DNA of 64,000 nt, from positions 1 through 64,000 of the forward strand of contig NZ_WMBA01000044.1 of NCBI RefSeq assembly GCF_009707865.1. The letters are read 5' to 3'. Position numbers and translations under genes: made by a program. Source of the stretch: Amycolatopsis pithecellobii. GTDB lineage: Bacteria; Actinomycetota; Actinomycetes; Mycobacteriales; Pseudonocardiaceae. Under the pieces are notes generated by a model that did no database searches, was not told where the DNA came from, and saw nothing but the letters and a program-made list of their open reading frames with translations. This document shows, piece after piece, positions 1 through 64,000 of the stretch; position 1 is the first letter of the stretch, and each line of letters starts with the position of its first letter.

Positions 1-955
1 GTGCTGCGGCGGCAGGGAGGTGGATCTGCCAGCCGGGCAGCAGCTGGTCGGGGTGGCGCAGGACGCGCCCGTCTGGTTGTAGGAGTCCGCGGTTGGCTTC
101 GAACAGCGCGGGCCAGGCATCGGGATCTCCCAGTTCCCGACCGGCGATGGCGGAGAGCGTGTCGCCGGGCGCCACCAACACGGCCCGCGTACTCGCCCCG
201 GCTGTCGGGGCATCCGCGGGCAAGTTCACCGCATCCGACGGCAGCAGCAGCACATCGTGGGGATACAGCTCGGGAGCGTTGGGGATGCGATCGGCGTTAA
301 GGACAGCGATCTCGTGGTAACGGCGGCCATCGCCGAGGTGATACTCGGCCAGCCCCCACACCGTGTCTCCGTGGCGAGCAGTGATGCGAGGGCAGTCCGG
401 CCGTACGGACGCGTCCACCCACGTCCGGCTCGGCTTCTGCTGTGCCGGCGAGTCCATCTGCACCGACAGCGCCTCGACGGTGGCGTGAGTCTGATGTGGA
501 GGCTGCTGCGGGGCAGTGGCCACGATAGGGCTGCCGGTGGTGGGCAGGGCGGAGGCGGTGCCCGAGGAGATCAGCACCAGCGCTGCGGCGACGAGGCCGG
601 CGATCCACCGGCTGCGCGGAATCCGGGCCAGCGCACCGCGGGCGGCCCGGACTCCCTGCCGGGTCTGGCGGATCACTTCCACGGCGACTGACAGAGCCAG
701 CAGCGCCCAGCCCAACCACGCCACGACGACTACCAGGGTGACGACGAGGTCGCCAGTGATCCACGCCCACCGCACGGTGTTCCAGATCCGCTCGGGCCAC
801 TGGCTCATCGGCGCCAGATCTGGCCAATGGTCGGGAATCAGCCGGGAGGAATCGGCGCCGAGCGCAAGGAGCCCGCACGGTATCCCGACGACGAAGGCGA
901 GCAGGGCCAGCGCGGCGAGCAGGCCGCGCAGCCGCTGCGCCGCGCGCGTGGTCAT
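1..955 (-). CDS. LysM-domain membrane protein of the Tad locus (partial, runs off left edge)
   Basis: This reading frame starts at an ATG overlapping the stop of the preceding TadE-like gene (ATGA) and stays open to base 1, so the C-terminus lies outside the window. The N-terminus has two hydrophobic segments (about residues 8-30 and 60-85), followed by a Pro/Thr-rich linker. Then come two LysM-like segments: one with 'HGDTVWGLAEYHLGDG' and 'LNADRIPNAPELYPHD', and a second with 'APGDTLSAIAGRELGDP' and 'FEANRGLLQPDGRVL'. LysM modules bind peptidoglycan, so the protein probably sits in the membrane and touches the wall, perhaps anchoring or gating the pilus. The pilus link is inferred from its place as last visible gene of the operon. 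Confidence 0.8.
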   Translation of the reverse strand, partial: MTTRAAQRLRGLLAALALLAFVVGIPCGLLALGADSSRLIPDHWPDLAPMSQWPERIWNTVRWAWITGDLVVTLVVVVAWLGWALLALSVAVEVIRQTRQGVRAARGALARIPRSRWIAGLVAAALVLISSGTASALPTTGSPIVATAPQQPPHQTHATVEALSVQMDSPAQQKPSRTWVDASVRPDCPRITARHGDTVWGLAEYHLGDGRRYHEIAVLNADRIPNAPELYPHDVLLLPSDAVNLPADAPTAGASTRAVLVAPGDTLSAIAGRELGDPDAWPALFEANRGLLQPDGRVLRHPDQLLPGWQIHLPAAAA

Positions 956-1365
956 GGCAGGTTGCCGTCTCGGGTGCCGACACCGAGCTGGGCCAGCGCG
1001 GTGCCAGTAGCCTGCGCGCTGCCGCCGAGCAAGCCGATGGTGGTGGGCTCGGTGACGGTGACCGTCACCCGCACCGCGCGGGGGCCGGTGATGGTGACCT
1101 GGCCGGGGTGTCCGGCGCGGGCGAGATAGTCGGCCGCGGTTCGGGCGGCGCTGGCGGTGTCGACCCCGACGCTCGGGCTGCGGGTGTCCACGGCCGTGTT
1201 CGCCGCGCGAGCCGCTTCGGCCGACAGGGCGTCGGCGCGGGCAATGGCCCGCAGCCGCGCGGAACCGTCCACCACCAACGCGAACACCAGCAGCAGCGCG
1301 GGCACCAAGACCGCGACCATCACGCTGACCGACCCGGCATCCCTCGGCCTTGCTCGGACGATCAT
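952..1365 (-). CDS. TadG/TadE-like pseudopilin, third of three
   Basis: A 137-residue protein with a short basic N-terminus, then 'GSVSVMVAVLVPALLLVFALV', the hydrophobic segment typical of the TadE/TadG family. The remainder is an Ala/Val/Thr-rich extracytoplasmic part. It overlaps the gene before it (ATGA at 1362) and the LysM gene after it (ATGA at 952), so translation is probably coupled. The residue before the hydrophobic segment is V rather than the Glu of canonical pilins ('SVSVMV'), so processing by the prepilin peptidase is uncertain. Likely a minor pseudopilin or membrane assembly factor. Confidence 0.75.
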   Translation of the reverse strand: MIVRARPRDAGSVSVMVAVLVPALLLVFALVVDGSARLRAIARADALSAEAARAANTAVDTRSPSVGVDTASAARTAADYLARAGHPGQVTITGPRAVRVTVTVTEPTTIGLLGGSAQATGTALAQLGVGTRDGNLP

Positions 1366-1805
1366 GGGATGCCCCGGTACGGGTCGACTGGGCTGGTGAA
1401 GGCCCCAGTGACTCGGGTGTCACCGGCGACCGGGAACGCAAGATCGCTCAGCGGCACGCGGCAGGTCACGCTGACCCGGACCTGACCGGCACGGCCGACA
1501 GCGATCTGGCTGGCATCGACGGACACGCTGGAGTCGCGGCAAGTGATGCCCTCGCGCCCCAACCGCTCTCGGGCCACCGCCGCTCCGGCTTGCTGCGCCG
1601 CGGCGGGGCCTCGGGCGATCGAGGCGGCTCGCGCCGCGGCGGTGGCGGCGTTGTCGACCGCCTGCTGGGCCGACGAGGTCCGGGCGCCCGCGACGATCAG
1701 CAGCCCGACGAAGACCACGGCGGGCACGAGCACGGCGGCCTCGACGCTGACCGAGCCCACATCACTCCACCAGCCCCACCGGACATCGCGTCGGCGGGAC
1801 TTCAC
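1362..1805 (-). CDS. TadE-like pseudopilin, second of three
   Basis: A 147-residue protein with a basic, Trp-containing N-terminus and the motif 'GSVSVEAAVLVPAVVFVGLL'. The Glu lies five residues into the hydrophobic stretch, the usual TadE/pseudopilin arrangement. The extracellular part holds two Cys residues (in 'ITCRDS' and 'VTCRVP') that could form a disulfide. It overlaps both neighbours by 4 bases. In Tad systems TadE and TadF are processed by the prepilin peptidase and help pilus assembly; that role is inferred here from family resemblance and operon position. Confidence 0.8.
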   Translation of the reverse strand: MKSRRRDVRWGWWSDVGSVSVEAAVLVPAVVFVGLLIVAGARTSSAQQAVDNAATAAARAASIARGPAAAQQAGAAVARERLGREGITCRDSSVSVDASQIAVGRAGQVRVSVTCRVPLSDLAFPVAGDTRVTGAFTSPVDPYRGIP

Positions 1806-2218
1806 AAGCCACCACCTTCGGCGGCCAGCGGCACGGTGAACCGCTCCTTACTCGCCTGCGCGCTGACTTCGACGCGAACATCCAAGCCCGGAATCGGGAG
1901 CACGCGAGGCGCGGTGCCCGAGACCGTGACCCGGACAGTTTCCACGGTGACCGCCGCCTGCACCTCCGGCGCGCTCAGGACGCCGCGTCCGGCGCGGTTG
2001 GTGAACGAGCGCGCGGCCTCAGTCGCAGTGGTGGTCGCGGCACCGACCGGACGCCCGGCGTCGACTCCGGCCTGCGCTGCCTGGGCGGCGACGGCGTGCG
2101 CGTACCACCACAACCCGCCCTGCACAGCCGAGAAGATCAGCAGTGCGACGATCGGGAACAGCACGGCCAAGCCCACCGATTCCGACCCGGTGTCCTCGCC
2201 CAGACCGCGCAGCCGCAT
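1802..2218 (-). CDS. TadE-like pseudopilin, first of three
   Basis: The chosen start is the ATG at 2218, which overlaps the upstream stop by one base (TGATG). The frame extends further upstream only through the preceding gene. The 138-residue product begins 'MRLRGLGEDTGSESVGLAVL' and then carries a long hydrophobic segment ending in a WWY triplet, followed by an Ala-rich extracytoplasmic region. 'GSESVGLAVLFP' matches the TadE family N-terminal pattern, though the Glu is followed by S-V-G. It belongs to the same translationally coupled run as the next two genes. Confidence 0.75.
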   Translation of the reverse strand: MRLRGLGEDTGSESVGLAVLFPIVALLIFSAVQGGLWWYAHAVAAQAAQAGVDAGRPVGAATTTATEAARSFTNRAGRGVLSAPEVQAAVTVETVRVTVSGTAPRVLPIPGLDVRVEVSAQASKERFTVPLAAEGGGL

Positions 2219-2658
2219 CACCCCACCTCCGCGGTGACCGGCTCGCGCGTGTTTACCGTGCCGTCCTGGAGCGCGCGAGGTCCAGCGAGGGCGGATGAAT
2301 GGGCCACTTGGGCTTCTCTTGTGGACGGTTTCCGCCTCGTGGCGTTCTTCGCGCCCGACACGCCACCTGTGGGCTTCGGCTTCTTTCGCGTGGGGCGGCT
2401 GGATTTCCGGCTGCCCAGCCATTGCGTGAGATCCGCGGCCGGGACGTCAGTGAACCGTGCCAGCTCGTCGATGCCGATGACGTCGCTTGCCTCGGCGAGC
2501 GCCTCGCCGAGTTCCCGCTCGATGTCACGGAGTTGCTCCGCGACCGCGGCCCGGCGCTGGGCGAGTTCGCCGATCCGTTGGGCCGCAGCGGATCGCTGCG
2601 CGCTGCGGGCGGCATCAGCCTCGGCGATACGACGTTCGATCTCCCGGGTCGTAGCCAT
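2218..2658 (-). CDS. Charged coiled-coil protein of the Tad operon
   Basis: A 146-residue protein. The first ~65 residues are a highly charged heptad-like helix (Ala/Arg/Glu-rich, e.g. 'RRAAVAEQLRDIERELGEAL'). A short segment follows, 'DVIGIDELARFTDVPAADLTQWLG', that looks like a small helical DNA- or protein-binding motif, and then a basic, Lys/Arg-rich tail. There is no signal peptide or membrane segment, so it should be cytoplasmic. It lies between the Flp-like gene and the TadE genes. I do not recognise a family; a regulatory or scaffolding role in the pilus operon is only inferred from context. Confidence 0.65.
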   Translation of the reverse strand: MATTREIERRIAEADAARSAQRSAAAQRIGELAQRRAAVAEQLRDIERELGEALAEASDVIGIDELARFTDVPAADLTQWLGSRKSSRPTRKKPKPTGGVSGAKNATRRKPSTREAQVAHSSALAGPRALQDGTVNTREPVTAEVG

Positions 2659-2707
2659 CCTGGTTCCTCCGATGTGTTGACTCCGTTACGAGGCCGGGCG
2701 CGGGTGA

Positions 2708-2977
2708 TCACGGCTGTGTGGGGGCTTTGAGCTGGCCTTGTAGCGAGGTGACCAGGGCACGGATGGCGTACCCCAGCCCGACCGCCACAGCCAGGCCGAT
2801 GGCCACCAGCACGGCCTTCTCCACCGATTCGGATCCCCGGTCCCCACAGGCGCGGGTCCGCGCCCACCGGTTGTCGAGGGCGCTTGCGCAGGCGAGCACC
2901 AGCCCCGTCAGTACGAGTCCCAGGCGCAGGTAGTGGTGGCGCGCGCGGGCGACGGCGTGGTGGATGGTGTTGGACAT
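2708..2977 (-). CDS. Flp-like pilin candidate, small single-segment membrane protein
   Basis: An 89-residue protein starting at an ATG preceded by GGAGTTGACC. It has two hydrophobic regions: an N-terminal one (about residues 18-34, 'LGLVLTGLVLACASAL') and a second after 'DRGSESVEKAVLVAIGLAV'. The second resembles the Flp/pseudopilin signature, with a Gly-containing, Glu-containing entry into a hydrophobic helix. Flp pilins are usually shorter and lack the first helix, so the assignment is tentative. It lies between tadC and the coiled-coil gene, where some Tad loci place the major pilin. It could instead be an accessory TadE-like protein. Confidence 0.6.
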   Translation of the reverse strand: MSNTIHHAVARARHHYLRLGLVLTGLVLACASALDNRWARTRACGDRGSESVEKAVLVAIGLAVAVGLGYAIRALVTSLQGQLKAPTQP

Positions 2978-3024
2978 CCGAGGTCAACTCCTTCGCAAAA
3001 TGGCTTTTCTGGCGGTGGCTCCGG

Positions 3025-3930
3025 CTAGGTGGCCCCGATCACCAGGTGGATGAGCGCGGGGAATATGGCCAGCAGCAGGAACGCGACCAGCAGTAGCGCC
3101 ACCGGCAGGGCGAGGCGTTGGGAGCGGGCGTTGGCGTCGGCCTTGTCAGCGGCCAGAGCGGCGGAGCGCAGCGCACTGGCTTTGGCGATCAGGGTGGTGT
3201 AGATGGCGGCGCCGTCGGCGGCGGTGGCGAGAATGTCGGCCAGGTCCGCGAGTTCGACCACGCCCATCCGCTGTCCCAAGCGGGATAAGGTTTCCCACGG
3301 AGTGTGCCCGGCGCGCATGGCCCGGCCGAGCGTGCGGCTGATCCGCGCGAACACCCAGGAATCGCCGACGGCGGCGGCTTCGGCGAGGGCTTGGCTCGGG
3401 GCGCGTCCGGTGGCGCGTTCCTGGGCGACCAGATCGAGGTAGGCGGCGGTGGCCCGCCGGAACTCCTCCCGCGCCTTTCCGGCGTCCTCCCGTACGGCGA
3501 GCACCGGCACTACCGACCCGGCCACCGCGGCGAGCACGGCCGCCAGCACGACCACAGTGGCGGGAAGGCCGAGGCCGCCGAGCCAGCTCAACCCCGCCAT
3601 AACGAGGACACCCGCAGCCGCACCCGCAGCCCAGGTCAGGCGGCGAGCGACATAGCGTTCCCGGGAGTGGTCGAGGACGTCGAGGTCGGCGGTGGGGATG
3701 CCCCACCAGCGGCTCGATGACCGAGCCGAGTAGCCGGCGAGTCGCTCTAGTCTGGTCGACCACCGGCTTCTCGGTGGAGCGCCTTCGGCGTGGCGGGCGG
3801 TGCGGTCGTCCAGCTCGGCGATCGCAGCGGCCAGGTTGACCGGGGCCGGACGAACCAGCGCCAGGATCACACACGCCATCGCGATCCCGGCGAGTGCGCC
3901 CAACGCGGCGGCGGTGAGACCGGGACTCAT
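3025..3930 (-). CDS. tadC: TadC-like type II secretion F-domain platform protein
   Basis: The start is the ATG at 3930, overlapping the tadB stop by 4 bases; the longer open frame has no independent support. The 301-residue product has an N-terminal membrane segment, a cytoplasmic helical region, paired central membrane helices, a T2SSF helical domain (about residues 130-260) and a C-terminal hydrophobic helix ending 'FPALIHLVIGAT'. With TadB it should form the inner-membrane platform on which the CpaF motor acts. The gene order cpaF-tadB-tadC with 4-base overlaps is characteristic of Tad/Flp loci. Confidence 0.88.
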   Translation of the reverse strand: MSPGLTAAALGALAGIAMACVILALVRPAPVNLAAAIAELDDRTARHAEGAPPRSRWSTRLERLAGYSARSSSRWWGIPTADLDVLDHSRERYVARRLTWAAGAAAGVLVMAGLSWLGGLGLPATVVVLAAVLAAVAGSVVPVLAVREDAGKAREEFRRATAAYLDLVAQERATGRAPSQALAEAAAVGDSWVFARISRTLGRAMRAGHTPWETLSRLGQRMGVVELADLADILATAADGAAIYTTLIAKASALRSAALAADKADANARSQRLALPVALLLVAFLLLAIFPALIHLVIGAT

Positions 3931-4850
3931 CGCGACACCACCTCCCCGGCTGGGGAGACCGCGGCCAGCCGCCGCGTCGGTTTCGGCGCGCCGACGGGGG
4001 TGCGGGAGGCCGTGCCGAGCAGCCGAGCCGGACGGCGAGTACGAGTCAGGATGTGCATCCACCACCCGGCCGCACCGAGCAGACCGCCGACCCCAGCCAT
4101 CACCACTTGACCCAGCAAGCCATCAAATGGAGTGAGGAACTCGCGCGCGAACAACACCAGCCCGCACAACAAGACCGCGGTGATACCGAGGATCGCGCGC
4201 ACATCAGTACGGGGTTTCGCACGGTCGGCCTCGATGTCCCGGCGCGCCACCACCTCGGCCTCCAGCGCGCGGGCCTTGGCGTCGAGGACGTCGACCAGGC
4301 CCCGTCCGCCCGCACGGGCGCGCAAGATCAGCGCAAGGACCACCTCGTCGGCGGCCTCATCACCGATGTCCTCGGCGAACGCCCGCAGCGCTGGTTCCAG
4401 GCCGCGAGTGCGCAGCCGCACGGCGAGGGTCTCCACCTCGGTAGCCAGCGCCTCGGGGGCGGTACGGGCCGAGCTGGCGATCGCCTGCTCCAAGCCACCA
4501 GCACCGGAGGCCAGCACGTCGGCCAGGCGCCGCACCCAACTCCCCAACGCATCCAGCCGCGCAATGAGCCGCTGCGCATCGTGTCCGCGCACCAGGATCG
4601 GCACCGTAATCACCCCGGCTGCGGCCAGGATCGCTGCGACCGGCCAGTTCGTGGCCCACCACACCCCCACGCCCGCCGCCACAGCGACCAGAACCCGCCG
4701 CAGCGGCAGCCCAGCAGCGACCATCCGCCAGTTCAGCGCCCGGTGCGTGGATCCTCGAGCGGATTTCCCGGGCGGGAGAAACGCGGCGACCGCGCAGGCG
4801 AGTGCCCCCACGGCAAGAATGCCGAGCAGCCCCGGCCACAGCGCCGTCAT
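3927..4850 (-). CDS. tadB: TadB-like type II secretion F-domain platform protein
   Basis: A 307-residue membrane protein starting at an ATG that overlaps the cpaF stop (ATGA). It has an N-terminal transmembrane helix, a second hydrophobic region ('VAVAAGVGVWWATNWPVAAI'), a cytoplasmic T2SSF domain rich in Ala/Leu/Arg (about residues 100-215) and a C-terminal hydrophobic pair. It is the partner of TadC in the pilus platform. The last ~30 residues are basic and Pro-rich. Family and order are clear; direct proof of pilus production is absent. Confidence 0.88.
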   Translation of the reverse strand: MTALWPGLLGILAVGALACAVAAFLPPGKSARGSTHRALNWRMVAAGLPLRRVLVAVAAGVGVWWATNWPVAAILAAAGVITVPILVRGHDAQRLIARLDALGSWVRRLADVLASGAGGLEQAIASSARTAPEALATEVETLAVRLRTRGLEPALRAFAEDIGDEAADEVVLALILRARAGGRGLVDVLDAKARALEAEVVARRDIEADRAKPRTDVRAILGITAVLLCGLVLFAREFLTPFDGLLGQVVMAGVGGLLGAAGWWMHILTRTRRPARLLGTASRTPVGAPKPTRRLAAVSPAGEVVSR

Positions 4851-6373
4851 CGCAGACTCCCTCGGTCCGGGACACCCGCGGCCTGCCAGGTACCGGTGGT
4901 GTCGAGCCCGGTGCGGTCGAAACCGTGGCGCTCCAACCGCTCCACCAGGTCCCGGCTGGGCGCGTAGGCGGGCACGGCGCGCCCGTCCTCGGCGCGTGGG
5001 CCGAAGATGCGGGTGGTGTCGGGTCGGCCGGAATCACCGACCGGGCCGACCTCGATCACCTCGGAGACAAACCGCTCTCGGCGGTGCCCGCCCGGGTGAC
5101 CATGGTCGGTGCGGGCGACGTGTACGACGAGGTCGATCGCCGAGGCGGTCCACTGGTGCGCGGCCTCGATCGACAGCGGTGGATCGGCAAGCTGCCCAAG
5201 GGCGGCGATCCGGTCGAACACCGCCGACGCGGAAATGGCGTGCAGGGTGCACATGCCACCGGTAGCCCCGTTCCCGAGCGCGCGGAGCATGGCGGTGACT
5301 TCTCCGGCGCGAACTTCGCCGACGATCACGCGGCTCGGCGAGTGCCGCAACGTCTGCTTGAGCAGATCGTCCAACGTGATCTCGCCGATACCCTCCGAGT
5401 TGGCCGGCCGCGCCTCCAGCGGGGTCACCAACGGACGGAGGCCGAGGTGCAGGCCGAGTTCGTACTCCTCCTCGACCGTGACCACATGCTCGGCAGCGGG
5501 AATCTCGCTGCACAACGCACGCAACAAGGTCGTCTTCCCGGCGGCCGGGCCACCAGAGATGACCGTGTTGCAGCCCGCGCGCACCGCGGCCCGCAGGAAC
5601 GACGCGAGCAACGGATCGAGGCTGCCGCCCACGACCAAGTCGTCCAGGCCGACCTCGACCAGGCGGTGGCGGCGAATCGCCACCCGCGGCCGGTCACTGA
5701 CCTCCATCACCGCCGCCACCCGCGCCCCGAGCGGGCCACCAGCACGAATCCGCAAGTTCCCCAGGGGACGACCGGCGTTGAATTCCCGACTGGTTTGGCC
5801 CTGGCGGGCGAACATCGCCGCGAGCATCTCGATCAGCTCGGCGTCGGTGTCGGCGACCGGATGCGGCCACCGTTCGATCGTGCCGTCGGCCAGCTCGAGC
5901 ATGACGTGATCGCAGCCGTGCACGTGGATGTTCTCCACGTCCTCGCGTTCCAGCAGCTCCTCCAGCGCGCCGAGCCCGGACAGCGCGGCCACCACCGCGC
6001 GCACCAACCGCCGTTCGTCGTCGACCGGTAGCGGTGCCTGGCCCGCGGTGGCGCGGCGTTGCACCCAGGCTGTGACTTCCTCGGCCACGTAGGCGCGCAT
6101 CCGGGCCTGCTGCTCCTCGACCGACAGCGGCGAGTCCAGATGCGTTTCCCCGGCGGCGACACGTTCCAGCCGGGCCGCGACCGACTCCCGGATCTCCCGC
6201 ACGGTGTGCGGGTCCAGGTACCCGCCCGCGGCACCGTCCTGCGGTGCTGCGGGCGCTGGCGACGCTGCTGGCCCGCTCCCTGGGGGATGGACGAACGGCG
6301 GTACCGGGTTGGCCGGGCGGGGAAGAGCCGTGGGACCGGTGGCGGGGCGGTAACCGTTGTGCGGCAACGTCAT
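4847..6373 (-). CDS. cpaF: CpaF/TadA-type secretion ATPase
   Basis: The start is the ATG at 6373, overlapping the cpaE stop (ATGA) and preceded by GGGAGGTG; the longer frame upstream overlaps cpaE and is rejected. The 508-residue protein has a Pro-rich N-terminal tail, an N-terminal helical domain, and a PilT/VirB11-type ATPase domain. Walker A is 'GGPAAGKTTLL' (about residues 266-276), a Walker B-like 'VIVGEVRAGE' follows, and a conserved His sits in 'GMCTLHA'. It powers pilus assembly at the inner membrane together with TadB and TadC. Length and motifs are normal for actinobacterial CpaF proteins. Confidence 0.93.
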   Translation of the reverse strand: MTLPHNGYRPATGPTALPRPANPVPPFVHPPGSGPAASPAPAAPQDGAAGGYLDPHTVREIRESVAARLERVAAGETHLDSPLSVEEQQARMRAYVAEEVTAWVQRRATAGQAPLPVDDERRLVRAVVAALSGLGALEELLEREDVENIHVHGCDHVMLELADGTIERWPHPVADTDAELIEMLAAMFARQGQTSREFNAGRPLGNLRIRAGGPLGARVAAVMEVSDRPRVAIRRHRLVEVGLDDLVVGGSLDPLLASFLRAAVRAGCNTVISGGPAAGKTTLLRALCSEIPAAEHVVTVEEEYELGLHLGLRPLVTPLEARPANSEGIGEITLDDLLKQTLRHSPSRVIVGEVRAGEVTAMLRALGNGATGGMCTLHAISASAVFDRIAALGQLADPPLSIEAAHQWTASAIDLVVHVARTDHGHPGGHRRERFVSEVIEVGPVGDSGRPDTTRIFGPRAEDGRAVPAYAPSRDLVERLERHGFDRTGLDTTGTWQAAGVPDRGSLR

Positions 6374-7197
6374 CGAGCACCTCCCGTGAGCACGCTCGGC
6401 GAAACCGGCGCGGCCGGTGCCCGCAGTTCCGCCGGGGTGTACTGGTGGTAGGTGCCATGCAAACGGCGGGCCGCGCGGCGCGCGCTGCGCAGCAACGGCG
6501 ACCGGCGCGGAAGCGCGCCCCCGTCGGCGCCGTCGGAGAACACCGCCGCTGCCCGCGCATCCGCAGCAACGTGCACGCCCGCCTCCCGGCCCAGCGCCGC
6601 ACGGACCTCCCGGCTGCCCGCTGGAGTCGAGGCGCACACCGCCAACCCGAGCCGCTGCGGACCGATCCGCTCGGCGAGTTCAGCCAGCAGTGGGCGCGCG
6701 GCCAGGATGTGCCGCTGAGTCGGGCGTACCGCCACCAGCACCAGGTCCGCTGCCAGCAGCAGCGGCCACGGGGTCAGCGCACTGTAGCGGCCGACGTCGA
6801 CCAGCGCATCGGCCGGGTGCCCGGACTTGGTCTTGAACGCGGCCAGCGCCGCGGTCAAGCGCGTCCACCCCGGGGTGCCGACCGCGGCGTGCTGGCTCGG
6901 CGCGTTCAACCCGGCCAGCAGGCCAACATGCCGGGCCGGAGGAACCTGCTGCACATGGTCGAGCAGGGTGGCCGGGTCGCCCGCCGTCGCGTGACGGGTC
7001 ACCGTGGCATGCGACAGCACACCGAGATCGGTGCGGATCGTGCCGTCCACGACCCACTGGCCCAACCAGCCCGCGGCCAGGTCGCCCCCGGCCGGGTCGC
7101 AGTCGGCCAGCAGCACCGGCGCGGGCCAAGAGGCCGCTAGCGCGGCCAGGGTCGTGGTCGCGCCGGGTGCTCCCTTGCCGGAGACGATCGTGATCAT
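6370..7197 (-). CDS. cpaE: CpaE/TadZ-like ParA/MinD-family protein with atypical P-loop
   Basis: I use the ATG at 7197 (GAGGG about 9 bases upstream), which puts the P-loop at the N-terminus as in MinD-like proteins. The 275-residue product begins 'MITIVSGKGAPGATTTLAAL': the deviant Walker lysine (K8) is present, but the usual P-loop lysine of GKT/GKS is replaced by Ala. 'LLADCDPAGGDLA' matches the second MinD-like motif. TadZ/CpaE proteins place the Tad machine in the cell, and several family members have atypical or inactive nucleotide sites. The C-terminus is basic and overlaps cpaF. Confidence 0.82.
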   Translation of the reverse strand: MITIVSGKGAPGATTTLAALAASWPAPVLLADCDPAGGDLAAGWLGQWVVDGTIRTDLGVLSHATVTRHATAGDPATLLDHVQQVPPARHVGLLAGLNAPSQHAAVGTPGWTRLTAALAAFKTKSGHPADALVDVGRYSALTPWPLLLAADLVLVAVRPTQRHILAARPLLAELAERIGPQRLGLAVCASTPAGSREVRAALGREAGVHVAADARAAAVFSDGADGGALPRRSPLLRSARRAARRLHGTYHQYTPAELRAPAAPVSPSVLTGGAR

Positions 7198-7238
7198 TGC
7201 CAACACCCTCACCGCCCTTCCAGACAGCAGTCGCTCTT

Positions 7239-7937
7239 CTAGGCACCAGGTCCGAGCTGGACCAGGACTACCTGGCCCGCGGCGGCGCTGCTTGCGGCCT
7301 GCGCGGTGTCCGCGCCGACCAGGACATCGACCGTGACCGCGCCGGTGGAGTCCGGCGGGCCGACATCGAGCACCCGCGCTCGGAACGGTCCGGCCGTGCT
7401 CGCAGTGGCTTGGCTCGTGCCGGTGCCGGTGCCGCCCGCAACTGGGGTCACCTGGACCAGGTCGCCGGGCGCCAACCCGCGGGCGGGCAGGTGTCCCGGC
7501 TTGACTGGCAACCCGACGAGGCGTTCGCCCGGCCCGGGAACCGGTTGGGCGGACAGCTGGCCGGAGGCGAGCATCGTGCCCGCGGGAAGTGTCGAGCGCG
7601 TGACCTGGCCGACCACCCCGGCTCGGTCACTGGCGGGGATGGAAGCCAGCGCCTGATCCGGGACCGCCTTGGCGATCCCGAGATCGCCCTCGCCGATTCG
7701 CTGGCCCCAGCCCACGTCCCGGGTCAGCACCAACACGTCGACCCGCTCCTCCTGGCCCGCGATCAGCGTGTAGTTGCCGTACGCGACCACGGCAGCCAGC
7801 ACCACCGCGACACCCAGCAACCACCAGCGGCGCCGCCGGGGCACCCGCGGGCCATCGCCGCCTTCGGCCTGCTCGGCGGCCACCGAGTCGCCGCTGCGCG
7901 GTTGCGGCGGCCGGGAAAAAGACACAGCAGTACCCAC
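7239..7937 (-). CDS. SAF-domain protein, CpaB/RcpC-like
   Basis: A 232-residue protein starting at GTG with a GGAGGGAG ribosome site. A basic N-terminus is followed by one transmembrane helix ('WWLLGVAVVLAAVVAYGNY') and an extracytoplasmic SAF domain ('VLTRDVGWGQRIGEGDLGIA', then 'VGQVTRSTLPAGTMLASGQL'). A beta-rich C-terminal part contains 'LPARGLAPGDLVQVTPV'. CpaB/RcpC proteins help stabilise or modify the pilus, and the SAF domain is thought to bind the wall or the pilin. It precedes cpaE in the operon, the usual actinobacterial order. Confidence 0.82.
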   Translation of the reverse strand: MGTAVSFSRPPQPRSGDSVAAEQAEGGDGPRVPRRRRWWLLGVAVVLAAVVAYGNYTLIAGQEERVDVLVLTRDVGWGQRIGEGDLGIAKAVPDQALASIPASDRAGVVGQVTRSTLPAGTMLASGQLSAQPVPGPGERLVGLPVKPGHLPARGLAPGDLVQVTPVAGGTGTGTSQATASTAGPFRARVLDVGPPDSTGAVTVDVLVGADTAQAASSAAAGQVVLVQLGPGA

Positions 7938-8038
7938 TGGGGTAACTCCCTCCCCATTCCAGAAATGTTGTTGCCTTTATTTCCGCAGAATGCGAGAAAC
8001 CGATACTTCGCCGAATGCGGTTGTCAAAGTCCTGCTCG

Positions 8039-8989
8039 TTAGTTCGCGCGCAGTGCCTGCACCTCGGCGACCGCGAACGTGGCCGTGGCCCGCGAACTCA
8101 TCTGCGGAAAGTCCCCACCGACTTCGGCGGTGCCGTCCGAGCCGACCCAACTCACCGACCACTGGATCGCCCACTCCGCCGTGGCCTGGTCATTCGGCCG
8201 CCCGACCGACGAGCGGGTGTAGACGAACCCACAATCGGGGCTGGCGGCATGCAATCCGTAGGAGCGGTCGTACGGCGTGCCCGGACCTGAACACGACATC
8301 GAGCCGCCGGTGCCGGAGTTGAAGGTCATGCCCACCGGGGCGGCGGTCACCTCGGCCCAGACCGGACCGACCTGCACCCGCTGCACGGCCGGTTTCCACA
8401 CCCCGCGGTCGGACCACACCCAGGTGTTCTCCCCGACGATCGTGGCGTCCCCCCCATCCGGCAATCGCACGTCCGGCGAATGCCGCGGTACCGGCAGAGG
8501 AAGGCGAAGCTGCTCGAACGCTTGCGCCGCCAACTCTGCCGGAGTCGGCAGTGGCGGAGGGGCCGGCGCCGCTGGCGCTGGCCCGGCGGGGAGAGGTGGC
8601 AGGCAGCGCATCCCGAACGCGCTCCCGCCGGGGCGGCCACCACCCGGTGGACCGCCAACGCCGAACCCACCGAGGAAACATCCGGGTGGGATGCCGCTCG
8701 GGGGCTCCGCGGTCCCGCCGACGCCGATCTGGGCGTCCTGACCGGACTTCGGCCGCGAGCCGCCGGGCCGGACCGGAGCCTGCCCCCGCTTCTCCAGGGC
8801 CTGCATGTCGATTTGGGGCGGCGCGTAGCGGCCCGACGTGTCGCCCGGTACCACGATGACCTGGCCGTCGTCATCGTTCGGCGCATCGTCTGCCATCGCT
8901 GATGAATGCGACATCGTCATCGACCCAGCAACTACTGACGCGGCTACCAACAAGGTGATCAGCTCGCTTCTATGTCCCATCGTCAGCAT
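8039..8989 (-). CDS. Secreted Pro-rich protein of the Tad operon
   Basis: The start is the ATG at 8989, overlapping the lipoprotein stop (ATGCTGA). The 316-residue protein has a signal peptide ('LITLLVAASVVAGSMTMSHSSAMAD'-like region, split about 'AMA|DD'). An acidic segment and a long Gly/Pro-rich low-complexity linker with an Ala-Pro repeat follow, then a C-terminal folded domain of about 150 residues with Trp-rich motifs ('WVWSDRGVWKPAV', 'WAIQWSVSWVGSDG') and paired Cys. No family name is recognised. Such proteins accompany actinobacterial tad loci, and a surface or wall-crossing role is inferred. Confidence 0.7.
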   Translation of the reverse strand: MLTMGHRSELITLLVAASVVAGSMTMSHSSAMADDAPNDDDGQVIVVPGDTSGRYAPPQIDMQALEKRGQAPVRPGGSRPKSGQDAQIGVGGTAEPPSGIPPGCFLGGFGVGGPPGGGRPGGSAFGMRCLPPLPAGPAPAAPAPPPLPTPAELAAQAFEQLRLPLPVPRHSPDVRLPDGGDATIVGENTWVWSDRGVWKPAVQRVQVGPVWAEVTAAPVGMTFNSGTGGSMSCSGPGTPYDRSYGLHAASPDCGFVYTRSSVGRPNDQATAEWAIQWSVSWVGSDGTAEVGGDFPQMSSRATATFAVAEVQALRAN

Positions 8990-9549
8990 GTCCCGCCGGG
9001 GAACGAGACCTCGGCGACCTTCCATTGGCCGTCGCTACTGTCGCGCTTCAACGATGCGTTGACCGGATTCCTAGGAACACCAACGGTTTTGCGGTCACCG
9101 GTCTTGGCGTCTGCCTGACCGGTGTGGGAAGCATCCTGGCAGTCGACCACCTTCGCCGTGTCGCCGCTGACTTCGACTGACACGATTCGAGCGGTCACAT
9201 CGCCGTAGATCTTGATGCCAGCTTGTTTCTGATAGCGCATCGCATTGAGCGTCGTCGTGAACTGGGGATCAGTCGCAACCGCGGCCAGCGCGTCATGCCA
9301 GGTGTCTTCCGGCTTGTCGTCGGCATGCATAGTCCGAGGCCAAAACTGGGTGTAGGCGGCCTCGACCGCCTGACGCTGATCCTGCCCGGATGCGCTCGGT
9401 GCCGAGGGGGCCTGCGATGGAGCCGACAGGTTCGGCGACGACGTCGGTGCCGGAGCATCCGCACCGCTACAGCCCGCCACCAGCATCGGCGCCAGAACCA
9501 TGCCCGCCAGCGCGATGGGCTTCGGCCAACGACGGATGCTCACGATCAT
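8983..9549 (-). CDS. Small lipoprotein of the Tad operon
   Basis: I choose the ATG at 9549, which has GGGGAGG eight bases upstream. The 188-residue product has a lipoprotein signal: a basic start, a hydrophobic stretch, then the lipobox 'LVAGC' followed by 'SGADAPAPTSSP'. After a Ser/Pro linker comes a domain with an NTF2-like flavour ('AAYTQFWPRTMHADDKPEDTWHDALAAVA'), ending 'WKVAEVSFPGGTC'. It overlaps the next gene by 7 bases. A membrane-attached accessory of the pilus is likely. I cannot assign a biochemical activity. Confidence 0.72.
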   Translation of the reverse strand: MIVSIRRWPKPIALAGMVLAPMLVAGCSGADAPAPTSSPNLSAPSQAPSAPSASGQDQRQAVEAAYTQFWPRTMHADDKPEDTWHDALAAVATDPQFTTTLNAMRYQKQAGIKIYGDVTARIVSVEVSGDTAKVVDCQDASHTGQADAKTGDRKTVGVPRNPVNASLKRDSSDGQWKVAEVSFPGGTC

Positions 9550-9625
9550 CACAAGTACCTCCCCAGCGGATCCGATATTGATGTCCAAGCCGACCTTCCC
9601 ACCTCGGCCGCACGCGGTTGGCCAG

Positions 9626-10459
9626 CTACGAAAACAGCATGGCCACCAAGGCTCCGGCCAGCAGGGACGGCCCGGCGGGAAACTGCGAATTCATGCGCCT
9701 GGAGCACACCGCGACCACGAGCGCGACCACCGCAGTGAGCCCGCTGGCCATCAGGAGCCCCCGCAGCAGCCCGTCCAAGCCGAACCAGCCCAGGTACAAC
9801 GCGAGCGCGCCGTATAGGGCCGTATCCCCGCCCCCCGTGTGGTTAGGTGCCCATGCCTGCACCAGCGCGGCCAGCGCGAACACCGCCACCGCCGCGCCGC
9901 AGGCGAAGCCGAGCTGCGACCAACGCTCCTCGATCACCGCGGCGCCGAGCAAGGCCACCATCCCTCCGCCCGCGAAGGCCGCCACGAGCGGAAACGGCAG
10001 TCGCCGACAACGCAAGTCGGTGAGCGCGAGCCCGCCTCCCAGCGCGCAGGCCCAACACCACGCGAGCAAGACCGGAGCGGTCCCGAACCGGAACCACCCT
10101 GCCAAACACAGCGTCGCGGTCGCCGTCGACACCACGGCGAACATCACGGTGCGGACGAAGCCGGGGCCGTCAGCGGCGAGCCAACCGTTAGCGGCGCGGG
10201 CCTCAGCAACACTGGCCCGGCCATCAGCTGTGCCATTTCGACCGCCCACGGCGACATCGAGACCACGAGCACCTCCGGGATGAGCGCAAGCGGGCCAGCG
10301 ATCGCCAAGAAGAAGATCGGTGGCACCGACCCCCGACAGACCGGTGCCGCCAGATTCGCCGTGCCGGGCCGGAGCGCGCTGGGCCGAATCGGGTAGCGGG
10401 TTCTGAATCGGAGCCGTGCGTCCGCCTAGTTCCGCCGCCGATCTTGGAAACCTCAACAT
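9626..10459 (-). CDS. A24-type prepilin peptidase (N-terminus uncertain)
   Basis: The C-terminal ~175 residues are a membrane protein with the two catalytic Asp motifs of A24 prepilin peptidases: 'ALTDLRCRRLP' and the GxGD-like 'HTGGGDTALYG'. It would cleave the pilin and TadE-like proteins of this operon. The ATG at 10459 has a strong GGGAGGTG site. However, the first ~100 residues in this frame are hydrophilic and unlike the family, and the domain could instead start at GTG 10147 or ATG 10144. A second frame (10144-10326) encodes 'PPIFFLAIAGPLALIPEVLV', which looks more like a peptidase N-terminus, so a frameshift is possible. Confidence 0.75.
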   Translation of the reverse strand: MLRFPRSAAELGGRTAPIQNPLPDSAQRAPARHGESGGTGLSGVGATDLLLGDRWPACAHPGGARGLDVAVGGRNGTADGRASVAEARAANGWLAADGPGFVRTVMFAVVSTATATLCLAGWFRFGTAPVLLAWCWACALGGGLALTDLRCRRLPFPLVAAFAGGGMVALLGAAVIEERWSQLGFACGAAVAVFALAALVQAWAPNHTGGGDTALYGALALYLGWFGLDGLLRGLLMASGLTAVVALVVAVCSRRMNSQFPAGPSLLAGALVAMLFS

Positions 10460-10652
10460 GACCCACCTCCCGACGCCCTGACCTGCGGTTGCAACCGATT
10501 ACCCCACATGTACGCGGCCTCGTGATTAACTTCCAGCCCCGCCTCGTTCACCGACGCGCCGGTCAACGGGAAATTCCATCCGTTCGGAGTAATGTCGGTC
10601 ACAGGGCGCAGTCAATTTTCCGGCAAGCGGACTAAGCCCTGCGAGCGTTCCG

Positions 10653-11093
10653 TTACGCCGAGGCTCGGCGCCGTCCCTTGGAAGGAGTCTTCCCTGCGCG
10701 GCGGTGTCGCGGGGACCCGTCGGCGTTCTCGAACAGCGCGGCGTGGCGGCGCAGCCACGCCTGCATGCTCTCCAGCACGGGCAGCAACTCGGCGCCAGCG
10801 TCGGTCAGCCCGTATTCGACCGAGCGATCCCAGCCCTCGGAGAGGGTGGTCTTGTCGACCAAGCCCTCCTCGGTAAGGACGCGCAGCGCCTCGGTGATCC
10901 GGCTTGGGTTGAGGGTGGCCTTCGTGCCGTTCCAACGATCACGGAAGGGCCATTCGGCTGCCATGCGCGCGAGGTCGCGTGGGCGGCACGGGCCGTCTCG
11001 TAGCAGTGCGAGCACCGCCAGATCCCAGTTGCTGTGGAACAGCTTACCTATGTTGTATGTGTCGACCGCCAGCGTCCAGTCGTTAGCGCGCAT
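10653..11093 (-). CDS. HxlR-family winged-helix transcriptional regulator
   Basis: A 146-residue protein with the HxlR pattern: 'LFHSNWDLAVLALLRDGPCRPRDL' (helix-turn-helix entry), 'NPSRITEALRVLTEEGLVDK' (recognition helix and wing) and 'VEYGLTDAGAELLPVLESMQAW'. The usual N-terminal Cys of redox-sensing HxlR proteins is not visible, so a small-molecule or other signal is likelier. The basic C-terminal tail (Lys/Arg-rich) is longer than usual. It stands alone between the Tad operon and the Nudix gene, and its targets are unknown. Confidence 0.82.
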   Translation of the reverse strand: MRANDWTLAVDTYNIGKLFHSNWDLAVLALLRDGPCRPRDLARMAAEWPFRDRWNGTKATLNPSRITEALRVLTEEGLVDKTTLSEGWDRSVEYGLTDAGAELLPVLESMQAWLRRHAALFENADGSPRHRRAGKTPSKGRRRASA

Positions 11094-11381
11094 CAGCCCT
11101 CCCCTGCTTGCCCGCCAACGCCGGATTTCAAGCCGCCAACGGGACCGCGGTGACCGCGTCGAACACCAAGGTCATTGGTGCCTGGCAACTCTCCCGCCTG
11201 GTCGCATTGCACGTTCCCCTTAACGTGCTGCAAAGACAGGTGAGCCATCCACGCAACCTGCGTCGGTCACAAACCCACATCATCATCTTGTGTGTTCAAA
11301 TCTTACAGACGAAGCCAACAAATGATGTCCCGTTAACGCTAAGTAGTTGATCTCGGCGCGAGTGCGCTAGCAGCGTGGATG
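11094..11381. other. Intergenic stretch upstream of hxlR
   Basis: No convincing gene is visible. The stretch is less GC-rich than its surroundings, especially 11230-11340, and holds the promoter region of the leftward HxlR gene. A short imperfect hairpin (CACCAA...TTGGTG, about 11166-11182) is the only structure I noticed. Confidence 0.4.
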
Positions 11382-11876
11382 TCAGCCTTCGCCATCCTCG
11401 GACGCCGACCTGAGCTCGGTCGCCCACCACGCTTCATCACGGAGCGTGCCCACCGGAAGCCGTCGCCGCACGAGTGGCGGGTAGAGGTCGGTGGCCCGGA
11501 TATCATCCCACCGGATCCACACGGCTTCCCATTGATCGTTGCGGCTGACGACCTCGACGTCGTCGGCACCGACCAGCGAGGTGTCGAACACCAGGTTGAC
11601 GTGGTTCCCCTCGGGCCGCGGTTCGTCCTCGATCGCTGTGTGGAAGGCGAGGTCACCTACCTCGGCACCCAGCAGTTCACGGAGGCGTGCGCGCAGGCCA
11701 CCGCAGACGGTCTCCCCGGAATGGATCGCACCGCCAGGCAGCATGTGCCACCGCTGCTCGCGATGCCGCAACGTCAGCAGGAACTCTTCGCCGAGCAGAC
11801 GAGCGATCACTGCATGCGCACAGACCGCCGTCGTCAACTCCGCGGTCGGCAAGGCAGAGCGTCGACCGTCACTCAT
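11382..11876 (-). CDS. Nudix-like hydrolase with degenerate Nudix box
   Basis: A 164-residue protein with Nudix-fold features: 'WHMLPGGAIHSGETVCGGLRARLRELLG' region (residues about 43-70), 'VNLVFDTSLV' and 'WEAVWIRWDDI'. The Nudix box (G x5 E x7 RE xx EE xG) is only partly kept: G and the first E are present, but the REUxEE core reads A-R-L-R-E-L. Metal-dependent hydrolysis may therefore be weak, or the substrate unusual. It is monocistronic and convergent with nothing nearby. The family is clear; activity is doubtful. Confidence 0.75.
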   Translation of the reverse strand: MSDGRRSALPTAELTTAVCAHAVIARLLGEEFLLTLRHREQRWHMLPGGAIHSGETVCGGLRARLRELLGAEVGDLAFHTAIEDEPRPEGNHVNLVFDTSLVGADDVEVVSRNDQWEAVWIRWDDIRATDLYPPLVRRRLPVGTLRDEAWWATELRSASEDGEG

Positions 11877-12262
11877 CTCGCGTACCTCGCTCGTCGTTGC
11901 CTTCGGGAGTCAACCGGCCCCACCGAAATCGCACGTCGCTCCACGTCACACGGACCCTGACTTCGATGTCGTGCTCCGCACGATGACACCCCCTTGACAC
12001 GAACACGAAGCGTCCCCAATCGGATGACCGCGGCTCGCGCCGTCACCCGTCTGGGGCACGTCCTACCAGCTCTGCACGCTTGTGTCGAACCGGCCTCACC
12101 CACCGTGAAGCGGCGAGCAGTGAAGTCATACCCTGCTCCGCTTGCCGTCCAGGACGGATACTGCGGGTCATCTCCGATCAGCAACTCGTCGCAAGGAGGT
12201 GGTGAGGTGGGAGTCGCCGGGGCGCATGGCGCACCGGACGAGGCATTCGCCAGGATGGCGGT
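11877..12262. other. Intergenic region between Nudix-like gene and epimerase
   Basis: This holds the divergent promoters of the leftward Nudix-like gene and the rightward epimerase. A purine-rich stretch (GGAGGTGGTGAGG, about 12198-12210) lies upstream of the epimerase but too far from its start to be the ribosome site. I see no credible small gene; the long minus-strand frame crossing it is antisense to the epimerase. Confidence 0.4.
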
Positions 12263-13312
12263 ATGGCTCGATTGCTGGTGCTCGGCGGCTCGTGGTTCCT
12301 CGGCCGCGCCGTAGTGGAAGAAGCCCTCGCCCGCGGCTGGGAGGTCACCACCTTCCGGCGCGGCCAGACCGGTCACGACGTTCCCGGCGTTACCACGATT
12401 CGGGGCGACCGCACGAATCCCGACGATCTCGCCCGGCTTGTCGCTGGCGGTCCGTGGGACGCCGTGGTGGACACCAGCAGCTTCGTCCCGCGCGAGACGC
12501 TCGCGGTGGCGAAAGCTCTCGAACCGGTCGTCGGCCGGTACGTGCTGGTCTCCACCGTGTCGGTGTACGAGGAGTGGCCGGTCGAACCGCTCACCGAAGA
12601 GTCGAGCGTGCTCGACTGCCCAAGCGACGCCGGCCCCGACTTCGGCTTCGAAGGCAACCCCGGCCCATCGATCTACGGCTTCACCAAGGCTGGGTGCGAA
12701 CGCGCCATCACCGAGGTGTTCGGCCACGACCGCGCCGTATTGCTGCGACCTGGCGTCATCCTCGGCCGTTACGAGTACGTCGGCCGTCTGCCCTGGTGGC
12801 TTCACCGCGTCGCACGCGGAGGCCGGGTTCTCGCGCCCGGCCAGCCGCACAGGCGCATCCAGCCCGTCGATGTCCGCGACGTGTCCACGTTCGCGCTGCA
12901 CACCGCCACCAGCGACGGGCCGGTCGGCAGGTTCAATGTGACGGCTAGCGGACGCGAGACGATGAGCGACTTCCTCAAGGCATGCCAGCAGGTGACCGGT
13001 TCGGACGCGACCTTCACCTGGATCACCGATGAGGAATGGCTCGTCGCCCAGGGGGTCGCGCAGTGGACCGAACTGCCGTTGTGGCGGACCTATCGTGGCG
13101 CCTGGGCCGTCGACTCCGCCAAGGCGCGTGACGCTGGCCTGATCACCAGGCCGCTCGTCGACACTGCGATCGACACCTGGGCGTGGCTGCATGGCGGCGA
13201 AGACGCCGTCGCGCACGAACGCGCCAGCGAGCAAGGGATCGCGCCGGACAAGGAACGCGCGATCCTGGGCACCTGGGACGCGCGGGAACTCGATCATTGC
13301 GGCGGCGTATAA
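12263..13312 (+). CDS. NAD-dependent epimerase/dehydratase (extended SDR family)
   Basis: A 349-residue protein with an N-terminal Rossmann fold: 'RLLVLGGSWFLGRAVVEEAL' is the GGxxFxG dinucleotide motif. A 'DTSSF' strand follows and the catalytic pair is in 'YGFTKAG' (YxxxK). The preceding Ser is in 'VLVSTVSVYEEW'. The C-terminal half has 'RRIQPVDVRDVS' and a substrate domain. Proteins of this group are often annotated as nucleotide-sugar epimerases or isoflavone-reductase-like enzymes, and I cannot name the substrate. It is monocistronic, with the GC-rich codon use of the region. Confidence 0.87.
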   Translation: MARLLVLGGSWFLGRAVVEEALARGWEVTTFRRGQTGHDVPGVTTIRGDRTNPDDLARLVAGGPWDAVVDTSSFVPRETLAVAKALEPVVGRYVLVSTVSVYEEWPVEPLTEESSVLDCPSDAGPDFGFEGNPGPSIYGFTKAGCERAITEVFGHDRAVLLRPGVILGRYEYVGRLPWWLHRVARGGRVLAPGQPHRRIQPVDVRDVSTFALHTATSDGPVGRFNVTASGRETMSDFLKACQQVTGSDATFTWITDEEWLVAQGVAQWTELPLWRTYRGAWAVDSAKARDAGLITRPLVDTAIDTWAWLHGGEDAVAHERASEQGIAPDKERAILGTWDARELDHCGGV

Positions 13313-13326
13313 GCCTGCTGGCCCGG

Positions 13327-14631
13327 CTAGTTTCCGGACGACAGGGCTGGGCGGGCCGCTACCCGGGCAAGGCTGGCGGCTGTGAAGTCCTCGATCGCCT
13401 CACCGATGGGCCCTGCCTCGACCGCACCCCGGTAGCGGGTGGTCCCGAGCAGGCGGCCCAGACCATGCAGCCGCTGCGCGATCGCCTCGGTCCGGCGAGC
13501 AGGGTCGAGTTCGAACACCGGCCCCAGCGCTTCTTGTGCACCCGCCAGGTCGCCGTGCAATGTCCTGGCCGTAGCCAGGTCAACACGAGCGCCCAGCGCA
13601 CCCGCACCCCACCGCTGCGCCTCCGGCATCTGATCGAACAGCGCGAGTGCGCGGCTGGCTTCGGACTCGGCACGCTGGCCATCGCCGAGCGCGACGAAGA
13701 CCGCGCCACCGCACAACGCCGCACGCGAGCGGTCGAAGGCCAGCTCGCCGCCGATCTCATCCAGGAAGCTGTCCTCGCCTGCCCGGTCAAGTTCGGTCGC
13801 CGCGGAGTCGAGTTCGGCCTGGGCCTCGTCGCGAGCACCGATCAGGGCGAGCGCGCGGGCATGCACGCTGTGTAGGCGAACGCTGGCCGTCCCGGCCGGT
13901 GCGGTGTCCAACGCGCTCGCGGCGATGGACACCGCACGGCGCGGGCGGCGCCACAACGCGACAGTGACCTGCAACGCGCGTGCCCATGCCTGCAGTGAGG
14001 GGTGATCGATGACGTTGCCATAGGTATGGGCAGCACGCGCCTGTTCCTCAGCTACGTCGGCATTCCCGAGATCCCAGGAGACCGACGAGAGCAGCCCGCA
14101 CACCTGGCCTGCGAGCAAGTACAGCTCGGCCTGCTGGCGCGGCTTATGGGTCCGGTCGAGCTGGTCGTAGACGGTGTCGCGCAGTTGCACCAGCTCGGTC
14201 AGCATCTCCAGGGGCGGGGTGACGTAGTACGCGCGGGCGGCACGCCCGGCCGCCGCGTGCAGGTGCTCCAGCGCGGTTGGGTCGATGGCGGAGGACGACT
14301 CGATGGCGTGCTCGGCGGACTGGCGAGCGGCGTTCACGATCAGTTCCTGTTCACTCCGGGGGGACTTGCGGCGCGAAGCGACCTCGGCCTTCGGCAGACC
14401 TAGCAGCTCCTCCACGGGTTCGCCGAACCAGCTCTCCAGCACACGGCAGGATTCCGCCCGCGGGACACTCGGATCGCCCCGAAGCCATCGCTTCGCCGTT
14501 CGCTCCGACGTATGCGCATGGATCCCAGCGCCCTTGGCACGCTCGGGAAACTCACGCACGAAGTCACCCAGCGAAAGATGACGCGCGAACAGCAGTTGCT
14601 CCAGCCGCGTGCGTGGTGCTCTGTCGACCAT
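13327..14631 (-). CDS. XRE-type regulator with TPR-like C-terminal domain
   Basis: A 434-residue protein. The first ~75 residues form a helix-turn-helix-like domain ('LLFARHLSLGDFVREFPERA', 'SERTAKRWLRGDPSVPRAES'). The rest is helical with repeats rich in Ala/Leu typical of TPR-like sensor domains ('AELYLLAGQVCGLLSSVSWDLGNADVAEEQA', 'RALALIGARDEAQAELDSAA'). Such proteins are abundant in actinomycetes and often control neighbouring secondary-metabolite or developmental genes. It reads away from the lanthipeptide locus and could be its regulator, but that is only positional inference. Confidence 0.82.
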   Translation of the reverse strand: MVDRAPRTRLEQLLFARHLSLGDFVREFPERAKGAGIHAHTSERTAKRWLRGDPSVPRAESCRVLESWFGEPVEELLGLPKAEVASRRKSPRSEQELIVNAARQSAEHAIESSSAIDPTALEHLHAAAGRAARAYYVTPPLEMLTELVQLRDTVYDQLDRTHKPRQQAELYLLAGQVCGLLSSVSWDLGNADVAEEQARAAHTYGNVIDHPSLQAWARALQVTVALWRRPRRAVSIAASALDTAPAGTASVRLHSVHARALALIGARDEAQAELDSAATELDRAGEDSFLDEIGGELAFDRSRAALCGGAVFVALGDGQRAESEASRALALFDQMPEAQRWGAGALGARVDLATARTLHGDLAGAQEALGPVFELDPARRTEAIAQRLHGLGRLLGTTRYRGAVEAGPIGEAIEDFTAASLARVAARPALSSGN

Positions 14632-14819
14632 TCCCGTGCCTCCTGCCAGTCACCGTAGCCAGCAACCATCGCTCACGTGCGCAACAAGCGCCAGTGGCCT
14701 CGATCTGGCCCCAAGTGGCCCTTGTTTGGCCCGAGGCAGCTCCAAGGACACGGGATAACGGGCGAACGTACTGGTCGCCTGAACATGGTGCTGACGACGA
14801 GTTGCGTATGTGAACGGTT

Positions 14820-15038
14820 CTACTCGCGTGGCAGCTCCATCAACGGATTCAGCAGCTCACCTGGCTCGACGTCCAGACCATGCGCCAGGTCAACCACCGT
14901 CAACATCAGCGGTTCGCGCAATCCTCCTTCGAGGTAGCTGATGGCCCGTATGGACAAACCGGAGCGTTCGGACAGTTGATGCAGGCCAAGGCCGCGTTGG
15001 CGGCGTAGCTCGGTAAGGAGCTTGCCAAACGCGATCAG
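14820..15038 (-). CDS. Small XRE helix-turn-helix protein (start uncertain)
   Basis: The C-terminal 70 residues are a clear XRE fold: 'LLTELRRQRGLGLHQLSERS', 'LSIRAISYLEGGLREPLMLT', 'VVDLAHGLDVEPGELLNPL'. The open frame continues upstream to a TGA at 15105-15107 without any ATG, GTG or TTG. I use the CTG at 15038, giving about 72 residues; a good AGGAGG site lies further upstream near 15099-15104 with only non-standard codons after it. It is divergent from the small-ORF/lanthipeptide operon starting at 15160 and is well placed to repress it. Confidence 0.55.
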   Translation of the reverse strand: MIAFGKLLTELRRQRGLGLHQLSERSGLSIRAISYLEGGLREPLMLTVVDLAHGLDVEPGELLNPLMELPRE

Positions 15039-15159
15039 GCGCGGGTTGGTGTCCCCGAACTGGCCGGTACTGGCCCCGGTTTGGCCTACGAATGCGCCCC
15101 TCCTTCACCCGATGGTCATCAACGGCACGAACACGAACGAACACGGACGGGAGGGCACC

Positions 15160-15993
15160 ATGCGGGGAAGCGACCGGAGAGACGAAGGCCCGGCCGGCGA
15201 CCTTCGTCCGGGTCCGCTCGGACAGCACGCCATCTGGGTGACCTGCCAGGACGACGGGCTGGATCACCTTGTTTACGACGATGACATGGGGCGGGCACTC
15301 TCTTCGGCCGATGCCGAGGGCTTCCGCGCCCTGTGCGACCGGTTGATCTTCCCAGCGCCGATGGTGTGCCCCCCGCTGCCCATGTGTCCCGGGTGCGTGG
15401 CACAGCGAGATCGCGCCTGCCGCGAGCAGTGGCCGGGGCGCGGGCCGCGCGGTTCTCGCACAGCACGGCACCGTTCGCCTGGCTTCGTGCGGAGGCTCCT
15501 GAATGGCGTTCATGGCTCCCTGGCGAGCTCTTCGTCCGCGGGGCGGCACGCCTCGTCCGGTGGGCGGAACCCCGAGCGGGCTGGACAGGTTGTGCCCGCG
15601 GCGGGGCCGGTGCGCGTGTGCCTCCGGCCTCGCCGCGTACCAGCCGCTGATCCGGGCGCGGTACTCCCGGCGACTCCGCCCCGGACCGACTCGGTGAGCA
15701 GCCTCGTCATGGCTGACCGGTTCGGCCACGAACGGCAGCGGCCACGCTACGACAACCCTGACCACCGCTGGTGGCGCACAACGACGTGTGCAGGCGTGGC
15801 ACCAGCAGCGCACGGCGCGAGCAGGATTGATCACCTGCCTGGCGGGAGCGCTCCTCGCCGCCGTGCGTCTTCGCAGGCGTGGGCGAGCGCGCGGCAGGCA
15901 TACCCCCAGACTGCCGTCGGCCCACGCCCGGGGGCCGCGCGGTCTACCCCGCCCGCCGCGTGGCCCCTCGGTGTCACGGACCCGGGGCGCTGA
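15160..15993 (+). CDS. Small Cys-containing hypothetical protein; only the first ~90 residues look coding
   Basis: It starts at an ATG 122 bases from the divergent XRE start. The first part, 'GQHAIWVTCQDDGLDHLVYD', 'DAEGFRALCDRLIFPAPMVC' and 'PPLPMCPGCVAQRDRACREQ', has the CPGC zinc-ribbon-like pattern seen in small actinobacterial proteins near RiPP and XRE loci. After about residue 95 the frame runs on to 15993 through Arg/Pro/Gly-rich sequence without protein-like character. Other frames there carry plausible short pieces (15503-15697 and about 15709-15900), so the real C-terminus may lie earlier or the gene may be frameshifted. Confidence 0.5.
   Translation: MRGSDRRDEGPAGDLRPGPLGQHAIWVTCQDDGLDHLVYDDDMGRALSSADAEGFRALCDRLIFPAPMVCPPLPMCPGCVAQRDRACREQWPGRGPRGSRTARHRSPGFVRRLLNGVHGSLASSSSAGRHASSGGRNPERAGQVVPAAGPVRVCLRPRRVPAADPGAVLPATPPRTDSVSSLVMADRFGHERQRPRYDNPDHRWWRTTTCAGVAPAAHGASRIDHLPGGSAPRRRASSQAWASARQAYPQTAVGPRPGAARSTPPAAWPLGVTDPGR
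15503..15697 (+). CDS. Small basic Cys-containing ORF
   Basis: A 64-residue ORF starting at an ATG with GGAGG nine bases upstream. It is basic, beginning 'MAFMAPWRALRPRGGTPRPV', with a cluster 'LCPRRGRCACAS' that could bind metal. It overlaps the tail of the long 15160 frame, so the two cannot both be fully real; its ribosome site favours this one in the overlap. No family is recognised. It lies in the run of small genes leading to the lanthipeptide precursor. Confidence 0.4.
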   Translation: MAFMAPWRALRPRGGTPRPVGGTPSGLDRLCPRRGRCACASGLAAYQPLIRARYSRRLRPGPTR

Positions 15994-15996
15994 GGA

Positions 15997-16227
15997 ATGC
16001 AGGTTCTCATCCAACCAACAACGTGGGCGCCCGACGGCCACTACGACCACCTCGCACATCCGCGCGAGACATGCGACGGCCAGCCGCGGCCGATCACCTC
16101 CTTCGACGGCTCGGTTCTGATGGCCGTCTGCGACGCGTGGATCGCAGACGGCGAAGCGTCGTCCGGTACTGCCCGCCGGTGTCCGCAATGCACGGAGACT
16201 TGCCGAGCGATCGGAGGACTAGCGTGA
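15997..16227 (+). CDS. Small zinc-ribbon-like hypothetical protein
   Basis: A 76-residue protein with the pattern 'TTWAPDGHYDHLAHPRETCD', then 'SFDGSVLMAVCDAWI' and the closing 'RRCPQCTETCRAI'. The spaced Cys residues (C, C, CPQC, C) suggest one metal site. Its stop overlaps the next start (GTGATG at 16224-16229), so it is translationally coupled to the winged-helix ORF downstream. Similar short proteins are common in actinomycete accessory operons, but the function is unknown. Confidence 0.62.
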   Translation: MQVLIQPTTWAPDGHYDHLAHPRETCDGQPRPITSFDGSVLMAVCDAWIADGEASSGTARRCPQCTETCRAIGGLA

Positions 16228-16745
16228 TGCCGCTTCGCGGTTCGTTGCCTGCGCAGAACCCGGGCGGCCAGCATGCCGGACTCCTGCGTGATCTTGCCGA
16301 GTCCGACATCGCCCGCTGGCAGGTTCTCTGCCGCGCGGATCGTGGCGGCCTGTCGCTGCACGGCGATCTCGTGGTGGACGAGGGCCGTGCGTTGCCGTCC
16401 TACCTCAACCCGACCTCGCATGGCCTCATCAACAACGGCTTGCTGTCGGTGGCGCCGCGGCACGTCCCGAATGGCCGCACCAGCGTTCGTGTCGAGCTGA
16501 CCGACGCAGGCCGCGCGGAACTGGCGCGCCTGACTTCTGAACGGCAGCACAGCATTCAGAGAAATGTGCGATCGAGTTCCGTCTCGACGGACCTCTGCCA
16601 TCGACTGAAGGAGTCCACCATGTGGGAGTGGATATTGGTCATTCTGTGCGCGCTGGTGTTCGTGATCCGGATTGGGTATCTCCTTTTCGACCGTCCCAGT
16701 CCGTTCGGCACCGATGCGCAGCAACGTGAACGGGCTCGGAAATGA
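16224..16745 (+). CDS. Winged-helix-like hypothetical protein, frame continues into a membrane segment
   Basis: It starts at GTG 16224 (or ATG 16227) with GGAGG seven bases upstream. Residues 1-115 look like a MarR/PadR-type winged helix: 'RWQVLCRADRGGLSLHGDLV', 'SHGLINNGLLSVAPRH' and 'RTSVRVELTDAGRAELARL'. The same frame then runs without a stop into 'MWEWILVILCALVFVIRIGY', a membrane helix that has its own ribosome site. Either one protein carries both parts, or a stop has been lost between two genes. It probably belongs to the lanthipeptide operon. Confidence 0.55.
   Translation: MMPLRGSLPAQNPGGQHAGLLRDLAESDIARWQVLCRADRGGLSLHGDLVVDEGRALPSYLNPTSHGLINNGLLSVAPRHVPNGRTSVRVELTDAGRAELARLTSERQHSIQRNVRSSSVSTDLCHRLKESTMWEWILVILCALVFVIRIGYLLFDRPSPFGTDAQQRERARK
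16620..16745 (+). CDS. Small single-helix membrane protein (possible internal start)
   Basis: An in-frame internal start: the ATG at 16620 has GAAGGAG seven bases upstream, better than most starts nearby. It would give a 41-residue protein with one transmembrane helix and a charged C-terminus ('DAQQRERARK'). It shares its frame with the winged-helix ORF above. The stop overlaps the next gene (ATGA at 16742). Confidence 0.45.
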   Translation: MWEWILVILCALVFVIRIGYLLFDRPSPFGTDAQQRERARK

Positions 16746-17149
16746 CTGCGCCGGTACTCGCGCCCGAGAAAGGGGGCGGCCCCCGCCCGGATCCCGGCCA
16801 GTTTCGTCCGGTCGACATCGAAACCCTGGAGCGTGTGCTGGCGAGGCTGCAAGCATGGGAGCCGCCACCGCGCTCACCCCGGAATGGCGACAGCGGACAG
16901 GACGAGCCAGGTGGCACGATCCATTGGTATCCCGGGTATTTCACTGCTTCGCTTCACGCGGTCGAGTCTTCTTATGCTCCGCCGTTGTTGTTTCGCGGCT
17001 TGCGGATCCGGTGGGCGGTGTGCGGTGCGCCTGCGACCGTGATCGAGGTCCCGGAGGGCAAGGAACGCTGCGAAGCGTGCCAGGCGATTCTTCGCAAACA
17101 TGGACTTTTCCTCGACGACAGCGTCGCTCCGAGGAAACCTGCCGACTAA
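16742..17149 (+). CDS. Hypothetical protein upstream of the lanthipeptide precursor
   Basis: A 135-residue protein starting at an ATG overlapping the previous stop (ATGA). It has a Pro/Gly-rich N-terminus, a helix 'VDIETLERVLARLQAWE', and a middle part 'GTIHWYPGYFTASLHAVESS' and 'RGLRIRWAVCGAPATVIEVP', ending with 'ERCEACQAILRKHGLFL'. The CEAC pair plus an upstream Cys could form a metal site. No signal peptide is seen. It is the last ORF before the precursor peptide (42 bases away), so it may be a regulator or partner of the pathway, but I recognise no family. Confidence 0.62.
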   Translation: MTAPVLAPEKGGGPRPDPGQFRPVDIETLERVLARLQAWEPPPRSPRNGDSGQDEPGGTIHWYPGYFTASLHAVESSYAPPLLFRGLRIRWAVCGAPATVIEVPEGKERCEACQAILRKHGLFLDDSVAPRKPAD

Positions 17150-17191
17150 CGCAGTCTTCGCGTTCCACGGAATGCGAATTGAGAATCATTC

Positions 17192-17371
17192 ATGACAGGA
17201 AAGGGAAGGGGGGTGATTTCGGTGACCGCGGCTCTGATCGAAGTACCGGCGGTGTTCGAGTTGGACGTGCAGGTGGAAACCGACCGGGTCCGGCCGGAGG
17301 CGATGGCCTGCCAGACCGACGACGGGTGCGGCTCGACCTGCGAGATCTCGGCTTGTCACTCGCAGAAATGA
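17192..17371 (+). CDS. FxLD-family class I lanthipeptide precursor peptide
   Basis: This short gene encodes a 59-residue peptide if the ATG at 17192 is used. GTG 17213 or 17222, behind an A/G-rich ribosome site, would give about 52 or 49 residues and fit the family better. The leader contains 'VFELDVQVE', the F-x-L-D motif that defines the FxLD class I lanthipeptides. The C-terminus is the core, 'CQTDDGCGSTCEISACHSQK' (residues 40-59), with Thr42, Ser48, Thr49, Ser53 and Ser57 available for dehydration and Cys46, Cys50 and Cys55 (plus Cys40) for thioether rings. It lies 85 bases before lanB. The cleavage site is unknown. Confidence 0.88.
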   Translation: MTGKGRGVISVTAALIEVPAVFELDVQVETDRVRPEAMACQTDDGCGSTCEISACHSQK

Positions 17372-17456
17372 TTCCAGCGGGCGGGCCGGAGTTCCCGATA
17401 CCTGGCCCGCCCGCTGCCACTGATGGATTTCGTGATTGATACTGGAGGTGCGGGCG

Positions 17457-20429
17457 ATGCCCACGGTGGACTACCGCTATTGCGGTACCGGGTTGCTGCG
17501 CGCGTCGTCGCAGCGCCTCGCTCCGTCGCGGTGGCCGGTGCTGTCTCACGAACTCGATTGCCGGGCGTGGCTCGATGAGGTCTGGCCGAGGGTTGCGGCG
17601 GCTGTGACCCATGCGAGCCCGGTGCTCGCTTCTGGTGTCCTGGAGATTCTGCGGGGACGTCGGCGCTCGGCGCGGGAGGTACGGCGTACGACGGAGGCGC
17701 TGCTGCGGTATGTCCTGCGGTTCGGCCGCTCGACCCCGTTCGGTCTGTTTGCCGGAGTCGCTCCGGTCACGATCGGCGACGACACGGAGGTGCGTGTCGG
17801 CGACCGGCATCGCGCAGTGGCCCGCCCTGACAGCCGCTGGCTGCGGCAAGTGATCCAGCGGCTGGAGGCGTGCCCGCAACTCCTGGCACGGCTGAAGGTG
17901 GTGTTCCACGACGCCGTCGAAGAGTGCGGCGACCGACTCGCGCTCGCCGAAGCGGAAGTGGTGAGCATCCGAAACACCCCTGCAGTCGCCTCCGTGCGCC
18001 GCCTCGCGGCCACCCCGGTCCACTTCCAGGTGTTGGTTGAGGCGCTGGTGGCCGAGTACCCGGGGGCCGGTGACCCTACCGCGATGCTGTTGTCCTTGGT
18101 GGAGCGCCGTTTTCTGGTGACCAGCCTGCGAGCGCCGGGCGCGGTCAGCGACCCGCTGGGGTACCTTGCCGATTCCTTGCAAGCACTCGACTTTGACGAG
18201 GTGCCGGTCGCGGCGTTCGCGGCGGAGGTAATAGAGATCCGCCGCACGCTCGACATACTCAACCAGGAACCTCACGAGCAGGCACGAGCGCAGCTGGCCG
18301 AGCGGATGCACGCGCTCGTTCCCGCGCCCCGCGGGCCGTTGTCGCTCGATCTTCGGCTCGATGCCGACGTCCGCCTGCCGCACCGCGTGGTGCGGGAGAT
18401 CGAACACACCGCGGGGGTGCTGGCGCGTCTGGTGCGGGAGCACACCGGAAGCCGGGCTTTTCGGGACTACTTCACCGCGTTCTGCGACCGGTACGGCACC
18501 GGAACCCTCGTCCCCGTCCGCGCAGTCGTGGATTCGGCGGCGGGACTGGGGTGGCCGCGCGACTACCCGAGTAGTCCGGCGGCGAGCGGGCGGCACGTCT
18601 TCTCCGAGCGCGATCGCCTGCTGTTGTCCTGGATCACGGAGGCAATCGCCCAGGGCGAGCGCGAGATCGAACTCGACGAAGCCGCGGTGGACGCCCTCGC
18701 CGCCGCCGGAGGTGATCCGGACGCGGTACCACCACACATCGACCTGGGAGCGCGGATCCACGCTGTCAGCGTGGCCGACCTGGAACGCGGCGAGTACCGG
18801 TTCACCGTGGCGCCGGGCCGGGCCGCAGGCACGCTGTCGGCGCGGTTGAGCATCCTGGTGCCCGAGGCCGGGCTGGCGGCGGTGTTCTCCTCCCTGCCGT
18901 CCACCACGGAGGGCGCAATCGTCACGCAGATGTCGTTCACGCCGCCGTATCCGAGCGCGGAGAACGTCGCCCGCCTGCCGCGGTACACGCCGGACGTCGT
19001 CTCGGTCGGCGAGTACCGCCCGGACCACGAGGGCGTGATCGGGGTAGACGACCTCGCCGTCACCGCAAGTCGGCGACGCCTGCACCTGGTCAGTCTGTCC
19101 CGTCGCCGGGTGATCGAGCCGATGGTGCTGCATGCGCTCGCGGTGAAGCAGCAGCCGCCGCTGGCGCGGCTGCTCGGGGAACTGTCCCGGGCGCTGGACA
19201 CCGGCTGGATTGGCTTCGACTGGGGACCGACCGCCGCGGAGTTGCCGTTTCGGCCGCGGCTGCGCTACCGGCGCGCCATCCTGTCTCCGGCCCGCTGGAG
19301 GCTCGCCCGGGAAGCCCTGCCCGGCGACCCGGCTGGCTGGGATGACGCGCTGGCACGGTGGCGCGCGACGTGGCGTTGCCCCCACCGGGTTGAGCTGCGC
19401 GACTTCGATCAGCAGTTGCCGCTGGATCTGACGGTGCCCGCGCACAGGGAGGTGGTCTACCACCACCTGCACCAGCACGACGAGGCGGTTCTGGTCGAGG
19501 CGCCCCAGCCGGATGCCGACGGCTGGCTTGACGGCCGTTCCCATCTCGTCGTGCTGCCGTTGGTCTCCCGACGGGCACCCGAGCCTTCTCCGCCAGTGGA
19601 GTTCCTTCCCGTTCTGGGTAGCGCACACGGTCATCCGCCCGCCTCGCCCCGGTCGGCCTGGCTCTACGCGAAGCTGTACCTGGCCGAGTACCGGATGGAT
19701 CCTCTGCTGGTGCACCACCTGCCGGACCTGCTAGCCGACCTGGGCGAGCGAGACTGGTGGTTCGTGCGCTACCCGCAAGCCCGCGAGGGCGACGAGCCCG
19801 ACCACCTGCGGCTGCGCGTGCGCACCACCGGCGACGCCGACAAGATCCTGACCGCGGTGACCGCATGGGCTGACCGGTTGCGCACCGACGGTCTGCTCAG
19901 CAGATGGGCCTTCGACACCTACTACCCGGAGATCGGACGCTACCGCGCCATCGCCGAGGCCGAGGCCGTGTTCGCCACCGACTCCCGCTACGTCCTCGCC
20001 CGCCTGACCGGGCCGGCCGCCGACAGGCCGTCCCCGGTCGCGGCCACAGGTCTGTCGCTGTTCGATCTCGCCACCGCCTTCCTTGGCGGCCAGCAGCGCG
20101 CCGCCGACTGGCTGGCTCGGCAGGCGCCCCCGGCGGTGCCCGATCGCGCTGACGTCGCCCACGTGACCCACCTGGTCCGTACCCGGGCATGGCCGGACGT
20201 CGTGGAACCAGCCGAGGTCGGCGCGGCCCTGCACGCCCGCGCCGAGGCTGTGCACCGATACCGGCATGCGTTACCCGCCGACGCCGACCTCGATGGCTGC
20301 CTCCACGCGCTGTTACACATGCACCACAACCGCGCCCTCGGCGTCAACCGGGACCGCGAAGCCGTCTGCCTGCGGCTGGCACGCCAAGCCGCCGCCACCT
20401 GGCGCACCACCTTCGGGGGTCAGTCGTGA
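17457..20429 (+). CDS. lanB: Class I lanthipeptide dehydratase LanB
   Basis: The start is the ATG at 17457 with GGAGGTG upstream, giving 990 residues, a full-length LanB. The N-terminal two thirds match the glutamylation domain: it begins 'YRYCGTGLLRASSQ', has 'LRYVLRFGRSTPFGLFAG' early on, and 'ETHLDSP'-type motifs are absent as expected. From about residue 730 ('SAWLYAKLYLAEYRMDPLL') it matches the SpaB_C/elimination domain, with 'WWFVRYPQ', 'DHLRLRVRTTG' and 'TYYPEIGRYRAI'. LanB uses glutamyl-tRNA to glutamylate Ser/Thr and then eliminates to Dha/Dhb. Its stop overlaps the lanC start (GTGA). Confidence 0.93.
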   Translation: MPTVDYRYCGTGLLRASSQRLAPSRWPVLSHELDCRAWLDEVWPRVAAAVTHASPVLASGVLEILRGRRRSAREVRRTTEALLRYVLRFGRSTPFGLFAGVAPVTIGDDTEVRVGDRHRAVARPDSRWLRQVIQRLEACPQLLARLKVVFHDAVEECGDRLALAEAEVVSIRNTPAVASVRRLAATPVHFQVLVEALVAEYPGAGDPTAMLLSLVERRFLVTSLRAPGAVSDPLGYLADSLQALDFDEVPVAAFAAEVIEIRRTLDILNQEPHEQARAQLAERMHALVPAPRGPLSLDLRLDADVRLPHRVVREIEHTAGVLARLVREHTGSRAFRDYFTAFCDRYGTGTLVPVRAVVDSAAGLGWPRDYPSSPAASGRHVFSERDRLLLSWITEAIAQGEREIELDEAAVDALAAAGGDPDAVPPHIDLGARIHAVSVADLERGEYRFTVAPGRAAGTLSARLSILVPEAGLAAVFSSLPSTTEGAIVTQMSFTPPYPSAENVARLPRYTPDVVSVGEYRPDHEGVIGVDDLAVTASRRRLHLVSLSRRRVIEPMVLHALAVKQQPPLARLLGELSRALDTGWIGFDWGPTAAELPFRPRLRYRRAILSPARWRLAREALPGDPAGWDDALARWRATWRCPHRVELRDFDQQLPLDLTVPAHREVVYHHLHQHDEAVLVEAPQPDADGWLDGRSHLVVLPLVSRRAPEPSPPVEFLPVLGSAHGHPPASPRSAWLYAKLYLAEYRMDPLLVHHLPDLLADLGERDWWFVRYPQAREGDEPDHLRLRVRTTGDADKILTAVTAWADRLRTDGLLSRWAFDTYYPEIGRYRAIAEAEAVFATDSRYVLARLTGPAADRPSPVAATGLSLFDLATAFLGGQQRAADWLARQAPPAVPDRADVAHVTHLVRTRAWPDVVEPAEVGAALHARAEAVHRYRHALPADADLDGCLHALLHMHHNRALGVNRDREAVCLRLARQAAATWRTTFGGQS

Positions 20430-21532
20430 CCACACGCTCCCTGGTCGCGCAGTCATTGGCCAATGGCCCGGCCGGGCAAGCGCTGCTGGCCCTGGAACGG
20501 GGCCAGGATGCCCGCCACTGGCTGGCCAACCTGGTAGCCGAACCGGTACTGGCCCACCCCGAGGAGGCGAGCCTGTTCGACGGCGCGCCTGCGGTCGCAT
20601 TCACCCTTGCCGCCACCGACCAGCACCGAGCACTGGCTGCGCTCGATGAACATGTCGAGAAGATCACCCGGTGCCGGTTGGAGACCGCCTACCAGCGCAT
20701 GGCCCGCGGCGAGTTGGCGGACAAGCGCGAGTTCGACCTCATCGGCGGCCTGACCGGGCTCGGCGCCTACCTTCTGCGCCGCGGAGCCAACGACGAGCTG
20801 CTGCGTGAGGTACTGCGCTACCTGGTGTGCCTGACCCAGCCCCACCAGGACGGACACCCCGGCTGGTGGGCGACCGACGGCCCCACCGGCGCTGGCCCCG
20901 CCTGGCAGAACGGCCACGGCAACCTCGGCATGGCCCACGGCATCTGCGGACCGCTGGCGCTGCTATCGCTGGCGTTGCGCCGCGGCATCGTCGTATCCGG
21001 GCAGACCGCAGCCATCAACCGGATCTGCCAGTGGCTGGACCGCTGGCGCTGCGGCACGCCCCCGCGGGCCTGGTGGCCCGAGGCCATCACCCACGCCGAC
21101 CACGCACGCGGCATCGTCGAACGGCCTGGCCCGTCGCGCCCGAGCTGGTGCTACGGCACCCCCGGCATCGCTCGCGCGCAACAAGTCGCCGGCCTCGCAC
21201 TCCGCGACCGCACTCGGTGGCGACTTGCCGAGGACATCCTGTCTTGGTGCCTGACCGACGAGCAGCAGCTCGCCCAGCTCGGTGACGTGTCGCTGTGCCA
21301 TGGCTGGGCCGGGGTTGTGCACACTGCCTGGCGCGCCAGCCGCCACAACGACCAGCTCGCCGCCACGCTCCCACGCCTGCTCAACGGCCTGACCGCCCAC
21401 CTGGCACGCCAGCCTCCGAGCAGCCGCGGGCTGTTGACCGGCGCCACGGGGGCCATCCTGGCTCAGCGCGCCACCCGTACGAACACACCGCCGGTTACGC
21501 AGTGGGACACCTGCCTACTGCTCAGCGAATGA
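20426..21532 (+). CDS. lanC: Lanthipeptide cyclase LanC
   Basis: It starts at GTG 20426 overlapping the lanB stop. The 368-residue protein has the LanC zinc ligands: Cys in 'PSWCYGTPG' (about residue 241) and the Cys-His pair in 'SLCHGWAG' (about residues 291-292). The conserved active-site His is in 'GMAHGICGPLALLS'. It forms Lan/MeLan thioether rings by adding Cys thiols to Dha/Dhb in the core. Ten bases separate it from the methyltransferase gene. Length is slightly short but normal for FxLD systems. Confidence 0.92.
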   Translation: MTTRSLVAQSLANGPAGQALLALERGQDARHWLANLVAEPVLAHPEEASLFDGAPAVAFTLAATDQHRALAALDEHVEKITRCRLETAYQRMARGELADKREFDLIGGLTGLGAYLLRRGANDELLREVLRYLVCLTQPHQDGHPGWWATDGPTGAGPAWQNGHGNLGMAHGICGPLALLSLALRRGIVVSGQTAAINRICQWLDRWRCGTPPRAWWPEAITHADHARGIVERPGPSRPSWCYGTPGIARAQQVAGLALRDRTRWRLAEDILSWCLTDEQQLAQLGDVSLCHGWAGVVHTAWRASRHNDQLAATLPRLLNGLTAHLARQPPSSRGLLTGATGAILAQRATRTNTPPVTQWDTCLLLSE

Positions 21533-21541
21533 AAGGGAGCG

Positions 21542-22768
21542 ATGAACAACACCACGGACACCGCCGCGAGCTCACCTGAGGCCCGGCGCGAGATCATGCT
21601 TGCCAAGGTCCAGGAGAAGGGCTACGCGAAGCGCCCCGAGGTGGCGCGGGTGCTGCGTGAGGTACCGCGGCACGAGTTCGTGCCCGAAGCCAACCTGGAC
21701 GCCGCACACAACCCCTGGCAGGCGGTGATCACCCACCGCTTCGCCGACGGCACCTCGCTCTCCTGCGCCTCCGCGCCGTTCGTCGTCGCGATGATGCTCG
21801 ACCAGCTCGCCGTCGAACCCGGCGACAAGATCCTCGAGATCGGCGCCGGGACCGGGTACAACGCCAGCCTGCTCGCCGAGCTGACCGGCGAGGACAGCAA
21901 CGTGGTCACCATCGACATCGACGCCGACGTCACCGCCCAAGCCACCCACAACCTGGCCGCCGCAGGCTACCCAGGCGTACATGTGGTCACCGGCGACGGC
22001 GCGCTCGGCGTTCCCGAGCACGGCCCGTACGACCGGCTGATCGCCACCGTCTCTCCGTGGGACATTCCCTGGGCGTGGTGGCGCCAGCTCGCCCCCGGCG
22101 CCCGCGTGGTGCTGCCGCTTCGGTGGCGCGGCCAGGCCCGCTCGGTCGCGTTCACCTACCGCGATGGGCGGCTGATCGCCGACTCGATCGAACTGTGTGG
22201 CTTCGTCTACCTCGTCGGCGACGACGAAGGCGAACAGTCCGCGCCGATCACCGACGACGAGACCATCCGGCTGCACTGGGACCAAGACCAGCCCTTCGAC
22301 CTCGAAGCCCTGCACGGGGTGCTCGATCGGCCCCGCAGCACCGAATGGTCCGGCGTCACCATCGCGGGCGACGAGCCCCACGACGGGGTGTGGCTGCGGC
22401 TGACCGTCACCGACCCACGCGTGTGCCGCCTCAACGTCCCCGCCGACACCAAGCCCACGGTCTGCGACCCGATCTCACCCGGTCGCGCACCCGCGCTCGT
22501 GGAGGGCAGCTCGCTGGCCTACCTCACCTCCCGCCGCCACGAGGACGGCGACACCACCCGATGGGAGCTAGGCGCCACCGGGCACGGCCCCGCCGCGACC
22601 GAACTCGCCCGCCACCTCTGCGACGAAATCCGGGCCTGGTCCATGCACCGCGACAAACGCAAACCCACCCTCGTCGCCTACCCCGCCGACACCCCTGACA
22701 GCGAATTGCCCGGACCAGTGATCGACAAAACCCATAGCAGGCTCGTGCTCACCTACGAAACCGACTGA
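21542..22768 (+). CDS. PCMT-like O-methyltransferase of the FxLD lanthipeptide system
   Basis: A 408-residue protein with ribosome site AAAGGGAG. The N-terminal ~200 residues are a protein-L-isoaspartate methyltransferase fold: 'EVPRHEFVPEANLDAAHNPW', SAM motif I 'ILEIGAGTGYNASLLAEL' and 'VHVVTGDGALGVPEHGPYDR'. The C-terminal ~180 residues are an extra domain typical of the 'methyltransferase, FxLD system' proteins. Related lanthipeptide enzymes (OlvSA) methylate an Asp in the ring so that it collapses to succinimide and then isoaspartate. Here the core has Asp-Asp-Gly, a good candidate site, but that is inference. Confidence 0.9.
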   Translation: MNNTTDTAASSPEARREIMLAKVQEKGYAKRPEVARVLREVPRHEFVPEANLDAAHNPWQAVITHRFADGTSLSCASAPFVVAMMLDQLAVEPGDKILEIGAGTGYNASLLAELTGEDSNVVTIDIDADVTAQATHNLAAAGYPGVHVVTGDGALGVPEHGPYDRLIATVSPWDIPWAWWRQLAPGARVVLPLRWRGQARSVAFTYRDGRLIADSIELCGFVYLVGDDEGEQSAPITDDETIRLHWDQDQPFDLEALHGVLDRPRSTEWSGVTIAGDEPHDGVWLRLTVTDPRVCRLNVPADTKPTVCDPISPGRAPALVEGSSLAYLTSRRHEDGDTTRWELGATGHGPAATELARHLCDEIRAWSMHRDKRKPTLVAYPADTPDSELPGPVIDKTHSRLVLTYETD

Positions 22769-22789
22769 TTCGCCCGACTAGCGAGCTGA

Positions 22790-23204
22790 GGATGGCCAGG
22801 AAGCCCGAACCCGCTAACCGATCAAGCAGTCGATGCCTTCGAGACCGAGTTGATCCAAGCGTTTCGCCGTGCTGCCCGCACGTGCGACCTGGGACCGGTC
22901 GTAGAACTGGCCGACTTCCTGATCGCCAGTGGGGTCACGGTACGGAGCCGCGGTGGCTTGCTCGGGCTTTTCTGGTTTCACCACGATGCTCTACAAATTC
23001 CGGGAGGACCCGGACTCGGCGAAACGGCTTCGGGCTCATCGGTCTCCAGCTCGTGAACGAAGGCTGGTGCACCGACACGGATATGGAAAATGGCATGTCG
23101 GAGTTCAACACCTGATTCCGCTGCTGTGGTGCATCGACTGCATGGCCTGCGCGGACAACGAGGAATTCCCGGCGGTGGTGGTTCCCCGCAGTCGTCACAC
23201 GTGA
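22790..23204 (+). pseudogene. Degenerate small gene(s), probably frameshifted
   Basis: Three overlapping frames each carry short, protein-like parts but none has a full gene with a good start. One frame has 'DAFETELIQAFRRAARTCDL' and 'GPVVELADFLIAS' without an ATG or GTG. The ATG at 22792 (after GAGGATGG) is in the next frame, which ends with 'GLIGLQLVNEGWCTDTDMEN'. A third has 'LLWCIDCMACADNEEF'. I read this as a decayed small gene or two downstream of the lanthipeptide operon. Confidence 0.35.
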
Positions 23205-23404
23205 GCTGATGCAGCGAGTTCTGTCGGGCCTGCAACGCCTGTGACGGTCCCGCTCAGCCGCATGCCAACACGTTGGCGTGCGGCGGCTGGCTGCTGGTAC
23301 TTGTGCTGGCGTTTGGGATCTTCTGCCTGAGCTGACGAACACCGAGAACAAATCAATCGATCCAACGAACAGTTGTTACAACCTCTATAAGAGAAAGGCT
23401 AATT
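23205..23404. other. Intergenic stretch with a small TM-like fragment
   Basis: A frame without a usable start reads 'CSEFCRACNACD' followed by a hydrophobic stretch 'GGWLLVLVLAFGIFCLS' (about 23211-23338), which may be the remains of a small Cys-rich membrane protein. The last 60 bases are AT-richer and are the probable promoter of the next gene. Confidence 0.35.
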
Positions 23405-23917
23405 GTGAAGTTCGTTGCGCACATCGCGCATATCGCCTGGGTTGTCCTTACGGCCTGCGCCGCGTTCGTGGCAAGCGGGCTCGTTTGGTCCGTACACGCC
23501 GGTCCGTGCCCCGCCACATGCGGCCATCCAGCGGGGCACGGCGTCCCATTCGCCGCGGTGGCCGCTCCAGCACTGCTGTTACTGCTTGCCACCTGGATCA
23601 TTCGGCGGACCCATAGGCCAGACGGTTGCACCCGATGCGGAAAGTTGGCCGACCGTTCATATCGCCAGTGGTATTTAGGTCTCGCTCAAACAGGTTGGCC
23701 CGCAAACGCTCTGCCGCTCCTCGAAGCAACCCTCGGTGCCGCCATGCTCGCGACGTGGCTGCTCAACGTGCCTCGCGCGTTCCTGGTTGTCCTCCCGGCC
23801 TTCCTGACCCTTGGCGCCCTCGAAATGCGCGCGCTACTGGTGCACAACGCTGTTGAAGGCCGCAAACCCCATAACGAAACCGAGTCCGACCCAGCCGCCA
23901 CGTCGGCGACGGTGTAG
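23405..23917 (+). CDS. Four-helix membrane protein with a CxxC motif
   Basis: A 170-residue protein starting at GTG with AGAAAGG upstream. It has four predicted membrane helices ('IAWVVLTACAAFVASGLVWS', 'AAVAAPALLLLLATWII', 'LPLLEATLGAAMLATWLL', 'AFLVVLPAFLTLGALEMRAL'). Between the second and third is a cytoplasmic loop 'GCTRCGKLADRSYRQWYLGL' with CxxC. I recognise no family. It follows the lanthipeptide locus but there is no evidence that it exports or protects against the peptide. Confidence 0.65.
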   Translation: MKFVAHIAHIAWVVLTACAAFVASGLVWSVHAGPCPATCGHPAGHGVPFAAVAAPALLLLLATWIIRRTHRPDGCTRCGKLADRSYRQWYLGLAQTGWPANALPLLEATLGAAMLATWLLNVPRAFLVVLPAFLTLGALEMRALLVHNAVEGRKPHNETESDPAATSATV

Positions 23918-23929
23918 GGGCCAACGTGA

Positions 23930-24274
23930 ATGCTCGTTGCGGTCTGCCGCGAATGCGGCGTGCCCTGGTGGCGGTGCACGGAACGACGCTGCTGCCCCGA
24001 TTGCCGCCACCTCGCCGCCGAGGGCGCTAGCCGCAATGCGCCAGGCTTGAACCCACCGGGATCACACGAATCAGACCACAGGAACAGGAACTCAGACTTG
24101 TGCAACGTAAATCGCAACGGCGACAAGGTTTCCGACTGCGGAAGCTGCATATGTCGCAAGAGCGACAACTACGACGTGCACAACTATGTACCTACCGGCG
24201 AGACGGTCACGGTCGGCAACACCCGGTTCGCGACGCGGAAGTGCAACAGGGGCTGCGGTTGCTACGAGTATTAG
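23930..24274 (+). CDS. Cys-rich small protein (two Cys-rich segments)
   Basis: A 114-residue frame. The first part, 'VCRECGVPWWRCTERRCCPD', has CxxC and CxxxxCC patterns like a zinc ribbon. The second part, from about residue 57, is a different Cys-rich peptide: 'DCGSCICRKSDNYD' and 'RKCNRGCGCYEY'. A TTG at 24098 after AGGAACAGGAAC would make this a separate 58-residue peptide. The DNA here is less GC-rich than its surroundings. No family is recognised. Confidence 0.5.
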   Translation: MLVAVCRECGVPWWRCTERRCCPDCRHLAAEGASRNAPGLNPPGSHESDHRNRNSDLCNVNRNGDKVSDCGSCICRKSDNYDVHNYVPTGETVTVGNTRFATRKCNRGCGCYEY

Positions 24275-24285
24275 CCCGTCCTCCC

Positions 24286-24576
24286 ATGACGGCCATGATG
24301 GTCTACCTAAAGCCGCCGGCTCCGGCGGAGACGGACAACGAGATCCAGATCATCGACGATCTCGAAGCCCTGTCAGAAGAGGTCCGCTGCAAACGACTAC
24401 CCGGCCTGGGTCGAAGCCGCCCGGCAGCGATCGACGTGTTCGTCGCGGCGCTCACCACAATGTGGAACGAGATTGCACGGGAACAGCTGGACGAGGACTG
24501 GAAGCAAACGCTCGCGCGGGCAGCCCGGACTTGGAAGGACCACCGATCGGCGACTTGTCCCACCGTGCTCGTGTAA
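24286..24576 (+). CDS. Hypothetical acidic helical protein
   Basis: A 96-residue ORF starting at an ATG shortly after the Cys-rich gene stop. It has an acidic segment ('ETDNEIQIIDDLEALSEEVR') and a helical C-terminal half ('IDVFVAALTTMWNEIAREQL'). No metal site or membrane helix is seen. Codon use and amphipathic helices make it plausible, but the start has no clear ribosome site and no family is recognised. Confidence 0.45.
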   Translation: MTAMMVYLKPPAPAETDNEIQIIDDLEALSEEVRCKRLPGLGRSRPAAIDVFVAALTTMWNEIAREQLDEDWKQTLARAARTWKDHRSATCPTVLV

Positions 24577-24695
24577 TTCCGTGATCGACACGCTAGCCAT
24601 ACAAGTCATCACCGCCGCCGACAAAGCACACCGTCTTGACCCGGCGAACCTGACGGCCCATACCTGCGGAAGCTGAACGGAGGGAACGCGACGAC

Positions 24696-24980
24696 CTAGT
24701 TCGACTTACGTCGGCCGGGCCGGTCTTCGAGCAAGTCCGCCGGGTGCATCTTGAGCGCCTCGGCGAGGCGGCGCAGGCTGCTCAACCGGAGGTTCCGGCC
24801 GCCCTCCTCCAACTCTGCGATACCCGAACGGTCAAACCGTGCACGACGGGCAAGGTCCGCCTGCGTGAGATTCAGGGCACGCCGACGCGTGCGGATGCGC
24901 TGGCCAAGAGCTACCAGCCACACCTGCTCATCCGTCTGGCTGAGGTCGGTGTCCTCATCGCCCTCGGGCTCGCTCGTCAT
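24696..24980 (-). CDS. XRE-family transcriptional regulator, small
   Basis: I use the ATG at 24980 (94 residues); the frame is open to a TTG at 25061, which would add a Cys-containing N-terminus. The helix-turn-helix is clear: 'GQRIRTRRRALNLTQADLAR', 'RARFDRSGIAELEEGGRNLR' and 'LSSLRRLAEALKMHPADLLE'. It closely resembles the small XRE protein at 37575. It is divergent from the zinc-ribbon gene at 25333 and could regulate that operon. Confidence 0.8.
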   Translation of the reverse strand: MTSEPEGDEDTDLSQTDEQVWLVALGQRIRTRRRALNLTQADLARRARFDRSGIAELEEGGRNLRLSSLRRLAEALKMHPADLLEDRPGRRKSN

Positions 24981-25332
24981 CAGCGGGGCAAGGTACTGGC
25001 ACCCATCTACCTCATGTGTCGTACATACAAGGCGAAATGACTTGCATGTGCTACACTTCAAGCCCTGAACAGGGCTTATTAATCTTGATCGTTGAGACCA
25101 AGATCACCTACGAGACACGAAGAGGGAGGCAGTGAAAGAAGAAGCGCCCGACAATTGGCGATGAATTGCACTCGGAAACGAGTGAATGTGATTCCATGCC
25201 GTTTCAGCTGCTAAAATCGAATGCCTTTTTCTTTGCGTCATTCGGGCGATGGGCCTTCCGTTCGCATCGCGCGCTGAATAGTGCCAAACGGCGTTCAATC
25301 ATCCACTTAGCAACGCGTTAGCCAGGTCCGCC
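24981..25332. other. AT-richer divergent promoter region
   Basis: It lies between the leftward XRE gene and the rightward zinc-ribbon gene and is markedly less GC-rich than the window average, with A/T runs near 25210-25240. A 64-codon minus-strand frame here (25104-25298) lacks coding character. Promoters of both flanking genes are likely inside. Confidence 0.4.
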
Positions 25333-25653
25333 ATGTCTACACAGTATGAACCCCGCTGTAGTCGAGAGGTCGACCAGTATGGCCAGGTAACGTGCTGGTC
25401 ATGCCTCATACCCCGCCAGCAGACACCCGTAGAGGAGGAGTGGCGTGAAGACCTGGACGGTCACCCGCTGTGCGGTCAGTGCGCTGTCGACGAAGGCGTT
25501 GCATTCGATCCAGATGATTTCTACACGTTCGCTAGCGGAGAGCAGCAATTAAATGGCGAAGCGATACGGCCTAGAGTTGACCCAGGGGCACATCATCAAC
25601 ATTTTGATCGCTGTCGTGGCCAAGCAAGGTGGTCGCGTCCAGATGACGGCTGA
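25333..25653 (+). CDS. Small zinc-ribbon protein
   Basis: The first ~75 residues look real: 'QVTCWSCLIPRQQTPVEEEW' and 'DGHPLCGQCAVDEGVAFDPD' make a CxxC...CxxC zinc ribbon. After about residue 73 the frame overlaps the next gene by 100 bases and becomes His/Arg-rich, so the true C-terminus may be shorter. It starts at an ATG in a low-GC upstream region. A similar protein with paired CxxC motifs lies at 37976-38344 (minus). Confidence 0.5.
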   Translation: MSTQYEPRCSREVDQYGQVTCWSCLIPRQQTPVEEEWREDLDGHPLCGQCAVDEGVAFDPDDFYTFASGEQQLNGEAIRPRVDPGAHHQHFDRCRGQARWSRPDDG

Positions 25654-25891
25654 AGAATTGAATGCCGCCGCCCCTAACCCGTTAGTCGGCAATGGCCCCA
25701 GCCAGCAGTTCAGCCTTCGCGTGTACACGGAGGAGCCATACGAGGGTGCCGTGCCTCCCCGGCCGGACCATCCGTTCATCGTGGAGATCGTCGAAGAGTC
25801 GCCGTCGACCGATGCCTTGCGTGCGCAGATCCGACGGCGCGGACGTATGGAGATCGGGCTTACCCGAGGCCACGGGGCATGGATCTCCTAG
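25553..25891 (+). CDS. Hypothetical protein
   Basis: A 112-residue protein beginning 'MAKRYGLELTQGHIINILIA', with 'GGRVQMTAEELNAAAPNPLV', 'FSLRVYTEEPYEGAVPPRPD' and a basic C-terminus 'RAQIRRRGRMEIGLTRGHG'. It has no signal peptide or membrane helix. It overlaps the zinc-ribbon frame by 100 bases. The sequence looks coding (balanced composition, acidic and aromatic residues), but I recognise no family. Confidence 0.6.
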   Translation: MAKRYGLELTQGHIINILIAVVAKQGGRVQMTAEELNAAAPNPLVGNGPSQQFSLRVYTEEPYEGAVPPRPDHPFIVEIVEESPSTDALRAQIRRRGRMEIGLTRGHGAWIS

Positions 25892-25992
25892 CCGGTCGAG
25901 GCCATGTTCCGTACCGGAGCCCCCGGCCACCATCGAACCTCCCCTCATTGCGGCTAGGGGCTCGACCCCACGAACGACGCGGGGTTTTTGAA

Positions 25993-26223
25993 ATGTCTAA
26001 GGAAGACTACCGCCGCATCATGGCCGCATTCCGTGGTCAGACGTATGGCAGCCAGGCACGATCATCCGTCGCGGACCTCACCGACAAGGACCGCCTGCGT
26101 GACGAGCTGGACACTGAGAACGCTTCGTGGCAGCCCGCTATCTCTGCGACCGAATACGACGAGGTCGTCGATCCGTTCGAGGTGGCTTTCGCCAGCCATC
26201 CGAACGGCCAGCCGTACAGCTGA
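25993..26223 (+). CDS. Hypothetical small acidic protein
   Basis: A 76-residue protein: 'MSKEDYRRIMAAFRGQTYGS', 'LTDKDRLRDELDTENASWQP', 'EYDEVVDPFEVAFASHP'. It starts directly after a short ACCCC...GGGGT inverted repeat with a T run (about 25963-25990) that could end transcription of the upstream genes. It has no clear ribosome site, no family and no motif. Confidence 0.5.
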   Translation: MSKEDYRRIMAAFRGQTYGSQARSSVADLTDKDRLRDELDTENASWQPAISATEYDEVVDPFEVAFASHPNGQPYS

Positions 26224-26456
26224 TGGGGCACCCCATCGAGAACCGCGGCCCTGCCGGTCAGGGCGTCGGCGAACACCGCGGCCAACTCGGGGAAGGCCGA
26301 CGTGAGGTCGTTGCCGTTGCGGCTAGTCGGCTTGGTGGTGCCGTTCGGTGCGACCGTCATGAAACACCGAAAACCGTCCCACTTCCACTCACGCAGCCAG
26401 CTGGCCCCCGGGTAGGTCGCCGTCGATGCCAGCATCGGCGCGATGGCGTAGGGCAT
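26224..26456 (-). pseudogene. N-terminal fragment of an ATP-dependent DNA ligase (LigD/LigC-like)
   Basis: The minus-strand frame starting at 26456 reads 'APMLASTATYPGASWLREWK', 'EWKWDGFRCFM', 'SRNGNDLTSAFPELAAVF' and 'GRAAVLDG'. These match the adenylation domain of ATP-dependent DNA ligases: the nucleotidyl Lys in K-W-D-G-F-R and the SRNG-x-D-L motif. Homology stops after 'LDGV', where the frame enters the antisense of the 25993 gene, so nucleotide-binding motifs III-V and the C-terminal domain are missing. A decayed remnant. Confidence 0.75.
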
Positions 26457-26967
26457 CCCGGTGACATCGACGTCACCCGGGCCCGCATCGCTTGACGGTA
26501 ACCCGTTTGGCCTAGTGTCAACAATTGACGATCATTCCGCCCGGTCCGTTGGCGGCACGAGATAGAGCCCGCTCGTTTCGCCGTTTCGCGACGGCCGAGG
26601 CCACGCCCCTCAGTGTGCCGAAATGGCTTTGGATCAGCTTGACGGTCAGCGAGCCCGCCAATTACCTGCCGAATCCACACAAAATTGTGTCACATGTGAC
26701 GCACAGTTTAGTAAGGACTCGGCTTTGCGGGTGAACGGCTTGTTTCAACCAGTAACATCGACTAGCGTCACTTGTTGGCGGTACAAGGTCATTGACCAGC
26801 AAGTTTGCCCCTTTTTGCCGGTTGATGGCCAGGTGCTGCCAGCCCTCCCAGTCGGTCGTCGTCCCGCTCTCCCCCTCGGGCGGGACGACGACCGCATTCC
26901 TGTCTTCGAGGTGGATCCACCAGGTGAAACGGAAATGGTTTTCAGGCTACACAGAAGGGATACCGGA
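26457..26967. other. Non-coding stretch upstream of the GNAT operon
   Basis: No credible gene is seen. The extended plus frame through it lacks protein-like sequence before the ATG at 26968. The stretch contains a 12-bp palindrome at 26689-26700 (listed separately) and AT-richer segments near 26670-26800, and probably holds the promoter of the GNAT operon. Confidence 0.45.
26689..26700. promoter_or_regulatory. Palindrome GTCACATGTGAC, candidate operator
   Basis: A perfect 12-bp palindrome of the form GTCAC-NN-GTGAC, 268 bases before the GNAT gene start. The same form recurs at 27960, 30531 and 33209, with near copies at 30546 and 33304. The operator role is inferred. Confidence 0.5.
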
Positions 26968-27633
26968 ATGAGCATCGGCACGCATTCCTCCGCCCGGCTG
27001 CCGGTAGACGTGCGGTACATCGACCTGGCCCGCCGCTCGTATCCGCGGCCCTGGTGGCGGCTGGACGCGTCGGACGAGGCGCTGGAATCGTGGCAAGTGA
27101 CCGCGAGCGTGCGCGAGTCGATACCGTGCCCGACGCCGCACGTCGCGGATGTACTGCTCGATCTGGCCACCCTTGCGCCCGAGGACGGGCTCGCCGACCT
27201 GGGGATCGGGAACGACCTGACCGTCGAGTACATCGTCGAGACGCTGTTCACGAGCACCGGTGCGCTGCGGTTCGAGGTCGACACCACGATGCCGGACGGC
27301 CCGGCCCGCATGGTGGTACTGCGCAGGATCGAGGTCGAGCCGGCGTGGCGCGGTCACGGCCTCGGTGTCGGTCTCCTCGCCGCGTCGCTGGCGATGATGG
27401 GGCCGTTCGCCCGGTTCGCGGTGTGCCGGCTCTCGCCCGTCGACTGGATCGAGCTCGTGCCTGACCGGGTGTCCGCCGAGCTCGCGTGCGTGCGGGCGGT
27501 GTCTCTGATCGAGAAGGTCGGCTTCCGGCCGTGGCGGGGGATGCACCTGGTCAACCTGCACGACGCCGACCTGCGCGGAGACCCGATGGCCCCCGTGTGG
27601 GACCCATATCCACGCCCGGAGGGCCGGGTATGA
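26968..27633 (+). CDS. GNAT-family N-acetyltransferase-like protein
   Basis: I choose the ATG at 26968 (GAAGGG upstream), giving 221 residues; the longer frame before it is not protein-like. The GNAT core is visible: 'MVVLRRIEVEPAWRGHGLGV' contains the R-G-H-G-L-G acetyl-CoA loop, and later 'AVSLIEKVGFRPWRGMHLVN' is the usual C-terminal strand. The N-terminal half ('VRYIDLARRSYPRPWWRLD') is family-specific. It overlaps the next gene (ATGA at 27630). A related protein with a degraded loop is encoded at 36157-36879. Confidence 0.75.
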   Translation: MSIGTHSSARLPVDVRYIDLARRSYPRPWWRLDASDEALESWQVTASVRESIPCPTPHVADVLLDLATLAPEDGLADLGIGNDLTVEYIVETLFTSTGALRFEVDTTMPDGPARMVVLRRIEVEPAWRGHGLGVGLLAASLAMMGPFARFAVCRLSPVDWIELVPDRVSAELACVRAVSLIEKVGFRPWRGMHLVNLHDADLRGDPMAPVWDPYPRPEGRV

Positions 27634-28664
27634 CCGAGGAGACCGAGGATCAGCGGCTGTTGAGGACGATGCTCGCGGCCTCGGACACCTGCGTGACCGC
27701 GACGTGGGAGAACGACCTCGACACGGTGCACACGGTGCTGCTCGACGTGAGCAGTGAGCAGAGCCCGCTACTGATCCTGCTCCTGCGGCACTGGGCGTAC
27801 CTGCTGGGCGAGTTCAGCCACGGCGAGCTGCCCGGTGCGCTGGTCGCCGGCCCGGTCGACGACTTCGACCTCGAGCTCGCCGACCTGGTCCTCGCTGGCG
27901 GCATCGACGTCGGCGACCTGGTCGCCGAGATACTTTCCCGAGGAACCACACGTGACAACGTCACCCGTGACGCCACGTTCGGCACGATGCTGGCCGGGCA
28001 CGGTGAGGACGCGAAGGCGACCACGGTGATGCACCTGCTCGGCGCCGCCGCCGCCCACGACGAGGACCAGATGCGGGCCACGCTCGCCGTGGTGGACGTG
28101 TGGGACCGCGCCGATCAGCAACAACTCGCGCTGATGCTGCTCAGGATGGTTGCCCAGGACTTGCCTCGCACCGTGGTGCCGTCGCGGTACGTGCGGCTGA
28201 TGGCCGCGCTCACCGCGGTGATGGTCTCGATCGATCGTCAGGACCTGCTGGACCTGGCGACCCCGCTGACTCGGCTGGTGGCGCTGTACTGGGCTCGACA
28301 GGAACTGGAGGAGCTGGTCCTGGCGCACGCCACTGTCTCGCACCTCGGCCTCGCATTCTCCAGCCGCCCAGCACGCGCGACCGCGGCGATGATCCTGGCC
28401 CGGCTGCTGGGCCGCGCCTACAACCCGGGCGAACCAGTCACCTCCACCCACGGATCGGTGACCCACTCCGACGCCAGCACGTTGTCACCGGACCTGGACC
28501 AGCTCGCCACTGTGGAGATCATCTCCTGCCGGCTGATAGCCCGAGCGGCCGCGGGCGAGACCGCCACGATCCCCGACATGTTCGGTGAACTCACCGGCCA
28601 CGACGAGGCCCAGGAGTTGTGTGTGCTGATGTTCCTGACCCGCTGGGTCGCGCACGTGACCTAA
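27630..28664 (+). CDS. Large helical hypothetical protein coupled to the GNAT gene
   Basis: It starts at an ATG overlapping the GNAT stop (ATGA), 344 residues. It has no signal peptide and is almost entirely predicted helical with Leu/Ala-rich repeats ('LLILLLRHWAYLLGEFSHGE', 'QQLALMLLRMVAQDLPRTVV', 'LLDLATPLTRLVALYWARQE'). No catalytic motif is seen. Translational coupling suggests it works with the acetyltransferase, perhaps as its substrate or scaffold. The gene also contains a GTCAC-CC-GTGAC palindrome (27960-27971). Confidence 0.65.
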   Translation: MTEETEDQRLLRTMLAASDTCVTATWENDLDTVHTVLLDVSSEQSPLLILLLRHWAYLLGEFSHGELPGALVAGPVDDFDLELADLVLAGGIDVGDLVAEILSRGTTRDNVTRDATFGTMLAGHGEDAKATTVMHLLGAAAAHDEDQMRATLAVVDVWDRADQQQLALMLLRMVAQDLPRTVVPSRYVRLMAALTAVMVSIDRQDLLDLATPLTRLVALYWARQELEELVLAHATVSHLGLAFSSRPARATAAMILARLLGRAYNPGEPVTSTHGSVTHSDASTLSPDLDQLATVEIISCRLIARAAAGETATIPDMFGELTGHDEAQELCVLMFLTRWVAHVT

Positions 28665-28810
28665 AGGCAAAGGACAGCGCACGGCGAGATCATCGTGAAC
28701 CCGGAGGCGACTCCTCCATCGCGGAAACGACCGGTAACCACACTAGAAAAAACACATTCGCGAGTTGTCACGCCCTTGAAATGCTCAACCTCGATTCAAC
28801 GGAGAAGAGT

Positions 28811-29089
28811 ATGTCTACGGACGACCCCACGGAGGAACCTTCCTACCTGAGCGATGAGGTCCTCGCCGAAGCCGGACTGAACACTCCCGGCGACAAAGCG
28901 ATGGTCAAATACAGCCACTACCGGAATATTGGCTTGTCGCAAAAAGAAGCACGAGCCAAGCTCGCACCGGGCGAATTGGCCGCAATGGACCAGGCACTAG
29001 AGCGAATCCATAATGATCCTGCGGAACAAATACGGTCCATTTCCGGGCTGATGAACACCTTTCAAAACGGTGGCAGTGACGCCCAATGA
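28811..29089 (+). CDS. Small acidic hypothetical protein, low-GC operon
   Basis: It starts at an ATG after GGAGAAGAG, 92 residues: 'DEVLAEAGLNTPGDKAMVKY', 'NIGLSQKEARAKLAPGELAA', 'IRSISGLMNTFQNG'. The DNA is clearly less GC-rich than the preceding genes, suggesting recent transfer. Its stop overlaps the next start (ATGA at 29086). No family is recognised. Confidence 0.62.
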   Translation: MSTDDPTEEPSYLSDEVLAEAGLNTPGDKAMVKYSHYRNIGLSQKEARAKLAPGELAAMDQALERIHNDPAEQIRSISGLMNTFQNGGSDAQ

Positions 29090-29556
29090 CAGATATGCAG
29101 AAACCGGAACCCGCGATCGATGACAAGTTTCGCAAAAATCTAGAAAATCTAGAAGAGTGGGCAAAAAGAGAAGGCATCGACCCCAAGGCAGACTTCGCCA
29201 GGTCAATGACGGAACTGGAGAAAAACGGCCCCGCCCCCGAGATCGAGCTTCCCCCACAAAAAGTCACCCAAGAAACCGCGCACATGTTGGCAGAGTATCT
29301 CGGGGAACCGATGAGGTTGCATACGCATCGATGGAAGGATGACAGCGAGTCAGCCAGTTTTGCCAGCGGCACTTTAATACGAGTCGAGACCACGTCAGCG
29401 AATACACTGGTAATCGCTCTACTGCCTTCAAAGAAATCGTGTGTGACGACAGAGCTAACAGCCAGGTTAGACCACGATTCGTTGTTCCGGTGGAATGACA
29501 CAAAAAAAGATTGGTGTCACATCGAGTATCGATATGTATATAATAACGACCACTAA
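29086..29556 (+). CDS. Hypothetical protein, low-GC operon
   Basis: A 156-residue protein: 'NLENLEEWAKREGIDPKADF', 'ETAHMLAEYLGEPMRLHTHR', 'GTLIRVETTSANTLVIALLP', 'LDHDSLFRWNDTKKDWCHIE'. It has a helical N-terminal part and a beta-like C-terminal part, and no signal peptide. It is coupled to both neighbours by overlapping ends, so the three small proteins were probably acquired together. Function is unknown. Confidence 0.62.
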   Translation: MTDMQKPEPAIDDKFRKNLENLEEWAKREGIDPKADFARSMTELEKNGPAPEIELPPQKVTQETAHMLAEYLGEPMRLHTHRWKDDSESASFASGTLIRVETTSANTLVIALLPSKKSCVTTELTARLDHDSLFRWNDTKKDWCHIEYRYVYNNDH

Positions 29557-29755
29557 GGCAGCCGCGATGTTCCGCAAATTATGGCAACGAATCATGTCTA
29601 TCCTCATGGAAAGCCCGGAGCTCAGCGACGGTGCCGAGGTCCTCGTTCCCCGATTCATGAACAAACACGAATGGGCACTGAATGAACAGCTACGTTCGCA
29701 GCTGAGGCCGAACGACGATCCCGACGACACGCCACCGCCCAAGGATGCGGCATGA
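29534..29755 (+). CDS. Hypothetical small protein, last of the low-GC operon
   Basis: It starts at ATG 29534 inside the previous gene's end (frame open from 29495), 73 residues: 'MYIITTTKAAAMFRKLWQRI', then 'ESPELSDGAEVLVPRFMNKH' and an acidic Asp/Pro tail. The overlap with the preceding gene is 23 bases. It could be a partner of the 29086 product. A strong terminator-like hairpin follows at 29788-29822. Confidence 0.5.
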   Translation: MYIITTTKAAAMFRKLWQRIMSILMESPELSDGAEVLVPRFMNKHEWALNEQLRSQLRPNDDPDDTPPPKDAA

Positions 29756-29787
29756 CGGCGGCCGCCGAGCTATCCGGCGGTCACGCG

Positions 29788-29822
29788 GCCCCTGCGCTCC
29801 CCTTCGGGTTGAGCGCAGGGGC
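29788..29822. terminator. Bidirectional terminator-like hairpin
   Basis: A perfect 12-bp stem (GCCCCTGCGCTC pairing with GAGCGCAGGGGC) with an 11-base loop, lying between convergent genes ending at 29755 (+) and 29848 (-). It lacks a T run, as is common in GC-rich actinobacteria. Confidence 0.7.
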
Positions 29823-29847
29823 TTCTCACGCTGATGGAACGGCACGG

Positions 29848-30393
29848 TTACCGGGTGGCTCCCAGGCCGCCGATGAGCAGGGACACGGCATTACGGAAAT
29901 CGTCGGCGCCGCTGTCGAGGGCGATCTCCGAGCAGATCGCCCGCACGAACAGCTTGGCCGCCCATGCCGCCCCGGTGTGCCCGGCAGCGGTCAGCACCTC
30001 GGTGGCGTAGGTGATGACCTTGAACCGGTCCGGGTCGGCCGACGCGGTGATCGCGAGCTGCCCGGCCACGCCACGCAGCGGCAGCAGCGTGTCCCGCATC
30101 CCGGCGGCCAGCTGGGTCAGGGCCTCGGCCCACGAATCCTCCGGTCCCAACGGCGGCGGTAGCGGCACCATGTCCGCGGCCCGTTCGACGATGGCGGCAC
30201 GCAGCTTCTCCCGGTTGCCGATGTGGTGATAGATGACCGTGGGGTTGCAGCGGAGCCGCTCAGCAACCTCGCGCATGTGCAGGCCCTCGAGACCGTGGTC
30301 GACGACCACCTCGAGCGCCACGCCGAGAACGACATCGGGCGTGAGACCGATGGCCGTCGTGGCGCGCCGCCGGGATGGGGGCGTCGTAGTCAC
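29848..30393 (-). CDS. TetR-family transcriptional regulator
   Basis: I use GTG 30393 (181 residues). The N-terminal helix-turn-helix is clear: 'IGLTPDVVLGVALEVVVDHG', 'LEGLHMREVAERLRCNPTVI' and 'YHHIGNREKLRAAIVERAAD'. A C-terminal ligand-binding domain with TetR_C-like helices follows. It is divergent from the small gene at 30569, and two GTCAC..GTGAC-type sites lie in the gap, so it is a leading candidate to bind them. Its ligand is unknown. Confidence 0.82.
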   Translation of the reverse strand: MTTTPPSRRRATTAIGLTPDVVLGVALEVVVDHGLEGLHMREVAERLRCNPTVIYHHIGNREKLRAAIVERAADMVPLPPPLGPEDSWAEALTQLAAGMRDTLLPLRGVAGQLAITASADPDRFKVITYATEVLTAAGHTGAAWAAKLFVRAICSEIALDSGADDFRNAVSLLIGGLGATR

Positions 30394-30530
30394 CAGCGAA
30401 ACGATACGGGCCGGGAACGGGTCCCACGAGCGGTGTCGTACGCGTCCCGGCGTCCACGTTCGCTCCACCTCACCGGGACACCGATGAGGGTGTTTCGAGC
30501 TAGCAGAAACGGAACGAGGTAAGCGACACT

Positions 30531-30557
30531 GTCACGCGTGACACCGTCACTCGTGAT
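30531..30557. promoter_or_regulatory. Tandem operator-like repeats GTCACGCGTGAC / GTCACTCGTGAT
   Basis: A perfect 12-bp palindrome at 30531-30542 is followed 15 bp later by a near copy at 30546-30557, just before the start at 30569 and in the divergent promoter region of the TetR gene. Two copies in phase suggest cooperative binding. The binding protein is inferred, not known. Confidence 0.6.
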
Positions 30558-30568
30558 TGGCAGCCGGC

Positions 30569-30820
30569 ATGAGCTCCTACCTGGAACACCTCACCAACCC
30601 GGCTGTGGAGTTCTACGACGCCCATGACTGCTACCTGCTCGCGCATGAAGCGCAACGCCTGGCCATCGGCATCCGTGAACAGGTGAACCGCTGGCGAGTC
30701 GCGGACCAGCCCGACCTGGAGTCACTGGCCCGTGAGATGGGTGCCTTAGCCGACAAGCTGCACGCTCGCGCCAATACCTTCCGGGCCGCGGCGAAAGCCA
30801 AGGAACGGGGGACGAGGTGA
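30569..30820 (+). CDS. Small helical hypothetical protein
   Basis: It starts at ATG 30569, 83 residues: 'LEHLTNPAVEFYDAHDCYLL', 'EAQRLAIGIREQVNRWRVAD', 'ESLAREMGALADKLHARANT'. It is probably all-helical with no membrane segment. Its start lies 12 bases after the tandem operator-like repeats, so it is a likely target of whatever binds them. Confidence 0.62.
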   Translation: MSSYLEHLTNPAVEFYDAHDCYLLAHEAQRLAIGIREQVNRWRVADQPDLESLAREMGALADKLHARANTFRAAAKAKERGTR

Positions 30821-30846
30821 GTGTGCCAGGCGGCATCGCGCTCGTG

Positions 30847-31728
30847 TCAGGGCTTACGCGCTAGCCCGGCGATGGCCTGCGATCGGCTGGCGTCCATCTC
30901 GCCGACCAGGGACTCCTGCTCCAGACCGGGCATGGTCCACTCCGGAGTCCACACGAGGCCCGGAGGGTCGGCCAGTTCCCAGTCCCCGAAGAAGTCCCGC
31001 ACCTGCGCGCGCGTGCGGGTGCGGGCCTTGGACGTCGCCGCGTCGTAGTTCTTCAGCACGTTCTCCAGTCGTGCCTTCGCGTCCACCGACATGTGCTCGG
31101 TGCTGGCGTGGGAGATGGCCAGGCACGACCCCGACGGCAGCAGCTCCCGGAAGTAGCGCACCGCCTGGTCGGCTGCGGCGTCATCAGGCACGAAGTGCAG
31201 CAGCGCCACCAGCAACAGCCCGACCGGCCGGCCCAGATCGATCAGCCCGGTCTCCCTGATGGCGGTCCACAGCTCCTCGTAGCGCAAGAAGTCCCCGTTG
31301 ATCGGTACGTTGCGCTCGAGCTGGCCGGACTGTTCCAGCAGCAGATAGGCATGCGCCGAGGCGACAGGATCGTGGTCGGCGTAGATGACGTGGCACTCGC
31401 CCGGCGCGAACCGCTCGGCCAGCTGGTGCACGTTGCCCTGGGTCGGCAGCCCCGAGCCGATGTCGATGAACTGCCGGACACCCTCGTTGATCATGTACTG
31501 GACGGCGCGGGCCAGGTACCCACGGTTCTGCCTGGCCGCCCACGGTATATCCGGCAGGAGCCTGATCTGTGCGTCGGCGAAGTCCCGGTCTACGGCGTAG
31601 TTCGAGTTGCCGCCCAAATACCAGTCGTAGATGCGTCCCTCGTGCGGCTTGTCCGTCGACGCTTGGAACAACCGCCGTGCCTCATCCTCCGACATGGCCC
31701 GTATCGGCTTCCCCACCGTGTTGTCCAT
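30847..31728 (-). CDS. SAM-dependent methyltransferase, DUF574/SAV2177 family
   Basis: I use the ATG at 31728 (AAGGGG upstream), 293 residues. The family pattern is clear: 'FQASTDKPHEGRIYDWYLGG', 'NSNYAVDRDFADAQIRLLPD', 'GVRQFIDIGSGLPTQGNVHQ' and 'CHVIYADHDPVASAHAYLLL'. The 'DIGSGLPT' region corresponds to SAM motif I. These proteins are very common in actinomycetes; their substrates are not known. A C-terminal DFFGDWEL and 'PEWTMPG' complete the family signature. Confidence 0.85.
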   Translation of the reverse strand: MDNTVGKPIRAMSEDEARRLFQASTDKPHEGRIYDWYLGGNSNYAVDRDFADAQIRLLPDIPWAARQNRGYLARAVQYMINEGVRQFIDIGSGLPTQGNVHQLAERFAPGECHVIYADHDPVASAHAYLLLEQSGQLERNVPINGDFLRYEELWTAIRETGLIDLGRPVGLLLVALLHFVPDDAAADQAVRYFRELLPSGSCLAISHASTEHMSVDAKARLENVLKNYDAATSKARTRTRAQVRDFFGDWELADPPGLVWTPEWTMPGLEQESLVGEMDASRSQAIAGLARKP

Positions 31729-32043
31729 GTGCTGGATCCCCTTCACTCGCCGCCCCATCACAGGTGCATCGGACGCTCAGTCTGCCGGGTAGTTCCCTCA
31801 CCGGCACACCGGCCGGGAACCCCAACGGGGCACAGCCGGCGAAGCGTCATGGTCGGCTGGTGACGCGGCCGATGTCATCAGGAGACATCTGGGTGGCCTG
31901 TGCTGGCCCGGTCGCGACCGTGTCCTGCCTTGATCTGAACGCGGTGTTGCCGGTCGGCCAGCTTGCCACCCCGGGCTCACCGGTCGCGGTGTGGCCCGTC
32001 CTGTGGTGCCAGCGAGTCCCGCGGCCAGCCGCGGGACTCCGCA
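31729..32043. other. Intergenic stretch between DUF574 and DUF397 genes
   Basis: Several open frames cross it but none has a plausible protein or a ribosome site. It should contain the promoter of the leftward methyltransferase gene and the end of the DUF397 transcript. I see no strong repeat. Confidence 0.4.
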
Positions 32044-32259
32044 TCATCCCGCTGCTTCCCGGTTCGGCAGGTCCTTCGCGGACTGAACCAGCGCCGCGAA
32101 CCCCGGCTGGCTCATGCGGAGCGCGCCGCCGGCACGGTTTTTCGAATCACGCACCAGCACGTGCCCCTCACACAGCGCCACCTCGACACAATCACCCTTC
32201 GCGTCGCTGTAGGAGGACGTCGTCCATACCAGCCCCTGGGGCAGATCCTCGTACCTCAT
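32044..32259 (-). CDS. DUF397-family small protein
   Basis: A 71-residue protein with the DUF397 signature: 'GLVWTTSSYSDAKGDCVEVA', 'HVLVRDSKNRAGGALRMSQP', 'GFAALVQSAKDL'. DUF397 proteins are usually encoded directly after an XRE/DUF5753 regulator and are thought to act with it. Here the two genes overlap by 4 bases (32256-32259). Confidence 0.87.
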   Translation of the reverse strand: MRYEDLPQGLVWTTSSYSDAKGDCVEVALCEGHVLVRDSKNRAGGALRMSQPGFAALVQSAKDLPNREAAG

Positions 32260-33116
32260 CGCAGGCGCGCGCCGGCGTTCACGATCAACTCGCGCGAGGG
32301 TTCCGGCTTGTAGGCGAGGGCTGCGATGCGGTGGAACTTCTCGCGGTACTGGGCGATTTCGGGTTTCGTACTGAAGTAGGTTCCCTCCAGCGGGCCGTCG
32401 CTATAGGCGAGCGACGGCGCGAACGGCAAATCGGGCAGATCGAGAATCAGGAAACTACCGTGAATACCCGGGTGAGGCCCGGCTGCGGACGGCACGACCT
32501 GGATCGTGATCCAGGGGCGAGCCGCCAGCTCCGCCACCCGGGTCAGCTGTTCCTGCGTCACCTCGACACCGAAACGGCACTGATACAGCACCGCCTCCTC
32601 GATGAGCCAATGCACCGTCGGCGGGGTACGGCGGTCAAGAACCTGCTGCCGGGTGGCGCGCAGCTCGACACGAGCCCGCACCTCCTCATCGGACAGCTCC
32701 GGCATCAGGTCCCGGATCAGGGCCTCGGCGTAGGCGCGGGTCTGCGCCAGGCCAGGGACCACCCCCGCCTGGTATGCCACCACCTCGTCAGCCACCCGCT
32801 CGGCGGCGAGCATGAGGTTGAACCACGCCGGTGCGGCGCCTTCCCACTCCTTGAACCAGTCCTCGCCAAAGTCGGCCGCATCACGCAGCCGGATCATCTC
32901 CGGGACGCGCTGGCCCACGCCGAAGAACTCCAGCATGATCTCCAGATCCGGTGCGGAGGGCAGGTTTCGGCCCCGCTCGATCTGCGCCACGTAACTACGA
33001 TCGCGCCGCAGACGCTGAGCAACCTGCTCCTGAGTCAGATCGAGCCGTTCCCGCAGAGCACGGAGTTCACCGGGGATGAACCACCGGAGCAGCGTAGGAG
33101 AAGCCAATGCGCGCAA
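32256..33116 (-). CDS. XRE/DUF5753 transcriptional regulator
   Basis: A 286-residue protein starting at TTG 33116 (or TTG 33107, which gives the family-like 'MASPTLLRW' start). The helix-turn-helix is 'ELRALRERLDLTQEQVAQRL' and 'SYVAQIERGRNLPSAPDLEI'. The DUF5753 domain follows ('AAERVADEVVAYQAGVVPGL', 'EALIRDLMPELSDEEVRARV', 'QVVPSAAGPHPGIHGSFLIL'). Upstream lie two GTCAC..GTGAC-like palindromes, so autoregulation is plausible. With DUF397 it forms the pair widespread in Streptomyces and relatives. Confidence 0.88.
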   Translation of the reverse strand: MRALASPTLLRWFIPGELRALRERLDLTQEQVAQRLRRDRSYVAQIERGRNLPSAPDLEIMLEFFGVGQRVPEMIRLRDAADFGEDWFKEWEGAAPAWFNLMLAAERVADEVVAYQAGVVPGLAQTRAYAEALIRDLMPELSDEEVRARVELRATRQQVLDRRTPPTVHWLIEEAVLYQCRFGVEVTQEQLTRVAELAARPWITIQVVPSAAGPHPGIHGSFLILDLPDLPFAPSLAYSDGPLEGTYFSTKPEIAQYREKFHRIAALAYKPEPSRELIVNAGARLR

Positions 33117-33208
33117 ACGTTCCTCCGGTCCGCTGGCCGACCAACCGTACCGGCCTCCTCAGGAGAAATATCACCGCAGACCGCGACGCACCAATGTACG
33201 TGTGACCT

Positions 33209-33220
33209 TGTCACGCGTGA
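33209..33220. promoter_or_regulatory. Palindrome GTCACGCGTGAC upstream of the XRE gene
   Basis: Identical to the site at 30531-30542. It lies about 90 bases upstream of the XRE start and is flanked by TGTAC and GTACA half-repeats. Confidence 0.55.
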
Positions 33221-33303
33221 CGTACACGGCAGCGGTCTTGCAGCCCTGTGAAGTGGGGAAATAAGGAAAACGTCTCCTCGGTAGCAACGTGCGAGGTGAC
33301 GAC

Positions 33304-33315
33304 GTAACGCGTGAC
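33304..33315. promoter_or_regulatory. Near-palindrome GTAACGCGTGAC
   Basis: One base different from the 33209 site and 95 bases from it, possibly a second binding site in the same control region. Confidence 0.45.
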
Positions 33316-33320
33316 GATCC

Positions 33321-33939
33321 GAACATCAGTGAAGCCTGGAACGGCTCGACCACAGTCACGGGTGCGCTGCACCTACGTCGGGCAAACGGTGATCAGAAGT
33401 ACTCGTAATTCTTGGGGTGTCGGGAGTGATGCCGAGTGCGGTGTCGATGTCCTCGTCGGTCACCTTCGGGAGGCCGAGGTGGCGTTGAAGGAGTACGGGG
33501 CGATGCGCCGGACCGTCTATGCCGCTCGGGTGCCTGTCGGACCCGGTCTACCGGCTGGCTACTCGGCCTTCACTCACAAGAGCGCCGCCAGTGGGTCCTG
33601 CACGCCAGCTGAGCGAACAGGTAGTCCTTTCGAGCGTGGCATCTGTTGTTGAGAGCCCAGTCACGCGATCTGCGTCACATAAATGTTGGGCAGCGGGTGG
33701 CCTGAGCTGGGCATTTTCATCACGTTGTTGACGAGGAAAGTGACTCCTGCCACATACGATGGGGGAGCCTTATCCGGTGTCCCCTTTTCAGGGGGTCAAC
33801 GCAAGGCTTACAGTGACGCGGCTTCCGGATACGGATACATATTGCGGGAGCAGTAACGCTGCTGGTAGATCACGTGACGTTGCGAACGAGTACAGGAGGG
33901 CCGACCCGCTGGCTGCGGGCCGACCCGATGCACATCAGA
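33321..33939. other. Region without a convincing gene
   Basis: Short frames only. On the minus strand, between about 33370 and 33560, a frame without a start reads 'LLQRHLGLPKVTDEDIDTAL' and 'GITPDTPRITST', which looks like the C-terminal piece of a former gene; I cannot name it. The rest shows no feature I can support. Confidence 0.35.
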
Positions 33940-34134
33940 TCAAAAGTGGTGCACTTCGTTCGCCACTTGCAGAACCACCAACGTGATTCTCGCGAGGAGC
34001 AGAACTACCTGCAGTGCCGCGAGGGAGCGCTGGGCCGGATGGTTGCCTGCCAAGGCCCGGCGTTCCTCAACTCGGTTCTGATACCACTGCGTCAGGCGGG
34101 CGATTACTCGCGCCGCCCGGCTCCGCCCCTTCAT
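33940..34134 (-). CDS. Possible small membrane protein
   Basis: A 64-residue frame from ATG 34134 (GAGAGGGG about nine bases upstream): a basic N-terminal half ('SRAARVIARLTQWYQNRVEE') and one hydrophobic helix ('LAALQVVLLLARITLVVLQV'). The basic-then-hydrophobic layout is protein-like, but no family is recognised and a non-coding origin is possible. Confidence 0.35.
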   Translation of the reverse strand: MKGRSRAARVIARLTQWYQNRVEERRALAGNHPAQRSLAALQVVLLLARITLVVLQVANEVHHF

Positions 34135-34577
34135 AGGGCACAACCCCTCTCTCTTTGGTTATCCACTCCCCCCGCGGGTAGGACGGATATCGAGAGAGGT
34201 CACTGGTGGGACCGTCATCGAGCAGTAGAACCCGCACAGGCTCTACCTGAGGGCGAACCTTACGAAACCCGGGCGAGGGAAGCGAAAAATTGGCCCCGTG
34301 ACCTACGTCACGATAAAGGCTCGATACGACCTGATATGAACTATTTCCCCAGGTCCGAATGGGTCGACCGCACCCATTTGGGTATTGAAAAATTCACTGA
34401 TCGTGAGGTGTGTGTCACGTCGCAGTGGCGCAATTAAGGCGTGCCCCCGACCCCGAGCGTTTCCGCTCGCCCGACCAGCGAGCAAGTCGTACGACCCGGC
34501 CTCGGCCGCTTCCACCTCGCCGTGGCCTGCTGGCCGGCCTCCCGCAGAGACCATGAGCTTGAACAGAACGTGGGCGG
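34135..34577. other. Non-coding region with an everted GTGAC repeat
   Basis: No credible gene is seen. It contains the inverted repeat CGTGAC-CTAC-GTCACG at 34297-34312, the outward-facing counterpart of the GTCAC..GTGAC sites, in an AT-richer segment that may be a promoter. The part from 34441 to 34577 should contain the end of the leftward MFS transcript. Confidence 0.4.
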
Positions 34578-36023
34578 TCACACGGCGTCAGTCTTGCGGG
34601 TGTTGGCGGTGAGCAGCCCGAGCCCCGCCGCGCCGAGGATGGCGATGCAGCTGACCAGCAAGGCGAGACGGAATCCGGCGGTCAACGCGTCGAGGGGCGG
34701 CTCACCGGCGGCGAGCAGGTCGGTTGTGCGCGACGTCGCGACGGTGGTCAGTACCGCGATACCGATCGCTCCGCCGATCTGTGTGGAGGTTTGCACCAGC
34801 CCTGACGCGAGCCCTGAGTGATCGGGCCCTACTCCTGCTGTGGCTGCGTTCAGAACTGCCACAAAAACGAGACCGAGCCCCACCGAAAACCCGATCAATC
34901 CGGGCAGGAGATCTGCCACGTAGTCGCCGTGCACCGGCAGGAGAGACAGCCACCCGACGCCGGCGGCCGCGAGCACCAATCCACCCACGATCACTGGCCG
35001 AGTCCCTATCCGCGGAATCAAGAACGTGGTCGCGACACCGATGCCGAGGACGACACCCACCGTGGCGGGCAGGTAGGCGAGACCGGTCTGGAGTGCGGAG
35101 TATCCCAGCACGGACTGCATGTAGAGGGTGACGCAGAAGAACATCGAGAAGAGGCCGGCGATCGCGACCGCCTGGGTCGCATTGGCGGCCACGAGTCCGC
35201 GGACCCGGACGATGGACAACGGGACCAACGGTTTCCCGCCGCGGCGTTCGCAGCGGCGTTCATTCATGGCAAAGCCACACAGGAAGGCCGCCGCGCCCGC
35301 CAGGCGGGCGATCGTGATCGAAGCCCCCCAGCCAGCCTGGGGCGCTTCGACCACGGCCCATATCAGCAGCCCCAGTCCACCGGTGCTGAGCAGGGCACCG
35401 TAGATGTCGAAGGTCCGCCACGGCGCGCTTCGTCGATCGTCGGGCAGCAACCGAAAGATCCCGGTGAGGATTACCACACAGATGGCCGGGTTGATCAACA
35501 ACACCGACCGCCACCCGGCCGTCTGCGTGAGCCCACCACCAAGCAGGACTCCGGCCGTCGTGGACACTGCGAGGATGCTGCCCCAGGCGATGATCGCTCG
35601 AGGCCGATCGGAGCCGAAACTGGTCAACACCAGGGAAAACGCCGCTGGCGCCATCGCCGCGGCGCCCGCGCCCTGGAGAACGCGGGCACCGACGAGCACC
35701 CCCGCGGTGGGGGCGAGCCCACCGATCAGGGATGCGATCGCAAACACAGCCACGCCGACGGCCAAAACCCGTCGTCGCCCTAACAGGTCCGCCGCGCGGG
35801 CGCCCAGCAGCAAGCCACCGCCGTAGGCCAACAGATAGCCGGACACCACCCACTGCAAACTCTGCTGAGAAAGGCCGAACCGGGCCTGAATCGCAGGCAT
35901 CGCCACATTGACGATCACCGCATCAATCTGATCCGCGAAGCCCGCCGCACACAGCAGCACCAGGGCCAATCTGCCGGGCCAGGTCGAGAGAACAGATGCA
36001 GGTGGATTTTCCACGCGAGTCAT
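34578..36023 (-). CDS. MFS multidrug exporter, DHA2 family
   Basis: I use the ATG at 36023 (481 residues). The product is a multi-helix membrane protein with about 14 helices. Family motifs: 'FADQIDAVIVNVAMPAIQAR' in the first helix-loop region, 'GARAADLLGRRRVLAVGVAV' (MFS motif A, G-x-x-x-D-x-x-G-R-R/K), and 'VLQGAGAAAMAPAAFSLVLT' (motif C-like). DHA2 members export drugs or secondary metabolites with protons. It lies near no biosynthetic gene except the distant lanthipeptide locus, so its substrate is unknown. Confidence 0.85.
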   Translation of the reverse strand: MTRVENPPASVLSTWPGRLALVLLCAAGFADQIDAVIVNVAMPAIQARFGLSQQSLQWVVSGYLLAYGGGLLLGARAADLLGRRRVLAVGVAVFAIASLIGGLAPTAGVLVGARVLQGAGAAAMAPAAFSLVLTSFGSDRPRAIIAWGSILAVSTTAGVLLGGGLTQTAGWRSVLLINPAICVVILTGIFRLLPDDRRSAPWRTFDIYGALLSTGGLGLLIWAVVEAPQAGWGASITIARLAGAAAFLCGFAMNERRCERRGGKPLVPLSIVRVRGLVAANATQAVAIAGLFSMFFCVTLYMQSVLGYSALQTGLAYLPATVGVVLGIGVATTFLIPRIGTRPVIVGGLVLAAAGVGWLSLLPVHGDYVADLLPGLIGFSVGLGLVFVAVLNAATAGVGPDHSGLASGLVQTSTQIGGAIGIAVLTTVATSRTTDLLAAGEPPLDALTAGFRLALLVSCIAILGAAGLGLLTANTRKTDAV

Positions 36024-36156
36024 CACAAAGGTGCTCTTTCTCAAGTACTTCGACTTGATCTGTCCCCAGTAGCGATTCCAACTAGCAGGCCTGCCCGAAG
36101 GTGAACCCCGAACGAGGTTCCGCGCGCCCGATGGCGCATGCAGGTGGGCCGCGCGC

Positions 36157-36879
36157 TCAACCCGAATACCAACGGGCCTTTGACACCGAGTCGTGGTGGG
36201 TCACCATGCGGCCCGCCCGCCGGGTGGTCAGCCGTTCAAGCAGCCAGCTGAGCACGATTTCGGTGTTGAGGGCGCGGTAGGCGGGATCGGTCAGGCTGGC
36301 CAGGTGGTAGCCGCGGTATTCGCCGAACCCGGCATTTTCCAGCATGTCGGCCTCGACGGTCGCGAGGCGTTCGCGGTCGCTGGGGTCGGGGAACCGGCGT
36401 CTGCGTACGTCGGTGTGCGGGTCGGTGTTGACCAGCGCGACCCGGGCAAACGATGTGCATGCATCGAGCGCGGCCGACAACAGCGGCGCGTACAGGTCGT
36501 CCTCGCGCCAGGCAAACTCGAGCTTGATCTCGCGCACCACGACCGCGGCGGCCGGTCCAGGAGACAGCGCTGATTCCAGTTCGTCGATCAGCCGGCCGGT
36601 CGTCGGGTCCGCCGCGATCTCGGCCAGGAAGTCCAGCGTGGCCCCTAATTCGGGCAGGGCGAGCTCGGCGGAGTCCGGCCAGTCGCGGCGGAGGTCGACC
36701 TGCAGCAGCGACACGTGCCCTACCTCGCGCTGCACGATGTCCAGGTTCCGCGCCAGGGACCGGTCAACGTAGGCGGTGATTCGCCATGGTGTCAGCGCGG
36801 GGTACGGGTCGGTGACCGGCAGAAGCCACCGGTCGTGCTCCACCCGTGACGCGATCGCCAGTGGGTCAACCCCGTCCAT
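36157..36879 (-). CDS. GNAT-fold-like protein with degraded acetyl-CoA loop
   Basis: I choose the ATG at 36879 (240 residues); the longer frame upstream is Pro/Arg-rich and probably not translated. It resembles the 26968 GNAT protein: 'AAVVVREIKLEFAWREDDLY' aligns with that protein's 'VVLRRIEVEPAWRGHGLGVG', but the R-G-H-G-L-G loop is replaced by R-E-D-D-L-Y. The upstream helical part ('VDRSLARNLDIVQREVGHVS') is conserved in layout. It has probably lost acetyl-CoA binding and may act as a partner or regulator. Confidence 0.6.
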   Translation of the reverse strand: MDGVDPLAIASRVEHDRWLLPVTDPYPALTPWRITAYVDRSLARNLDIVQREVGHVSLLQVDLRRDWPDSAELALPELGATLDFLAEIAADPTTGRLIDELESALSPGPAAAVVVREIKLEFAWREDDLYAPLLSAALDACTSFARVALVNTDPHTDVRRRRFPDPSDRERLATVEADMLENAGFGEYRGYHLASLTDPAYRALNTEIVLSWLLERLTTRRAGRMVTHHDSVSKARWYSG

Positions 36880-37135
36880 GGCGGCCTCTGTCGGTGTCGT
36901 GCTGGAGTGGCTCGGTGATGCCGGCCGCGGCGGGTCCGCGGTGGTCGAGGTGGCCGGGCGTGGTGCCGGCGAGGTGGGGGACGGTGGCCCCGGTCCGCTG
37001 AGTGGGGGAGGGCGCAGCGGACGGGCGTTGTGGGGCCACCGTCTTCGCTGCCCACCGCGGCGCACCGGGGGGTACGACACGCCGATCGGGGGAGCGAGTT
37101 TCGTGAGTCATTGTCGACACCAAATCTATGTCATT

Positions 37136-37438
37136 TTATAGGTCAGTAGCTATGTGTGGGCTGGGCAAGATGACGATCTGTTCGATGTCTTTCCTGGTCG
37201 GGCACGGGTCAGGTCGTCGGCACGAGGGGCACATGCCGGAGCTGTCCGGGGCGTGTCGGCGGTAGGTCAGGGCGACTGTCTCGCTGAGAGTTCGCAGCAT
37301 TCCGGGCGTGTGGGTGAGGAAATAGCGCAATGCCGCATCCTCCGTTTCGGCAGGATCAGCGCTGGTTATCAGGTTCGCCGTCGTGGTCACGGCCCGCAGA
37401 TACGACCAGATGTCACGCTCGTCGCCCAACTGGGACAC
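37136..37438 (-). CDS. Hypothetical protein with a C-terminal Cys cluster
   Basis: A 100-residue protein starting at GTG 37438: 'DERDIWSYLRAVTTTANLIT', 'DAALRYFLTHTPGMLRTLSE', ending in 'MCPSCRRPDPCPTRKDIEQI'. CPSC plus a further Cys three residues on suggest a metal site. It reads the same way as the GNAT-like gene, about 250 bases upstream of it. No family is recognised. Confidence 0.6.
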   Translation of the reverse strand: MSQLGDERDIWSYLRAVTTTANLITSADPAETEDAALRYFLTHTPGMLRTLSETVALTYRRHAPDSSGMCPSCRRPDPCPTRKDIEQIVILPSPHIATDL

Positions 37439-37574
37439 GGGCCGTGAGTGTAGTGTTCACAGGTCTCCATGAGCAAAATATGGGTCACATACGGCGTGTT
37501 TCCGGCCCAGATCGCGTTCCTTGCGTGATCCATGAATAGGCCACGCGATCTGCGGGCCAGTACGCTCCTACGCC

Positions 37575-37874
37575 GTGGCGGGCAGCAACGACCAAGATCA
37601 ACTGAATGACTTACGGAGGCGCTCGGTCGGCGCCCGCGTCAAGATGCTGCGGGTGTCGCAGAACCTGACGCAGCAGCAGCTCGCCGATCTCGCCGGGCTG
37701 CCCCGAAGTGCGATTTCGTCGCTGGAAGCCACCGGCCGCAACATCACGCTCGACACCCTCTACGGCATCGCCGATGGACTCGGGGTGCACGCGGCCAGCC
37801 TGCTCGACGATCGCCTGTTCCGCCTGCCTCGCCACCCTGACCCGGATGCTGAGCGCAGTACCGTGCGGCGCTGA
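37575..37874 (+). CDS. XRE-family transcriptional regulator, small
   Basis: A 99-residue protein starting at GTG: 'VGARVKMLRVSQNLTQQQLA', 'DLAGLPRSAISSLEATGRNI', 'TLDTLYGIADGLGVHAASLL'. Very similar in layout to the XRE protein at 24696-24980. It is convergent with the zinc-binding gene at 37976 and divergent from 37136. Confidence 0.82.
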   Translation: MAGSNDQDQLNDLRRRSVGARVKMLRVSQNLTQQQLADLAGLPRSAISSLEATGRNITLDTLYGIADGLGVHAASLLDDRLFRLPRHPDPDAERSTVRR

Positions 37875-37975
37875 GGGCGCGAGCCCGCCGGCCACGCCGC
37901 TGCGTTCGCGTGGCGCGCGTGAGGACAGACCGGTCGTCCCGTTCCCGGTTCCGCCCGCCGGACCTGGTTCCCCGC

Positions 37976-38344
37976 TCAGTCGGCCGATGCCAGGGTGCGG
38001 GCGGCGTCGAGACATCCAGGTTTGCACCCCACCAGGATCTCCACGCAGTCCTGGCAGATCGGCTCGCCTGTCGAGTCGAACACCCACACGGCCTCCTGTT
38101 CCTCTTCACTCTGAGACCACGCTCCGCATTCGACGCAAAACACGTCAATGCCGGCGGACACGAGGCGCAGGCCGCCAGGACTGAGCTTGGTGACCAAATT
38201 GCAGGTCGCCAGTTTTCCCCCACCTGCTCGGTACTCGACAGGGGCGCAGGAGCATTGTTCCGGGCTGCCCACGACGGATTGTCGTTCTGAGAATGGGCAT
38301 CCATGGCGCACCTCCTTGTGCTCCGCAGACTTCTGCACCGTCAC
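37976..38344 (-). CDS. Zinc-ribbon-like hypothetical protein
   Basis: A 122-residue protein with two Cys groups: 'DVFCVECGAWSQSEEEQEAV' and 'TGEPICQDCVEILVGCKPGC'. Together they make a CxxC...CxxC zinc ribbon plus extra Cys. The N-terminal half ('CSCAPVEYRAGGGKLATCNL') is also Cys-rich. A shorter start inside the frame is possible. It resembles the zinc-ribbon protein at 25333. It probably binds zinc; the function is unknown. Confidence 0.6.
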   Translation of the reverse strand: MTVQKSAEHKEVRHGCPFSERQSVVGSPEQCSCAPVEYRAGGGKLATCNLVTKLSPGGLRLVSAGIDVFCVECGAWSQSEEEQEAVWVFDSTGEPICQDCVEILVGCKPGCLDAARTLASAD

Positions 38345-38522
38345 ACAAGGAACCCCCGGGTCACAATATGACCTTTATATAGTTCACTCAAATTGCCGAG
38401 TCCAGCGTTCCGCCAGATGAAATCGACACGTGCGCAGGGTGCCCAACGCTCCTCACGGTGTCGCAGAACGGCTCCCGATTGCGACAAACGAGTGACGACG
38501 CGCCAGAACCGCGCAGCTCAAG

Positions 38523-38807
38523 TCAGGAGGTGGTCGTAGTTATGTTGCGCGTCGATCGCCGCCTCGAGAGATCGGCGATCGCGATGTCCACCTCGGGGCC
38601 CCAGCCGCTGTCCGCGGTGGCCAGTCCGGTCAGTCCATCGATGTTGTCGAGCGCGTTGAGCGCGTCGGCCTCCTGATGCGCGTCCTGTTGGCGTTCTTCG
38701 CGGGAGATCGCCCGTCGGCCGGTTCGATCGAGGCCACGGTCGACGATCAGGTAACTGCCGTCCGTCCCGGGCTCTACCACGTACCGAACTTCGTTCGTGG
38801 AGGTCAT
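38523..38807 (-). CDS. Hypothetical acidic protein
   Basis: I choose ATG 38807 with GGGGAG upstream (94 residues): 'NEVRYVVEPGTDGSYLIVDR', 'AISREERQQDAHQEADALNA', 'GWGPEVDIAIADLSRR'. A beta hairpin followed by an acidic helix is likely. No family is recognised. Confidence 0.55.
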   Translation of the reverse strand: MTSTNEVRYVVEPGTDGSYLIVDRGLDRTGRRAISREERQQDAHQEADALNALDNIDGLTGLATADSGWGPEVDIAIADLSRRRSTRNITTTTS

Positions 38808-39375
38808 CGTGTCGCCAGCTCCCCTGTGATTTGAGGTTCTGGTTTGCCTCGGACACTTGCTGGTGGGTGCCGCGATGACGTTACGTCGTCGCGACACGAC
38901 GAACGGTCGGCGGCGCTTCGGCCGAGCCGATCAATCATCACTCGTTCGCACTAATTTCGTGCTGATGACACCCGCGTACGCCCGTCGGACATGACGGTGA
39001 CCGACCGTCACCAGGCGTTCGAATCCGATTAATCGAGAACGCTCTGAGCTGGGTCAGGGTATGCGGTAATCGCGGGTATGGCGTGGATCTTGATTAGTTG
39101 ATCATGGTGGAGGTGACGTGCGGAAAGGCGTTGCGTCCTACCGCGGCCCAGATCAAGTTTTGCCGCTACCTGGGCTGGTCACGCGGCAGCCGTTGGCCGC
39201 GTCGTATGACCGTTCAACGTCATATCTGGGAATAACCGCTGAGTAGCCGAGAGGATGGCGGCGTACCTCTGCCGGGCGAACGGCGGCGGTACACGTAGGT
39301 GCGCGGGTCTCACTGGGCGAACAGGAGACCCGCGCGAATGTCCTGCCCGCCCTGACGAAGACGGAGATCAGAACG
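38808..39375. other. Non-coding stretch with a hairpin
   Basis: No gene is supported. It contains the hairpin at 39301-39335 (listed separately) just upstream of the 39376 ORF. The left part should hold the promoter of the leftward 38523 gene. Confidence 0.4.
39301..39335. terminator. Hairpin upstream of 39376, attenuator-like
   Basis: An 11-bp perfect stem (GCGCGGGTCTC pairing with GAGACCCGCGC) with a 13-base loop, 41 bases before the start of the next ORF. Its place between promoter and gene suggests an attenuator or leader structure. Confidence 0.45.
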
Positions 39376-39738
39376 GTGATGACACTACCGACGCGCGCCC
39401 TCAACACAACGCGCTCGAGCAGCCGGGTCCGTGAGCGGTTGCCTGAGTCGATGACTGTGGCCGAGGTGCTCGCCCGAGCCGGTCACCCGCAGGTGCCCGT
39501 CCCGGGTGGGCGGCACCGGCGCGACGCTGTACCGGAGGGCGATCTCGGACCGCTGGCAGTGATCGTCCTGCACGGCTGGCCGGCCACGCTGCGGCTGATG
39601 ACCGTGCTGGCCGGTTCGGTCACGGCTCTGGCTGCCGTTGTCCCCGCCAGCGGCGCGGGCGCCGTTCCCCTGATGGCGGCGCTGTTGTGGTCCCTGAGGT
39701 CCCGTCCCGCGCGGGCATTGCCACGGCGTGGCGCGTAA
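39376..39738 (+). CDS. Hypothetical protein with a hydrophobic segment
   Basis: It starts at GTG 39376 or ATG 39379 (119-120 residues). The basic N-terminus 'LNTTRSSSRVRERLPESMTV' and 'EVLARAGHPQVPVPGGRHRR' precede a hydrophobic region 'LAGSVTALAAVVPASGAGAV' and 'PLMAALLWSLRSRP'. It may be a membrane protein with two short helices. No family is recognised. Confidence 0.5.
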   Translation: MMTLPTRALNTTRSSSRVRERLPESMTVAEVLARAGHPQVPVPGGRHRRDAVPEGDLGPLAVIVLHGWPATLRLMTVLAGSVTALAAVVPASGAGAVPLMAALLWSLRSRPARALPRRGA

Positions 39739-39858
39739 CCCGGAACCGGAAGACAGGGGGTCCCCGGGTGAGTTCGTGTGCAAGTCGCGCTGGAACTGCC
39801 CGACCGGAAGCGCCGCCGATTTTCCCATGATCCGCGTAGCCGGACGAAGCTCCCGGCT

Positions 39859-39890
39859 CCCTGTCGTCAAAGGACCATTTGACGACAGGG
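39859..39890. terminator. Perfect hairpin between convergent genes
   Basis: A 13-bp perfect stem (CCCTGTCGTCAAA with TTTGACGACAGGG) and a six-base loop GGACCA, lying between genes ending at 39738 (+) and 40001 (-). Likely a bidirectional terminator, though an operator is also possible. Confidence 0.6.
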
Positions 39891-40000
39891 CAACCGGACC
39901 GCTATGAGTCGTGCCGAATCTCGTGGGGTTGCTCGGCGTAGGGGTAGAGCGGTTCGATCTGCTCGGGTGGCGTGGTGATGCCGTAGGCGCGCAGTCTGTC

Positions 40001-40201
40001 CTAGCGCACGATCGACGCGTCGGTGAAATCGTCGTGGGCATGGCCGACGTGGTAGTCGTAGGAGCCGGGCCCGTAGCAGTACCGGTTGATCACCCGCGCC
40101 GCGCACGCGTGCTTGATCAGCCACGCCACCGCGGCCGCGCGGGTGGGTTCCTTCCGCAGAACCCCGTCGTCCATGTCGCACACGTACCAGGGCCGGGTCA
40201 C
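40001..40201 (-). CDS. Small hypothetical protein
   Basis: It starts at GTG 40201 overlapping the preceding stop (GTGA), 66 residues: 'RPWYVCDMDDGVLRKEPTRA', 'AAVAWLIKHACAARVINRYC', 'YGPGSYDYHVGHAHDDFTDA'. It has an amphipathic helix and an Asp/His/Tyr-rich tail. It is probably encoded with the Cys-rich partner upstream and typical of accessory elements. Function is unknown. Confidence 0.55.
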   Translation of the reverse strand: MTRPWYVCDMDDGVLRKEPTRAAAVAWLIKHACAARVINRYCYGPGSYDYHVGHAHDDFTDASIVR

Positions 40202-40374
40202 TGGCTCGGTCCCTCGGCCACGCACGTCGCGCAGGGGCCGCCGCAGCGGGTGATCTCCCGCGCCCCGACCCATGCGGCGCAGTCGGCGCACACGCACTCC
40301 TCGCAGTCCTCGGGCTGGGTGCCGGTCTCGTAATGGCCGCGGCTGGGCTCGGGCGGGCTGTCGTTGGTGCTCAT
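40198..40374 (-). CDS. Small Cys-rich zinc-binding-type protein
   Basis: A 58-residue ORF starting at ATG 40374. It has six Cys in 'QPEDCEECVCADCAAWVGAR' and 'TRCGGPCATCVAEG', a pattern that suggests one or two zinc sites. It is coupled to the next gene by GTGA. It is too short and too common a type to assign a function. Confidence 0.55.
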   Translation of the reverse strand: MSTNDSPPEPSRGHYETGTQPEDCEECVCADCAAWVGAREITRCGGPCATCVAEGPSQ

Positions 40375-40439
40375 GCTCCACCGTTCCTTTCACTCAGCTG
40401 CCGGGCTGCCGCCGGGCGATCCGGCGGCAGCCCGGCAGG

Positions 40440-41240
40440 TCAGACCAGCGCGCGGATGCGGGCGTCCGCCATGGCCTCGGCGCGGGTGGGGATGTCGTAG
40501 TGGCCGGTGCTGAGCAGCCACGTGTCGCGCTCGTCCTGGTAGATCAGGGTGTGGGTGCTGAAGACACGGTTGGTGCGGGTGAGCGCGGCGGCGAGGGCGT
40601 AGGTGCCGCGGTCGAAGCTGCCGCCGTCGAATCGGGTGAGCTGCACGATCTCGATGCCGTCGAGCCGTTGAGGTGCCTTGGTCCGGAACTCGGCCTCGGT
40701 GATCCTGGTGTCGGTGGCGGCGTGGGTGACGCGGTAGCCGGTGCCGGTCGGCTCATTGCGCACGCGGTAGTCGTGGTCGAAGAGCTGGATGTGGATGGCG
40801 CCGACCCGGTCGAGCAGGCGCATGAGGCTGCGGCCGGTCGGGTTGGAGTGCATGGCCGCGGCGTGGACGGCGTCGCGCAGTTCGTCGCGCTTCAAGTACA
40901 GGCCGGACTGTGCGGCCGTGGCCAGTGCTTCCTTGCCCCAGGCGACGTACTCGGCTTCGGCTTCGGCGTGCACCTCGGTCATCACCGCCGCCGGGACGCG
41001 GTGGTCGTCGTAGGCGCACGGGCAGTCGACCCGGTGTCCGCGGCTGACCCCATCGGTGGCGCAGCCAGGGCAGTGCTCGCCCGCGGGGCAGCCGGCGTCG
41101 TGCTGGGTGATCGTCGCCTGTACCGGGACCTCGCCGCGGCAGCCAGGGCAGAAGCCGTGCTCGCCGGTCGGACACGGCGAGCCGTCGCGACCGCACGTCG
41201 CGCGGTGCATCGAGCCGCGGAACGTCGTGTAGACGCTCAT
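40440..41240 (-). CDS. Cys-rich hypothetical protein with helical domain
   Basis: I use ATG 41240 (266 residues). The N-terminal third has many Cys in CPTG/CPGC/CPAG motifs ('EHGFCPGCRGEVPVQAT', 'GCPAGEHCPGCATDGVSRGH') likely to bind several zinc ions. The rest is helical with a beta-like end ('GTYALAAALTRTNRVFSTHT', 'TWLLSTGHYDIPTRAEAMAD'). It is divergent from the ribbon-helix-helix gene across a paired palindrome. Probably an accessory-element protein; no family is recognised. Confidence 0.58.
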   Translation of the reverse strand: MSVYTTFRGSMHRATCGRDGSPCPTGEHGFCPGCRGEVPVQATITQHDAGCPAGEHCPGCATDGVSRGHRVDCPCAYDDHRVPAAVMTEVHAEAEAEYVAWGKEALATAAQSGLYLKRDELRDAVHAAAMHSNPTGRSLMRLLDRVGAIHIQLFDHDYRVRNEPTGTGYRVTHAATDTRITEAEFRTKAPQRLDGIEIVQLTRFDGGSFDRGTYALAAALTRTNRVFSTHTLIYQDERDTWLLSTGHYDIPTRAEAMADARIRALV

Positions 41241-41262
41241 TTCATACCTTCTTTCTGCTAGA

Positions 41263-41314
41263 AAGTGGCTTGCCACTTAATTTAGCAGGGATGATTTTAA
41301 GTGGCAAGCCACTT
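41263..41314. promoter_or_regulatory. Paired 16-bp palindromes in a divergent promoter
   Basis: AAGTGGCTTGCCACTT (41263-41278) and AAGTGGCAAGCCACTT (41299-41314) are reverse complements of each other, and each is nearly self-palindromic. They flank the divergent start region of the 40440 and 41331 genes. The pattern suits a dimeric ribbon-helix-helix regulator such as the 41331 product. That link is inferred. Confidence 0.7.
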
Positions 41315-41330
41315 GTGAAAGGATCTGTGC

Positions 41331-41585
41331 ATGGGAAGCCAACACGCGGATCCGGCCCTGACCGTGCGCCCGCCTGCCGAGGTGAAGGACCGGGCCGACG
41401 CGGTCCTGAAGGAGCGCGGCCTGCCGATGCGCGGGTTTGTGGTGGCGTGTCTGGCGGCGCTCGCCGACGACCCCGATGCTTTCCTGGCCCACCTGGCGAA
41501 GCACTGGCCGGCCGAGAAACCGCGGGGCCGGCCACGAGCCACTGACCGAGCTGCAGATCGCCCGGCGGCTGCTGGCGCCGGATGA
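41331..41585 (+). CDS. Ribbon-helix-helix-like DNA-binding protein
   Basis: An 84-residue protein starting after GAAAGGATC: 'ALTVRPPAEVKDRADAVLKE' and 'RGLPMRGFVVACLAALADDP' resemble the RHH (Arc/MetJ) fold with its N-terminal strand ('LTVRPP') and two helices. The C-terminal tail is basic and Ala-rich. It is a likely autoregulator that binds the paired palindromes just upstream. Confidence 0.65.
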   Translation: MGSQHADPALTVRPPAEVKDRADAVLKERGLPMRGFVVACLAALADDPDAFLAHLAKHWPAEKPRGRPRATDRAADRPAAAGAG

Positions 41586-41645
41586 CCTACCGCACCGGTT
41601 GGGGACGGGAGGTGTCGATCAGCGCGGGCGGTGTCGCACTCACCG

Positions 41646-41760
41646 CTACAAGGTCTTCACCCAGCTGGCGGCGACGTCTTCGGGCGGGTTGGTGTAGATC
41701 CGTAGGTAGCGGTCGTTGGCGTGGCCGAGGCGGCGTGCGAGTTCGGCGCGGTCGTGCCTA
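41646..41760 (-). pseudogene. C-terminal remnant of a tyrosine integrase
   Basis: The minus strand reads 'AELARRLGHANDRYLRIYTN' followed by 'PPEDVAASWVKTL' and a stop at 41646-41648. 'LGHANDRYLRIYTNPP' is the end of site-specific recombinases of integrating elements. Upstream of this the frame loses resemblance, so only about 35 residues survive. The active-site Tyr (in 'IYTN') is present, but all other catalytic residues are gone. Confidence 0.7.
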
Positions 41761-41827
41761 GATTCGGCCGACAGCCGGTAGCCGTACGGGCGACGCCAGC
41801 AAGCAGGGCGGCGGGAAGGGCGAAGCA

Positions 41828-41980
41828 GTGTATACGCAGATCAGCAGCGAGTTGGTCGACCCGACGAACTCCGGCCAGCGCCTGTCTGATGACCTGCGGG
41901 AACTGGCGCTGGATACCTCGGGAGGGCTCCTGCTGTATTTCGTCGGTCATGGGCTCCTGGCCCAGCAGGGATGCCCGTGA
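41828..41980 (+). pseudogene. Fragment of a caspase-like (C14) peptidase domain
   Basis: The frame from GTG 41828 reads 'VYTQISSELVDPTNSGQRLS' and 'DDLRELALDTSGGLLLYFVG' with 'HGLLAQQGCP', then two stop codons. 'SGGLLLYFVGHGLL' matches the His-containing motif of bacterial caspase-family peptidases. The catalytic Cys region that should follow, and the N-terminal part, are absent. Its stop overlaps the ATG of the next gene (TGATG), as if once translationally coupled. Confidence 0.6.
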
Positions 41981-43101
41981 TGAACCGGGGCTCGATCGTG
42001 CTCGGCGCCTTGTCGGTCGCGGCGTTCGCCGTAGTCCTGACCTGGCAGCCGACATCGGACTGGCAACGAATTGGATATCAGGCCCTCGCGCAGCTTTGGC
42101 TCCCACTCGGCTTGATCGCGGTCGTGATGTTCACCTATAAGCGTTTCCTCCATCGCCGGCTGACAACGGAACTCGCGAAACTCACTGGCCCCACAATCGT
42201 CGGTTCGATGCCTCCGCAACAAGTGATCGAATCCTTTTTGAGCTCCGTCTACGGCAGGAACGATGCCAACCGAGACGTTGTGGCCGGAATTCTCGGCGGC
42301 GACCTCACGACCATCAGCACGCGAACAGACGTACATTTGCGGTTGAGTGCCGTGAGTCACGACGTCTACCGCCTCCGCAACACCATTACATATCGCTTTC
42401 GCAAGAACGTCACGGCCAGCCATTTCATCGTGTTCGCAACCTCAGATGCGCGTCTCCGCGACGCGATAAGCTACGCTTGCGAATTCCCGTTGTTCGAATT
42501 ATGGTTCATCCCGGACGACTCCCTCTTCCAGCACGGGGTTGACAGCATGCTGGGAAAGGTCGAGATAGGCGTCGATTACCGCGACTACGACAACCAAGTG
42601 CATTCCCTCGGGTTCCGCGAACTTTCTCTGAAAGAAGTCAAGTTCCGGGAATGGTCTCGTTACCTGCCATTGTTTAGCGAGCCTGTTGGTTCGTTCCCCA
42701 GACAACACGCGCATGACTACCTGGGCAGTCTTCGCATCTTCGACTGCGACCTCGATACCATGATCGATGACGGCCCGCCGATTGAGTCGGTCGAGCGGCT
42801 GAGCGTTCGCCAGGCAGCACTGGAAAGGATCGACGAGGGAGCTTGCTATTGGCTGGCCCCTTATCCGTGCTATGTCGACCACATCAGCATCGATGTTCGC
42901 GAGCTCGACTTCGAGGGTTCCGGTGCCTGGGAATTCCTCGTGATGCCGTTCTGCTTCCGAGCGAGCAATGTCGCGAGTTCCTGGCTCCCTGCAGAGGAAA
43001 TGACGTCCGTAGAGCTGCGTTCATGGCTGCTTCCTGGGCATGGCGTCGCCTTGCTCTGGCGCGCTGCGAAGATGGACAGAGTGGTCGGCTCGGGCCCCTG
43101 A
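41980..43101 (+). CDS. Membrane-anchored protein coupled to the caspase-like fragment
   Basis: It starts at ATG 41980 in the overlap TGATGA (or ATG 41971), 373 residues. Two N-terminal membrane helices ('VLGALSVAAFAVVLTW', 'AQLWLPLGLIAVVMFTYKRF') are followed by a large cytoplasmic domain with strand-rich segments ('DVHLRLSAVSHDVYRLRNTI', 'FELWFIPDDSLFQHGVDSML'). I do not recognise the domain. It may be the partner of a lost caspase-type effector. Confidence 0.62.
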   Translation: MNRGSIVLGALSVAAFAVVLTWQPTSDWQRIGYQALAQLWLPLGLIAVVMFTYKRFLHRRLTTELAKLTGPTIVGSMPPQQVIESFLSSVYGRNDANRDVVAGILGGDLTTISTRTDVHLRLSAVSHDVYRLRNTITYRFRKNVTASHFIVFATSDARLRDAISYACEFPLFELWFIPDDSLFQHGVDSMLGKVEIGVDYRDYDNQVHSLGFRELSLKEVKFREWSRYLPLFSEPVGSFPRQHAHDYLGSLRIFDCDLDTMIDDGPPIESVERLSVRQAALERIDEGACYWLAPYPCYVDHISIDVRELDFEGSGAWEFLVMPFCFRASNVASSWLPAEEMTSVELRSWLLPGHGVALLWRAAKMDRVVGSGP

Positions 43102-43143
43102 CAGTAAGAGAAGGCGTCGAACGTGTTCAGAAATTTCTGACCA

Positions 43144-43521
43144 TTGAGCGTCACCTCCACGATGGCCCACGTCGGCACCTCGCTCTACGCGCCGTACGTC
43201 GCCAGCAAGTAGGCGTTGCGCGGGCTCACCAGGACCGCCGCGCTAGAGCTGGGTCGAGACGCCATCCGGGCCAACTCCATCCACCCCGGCGTCATCTCCA
43301 CCCCGTTGATCAACGAACCGATCGCCGGCCAGCCGCCCATCGCCGACTTCTACTCGCCCGAGCCGTACGCCATCCCCCGGATGGGCGCCCCGGCCGACAT
43401 CACCACACTCGTCCTCTACCTCACCTCGGCCGACGCCTCGTTCGTCGCGGGCTCTTGGTTCGTCGCGGACGGCGGGCTCCTGCTCGGTCCCGCCCTTCAG
43501 CCCGACGCGACGGCAGCCTGA
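43144..43521 (+). pseudogene. C-terminal part of an SDR oxidoreductase with a premature stop
   Basis: The frame reads 'SVTSTMAHVGTSLYAPYVAS' then K and a TAG (43210-43212), then 'ALRGLTRTAALELGRDAIRA', 'NSIHPGVISTPLINEP' and 'SADASFVAGSWFVADGGLLL'. This is the C-terminal half of a classical SDR (FabG/3-alpha-HSD type). The YxxxK pair (Y-V-A-S-K) is intact and the stop follows directly after its Lys. The Rossmann N-terminus is missing. A pseudogene. Confidence 0.78.
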
Positions 43522-43622
43522 CCGAATCACCAGCCGCCCTGAACGTTCCCGTCGCTTCACCGACGCCCCGGCGACCACACACCGTCACCTCCGCATTCCG
43601 GTTTCCAGCACCAGCGTGGTGA

Positions 43623-44489
43623 TTACCCGCGATGCGTCGTGGTCGGCGGCACGTGGACGGGGTGGCCGCTTCCCCACGGCGTGCAGTGGCGTTCTTCTGT
43701 TCGCTCCAAGCAGGCCCGCACATGGGAGTGCTGGTCGGCGGCGATCATCCGGGTCGGAAGATACGTGTCGGGGACGGTCGGGTCGGACACGCTGATCGTC
43801 TCGGCCTGGCCGCGTTCGTCGACCACCGATACACGGTCGCCGATGGCCGTGTGGGAGACCCGCGCCCACGCGGCTTGGCACTGGTCACTGATCCTCAGTT
43901 CGAGATAGGTCCCGTCGACTTGCAGGTCGGCGAAGGACGCGGCGTCCAGGCCGCAGGCCATGCCCTGCGCATCACCAGCGGTGCATTGTGTGCCACGGCA
44001 GCCCACCGTGTAGGTCGGAGCCGTACGACCGGACGGCGCGACGCCGGGGAGAACGCGAGGGAACGCCAGGGCCACGATCACGGCGATCACCGCACCTGTC
44101 ACCGCAATGGTGAGCACCAGGTTGTGGCGCCGCGGGCGGGAGAGCGAATCACGCTTCGGGTCTGCGGGGGTGCTCCTGGGTTCGGGCTCGGCAGTTGTGG
44201 GCAAGGGGACGGCGGCGCGGCCGCTCCATCGTGCCTCGGCCCGTTCCCACAGGGCGAGCAGTCGCTCGACCGGTTCCCCCGTCAACTGTGCGAGGTCCTT
44301 GACTGCGGGGCGGGGTGGCAACGCCGAACCGTTGAGGTAGCGCTCCCAGGATGACTTGCTGTAAGGGGTTTTGGCCGCGAGCTTCGCCAGGCTGAGGCCC
44401 GATCGATCCTTGAGTTCCCGCAGTTGGCCCACCAGGTAGGCGACTTCGGGGGCCAATGAGGCGGGCAGCGGCCGCCACGGGGCGGTCAT
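43623..44489 (-). CDS. HTH - membrane helix - DUF2690 protein
   Basis: It starts at ATG 44489 overlapping the preceding gene (ATGA), 288 residues. The N-terminal HTH is 'GQLRELKDRSGLSLAKLAAK' and 'TPYSKSSWERYLNGSALPPR'. One membrane helix follows ('LVLTIAVTGAVIAVIVALAF'), then an external domain with paired Cys: 'CRGTQCTAGDAQGMACGLDA' and 'YLELRISDQCQAAWARVS', the DUF2690 pattern. It could sense something at the cell surface and control genes. The paralog upstream has a different external domain. Confidence 0.78.
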   Translation of the reverse strand: MTAPWRPLPASLAPEVAYLVGQLRELKDRSGLSLAKLAAKTPYSKSSWERYLNGSALPPRPAVKDLAQLTGEPVERLLALWERAEARWSGRAAVPLPTTAEPEPRSTPADPKRDSLSRPRRHNLVLTIAVTGAVIAVIVALAFPRVLPGVAPSGRTAPTYTVGCRGTQCTAGDAQGMACGLDAASFADLQVDGTYLELRISDQCQAAWARVSHTAIGDRVSVVDERGQAETISVSDPTVPDTYLPTRMIAADQHSHVRACLERTEERHCTPWGSGHPVHVPPTTTHRG

Positions 44490-45214
44490 GAGCGCAGGAG
44501 GGCCCAGGTCTGCGGCCCTACGATCCCGTCGGCCGGTATGCCGGCCGCGGTCTGCAACTGCTTGACGGCCTGCTCGGTGTGCTGCCCGAACAGTCCGTCG
44601 ATCCGTCCTGGGTCGAGGCTGCGGTGGACGAGCAGGCACTGCACCTCGACCACGTCCTCGCTGCCCCCATTGAGCGCGACCAACTGATCCGATGTGGTGC
44701 TGTGTCCGGCATACAGACGCCCGTCGCGTGTGGTGTAGACGCAGGTATAGCCCGCTGGCAGCGCCGGCGCCGCCGCCGAAGCCGACGTGGGCGCCGATGA
44801 GCCGCCGCCAACGGACAGCCACGCCGCGAGGCCCGCGCCGACCGCCACCGCAACCGCCACGGACGCTGCCACGACGATCCAGCGCCGACGCCCCTGTTCC
44901 GCCTCGGCGTCCGTCGTCGCGCTCGCGGGCTTGGCGTCCGCCATCGTATGGCGGACGCCCTGGCCAGCCAGCTCCCACAGCGCCAGCAGCGGTGACGGGT
45001 CGGCCCCAGCCAGCAGCCCCAGCGCTTCGACAGCCTGCCGTGGCGGCGGCGCCATGCCATTGAGATACCGATCCCACGACGACTTGCTGTAGGCCGTTTT
45101 CCGCGCCAGTGTCGCCGTGCTGATCCCCATCTGGTCCTTCAACTCACGCAAACGGACCACCAGTTCCCGCACCTGCGGCCCAAGACCGGCAGGCAACGGT
45201 TTCCACCGAGCCAT
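44486..45214 (-). CDS. HTH - membrane helix - peptidoglycan-binding protein
   Basis: I use ATG 45214 (GGGTGGG upstream), 242 residues. The HTH 'VVRLRELKDQMGISTATLAR' and 'KTAYSKSSWDRYLNGMAPPP' is nearly the same as in the next gene. Then follow a helix 'RRWIVVAASVAVAVAVGAGL' and an external PG_binding_1-like domain ('PGRIDGLFGQHTEQAVKQLQ', 'TAAGIPADGIVGPQTWALLR'). Tandem genes with the same HTH but different sensors suggest two wall-monitoring regulators. They are divergent from a secreted-protein gene at 45501. Confidence 0.8.
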   Translation of the reverse strand: MARWKPLPAGLGPQVRELVVRLRELKDQMGISTATLARKTAYSKSSWDRYLNGMAPPPRQAVEALGLLAGADPSPLLALWELAGQGVRHTMADAKPASATTDAEAEQGRRRWIVVAASVAVAVAVGAGLAAWLSVGGGSSAPTSASAAAPALPAGYTCVYTTRDGRLYAGHSTTSDQLVALNGGSEDVVEVQCLLVHRSLDPGRIDGLFGQHTEQAVKQLQTAAGIPADGIVGPQTWALLRS

Positions 45215-45500
45215 ATTCCCACCCGTCAATAAGACTCAGCCTTATTCGGTTCTCCACAAATACCTACTCCGCTCACGGGCAAGATGAACCGCTCCTGCTC
45301 GCAAACCACCCATTCAGCCCCCTCCGCATCCCGCCAATGCCTCACCTCATTGCGCTTCGCCGCAGGTCAGAGGGTGGGACGTCCCGCGTTGCACCACACT
45401 GCGCGGCTGGTCTCGCGCCGACTGAGCCCTCTCCACACGATGGGACAAGCGGCGCGGCCACCCCCGCGCCGCCTCACCACCAACGAAAGGGAATCCAATC

Positions 45501-45968
45501 ATGAATACACGCAGGCGAATCACGCTCGGGCTGGCGACCCTTGCCCTCACCGGTGGCCTGGCCATCGCAGGTGGGGCCGCCGCGAGCGCTGCTCCAACAG
45601 CTACCGCCGCCGCGGCCAGCACGGACGACGGGACGGTCACCTCGCAATCCGGCTGGAGCACGACGATCTCGGCCGCCTACCTCAACTCCCATCACAAGAA
45701 GTGGGTCTCCAGCACGTTCGTGCCCCCGGCCGGTGGTGTCGTCGGCGGGTTCCGGTGCTGGAACAACGGGGACGGTGGAAAGGCCCGACTGCGGATCTAC
45801 AACGTGGAGACCCATCAGTGGATCGGCGACAGCGGCTACCAGGACTGCAACTACCGGTACAAGTACGTGTCCGCCGACAAATACCGCCCCGGTCAAGGAC
45901 TTCGGTTCGTGTTGCAGGCACAGGGCAACGCTCACACGACCCGCGTGGCCGAGGAAACGGCTCCGTAG
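45501..45968 (+). CDS. Small secreted protein
   Basis: A 155-residue protein (GAAAGGG upstream) with a classic signal peptide: 'RRRITLGLATLALTGGLAIA' and Ala-rich, cleaved near 'ASAAPTA'. The mature part is about 115 residues with two Cys ('FRCWNNGDGGKARLRIYN', 'YQDCNYRYKYV') that could pair, and many Tyr/Trp residues. No family is recognised. It faces the two HTH-membrane proteins and may be their target, judged by position only. Confidence 0.72.
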   Translation: MNTRRRITLGLATLALTGGLAIAGGAAASAAPTATAAAASTDDGTVTSQSGWSTTISAAYLNSHHKKWVSSTFVPPAGGVVGGFRCWNNGDGGKARLRIYNVETHQWIGDSGYQDCNYRYKYVSADKYRPGQGLRFVLQAQGNAHTTRVAEETAP

Positions 45969-46108
45969 ACATTTAAGTTGCGTTCTTCGCACACGCCGCC
46001 TGGCGGCACGAGCACGGCGACGACGACGGAACCCGCCCGCGCATCTACTCCGATGTCGGTGAACTCGCCCGCCGTCACCGCAGGGCTTCGCCGTCAGGCG
46101 CGTATGCT

Positions 46109-46124
46109 TCGAACATAGGTTCGA
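46109..46124. promoter_or_regulatory. SOS box (LexA site) TCGAACATAGGTTCGA
   Basis: A perfect match to the actinobacterial LexA consensus TCGAAC-N4-GTTCGA, about 73 bases before the start of the dnaE2 fragment. DnaE2 is SOS-controlled in mycobacteria, so the box belongs to this promoter. Confidence 0.82.
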
Positions 46125-46196
46125 TCGCTGCTGGCTTCCCCTCGGCAGCTCGGTGCCGGTGACGTGTGTGCCGGTGAGGTGCGGAGGGAAGGGCTG

Positions 46197-46539
46197 GTGG
46201 CGTTCAACGCGGGTCCGGGCACGTCGTGGTCGGAGCTGGAGGGCAAACTGTCGGGCCGCCCGGGGGCGGTCGGCGGGGCCGGGGCCGACAGTCCGACGTC
46301 GCGGCGCAAGCGGGACGGGTACGTACCGCCGCCGGATTTGCTGCAGGCCCGGATGCCGGACAACGTGCCGGCGGCGCGGGTGCCGTATGCCGAGCTGCAT
46401 GTGCATTCGAACTTCAGCTTCCTTGATGGTGCGAGCCACCCCGAGGAACTCGTGGAGGAGGCGTCCCGGCTCGGGTTGGACGCGATCGCGCTGACTGATC
46501 ATGACGGGATGTACGGGGCGGTGCGATTCGCCGAGGACG
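46197..46539 (+). pseudogene. dnaE2: N-terminal fragment of error-prone DNA polymerase DnaE2
   Basis: It starts at GTG 46197 (GGAGGGAAGG upstream). The sequence reads 'DGYVPPPDLLQARMPDNVPA', 'YAELHVHSNFSFLDGASHPE' and 'ELVEEASRLGLDAIALTDHD' up to 'GMYGAVRFAE': the beginning of the PHP domain of DnaE2/DnaE. After this the reading frame continues as Gly/Arg-rich junk. Over 900 residues are missing, so it cannot be a polymerase. The promoter with its SOS box is intact. Confidence 0.82.
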
Positions 46540-47268
46540 AGTGTCCAGGAGGGGTGGGCAGTCGGGCAGGAGAGGACGGCGGCGCCACCGCCGAGGAGGT
46601 AGAGCGCCACCCGAGTCCGCGGGGTTGGCGTGGTTACCGGGTCCGGCGGCCGGTGGTGGCTGTGGCTAATCGCAGCGTCCTTCGTCGCGTCGTCGTCCCT
46701 CGGCCGGTTGGCCGAGGGACGACGAGGAACGCTCGGCTCCTCGGTCAAGGGCAAGCGGCTTTCAGGTGCTTCGGCCGTCTTGAGCGCGTTCGGGGAGGCG
46801 CCGCTGGTAGCACTGCCGGAACGGCTCGCCCGCGAGCCCACGCGAGCAGGCGACCGCCGCAGGTCGGTCCTCGAGCATGAACAACATCCCGACGACAACG
46901 ACGCTCTCCGCGCCCGCCAACGGCGCCGCCGTGGCGCGCGATGACGCACCGTCAAAGACAGGCCACCGTAACCAACACACCGACGACCGAAGCCGCAGCA
47001 CCATTCGACGGCGTCCGTTCGCCCACGCCTACAGCGCTAATTTCCGTGCGCATGCCCAATCGCAGAACCGTCCGAAGAACACCCAGTCGGGTGAACGCGC
47101 TGGGGCAGTTTTGGGTGACCCCGTTTCAAATGGGGTCATCGGCCGCCCCAGTTTTGCCCCAGTTACTGAAGGGTAACTTAATAAAGCCCACCATGGACGA
47201 AAGTTTCGCCGACCTAAAAACACTGCCCGACCTGCGGAAACCGCAGTGCTGGGCGATCATGAAACCTG
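46540..47268. other. Non-coding region after the dnaE2 fragment
   Basis: No supported gene. Long frames here (both strands) lack protein character, and those ending near 47340 include the complement of the tRNA. It contains a perfect 15-bp hairpin at 46691-46724 and an AT-richer stretch near 47160-47220. It probably represents insertion or deletion junctions next to the tRNA. Confidence 0.45.
46691..46724. repeat. Perfect 15-bp inverted repeat
   Basis: CGTCGTCCCTCGGCC pairs with GGCCGAGGGACGACG across a GGTT loop. There is no T run and no gene ending nearby, so it may be a terminator remnant or part of a mobile element end. Confidence 0.5.
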
Positions 47269-47341
47269 TGGAGCTAAGGGGACTCGAACCCCTGACCCCC
47301 TCACTGCCAGTGAGGTGCGCTACCAGCTGCGCCATAGCCCC
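47269..47341 (-). tRNA. tRNA-Ala (anticodon GGC)
   Basis: A 73-base cloverleaf on the minus strand. The acceptor stem GGGGCTA pairs with TAGCTCC, the anticodon arm CCTCA-CTGGCAG-TGAGG gives anticodon GGC, and the T-loop has GGTTCGAGTCC. No encoded CCA is seen; the discriminator base is A. tRNA genes are frequent integration sites, and this one lies at the right side of the accessory region. Confidence 0.93.
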
Positions 47342-47403
47342 GCGAACGGAGTGAACTCCGCGTCGTGTCTGTGCATACGCTACATGAACCCGCGCGCCCG
47401 CTT

Positions 47404-47435
47404 GCGCGGGGGTCCCGCATGAGGAACCCCCGCGC
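47404..47435. terminator. Terminator-like hairpin after the dsbA-like gene
   Basis: GCGCGGGGGTCC (47404-47415) pairs with GGAACCCCCGCGC (47423-47435) with one bulged base and a seven-base loop. It lies directly past the stop of the leftward gene at 47445. Confidence 0.65.
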
Positions 47436-47444
47436 GGGCGGGGC

Positions 47445-48227
47445 TCACGGCTGCGTGACGAGTTTCGTGACCCAGTCCGGCTGGGTCCAGTCGATCTGGG
47501 CGCCGTTGTGCAGCACGGTCGGCGTGCCCTGGAACGACGGGTCGGCCGAGATCTTCGCCAGCGCGTCGTTCAGCTGCTGGTTGTAGGTCGCCCCGTTGAC
47601 GCACGTCGCGAACTCCGGGGCGGTGATCCCCAGGTCCTGGCCCAGTTTGATCAGCTGCGCGTTGTCGTACCCGCGTTGCCCTTCCTCGGGTTGCTTCGCG
47701 AACAGGCTGTCGTGGAACGGGGTGAACTTGCCCTGGTCGGCGGCGCACAAGGCGGCGTTTCCCGAGGCCAGCGAGTAGCCAGGCGGGTCGGAACGGCTGT
47801 TCAGCAGCGGGATCATGTGGTAGCTGACCTGCAGGTTCCCCGCCGTGATCTGCTGCTCCAGCTGCGCCCCGTACGCCTTCTGCAGCTGCCCGCAGTACGG
47901 GCACAGAAAGTCCGCGTACACATCGATCTTCGCCTTCGCGTCCGGCTTGCCCGACACCACCACCGCACCCTGGCGCTCACTCGGCGTGTCCAGCGACGCG
48001 TTCGTGGTCACCGGCGGGATCGCTTGCCCCACAGTCTGGTTCTTCGACGAATTGGTCCAGATGACCCCGCCGATCACGAGTGCGGCCAGCACCACCACCG
48101 CGACGGCCACCACGATCGTCCGGCGGTTGCCCGACGAGCCTCGTGCCTGTGCGACCGCTCGTGCGCCCGCCGCTTGCCGCTGCCGGCGCTCGCGTTCGGA
48201 TCGCTTCGCTCCACCCACTTGTCTCAA
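47445..48227 (-). CDS. Membrane-anchored DsbA-family thiol-disulfide oxidoreductase
   Basis: A 260-residue protein with a basic N-terminus, one membrane anchor ('IVVAVAVVVLAALVIGGVIW') and an external thioredoxin-fold domain with the active-site 'ADFLCPYCGQLQKAYG' (CPYC). Other family marks are 'FHDSLFAKQPEEGQRGYDNA' and 'DPSFQGTPTVLHNG', where the cis-Pro is in 'GTPT'. It would oxidise or isomerise disulfides in secreted proteins. It overlaps the MauE-like gene upstream (ATGA at 48224), suggesting a redox pair. Confidence 0.88.
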   Translation of the reverse strand: MRQVGGAKRSERERRQRQAAGARAVAQARGSSGNRRTIVVAVAVVVLAALVIGGVIWTNSSKNQTVGQAIPPVTTNASLDTPSERQGAVVVSGKPDAKAKIDVYADFLCPYCGQLQKAYGAQLEQQITAGNLQVSYHMIPLLNSRSDPPGYSLASGNAALCAADQGKFTPFHDSLFAKQPEEGQRGYDNAQLIKLGQDLGITAPEFATCVNGATYNQQLNDALAKISADPSFQGTPTVLHNGAQIDWTQPDWVTKLVTQP

Positions 48228-48733
48228 GCCCTTTCTGTTTCACGCACAGCCGGTTCCGTCTCCCGTGGACGAAGCCACCCGTCCACCGCCAGCCGCGTGC
48301 GGGGGCGCCGGATCAGCCATCCCGCCAGCACGAGAAAGCCCAGGTCACGGGCGATTTCCTGCGGGTACTGCGTCTGCCCGGCTGCGACCTGACCACCGCC
48401 GCCGAAACAGCCGCAGTCGATGGTGAGCCCTCGCGCCCATGACTGGGACACCCCGACGATGAACAACACCAGCAGGATCGCGGACACGACCGCCACCGAC
48501 CTCGTCAGCAACCCCGCCAGCGCGAGCACCCCGAGCGCCAGTTCCAGCAGCGGCAACGCGGTGGCCACCGGATGCAGCAGGGCATCGGGCAGCACCTCGT
48601 AGGCCTTGACCGCGAGGTAGGTCTGCCCGGGATCGGCGAGTTTGATCGCCCCCGACGTGAGCCAGACAGCGGCCAGGCCGAGCCGTACGAAAGTCCCGAC
48701 TGTGTCGAGAACGGCTTGGGAAGGTCGGAACAC
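48224..48733 (-). CDS. MauE/DoxX-like membrane protein
   Basis: A 169-residue protein with four membrane helices ('VRLGLAAVWLTSGAIKLADP', 'PLLELALGVLALAGLLTRSV', 'VAVVSAILLVLFIVGVSQSW', 'LGFLVLAGWLIRR') and a conserved CGC in 'LTIDCGCFGGGGQV'. The MauE/DoxX family works with thiol-disulfide enzymes, and here it precedes a DsbA-like gene, so a membrane partner role is likely. Confidence 0.85.
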   Translation of the reverse strand: MFRPSQAVLDTVGTFVRLGLAAVWLTSGAIKLADPGQTYLAVKAYEVLPDALLHPVATALPLLELALGVLALAGLLTRSVAVVSAILLVLFIVGVSQSWARGLTIDCGCFGGGGQVAAGQTQYPQEIARDLGFLVLAGWLIRRPRTRLAVDGWLRPRETEPAVRETERA

Positions 48734-48802
48734 ACGCCTAGGCTATCGGCGCGCCCTGAGAAAACTGTGAGTTCAGGCAATCAGGACGGAGGGGAGGACT
48801 CG

Positions 48803-49621
48803 GTGCCGCTCGTTCGAGTGATCGCCGCCCTCCTCTTGCTCGCCGGGCTCGTCGCGTGCTCCTCCCATGCCCCCGGCACGCTGCTGCACCAGGCCGACAG
48901 CGGCCGGCTGACCATCGGGATCCGCTTTGACCAGCCCGGTCTCGCCGAACACACCCTCGACGGCCGGTTCACCGGGTTCGACGTGGACGTGGCCGAGTAT
49001 GTCGCGGGAGCGCTCGGCGTGCCGCCGTCGGGCATCACCTGGCGGGAAACGACCTCCTCTACCCGGGAGACCGATCTCACGTCGGGCACCGTCGACCTGG
49101 TCGTCGCGACGTACTCCATCACCGACGCGCGCAAGGAAGTCATCTCCTTCGCCGGACCCTACTTCGAGACCGGGCAGGATCTGCTCGTGCGACGCTCCGA
49201 CAACACCATCACCGGGCCCGAGACGCTCAACGGCCGCCGCCTGTGCTCGGTCGCCGGTTCGACGCCCGCCCAGGAGGTCAAGGCCCGCTTCGCGCAGGCG
49301 GTAGAACTGGTGGAATACCCGCGTTATCCGGACTGCGTCACGGCTTTGCTCGCCGGCCAGGTCGACGCGATCACCACCGACGGGGTCATCCTCGCCGGTT
49401 ATGTAACCCAGAATCCCGAACTGCTCAAGGTGGTCGGGAAACCGTTCTCCACCGAGCGCTACGGAATCGGCCTTCGCAAGAACGACCCCGATGGACAACG
49501 CGCGCTGAACGACGCCATCCAGCGCATGATCAGCAGCGGTAGCTGGCTGGATTCGTTGCGTACCAACCTCGGCCCATCCGGCTACCCGTTGCCCGTCCCA
49601 CCTGCCGTGACCGAACGATGA
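48803..49621 (+). CDS. Glutamate/polar amino-acid-type ABC substrate-binding lipoprotein
   Basis: I choose GTG 48803 (GGAGGGGAGGA upstream), 272 residues. It has a lipoprotein signal with lipobox 'LLAGLVACSS', then a periplasmic-binding fold: 'GRLTIGIRFDQPGLAEHTLD', 'RFTGFDVDVAEYVAGALGVP', 'LTSGTVDLVVATYSITDARK' and 'GIGLRKNDPDGQRALND'. No permease or ATPase is adjacent, so it may act with a distant transporter or as a sensor. Its stop overlaps the hrpB start (ATGA). Confidence 0.85.
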   Translation: MPLVRVIAALLLLAGLVACSSHAPGTLLHQADSGRLTIGIRFDQPGLAEHTLDGRFTGFDVDVAEYVAGALGVPPSGITWRETTSSTRETDLTSGTVDLVVATYSITDARKEVISFAGPYFETGQDLLVRRSDNTITGPETLNGRRLCSVAGSTPAQEVKARFAQAVELVEYPRYPDCVTALLAGQVDAITTDGVILAGYVTQNPELLKVVGKPFSTERYGIGLRKNDPDGQRALNDAIQRMISSGSWLDSLRTNLGPSGYPLPVPPAVTER

Positions 49622-51984
49622 CCCTGCCCGTCCACGCGGTACTGGGTGAGCTGACCGCCGCACTCGACGCACACGGCACAGCGGTGCTCGTCGCGCCACC
49701 GGGCACCGGCAAGACGACACTGGTGCCGCTCGCCCTCGCCGAGCACACGGGCGGGCGCATCGTCGTGGCCGAACCGCGGCGGCTTGCGGCACGGGCGGCG
49801 GCAAGCCGGATGGCGTCGCTGCTCGGGGAGAAAGTCGGCGAGACGGTCGGCTATGCGGTGCGCGGGGACCGGAAAGTGTCCGCACGTACCAGGATCGAGG
49901 TCGTCACCTCGGGACTCCTCGTGCGACGCGTACAGTCCGATCCAGAATTGTCCAATGTGGACATTGTACTGCTCGACGAGTGTCACGAACGTCATCTCGA
50001 CGCCGATCTGCTGCTCGCGTTGCTGCTGGACGTTCGTGCCGGGCTACGCGAGGACCTCAAGCTGCTGGCCACGTCGGCGACCGTCGCGGCGGACAGGCTC
50101 GCTACGCTACTCGGCGAAGCGCCCGTCATCACCGCGCACGCCCGGACCTTTCCCGTCGAAATCAGCTACCTGCCACCCGTACGGAACGAACGCGTGGAGG
50201 CATCGGTCGCTCGCGCGGTGCGCGTCGCGTTGTCCGAAGGGGACGGTGACGTACTCGCCTTCCTTCCCGGTGCCGGCGAGATCGCCAGGACGACCTCCTT
50301 ACTGTCCGATGTGGACGCTGACGTGCTTCCGTTGCACGGCAGGCTCACCGCCGCACGCCAGGAAGCCGCGCTCACGCCGGGGCCACGACGCAGGGTCGTA
50401 CTGGCCACCGCGGTCGCCGAGTCGAGCCTCACGGTGCCCGGGGTGCGTGCGGTCGTCGACTCCGGCCTCTCCCGGATACCGCGGGTGGACCATCGCCGTG
50501 GGCTTTCGGGGCTCGCCACCGTGCGGGTTTCCGCCGCGGTGGCCGCACAACGAGCCGGCCGGGCCGGTCGTGAGGCGCCTGGCCGCGTCTACCGCTGCTG
50601 GCCGCAATACGAGCAGGCCGGACTGCCCGCCTATCCCGAACCCGAGATCCGGACCGCCGATCTGGCCCGGCTCGCGCTCGAACTGGCCTGCTGGTCGACC
50701 CCGGATGGCGCCGGGCTGTCCTGGTGGGAGGCGCCGCCGGAAGGCCCGCTCGAAGCCGGGCAGGCGCTCCTGCACACGCTGGGCGCGCTCCAGGGCGGCA
50801 AAATCACCGCCCGTGGCCGTAAAATGGCCACCCTCGGCCTGCATCCACGGCTCGCGCGCGCCTTGCTCGACGGCGCCGCCGAGGTCGGGCCGCGGTCCGC
50901 CGCCGAGGTCGTGGCGCTGCTGGACGCCGGCGGGACGCACACCGATGTCGAGGCCGAACTCCGCAGACTCGCCACGGATCAGCGCCGGCGCACGGAAGTC
51001 CAGCGGCTCGCCCGGCTCGTGCCCGCGGCGCCGGAAGCGCCCGACCCGGCTCTGGTCGTGGCGCTGGCGCATCCGGAACGGCTGGCACGCAGGCGGGACA
51101 GGGATTCCGCGGTGTATCTGATGGCCGGCGGCACGGCGGCGGAACTGCCCGCCGGCAGCGGACTTGGCGACGCCGAATGGCTGGCCGTGGCCGAAGCGAC
51201 GCGCGATCCGGGGCGGGCACACGGAATCATCCGGCTCGCCGCCCGTGCCGATCTCGAGCTCGCGCTCCGCGCCGCGCCGAACCTGGTGTCCGAAGTGGAC
51301 GAAGTGCGCTGGTCGGGCGACATCGTCGCACGGTCGGTGCGGCGGCTGGGCGCGATCACGCTGTCCGAACGCCCATTGCGCGACCCGGCACCGGAACTGG
51401 TGCGCCAGGCACTGCTCGACGGCCTTCGCGAAGAAGGTCCAGACCTCTTGTCGTGGTCGGCTGGAGCCCGGAATCTGCGGCAGCGCTTGGCTTTCCTGCA
51501 TCTCGTGCACGGCGAGCCGTGGCCGGACATGTCCGACGACGCGGTGCTGGCCGCTGCGCGCGAGTGGCTCGGCACGGCACGACGCCGGGCCGATCTCGCC
51601 CGGATCGACACGGCCAAGGCACTGCGCGGATTACTTCCCTGGCCGGAAGCGGCCCGGCTCGACGAGCTTGCCCCCGAACGGATCGAGGTGCCCTCGGGCT
51701 CGCATGTCCGCGTCGACTACTCGACCGGAGAACCCGTGCTCGCGGTGAAGCTGCAGGAAACGTTCGGCTGGCTGGAAACCCCGCGAGTGTCCGGAGTACC
51801 GGTGCTCCTGCACCTGCTCTCCCCCGCCGGGCGGCCGGTCGCGGTGACGAGTGACCTGAAGTCCTTCTGGGACAACGGGTACTCCTCGGTGCGCGCGGAA
51901 CTGCGTGGCCGTTATCCCAAGCATCCGTGGCCCGAGGACCCGGTCACCGCCACCGCGACCCGCCACACTAAGCGGCGGTCGTAG
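49618..51984 (+). CDS. hrpB: ATP-dependent helicase HrpB
   Basis: A 788-residue DEAH/RHA helicase. Walker A is 'LVAPPGTGKTTLVPLAL' (about residues 24-40), motif Ia is 'VAEPRRLAARAA', motif II is 'LLDECHERHLDADLLLAL' (D-E-C-H), motif III is 'LATSATV', and the C-terminal motifs are in 'VVLATAVAESSLTVPGVRAV' and 'AAQRAGRAGREAPGR'. The C-terminal region matches the HrpB_C domain. It has the usual length. It overlaps both the preceding lipoprotein gene and, by 17 bases, the convergent next gene. Confidence 0.93.
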   Translation: MTLPVHAVLGELTAALDAHGTAVLVAPPGTGKTTLVPLALAEHTGGRIVVAEPRRLAARAAASRMASLLGEKVGETVGYAVRGDRKVSARTRIEVVTSGLLVRRVQSDPELSNVDIVLLDECHERHLDADLLLALLLDVRAGLREDLKLLATSATVAADRLATLLGEAPVITAHARTFPVEISYLPPVRNERVEASVARAVRVALSEGDGDVLAFLPGAGEIARTTSLLSDVDADVLPLHGRLTAARQEAALTPGPRRRVVLATAVAESSLTVPGVRAVVDSGLSRIPRVDHRRGLSGLATVRVSAAVAAQRAGRAGREAPGRVYRCWPQYEQAGLPAYPEPEIRTADLARLALELACWSTPDGAGLSWWEAPPEGPLEAGQALLHTLGALQGGKITARGRKMATLGLHPRLARALLDGAAEVGPRSAAEVVALLDAGGTHTDVEAELRRLATDQRRRTEVQRLARLVPAAPEAPDPALVVALAHPERLARRRDRDSAVYLMAGGTAAELPAGSGLGDAEWLAVAEATRDPGRAHGIIRLAARADLELALRAAPNLVSEVDEVRWSGDIVARSVRRLGAITLSERPLRDPAPELVRQALLDGLREEGPDLLSWSAGARNLRQRLAFLHLVHGEPWPDMSDDAVLAAAREWLGTARRRADLARIDTAKALRGLLPWPEAARLDELAPERIEVPSGSHVRVDYSTGEPVLAVKLQETFGWLETPRVSGVPVLLHLLSPAGRPVAVTSDLKSFWDNGYSSVRAELRGRYPKHPWPEDPVTATATRHTKRRS

Positions 51985-52684
51985 TGTCGATCAGGGCAAG
52001 CGCCTGCGGCCAGGAGAGCGCGAAAGCCTCGGCGTTGACCGGATTCTCCTGCCGGGCCTTGGCGCTGAATCCGTGCTCGGCGTGCGGGAACAGCTGGACG
52101 AAAGTCGCACCGTGCTCCCGCGATTCGAGCGCGGCCTGCAGCCGGTTGAAACTCTCGACCGGCACCAGGGTGTCGGCTCCCGGGTAGATCAGCAGCGCCG
52201 GCGCTTCGATCCGCCCGGTGTGCTCAGCGGCGTCGAGCGTGTGGTTCGGCGCCGGGGTTCCGGGCACGGTCGGGTGGTAGGCGACGACGTTCGCGACGCG
52301 GTTGTCCACTCCACCGAGCAGCAGCGCGAACCGGCCGCCGAGGCACCAGCCCATGACGCCCGCTTTCGTGCAGCCGAGTTCGCCGAACAGGTGGTCCAGC
52401 AGGGCCCGCTGCTCGGCGAGACACGTTTCGTCATCGAACTTCTGCATGAGGCCCATGAGCTCTTCGATGCTGGTGTCGTCGCTGCTCACGCCGTGAAACG
52501 GGTCCCAGACCAGTGCTGTGACGCCGCGCGCGGCCAGTTCGTCGGCCCAGTCCCGCAGCTGGGCGCCGATACCGGTGATCATCGGCAGCAGCAGCATGCC
52601 GCGTGCGGATCCACCCGCCGGGCGGGCGAGATAGGCGTTCAGTTCGCCGACGCTGACGGTGCCGGTCTCTGTGGCTGTTGTCAT
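51968..52684 (-). CDS. Dienelactone hydrolase family protein
   Basis: A 238-residue alpha/beta hydrolase: 'SARGMLLLPMITGIGAQLRD', nucleophile motif 'AGVMGWCLGGRFALLLGG' (G-x-C-x-G, Cys nucleophile), catalytic Asp in 'LLIYPGADTLVPVESFNR' and His in 'FPHAEHGFSA'. Cys as nucleophile is typical of the dienelactone-hydrolase branch. The substrate is unknown. Its stop lies 17 bases inside the convergent hrpB gene. Confidence 0.9.
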   Translation of the reverse strand: MTTATETGTVSVGELNAYLARPAGGSARGMLLLPMITGIGAQLRDWADELAARGVTALVWDPFHGVSSDDTSIEELMGLMQKFDDETCLAEQRALLDHLFGELGCTKAGVMGWCLGGRFALLLGGVDNRVANVVAYHPTVPGTPAPNHTLDAAEHTGRIEAPALLIYPGADTLVPVESFNRLQAALESREHGATFVQLFPHAEHGFSAKARQENPVNAEAFALSWPQALALIDTTTAA

Positions 52685-52718
52685 GCCCCGAACCTTAGTG
52701 AGGTGAGATGATCGGACG

Positions 52719-52925
52719 ATGAACGACCGCAGTCTCGCCGCGCAGCTCGGACCGCTGCCCGAAGGGGTCGCGGCACTTCCCGAAGAACATCAGCAGGATC
52801 TCGCGGACGCGCTGCGCGAGGCGCGGCAGCGGCAAGGACGGGCGCTGGCGAAGGCGGGCAACGAGGCACTGCGCTTCATCCCCGCGCTGGTGCGCCCGGC
52901 GATCCGCCGCGCGATGGGGCTGTGA
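52719..52925 (+). CDS. Small helical protein (actinobacterial, unknown)
   Basis: A 68-residue protein: 'QLGPLPEGVAALPEEHQQDL', 'ADALREARQRQGRALAKAGN', 'EALRFIPALVRPAIRRAMG'. Charged helices with a basic C-terminus. Its stop is directly followed by the next ATG (no gap), so the two are co-translated. Function unknown. Confidence 0.68.
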   Translation: MNDRSLAAQLGPLPEGVAALPEEHQQDLADALREARQRQGRALAKAGNEALRFIPALVRPAIRRAMGL

Positions 52926-53504
52926 ATGGGTTCTGACGCCGAGATTCGCAAGCTCGCCAGGGCACTCGAAGTACCGCCGGAACGGCTGGGTTATCTGCGG
53001 GACGTGCCCGTCGGGGAGTTACGGGCGCTGCGCGCGCGGACGACGGACGTGCTTTACGACGCGCACCTGGATGTACTGGAGCGGATGGCGGGCGCGAGCA
53101 GGCTGCTGCCGAGCCCGTTGCTGGCAAGGCTGGCGGAGCGGGTGTTCGGCCCGCTGCTCTCGGCGCGGATCGCGGGCCTTGTCGAGGCGCGTCACGGGGT
53201 GGACATCGCGAAACGCCTTTCGTCGCGCTTTCTCGCCGATGTCGCCGCGGAGCTGGATCCGCGGCGGGCGGCCGGGATCATCGCGGGCCTGCCGGCGCCC
53301 GTGGTGACGGCGGTCGCGGCGGAACTGGCGCGGCGCCGGGACTGGATCACCATCGCGCGGTTCGTGGACCTGCTGCCACGGCCGACGATCATGGCGAGTG
53401 TCGAAGCCATCCCACGGGATGCGTTGCCAGAAGTGGCCGAACTGCTCGACGAGCCGAGGCGCGTGCGATACCTGTTGGGGGAGAACGACGATCTGGCTGG
53501 GTGA
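52926..53504 (+). CDS. Helical hypothetical protein, MgtE-N-like repeats
   Basis: A 192-residue protein starting right after the preceding stop. It is rich in helices of the type 'ELDPRRAAGIIAGLPAPVVT' and 'AVAAELARRRDWITIARFVD', the repeating pattern seen in MgtE N-terminal domains. There is no membrane segment. It is probably a cytoplasmic protein of unknown role, coupled to the 52719 product. Confidence 0.65.
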   Translation: MGSDAEIRKLARALEVPPERLGYLRDVPVGELRALRARTTDVLYDAHLDVLERMAGASRLLPSPLLARLAERVFGPLLSARIAGLVEARHGVDIAKRLSSRFLADVAAELDPRRAAGIIAGLPAPVVTAVAAELARRRDWITIARFVDLLPRPTIMASVEAIPRDALPEVAELLDEPRRVRYLLGENDDLAG

Positions 53505-53594
53505 ACCGCCCGTGGTGGAACGTATTTGACCTTCCAGTGCCCCGCGGCGGGGAGAGCCGGAACTTCGGCGGCGCCGGACGCGTCCGGAATCACC

Positions 53595-54131
53595 GTGATA
53601 GCCAAGCTTGGAACGTACGCCGCGGCTGTGCTGGCCGCCGCGTCCTGTCTGTGGTCGGCCGGGATCGTCGTGCGGGAACTGGGTGGCGACCTGTCCCCCA
53701 CCACCGTGCAAGCTCTCGGGCCGCTGCCGAAACCCGTCCCCCGGCCAGCTCCGGAGCCGGCCGCACCGGCACCCGAGCCCAGTCCGGCGCCCGACGCGTC
53801 AGAAGCTCCAGCGGTGCCGCCTACTCCTCAGGACCCCATGCTCCCAGGCGTGCCTACCGCACCCGGGCGCCCGGCCGGAACGCCTTCCACACCGGCGATT
53901 CCGCGACCGTCCACACCGGACCAACCGGCGCCGCGACCGGTCGCCCCGGAACCCGGCGAACCGGCGCCTGTCGCCCCCGCACCGGCCGACCCGCCTGCCA
54001 AGCCCGGCGATCCAGCGCCCCCGACGGAAACGCCGGAGCCGGTTACCCCAGCTCCGGCGCCCGAACCCGCTTGCGGAACCGTGCTCGGCTCGTTCTTCTG
54101 CGCCGTGCTTCAGCCCGCGACGATCAGATAA
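53595..54131 (+). CDS. Membrane-anchored Pro-rich protein
   Basis: I choose GTG 53595 (178 residues); the frame extends to a TTG at 53526. A short basic start leads into one hydrophobic segment ('LGTYAAAVLAAASCLWSAGI'), then a long Pro/Ala/Glu-rich low-complexity region (about residues 45-155) and a short end with two Cys ('ACGTVLGSFFCAVLQ'). It looks like a wall-spanning linker protein. The end overlaps the convergent 54110 gene. Confidence 0.65.
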   Translation: MIAKLGTYAAAVLAAASCLWSAGIVVRELGGDLSPTTVQALGPLPKPVPRPAPEPAAPAPEPSPAPDASEAPAVPPTPQDPMLPGVPTAPGRPAGTPSTPAIPRPSTPDQPAPRPVAPEPGEPAPVAPAPADPPAKPGDPAPPTETPEPVTPAPAPEPACGTVLGSFFCAVLQPATIR

Positions 54132-54334
54132 ATCCCGTACCCCACAACAGAAACACAGATCGCGAAGCAGATCACCGCGGTGGTGAGACCGGAGGCGCCG
54201 CTGGTCCCTGCCTCGCGCGCCGTCGTGCGCGCGGCCAGGCCGCGCACACCGAACGCGAACACGCTCGTGATGACGCCGACCGCGACGATGGCGATCAGGA
54301 ACACGCTGCCCAGGGCAGCCCAGTCGATCTTCAT
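54110..54334 (-). CDS. Small two-helix membrane protein downstream of pit
   Basis: A 74-residue protein: helix 'WAALGSVFLIAIVAVGVITS', a short basic loop, and a second helix 'GLTTAVICFAICVSVVGYGI'. It lies 8 bases after the Pit transporter gene and is probably co-transcribed, so it may help or modulate phosphate uptake. No family is recognised. Confidence 0.68.
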   Translation of the reverse strand: MKIDWAALGSVFLIAIVAVGVITSVFAFGVRGLAARTTAREAGTSGASGLTTAVICFAICVSVVGYGIYLIVAG

Positions 54335-54342
54335 CGCGCTCC

Positions 54343-55470
54343 TCAGGCCGCCGCGGCGACCGGCTCAGCCGGCGCGGTCTCGTTGACGTTGCTCGCGGTC
54401 ACCGGGTTTCGCCGCGACCACAGGTAGATGATGACCGCGAAGGCCACCCCCGCTACGCCCACCAGTACGGTGCCGATGTTGCCACTACTGGCCGCTTCCG
54501 AAGCGATCGCCCCGACAACGGCCGCGGCGGGCAAGGTGAACAGCCAGGCCAGCACCATCCGGCCCGCGACGCCCCAGCGCACCTCGGCGAGTTTGCGCCC
54601 GACACCGGAACCGATGATCCCGCCCGAGCACACATGCGTGGTGGACAGCGCGAACCCGAGATGGGACGACGCGAGGATCGTCACCGCGGCGCTGGTCTCG
54701 GCGGCAAACCCTTGCGGCGTCTGGATTTCGGTGATCTTCTTGCCCATCGTCTGGATGATCCGCCACCCCCCGAGGTACGTGCCGGCCGCGATCGCCGCAC
54801 CCGCACTGAGAATGACCCACCACGGCGGCGCGGAACCGGCCGCGAGCGAACCCGACGAAATCAGCGTGAGCGTGATGACGCCCATTGTCTTCTGCGCGTC
54901 ATTCGTCCCGTGCGCCAGCGAAACGAGCGAAGCCGAAAGAGCCTGTGCCGTCTTGAATCCCTTCGACACCACGTCTTGCCGGGCCGAAGCGGTGATCTTG
55001 TAGACCAGGAAAGTACCGAGCACCGCGACAAGACCGGCCACGATCGGCGAAGCGACCGCCGGGATCAGGATCTTCGACACCACCGAGCCGAAATGGACCG
55101 CGTCGGCGCCCGAGGCGATCCAGGTCGCGCCGATCAGGCCACCGAACAAAGCATGTGAGGAACTCGACGGCAAACCCAGCAGCCAGGTCAGCAGATTCCA
55201 CACAATCGCACCGACGAGCCCGGCGAAAACAATGACCGGGGTCACTTTCGTATCGTCGACAATACCGCCCGAGATCGTTTTGGCGACCTCGATCGACAGG
55301 AACGCGCCGACCAGGTTCAGCACCGCGGAAATGGCGACCGCGACCTTGGGTTTGAGCGCTCCCGTCGCGATGGACGTCGCCATCGCATTCGCTGTGTCAT
55401 GAAAACCGTTGGTGAAGTCGAAGGCCAATGCCGCGACCACCACAACGATGACTATGAGTGAGACATCCAC
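54343..55470 (-). CDS. pit: Low-affinity inorganic phosphate transporter (Pit family)
   Basis: A 375-residue membrane protein with the PHO4/Pit pattern: 'ALAFDFTNGFHDTANAMATS' (N-G-F-H-D-T-A-N), a second repeat half including 'SLAHGTNDAQKTMGVITLTL' (G-T-N-D-A-Q-K) and an 'ALFGGLIGATWIASGADAV' stretch. Pit carries metal-phosphate with protons. Gene order with a small membrane protein after it is common in actinobacteria. The start has no close competitor. Confidence 0.93.
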   Translation of the reverse strand: MDVSLIVIVVVVAALAFDFTNGFHDTANAMATSIATGALKPKVAVAISAVLNLVGAFLSIEVAKTISGGIVDDTKVTPVIVFAGLVGAIVWNLLTWLLGLPSSSSHALFGGLIGATWIASGADAVHFGSVVSKILIPAVASPIVAGLVAVLGTFLVYKITASARQDVVSKGFKTAQALSASLVSLAHGTNDAQKTMGVITLTLISSGSLAAGSAPPWWVILSAGAAIAAGTYLGGWRIIQTMGKKITEIQTPQGFAAETSAAVTILASSHLGFALSTTHVCSGGIIGSGVGRKLAEVRWGVAGRMVLAWLFTLPAAAVVGAIASEAASSGNIGTVLVGVAGVAFAVIIYLWSRRNPVTASNVNETAPAEPVAAAA

Positions 55471-55485
55471 ATGTCCAAAGGCTAC

Positions 55486-56664
55486 TCAGCGGGTGAAGAA
55501 TGCAGACGGTCCGTAGTTGAACATCGGGTGAATGCCGCCGCGCCATACCGCCCAGATGAGCGGTACTCCCGGGCGATATGCGAGGTGCGTCACGGATGGC
55601 GCATTCAGCACCTGCAAATCGGCGCGCGCACCCGGCCGCAGCACGCCGACATCGTCGCGCCGCAATGCCCGCGCTCCGCCGGCCGTCGCCGCCCAGACCG
55701 CTTCCTCGACCGACATTCCCATCTGCAGCACGGCTGTCGCAATACAGAAGGCCATCGATGTCGTGTACGAGCTCCCCGGATTCGCGTTGCTGGCCAGCGC
55801 GACCACCGCGCCGGCGTCGAGCAGCCGCCGGGCCGGCGCGAGCGGCTGCCTGGTCGACAGATCACAGGCGGGCAGCAGGGTCGCGACGGTGTCCGAATCC
55901 GCCAGCGCGGCCACGTCGTCGCCGGTCAGGTAGGTGCAGTGATCGACGCTGGCGGCGCCGTGCCGGACGGCGAGTTGTACCCCGGGGCCGCGGCCGAGCT
56001 GGTTGCCGTGCACCCGGATGCCGAGCCCCCGCGCGGCCGCGGCGCACAACACCCGCTCGGACTGGGCCTCGTCGAAGGCGCCCTGCTCGCAGAAGACGTC
56101 CACCCAGCGGACCAGATCCGCGGTGGCGTCCATCATCTCGCCACACACCAGATCCACATAGGACTCAGGTTCGGTCCCAGGTGGAACGACGTGTGCACCG
56201 AGGAACGTCACCTCGTCCACCACCTCAGCCGCGATCCGCGCCGAGCGGACTTCGTCCACAACGGACAGTCCGTAGCCGGTCTTGGTCTCCAGACAGGTCG
56301 TGCCCTGGCTCAGCGCTTCGCCGGCGTGCCACCGCAGGTTCGCGGCCAACTGCTCGTCGGAAGCGGCGCGGGTGGCTTCGACGGTGACCCCGATTCCCCC
56401 TGCGGTGTAAGGCTTCCCGGCCATGCGCGCGGCGAACTCGGAGGTCCTGTCCCCGGCGAACACCAGGTGGGTATGGCTGTCCACCCAGCCGGGCAGCGCG
56501 GCCCGGCCTTCGACGTCAACGCGTTCGTCGGCCGCCGGGGCGGCCTCCGACGGGCCCACCCACGCGATACGTCCGCCGTCGAGCACCACGGCCGCATCGG
56601 TCAGCCTGCCAATCTCGGGATCGTTCGTGGTCAGCTCGCCGATCCCGTCGATCACGATCGCCAC
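55486..56664 (-). CDS. hutI: Imidazolonepropionase HutI
   Basis: A 392-residue amidohydrolase: '[20 protein letters not shown]' (HxH metal motif), '[20 protein letters not shown]' (with conserved Lys), later a His in '[20 protein letters not shown]'. It converts imidazolone propionate to formimidoylglutamate with a metal ion. It overlaps hutF by 13 bases (56652-56664), so the genes are co-transcribed and coupled. Normal length for the family. Confidence 0.93.
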
Positions 56665-57908
56665 AGCGCCTCGATCTCCTTTGCCAGCACCATTTCCGGC
56701 CGCTCGATGAGCTGGTGCTCCCGGTCCCGGACGACCCGGCGCCCCCCGATCAGCACATCCGTCACGTCCGCCGCCGAAGCGGCGAACAGAACGCCCTCCG
56801 GCTCGATCCCCGCGGTGCGCACCGTTTCGAGATCGACCACGACGAGGTCCGCCGGCGCACCCGCCACCAGACCGGCTCCGCCAGCCGCGGCCAGCAGTTC
56901 CGCAGGCGTGAACCGGCCCCGGGTCTCAGCCGCCAGTCGTTCGCCCATCTCCAGTGCCCTGACCTCCTCGAACGGATCGACGACCGCGTGGCTGTCGCTG
57001 CCAAGGCACAGCGCCACCCCTGCATCGGCGAGCGCCCGCGCCGGGCCGATGCCGTCACCGAGATCCCGTTCCGTGGTGGGACAGAAGCAAACCCGGGTGC
57101 CATCCAGCGTCGCGATATCAGCCTCGGTCAGGTGCGTCCCGTGCACCGCGACCGTGCCGGGCCCGAACACACCCGCGTCGGCCAGCACGCGCGCCGGCGT
57201 CCTGCCGTAGTAGGCAAGGCATTCCTCGTTTTCCCCGCGCTGCTCGGAAAGATGAACGTGAAGTGGCCGACCGGTGATCACCGGCAGCTGCTCGGCAGGG
57301 ACGGCGCGGACCGAGTGCACGGCGGCGCCGACGCGAACCTCCCCGGCGGGCTTGAACCTCGCCACCCGCTCAGCCCAGGCCTCCGCATCGGCGTCCGCGA
57401 ACCGTTTCTGCCGCTCGTCGAGCCCGCGGCCGAAACCGCCGGTGAGATAACAGGTGTCCAGCACGGTGAGCCGGATTCCCGCGTCCGTAGCGGCTTCTGC
57501 CAGTGCGTACCCCATCGCGTTCGGGTCGGCGTAGGGGCGCCCACCTGGCGCGTGATGCAGGTAGTGGAACTCCGCCACACTCGTGTACCCGGCGAGTGTC
57601 AGTTCGGCGAAGACACCCCGTGCCAAGCGGTAGTAGGACTCGGGATCGAGCCGCCCCGCGAGCGCGTACATCTGCTCACGCCAGGTCCAGAATGTGCCGC
57701 GGTCCTGCTGGGTGCGGCCACGCAGGGCGCGGTGGAAGGCGTGCGAGTGCTCGTTGACGAACCCGGGCAGGACCAGTCCATTGAGGACGGCTCCGGCGCG
57801 CGGCCGCCCCGGTGTAAGCGCTTTCAGCCGGCCCGCCTCGACGTCGATCCGCACACCGTTCGCCACCCCGCCCGGCAGCCATGCCCGCGCACACCAGTAG
57901 GTCGTCAT
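56652..57908 (-). CDS. hutF: Formimidoylglutamate deiminase HutF
   Basis: I use ATG 57908 (418 residues); the longer frame is upstream noise. Amidohydrolase motifs: '[20 protein letters not shown]' (HxH), '[20 protein letters not shown]', '[20 protein letters not shown]' and '[20 protein letters not shown]'. HutF deaminates formimidoylglutamate to formylglutamate and ammonia, so this organism uses the deiminase branch and needs HutG, which is not in the window. It is 13 bases after hutU. Confidence 0.9.
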
Positions 57909-57921
57909 GTCGACACAAGCC

Positions 57922-59564
<1,643 letters not shown>

Positions 59565-59568
<4 letters not shown>

Positions 59569-61088
59569 GGTTCCTCCAGTGCCTGTAGTACGGCTCCTGA
59601 TCTCACAAGTTCTTCCACCGCCGCGATTTCCGGCGCCAGATGCCGGTCCGGCCCCGTCCCGCCGACGCGGGTGCGCACGATGTCCCGCACCGCACCGGTC
59701 ACCGGCGAAGGACGCAGCGGTGCGCGCAAGTCCAGCGCTCGCGCCGCGGTCAGCAACTCGACGGCGAGCACGGTGGTCAGCCCGTCGATGGCGCGCCGCA
59801 GTTTCCGCGCGGCCGACCAGCCCATCGAGACGTGGTCTTCTTGCATGGCACTGCTGGGAATCGAGTCGACGGACGCCGGTACCGCGAGCCGTTTCAGCTC
59901 GCTGACCACGGCGGCCTGCGTGTACTGCGCGATCATGTAACCGGAGTCGACGCCGGGATCGTGTGCCAGGAACGCGGGAAGTCCTTGGGAGCGCGTGACA
60001 TCGAGCATCCGGTCGGTGCGGCGCTCGGCGATGCTCGCGACATCGGCGGCCGGAATGGCCAAAAAGTCCAGCACGTAAGCGATCGGGGCGCCGTGGAAGT
60101 TGCCATTGGACTCGACGCGGCCATCGGGCAGTACCACCGGGTTGTCGATCGCCGACGCCAGTTCCCGGTCGGCGACCAGTTCGGCATGGGCCACCGTGTC
60201 CCGTGCCGCGCCATGCACTTGCGGCGCGCAGCGCAGCGAATACGCGTCCTGGACCCGGGTGTCGTCCGGCCCGCGATGGCTCGCGACGATCTCGGAATCC
60301 TTGAGTGCGGCGAACATCCGGCGCGCGGAAAGCGCTTGCCCGGGATGTGGCCGCAACGCCTGCAGATCGTCGGCGAACGCACGATCGGTGCCCAGCAAGG
60401 CTTCCACGCTCATTGCGCCGGCTAGATCGGCGGTGTCGAGCAGCCGGCGCAGGTCGGCGACGGCCAGCACCAGCATCCCGAGCATGCCGTCGGTGCCGTT
60501 GGTGAGCGCGAGGCCTTCCTTCCCGGCGAGCGTTACCGGGCGAAGATTGGCTTCCGGTAAGGCTTCCGCCGCGGATTTGCGACGCCCTCCGTGTTCCACT
60601 TCGCCTTCCCCCGTCAACGCGAGCGCGACCGCGGCGAGTGGAGCGAGATCCCCGGAACAGCCGAGGGAACCGTACTCGTGCACGACGGGAACGATGCCGG
60701 CGTTGAGCAGTCCGGCGAGCGCCGTCGCGGTTTCCGGGCGCACGCCGGTGTAGCCGCTCGCGAGGGTCCGCAACCGCAGGAACATCAACGCGCGCACGAC
60801 TTCCGGTTCCACCGCCGGCCCGGCGCCCGCCGCATGGGAGCGGATCAGCGAACGCTGCAACGCGGTCCGGCGGCCGGCCGGGATGTGGCGGATGGCCAGC
60901 GCGCCGAACCCGGTCGAAATCCCGTAGACCGGCTCGGGCGCCTCCGCGAGCGCATCGATATGCCGCCGCGTTTCGGCGAGGTTCTTGACGACGGCGTCGG
61001 CCAGCTCGACGCGGGCCCCGCCGCGCGCGACCGCGACGACCTGCTCGCGGGTCACCTGGCCCGAGTCCAACCGCACAGTGCGAGTCAT
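59565..61088 (-). CDS. hutH: Histidine ammonia-lyase HutH
   Basis: It starts at ATG 61088, 507 residues. The MIO-forming triad is Cys144-Ser145-Gly146 in '[12 protein letters not shown]', i.e. C-S-G where many HALs have A-S-G; the Cys variant is known from Streptomyces. Other motifs: '[18 protein letters not shown]' and 'SRIP'-type segments replaced by '[16 protein letters not shown]'. It removes ammonia from histidine to give urocanate. It is the first gene of the operon, divergent from the IclR regulator. Confidence 0.95.
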
Positions 61089-61142
61089 TCGACCATTGCA
61101 CCTGCTCACGGCGGCGCACACACTTGACGATCGCGTGGTTGT

Positions 61143-61158
61143 GTCTGGTATCCCAGAC
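61143..61158. promoter_or_regulatory. Inverted repeat GTCTGGTATCCCAGAC before iclR
   Basis: A 6-bp inverted repeat with a four-base spacer in the 72-base divergent promoter between hutH and the IclR gene, two bases before the iclR start. It is a candidate operator for the IclR protein. Confidence 0.5.
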
Positions 61159-61160
61159 GT

Positions 61161-61955
61161 ATGACGGATGTGCCCGCGCTGCGGCGGGGACTGGCGGTAC
61201 TGAGCGCGCTGGCGAAACACGCCGGGCCGGCGTCGGCCGAGGCGATCGCCAGGGAGCTCGACCTGCCGCGATCCACGACGTATCACCTGCTGGCCGAGCT
61301 CGAGGCGGCGGGTTTCGTCGCGCATCTGCCGGCGGAGCGCCGGTACGGGCTCGGGATCGCGGCGTTCGAGCTGGGTTCGGCGTACCTGCGGCACGATCCG
61401 CTGGAGCGGCTGGCGGATCCGTTGCTGCGCAAGCTTGTCGACGCGATCGGGCACACCGCGCAGCTCGGTGTGCTGTACGGGAACGAGCTGGTCTACTTGG
61501 TGAAGGAACGGCCGGCGCGCCCGGAAACCGTGGTGACCGAGGTGGGCGTACGGATCCCGGCGCATCTGCCCGCCTCCGGGCGCGCGATGCTGATGCATCT
61601 GCCGGCCGCGCAGGTGCGGGCGTTGTTCCCGAACGCGGCCGCTTTCGTGCGCCGCACGGACCGGGGGCCGCGCAGCCTTGCGGATCTACGCCGCCTTCTC
61701 GCCACGGAGCGTCGCCGCGGCTGGGCTGTGGAGGACGGTTTCGTGACGCCAGGCTTCGCGTCGGTGGCCTACCCGGTGTTCGATCACGGCGGCCGTCCGA
61801 TGGCCGCGATCAGCGTGACGCTGCGGCACCACTGCCCGCAGGAGCCCGTGGTGTGCGGGCAGGAATGGCCAGAGCTGGCCCGCCACGTACAACGGGCTGC
61901 CGGCGAACTCACCACCCGAATCGGCGGCCGCCCCAGCGCGGATGCGCCCCGATGA
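61161..61955 (+). CDS. IclR-family regulator of the hut operon
   Basis: A 264-residue protein with an N-terminal winged helix ('[20 protein letters not shown]', '[20 protein letters not shown]') and an IclR effector domain ('[20 protein letters not shown]', '[20 protein letters not shown]', '[20 protein letters not shown]'). Its place opposite hutH makes it the likely hut regulator, perhaps sensing urocanate or imidazolone propionate, which is inference. Confidence 0.9.
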
Positions 61956-61991
61956 GCTCCGGCTACCACAGAAAGCGGTTACCGGAATTGG

Positions 61992-62201
61992 TTAGACCAG
62001 TTGCTTGCCCTGTTCGGCGTGCAAGCCCAGCATTTCCAGCAGTTCCGCGCACTCGGCGGCGTTCACCGAATGACCGGCGACCGTCCGTGCCGCCTTGCAT
62101 TCCTGGGCATCCCGGTGGACTTTTTCCTCCGCGCGAACGCCTGCGAGCCAACCCCCTTGCAGAGCTTCATCGGAGCTGCTTGCACGGCTTACCCGGGCCA
62201 T
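61992..62201 (-). CDS. Small conserved helical protein
   Basis: I use ATG 62201 (GAAGAAGG upstream), 69 residues: 'MARVSRASSSDEALQGGWLA', 'GVRAEEKVHRDAQECKAART', 'VAGHSVNAAECAELLEMLGL'. It is helical, with two Cys. It resembles small actinobacterial proteins of unknown function, but I cannot name a family. Confidence 0.62.
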   Translation of the reverse strand: MARVSRASSSDEALQGGWLAGVRAEEKVHRDAQECKAARTVAGHSVNAAECAELLEMLGLHAEQGKQLV

Positions 62202-62566
62202 CTGGCACCTTCTTCCGGCTTTGCGTTGATGGATGACGAATTTCCGCCATACGCGGGTCAAGCATTGCAGCCCTTTCCCAGGGCGTCCAGCTTCGCTTCG
62301 CTCTGTCACAACAAGGCAACACCCCGGAAATGCACGTGCACCGCGAACCCCAAGAATTCACCCCCACAACAAAACCCAGCAACACAAACAAAACCCAGCG
62401 CCAGAACAGGTCCAGACCACCGGAGCCGCCCCTCGGATGCTGGTCCCCACAAAACGCCCCCAGCGCCCGCCAACGCAAGAAGCTCGCACCGCGGGGGTGT
62501 GGGGGCTCGGCCCCCACAACGAGACCCCGCGGCGGGAAGTCGGCCGAAGGCCGACGAACACAACTG
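62202..62566. other. Intergenic stretch between the small protein and tmRNA
   Basis: There is a C/A-rich, low-complexity part (62350-62410) and a GC-rich hairpin-prone part, and no gene is supported. Long frames on both strands here overlap the tmRNA complement and are rejected. The promoter of the leftward small gene is likely inside. Confidence 0.45.
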
Positions 62567-62935
62567 TGGAGGTGCCGGGAATTGAACCCGGGTCCTCTGG
62601 CGCCTTACCAAGGCTTCTCCGTGCGCAGTTCGCTATGCCTCTACTCGGCCCCGTCGGTCTCGCGAACAAGCCGATGTGACGGGCCCAGCCGCTGTGGTTT
62701 TCCCATCCGGACCCCGCGGCCGGGTCCGGACGGTGAGCCTCCTAGCTGATGCCGGCGACCGGGTCGGAGGCACACCCGGGCCGACAGACTCGCACTCGCT
62801 CAGGCAGCGAGGGCGAAGTCGCGCTGACTATTCGTCTTGGCGCTTATTGGTTTGCGATGACGCTTACGGTGGTCTCTCGCCTGCACCGGCACGCTTCCCT
62901 TGACTCAACGTCCAAAGTCGAAACCGTTCACCCCC
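62567..62935 (-). ncRNA. ssrA: Transfer-messenger RNA (tmRNA, ssrA)
   Basis: The 5' end GGGGGTG and the 3' end CACCTCCA form the tRNA-like acceptor stem, with the 3' T-arm GGGTTCAATTCCCGG. Inside, the tag reading frame (62841 down to the TGA at 62800) encodes 'AKTNSQRDFALAA', matching actinobacterial tags that end FALAA. tmRNA rescues stalled ribosomes by adding this degradation tag. The length (369 bases) is normal. Confidence 0.95.
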
Positions 62936-63085
62936 TTGGTGATGATCCTCCCAGTCTAACGCGTCCGGCAACCGGCTTTCTTCCCCCGGGGTAGGGCCCG
63001 CCCTACCCCGCGAACACCCGGTTTCCCCATGGCTCGCCCGCCACGGATGGCGGACGCTGGTTCCGGCTCCAGGAGGAGGGAAAAC

Positions 63086-63721
63086 ATGCACACGATCCAG
63101 GACGGGACGAGGCCACGCCCGCCGGTTGCCGGTTCGCTGGGATACCTGCTGCTCAACCTGCCGGTCGGCATCGCGGGGTTCGTCGCCGTCGTGACGCTGG
63201 CGGCGGTCGGCCTGGGCACGGCGGTCGTGTGGGCCGGGGTTCCCGTTCTCGCCCTCCTGCTCCTGGGTACCCGCGCCGCCGCACGGTTCGAGCGCGCCCG
63301 AGCCCACGCCCTGCTCGGGACGTACATCGCCACGCCGTACCGGCCATTGCCGGCGACGGGCTGGCGAGCGCGATGGCGAGCGCGGCTGCTCGACGGCGCG
63401 ACCTGGCGGGACCTGGGCTACTTCGTCCTGCTGTTCCCCGTCGCCACCGCGGAGTTCGTCATCCTCGTGACCTGTTGGTCAGCGGGGCTGGCGCTGACCG
63501 CGCTACCCATCTACGCCCCCGCGGACAGCGACCTGTTCGGCGCACCGGTACAGACGTTGCCGTGGGCGGCGGTCGGCCTGCTGGTGCTCGCGCTTTCGCG
63601 GACGGTGACCCGCGCGATGGGTGCGGCGCACGCGCGGTTCGTGCGGCTCGTGCTCGGCCCGGGTCCCCGTGCGCGGCGACTGGCGGAAAGCGAGTCCGAT
63701 TCGCTCGCTCCGGTGGCATGA
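63086..63721 (+). CDS. Sensor-domain membrane protein
   Basis: I use ATG 63086 (GGAGGAGGGAAA upstream), 211 residues with four membrane helices ('SLGYLLLNLPVGIAGFVAVV', 'GLGTAVVWAGVPVLALLLLG', 'DLGYFVLLFPVATAEFVILV', 'LPWAAVGLLVLALSRTVTR'). The pattern is that of the 'sensor' domain found N-terminal to actinobacterial histidine kinases, here as a stand-alone protein. Its stop overlaps the next gene (ATGA-type at 63718). Confidence 0.72.
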   Translation: MHTIQDGTRPRPPVAGSLGYLLLNLPVGIAGFVAVVTLAAVGLGTAVVWAGVPVLALLLLGTRAAARFERARAHALLGTYIATPYRPLPATGWRARWRARLLDGATWRDLGYFVLLFPVATAEFVILVTCWSAGLALTALPIYAPADSDLFGAPVQTLPWAAVGLLVLALSRTVTRAMGAAHARFVRLVLGPGPRARRLAESESDSLAPVA

Positions 63722-64000
63722 TGACCGCTATGGCCGCAGACCGGGCCCCCCTCGAGCAGCCGCGGCCGAAGTCGGTCCGCACGATCGCGTACCTGATCGC
63801 CGGGTTCGTCCTCCACCTCGTGCAGTTCGTGTTCATCGTGGTCGGTATCGCGGTGGGGGCCGCGACGGTCGTCATCTGGATCGGCATCCCGATCCTCATA
63901 GCGACGACGAGTCTCGTGCGTGGCTCGGCGAATCTCGAACGCCGGTTCGTCCGCCGAATGCTCGACACGCCGCTGCCCCAGGTCGAGCGCGCCCCCGTCG
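63718..64000 (+). CDS. Second sensor-domain protein (partial, right edge)
   Basis: It starts at ATG 63718, overlapping the preceding stop, and is open to the end of the window. The visible 94 residues have a charged start ('ADRAPLEQPRPKSVRTI'), two membrane helices ('AYLIAGFVLHLVQFVFIVVG', 'AATVVIWIGIPILIATTSLV') and 'RGSANLERRFVRRMLDTPLP'. It matches the same sensor-domain pattern and may continue as a histidine kinase. The C-terminus is outside the window. Confidence 0.65.
   Translation, partial: MMTAMAADRAPLEQPRPKSVRTIAYLIAGFVLHLVQFVFIVVGIAVGAATVVIWIGIPILIATTSLVRGSANLERRFVRRMLDTPLPQVERAPV

Follow-up and report, generated by a model that had tools for sequence, protein, structure and literature searches.

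The window, i.e., the whole 64,000-nucleotide stretch of Amycolatopsis pithecellobii DNA analyzed here, carries four intact, co-directional open reading frames (ORFs), lanA, lanB, lanC, and lanSA, which are adjacent to one another on the plus strand within positions 17192–22768 (Table 1). The tetranucleotide GTGA at 20426–20429 is common to the lanB stop and the lanC start, and lanSA starts 9 bases past the lanC stop. An earlier note on this DNA had described a single operon, in which a short ORF with a FELD leader motif and a Cys/Ser/Thr-rich core precedes a full-length LanB, a LanC that overlaps it by GTGA, and a PCMT-like methyltransferase. All of these elements were found in place, the core being ACQTDDGCGSTCEISACHSQK, and the gene order, overlap, and spacing support the view that they form one operon.

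Table 1. Features of the lan operon and its surroundings (positions in the window)
Feature	Position	Strand	Remarks
T2SSE and T2SSF genes	3927-6637		Pfam
SAF-domain ORF	7239-7937		Pfam
Weak match, disregarded	8983-9588		Pfam
Leader-peptidase-like ORF	9626-10459		Pfam, 23.7 bits, below cut-off
HxlR regulator	10653-11093		Pfam
Epimerase	12263-13312		Pfam
Likely ribosome-binding site of lanA	17207-17212	+	AGGGGG, first base 15 nt 5' of GTG 17222, 5/6 AGGAGG matches
lanA, FxLD precursor, 49 aa	17222-17371	+	TIGR04363, 49.8 bits; aligned with L003, L004, L007
lanA-lanB hairpin, 13-bp uninterrupted stem, 16-nt loop	17375-17416	+	GC-rich; no T-run after
lanB, class I dehydratase, 990 aa, anti-type glutamyl lyase domain	17457-20429	+	PF04738, PF14028
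lanC, cyclase, 368 aa, GTG start	20426-21532	+	PF05147
lanSA, PIMT-like aspartyl O-methyltransferase with C-terminal domain, 408 aa, no fused lyase	21542-22768	+	TIGR04364
TetR regulator	29848-30468		Pfam
Methyltransferase	30847-31761		PF04672
DUF5753/HTH regulator	32256-33116		Pfam
MFS transporter	34578-36044		Pfam

No protease, exporter, or immunity gene was recognized close to the operon when 31 flanking ORFs, with mechanically chosen frames, were searched against Pfam, and the operon was all that Pfam recognized between 13.4 and 29.8 kb. Rfam gave no match within 16000–24000, and a promoter scan found none. The window also contains a tRNA-Ala gene (47268–47341) and a tmRNA gene (62566–62935).

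The assignment of the operon to the FxLD family goes far beyond chance, as judged from the NCBIfam and Pfam scores. The precursor matched TIGR04363 with 49.8 bits (cut-off, 30), and the methyltransferase matched TIGR04364 with 411.5 bits (cut-off, 320) over residues 14–405. Both curated cut-offs are exceeded, in agreement with the FxLD assignment and the extra C-terminal domain of the methyltransferase in the earlier note. Bit scores in Pfam were 592 and 140 for LanB (PF04738, Lant_dehydr_N; PF14028, Lant_dehydr_C), 105 for LanC with an upstream extension from 20189 in the query (PF05147, LANC_like), and 141 for LanSA (PF01135, PCMT). As in class I systems, LanB is full-length with both glutamylation (PF04738) and elimination (PF14028) domains, and LanC bears WCYG and CHG motifs that align with those of NisC. 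The locus adds one more member to an FxLD family that is widespread in actinobacteria and has been described before. The PIMT domain PF01135 would also fit a repair methyltransferase with a housekeeping role whose gene is next to a lanthipeptide operon only by coincidence; however, the 411.5 bits to the FxLD-specific model, scores under the cut-offs of the PIMT equivalogs listed, and the start 9 bases past the lanC stop leave this idea a negligible probability.

The precursor probably starts at GTG 17222 rather than ATG 17192 and would comprise 49 residues, because the former has the better Shine-Dalgarno match (5/6 vs. 3/6) and the start codons of six relatives (L003, L004, L059–L061, and L063) lie at or within a few residues of this position. 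The L003 and L004 precursors align from the GTG 17222 residue onward, and M or V occurs at or near it in the translations of L054, L059, L060, L061, and L063. The length of 59 residues proposed earlier probably has to be revised. The computed mass of the 49-residue precursor is 5253.39 Da, which four losses of 18 Da would lower to 5181.34 Da. In the 49-residue numbering, the leader motif is F12-E-L-D15, the core contains T32-D-D34-G-C36, and Cys residues occupy positions 30, 36, 40, and 45. TIGR04363 has one match in the own genome (7.9 Mb; 99.96% complete, 3.2% contamination), namely lanA, and this search found no second precursor. Structure comparison found no solved structures resembling the precursor. 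Five short leader/core pieces were not found in the open-licence PMC literature, the sole library searched, which is in line with the earlier expectation that the exact core is likely unreported while the cluster type is known.

LanB was assigned to ATG 17457 (5/6 Shine-Dalgarno matches) rather than to TTG 17436, the mechanical ORF start (3/6), as its likely start. Its R785, R787, E825, R828, and H954 align with R784, R786, E823, R826, and H961 of NisB. LanC has GMAHG at 168, WCYGTPG at 241, and SLCHGWAG at 289, all of which align with NisC and 8byk; the Cys and Cys-His residues of the WCYG and CHG motifs are presumably zinc ligands, as in NisC. The NisB residues R784, R786, E823, and R826 are described in PMC9486935. 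The AlphaFold model of LanSA, generated from a 15-row alignment, has a mean pLDDT of 88.4, and its best PDB match is the Thermotoga maritima PIMT 1dl5 (E 3.9e-20; 374–377 alignment columns, gaps included). The TM score of 0.50 by query length and the rmsd above 9 indicate that this likeness holds domain by domain only. Single-domain PIMTs can be fitted to the N-terminal part at about 2–3, and in the model the two domains may be set at a different angle than in 1dl5. Both the profile and the predicted model give LanSA a PIMT domain plus a C-terminal domain as in TmPIMT, an arrangement of the LanSA/PAMT (lanthimiditide) type that is accompanied here by a TxDGC core motif with the conserved Asp (TDDGC). 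A C-terminal domain of this kind occurs in 80% of the clade holding most RiPP-associated PIMTs, according to PMC10787088.

Lant_dehydr_C (PF14028) has a single match in the own genome, within LanB itself, and no second glutamyl lyase of this family, fused to LanSA or free-standing, was found in the 99.96% complete genome. This bears on whether the operon could be of the coi type, where the stereochemistry of one ring is set by an additional glutamyl lyase acting in syn mode. Such a lyase does occur in clusters with related genes (L005, L007, L008, and L050), but LanSA has 408 residues and no lyase domain, and the only lyase domain in the genome carries anti-type residues, so that a coi-type operon is very improbable here. 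We instead regard the locus, with a probability of about 90% as judged from its sequence, as an intact olv-type class I lanthipeptide operon with a LanSA that has no fused glutamyl lyase. The own genome contains two LanC-like domains, one of them in the operon; the other, at G000:C122:110256-111323 outside the window, lies in an open frame of 1137 codons that is perhaps another lanthipeptide synthetase.

Another FxLD subtype is represented by nine loci (L007, 1751–4813 and 6030–6983, and L125–L132; L007 and L125 are near-identical, and the LanB of L132 is broken). The LanB lyase domain of this subtype is devoid of the arginines: the equivalents of NisB R784, R786, R826, and H961 are kept in 1/9, 0/9, 1/9, and 6/9 loci, respectively. 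All nine have a separate syn-type lyase (Lys, no Arg826) after LanC. From these sequences, the subtype is predicted to eliminate in syn mode only, its LanB lyase domain being disabled.

Precursors were compared across 103 partly overlapping loci, 85 of which gave a precursor by pattern (72 distinct); the L083/L033 pair was added through a relaxed search, and no precursor was found in the other 16 loci. The distance from FxLD to the Thr of TxDGC is 16 residues in 59/72 distinct precursors. All 72 have Asp as the third residue of TxDGC, a partly circular result because the pattern allowed Asp or Asn only; the next position is occupied by Gly (50 precursors), Asn (19), Thr (2), or Glu (1). Eleven window-like precursors, the window included, were chosen by a C-terminal pattern that contained S43, C45, and Ser/Thr47, and the constancy of these residues is thus uninformative. 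Not required by the selection were T39 and C40 (11/11), Thr at position 20 (11/11), and Cys30 (10/11). A LanB lies directly downstream in eight of the ten others, which supports the grouping independently of the selecting pattern: seven show 51–66% identity and the one in L063, broken over several frames, shows 42–51%, whereas LanBs belonging to other subtypes reach 33–39%. For L065 and L068, the short downstream flank that was covered contains a methyltransferase (39%) but no LanB.

At the genome level (counts include the own genome), a four-sequence precursor model matches 106 of 390 genomes of the family, TIGR04363 matches 46 of 296 genomes sampled from the class, and 57 of 150 family genomes encode methyltransferases above the TIGR04364 cut-off. 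Weaker TIGR04364 matches, below the cut-off, occur in all 150 family genomes and all 14 controls and presumably include general PIMTs. LanSA matches at E 1e-60 were obtained in 8 of the 19 genomes of the genus.

The gap between lanA and lanB is occupied by a hairpin (Table 1). The folding energy of the gap, −41.8 kcal/mol, corresponds to a z of −3.2, with 1/200 shuffles as good, and the z values of the L004 and L003 gaps are −5.0 and −2.8, respectively. Stems of at least 13 bp occur in 4 of the 752 85-nt tiles of the window. Hairpins were found in the lanA–lanB gaps of all eight relatives checked, i.e., those with a LanB downstream, the gap being measured up to the LanB match. Six of them have an uninterrupted stem of at least 10 bp; in L060 and L062, the stem is 6 bp long and its extensions are interrupted. 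In the hairpin alignment, which contains eight of the nine sequences (L062, near-identical to L060, was left out), 4 of 12 pairs are changed on both sides, and the covariation term is slightly unfavorable (+0.44). A classical terminator was ruled out because no T-run follows the hairpin. We infer that the hairpin acts by partial attenuation or mRNA processing.

Among the eight LanSA relatives from named genomes, the full operon is present in two, L003 (Saccharothrix algeriensis) and L004 (Haloechinothrix halophila), and the other six are decayed or have no LanB of the window type. In L002, LanC begins at residue 35, LanSA is frameshifted, and LanB gave no match; L009 retains the last 39 LanB residues along with frameshifted LanC and LanSA; and in L006, LanC is spread over two frames and LanSA is present, with no LanB match in the fetched flank. 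A short ORF 3' of lanSA in the window (22792–23115) is partly matched at the corresponding position in L002 (52%) and, in two frames, in L009, and looks like a remnant. The scarcity of full operons and the broken counterparts of this ORF in L009 are what would be seen if the window operon were intact-looking yet silent or starting to decay, without a product; however, its four ORFs are full-length with conserved active sites, and we consider this improbable in comparison with an intact olv-type operon.

In the remaining relatives (L005, L007, and L008), a single-frame LanSA is located beside a LanB of only 33–39% identity. The L007 cluster contains a further methyltransferase (39%), as does, judging from a contig of equal length in the TIGR04364 search, probably that of L005, and none was seen for L008. 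In L005 and L008 (6694–8206), the last 90 LanC residues precede the single-frame window-type LanSA beside another LanB–LanC–lyase set, and this LanSA is possibly retained for action in trans. From these arrangements, it seems that LanSA moves or is retained independently of LanB and LanC, which agrees with a remark in PMC13001092 that the methyltransferases did not seem to have evolved together with LanC. In L006 (Actinopolyspora mortivallis), a CRISPR-like array (4941–5902; 16 copies, 61–62-nt spacing) reaches the 5'-terminal part of the lanC match, which begins at 5891. In L051 (8802–9374) and L052 (12139–12777), on one contig (same genus), a window-type LanSA gene is split by about 22.8 kb. 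Genes for ClpB-like, M48 protease, trypsin/PDZ protease, AhpC/TSA, and thioredoxin proteins lie near the ends of this insert, resembling a stress-tolerance island. By eye, the insert ends resemble imperfect inverted repeats; a script found 10-base inverted matches only and no direct repeat.

By analogy with CoiA1 and OlvA, as described in PMC9486935 and PMC13001092, the rings T32–C36, T39–C45, and C40–S47 are predicted for the product. CoiA1 has the rings Thr43–Cys47, Thr50–Cys55, and Cys51–Thr57 (PMC9486935). The (Me)Lan rings of mOlvA are placed equivalently, and mOlvA has an additional N-terminal Lan, the Cys of which corresponds to Asn in CoiA1 (PMC9486935). On the basis of published residue numbers, not sequence letters, the C40–C45 spacing is one residue longer than Cys51–Cys55 of CoiA1, and the other ring spacings are equal. 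A fourth ring, T20–C30, is perhaps formed: Cys30 sits two residues before T32, where 30 of 61 other distinct precursors also have Cys, and T20 is the sole Ser/Thr between FELD and Cys30. This ring is uncertain because 30/48 other precursors with equal spacing have a Ser that stands one position farther from the leader motif than T20, and because the L063 precursor has retained the Thr without the Cys.

The predicted T32–C36 ring encloses D33 and D34. D34, the Asp directly before Gly, is the expected LanSA target and is predicted, by analogy, to be converted via a methyl ester and an aspartimide to isoAsp. The TxDGC motif is described in PMC13001092 and PMC10787088. According to the former, OlvSA works only on the cyclized peptide, hydrolysis gives 70–80% isoAsp, and the +14/−18 Da chemistry is established for the OlvA homologue.

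In the proposed pathway, LanB would bind the FELD leader, glutamylate core Thr/Ser residues, and then carry out anti-elimination, and LanC would close the T32–C36, T39–C45, and C40–S47 thioether rings and possibly T20–C30. LanSA would next methylate Asp34 within the T32–C36 ring, and the methyl ester would collapse to an aspartimide, hydrolysis of which would mostly yield isoAsp. Leader removal and export would depend on enzymes encoded elsewhere, and the lanA–lanB hairpin probably lets precursor mRNA outnumber enzyme mRNA. By this analogy, the product should be a small, ring-rich peptide with one chemically rearranged aspartate.

Somewhat speculatively, the window may represent a small Pseudonocardiaceae-like subgroup with anti-only elimination, a T20–C30 MeLan in place of Lan, and a hairpin-regulated lanA–lanB junction, whose LanSA type outlives its own operon and modifies peptides of other clusters in trans; we regard this combination as rather unlikely. 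The intact and compact four-gene operon is a convenient test case, and a comparison of anti-only relatives with those that carry a syn lyase is relevant to the divergence of ring stereochemistry.

Among known systems, the olv cluster of Streptomyces olivaceus NRRL B-3009 (OlvA, OlvB, OlvC, and OlvSA) has, by its published description, the same combination of precursor, full-length LanB, LanC, and lyase-free LanSA, and the Asp of its N-terminal MeLan ring is the LanSA target (PMC13001092; PMC9486935). It differs in the core sequence, OlvA being compared by description, and in that the N-terminal ring here would start at Thr (MeLan), whereas mOlvA has Lan. The coi cluster of Streptomyces coelicolor A3(2) (CoiA1, CoiB, CoiC, and CoiSA), likewise compared by description, has the same Thr/Cys spacing of three rings, except for the one extra residue here, but its CoiSA has a fused syn-type lyase that is missing from the window operon. 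According to PMC9486935, no product of olv or coi had been reported from the native producers. No family-level difference separates the window operon from NCBIfam TIGR04363/TIGR04364. The class I precursor families I 1–4 of Walker et al. 2020 (PMC7268733) are likewise actinobacterial, their core Asp is conserved, and they are accompanied by a PF01135 gene; these four largest class I precursor families of that survey, then uncharacterized, are of the same kind as the operon described here.
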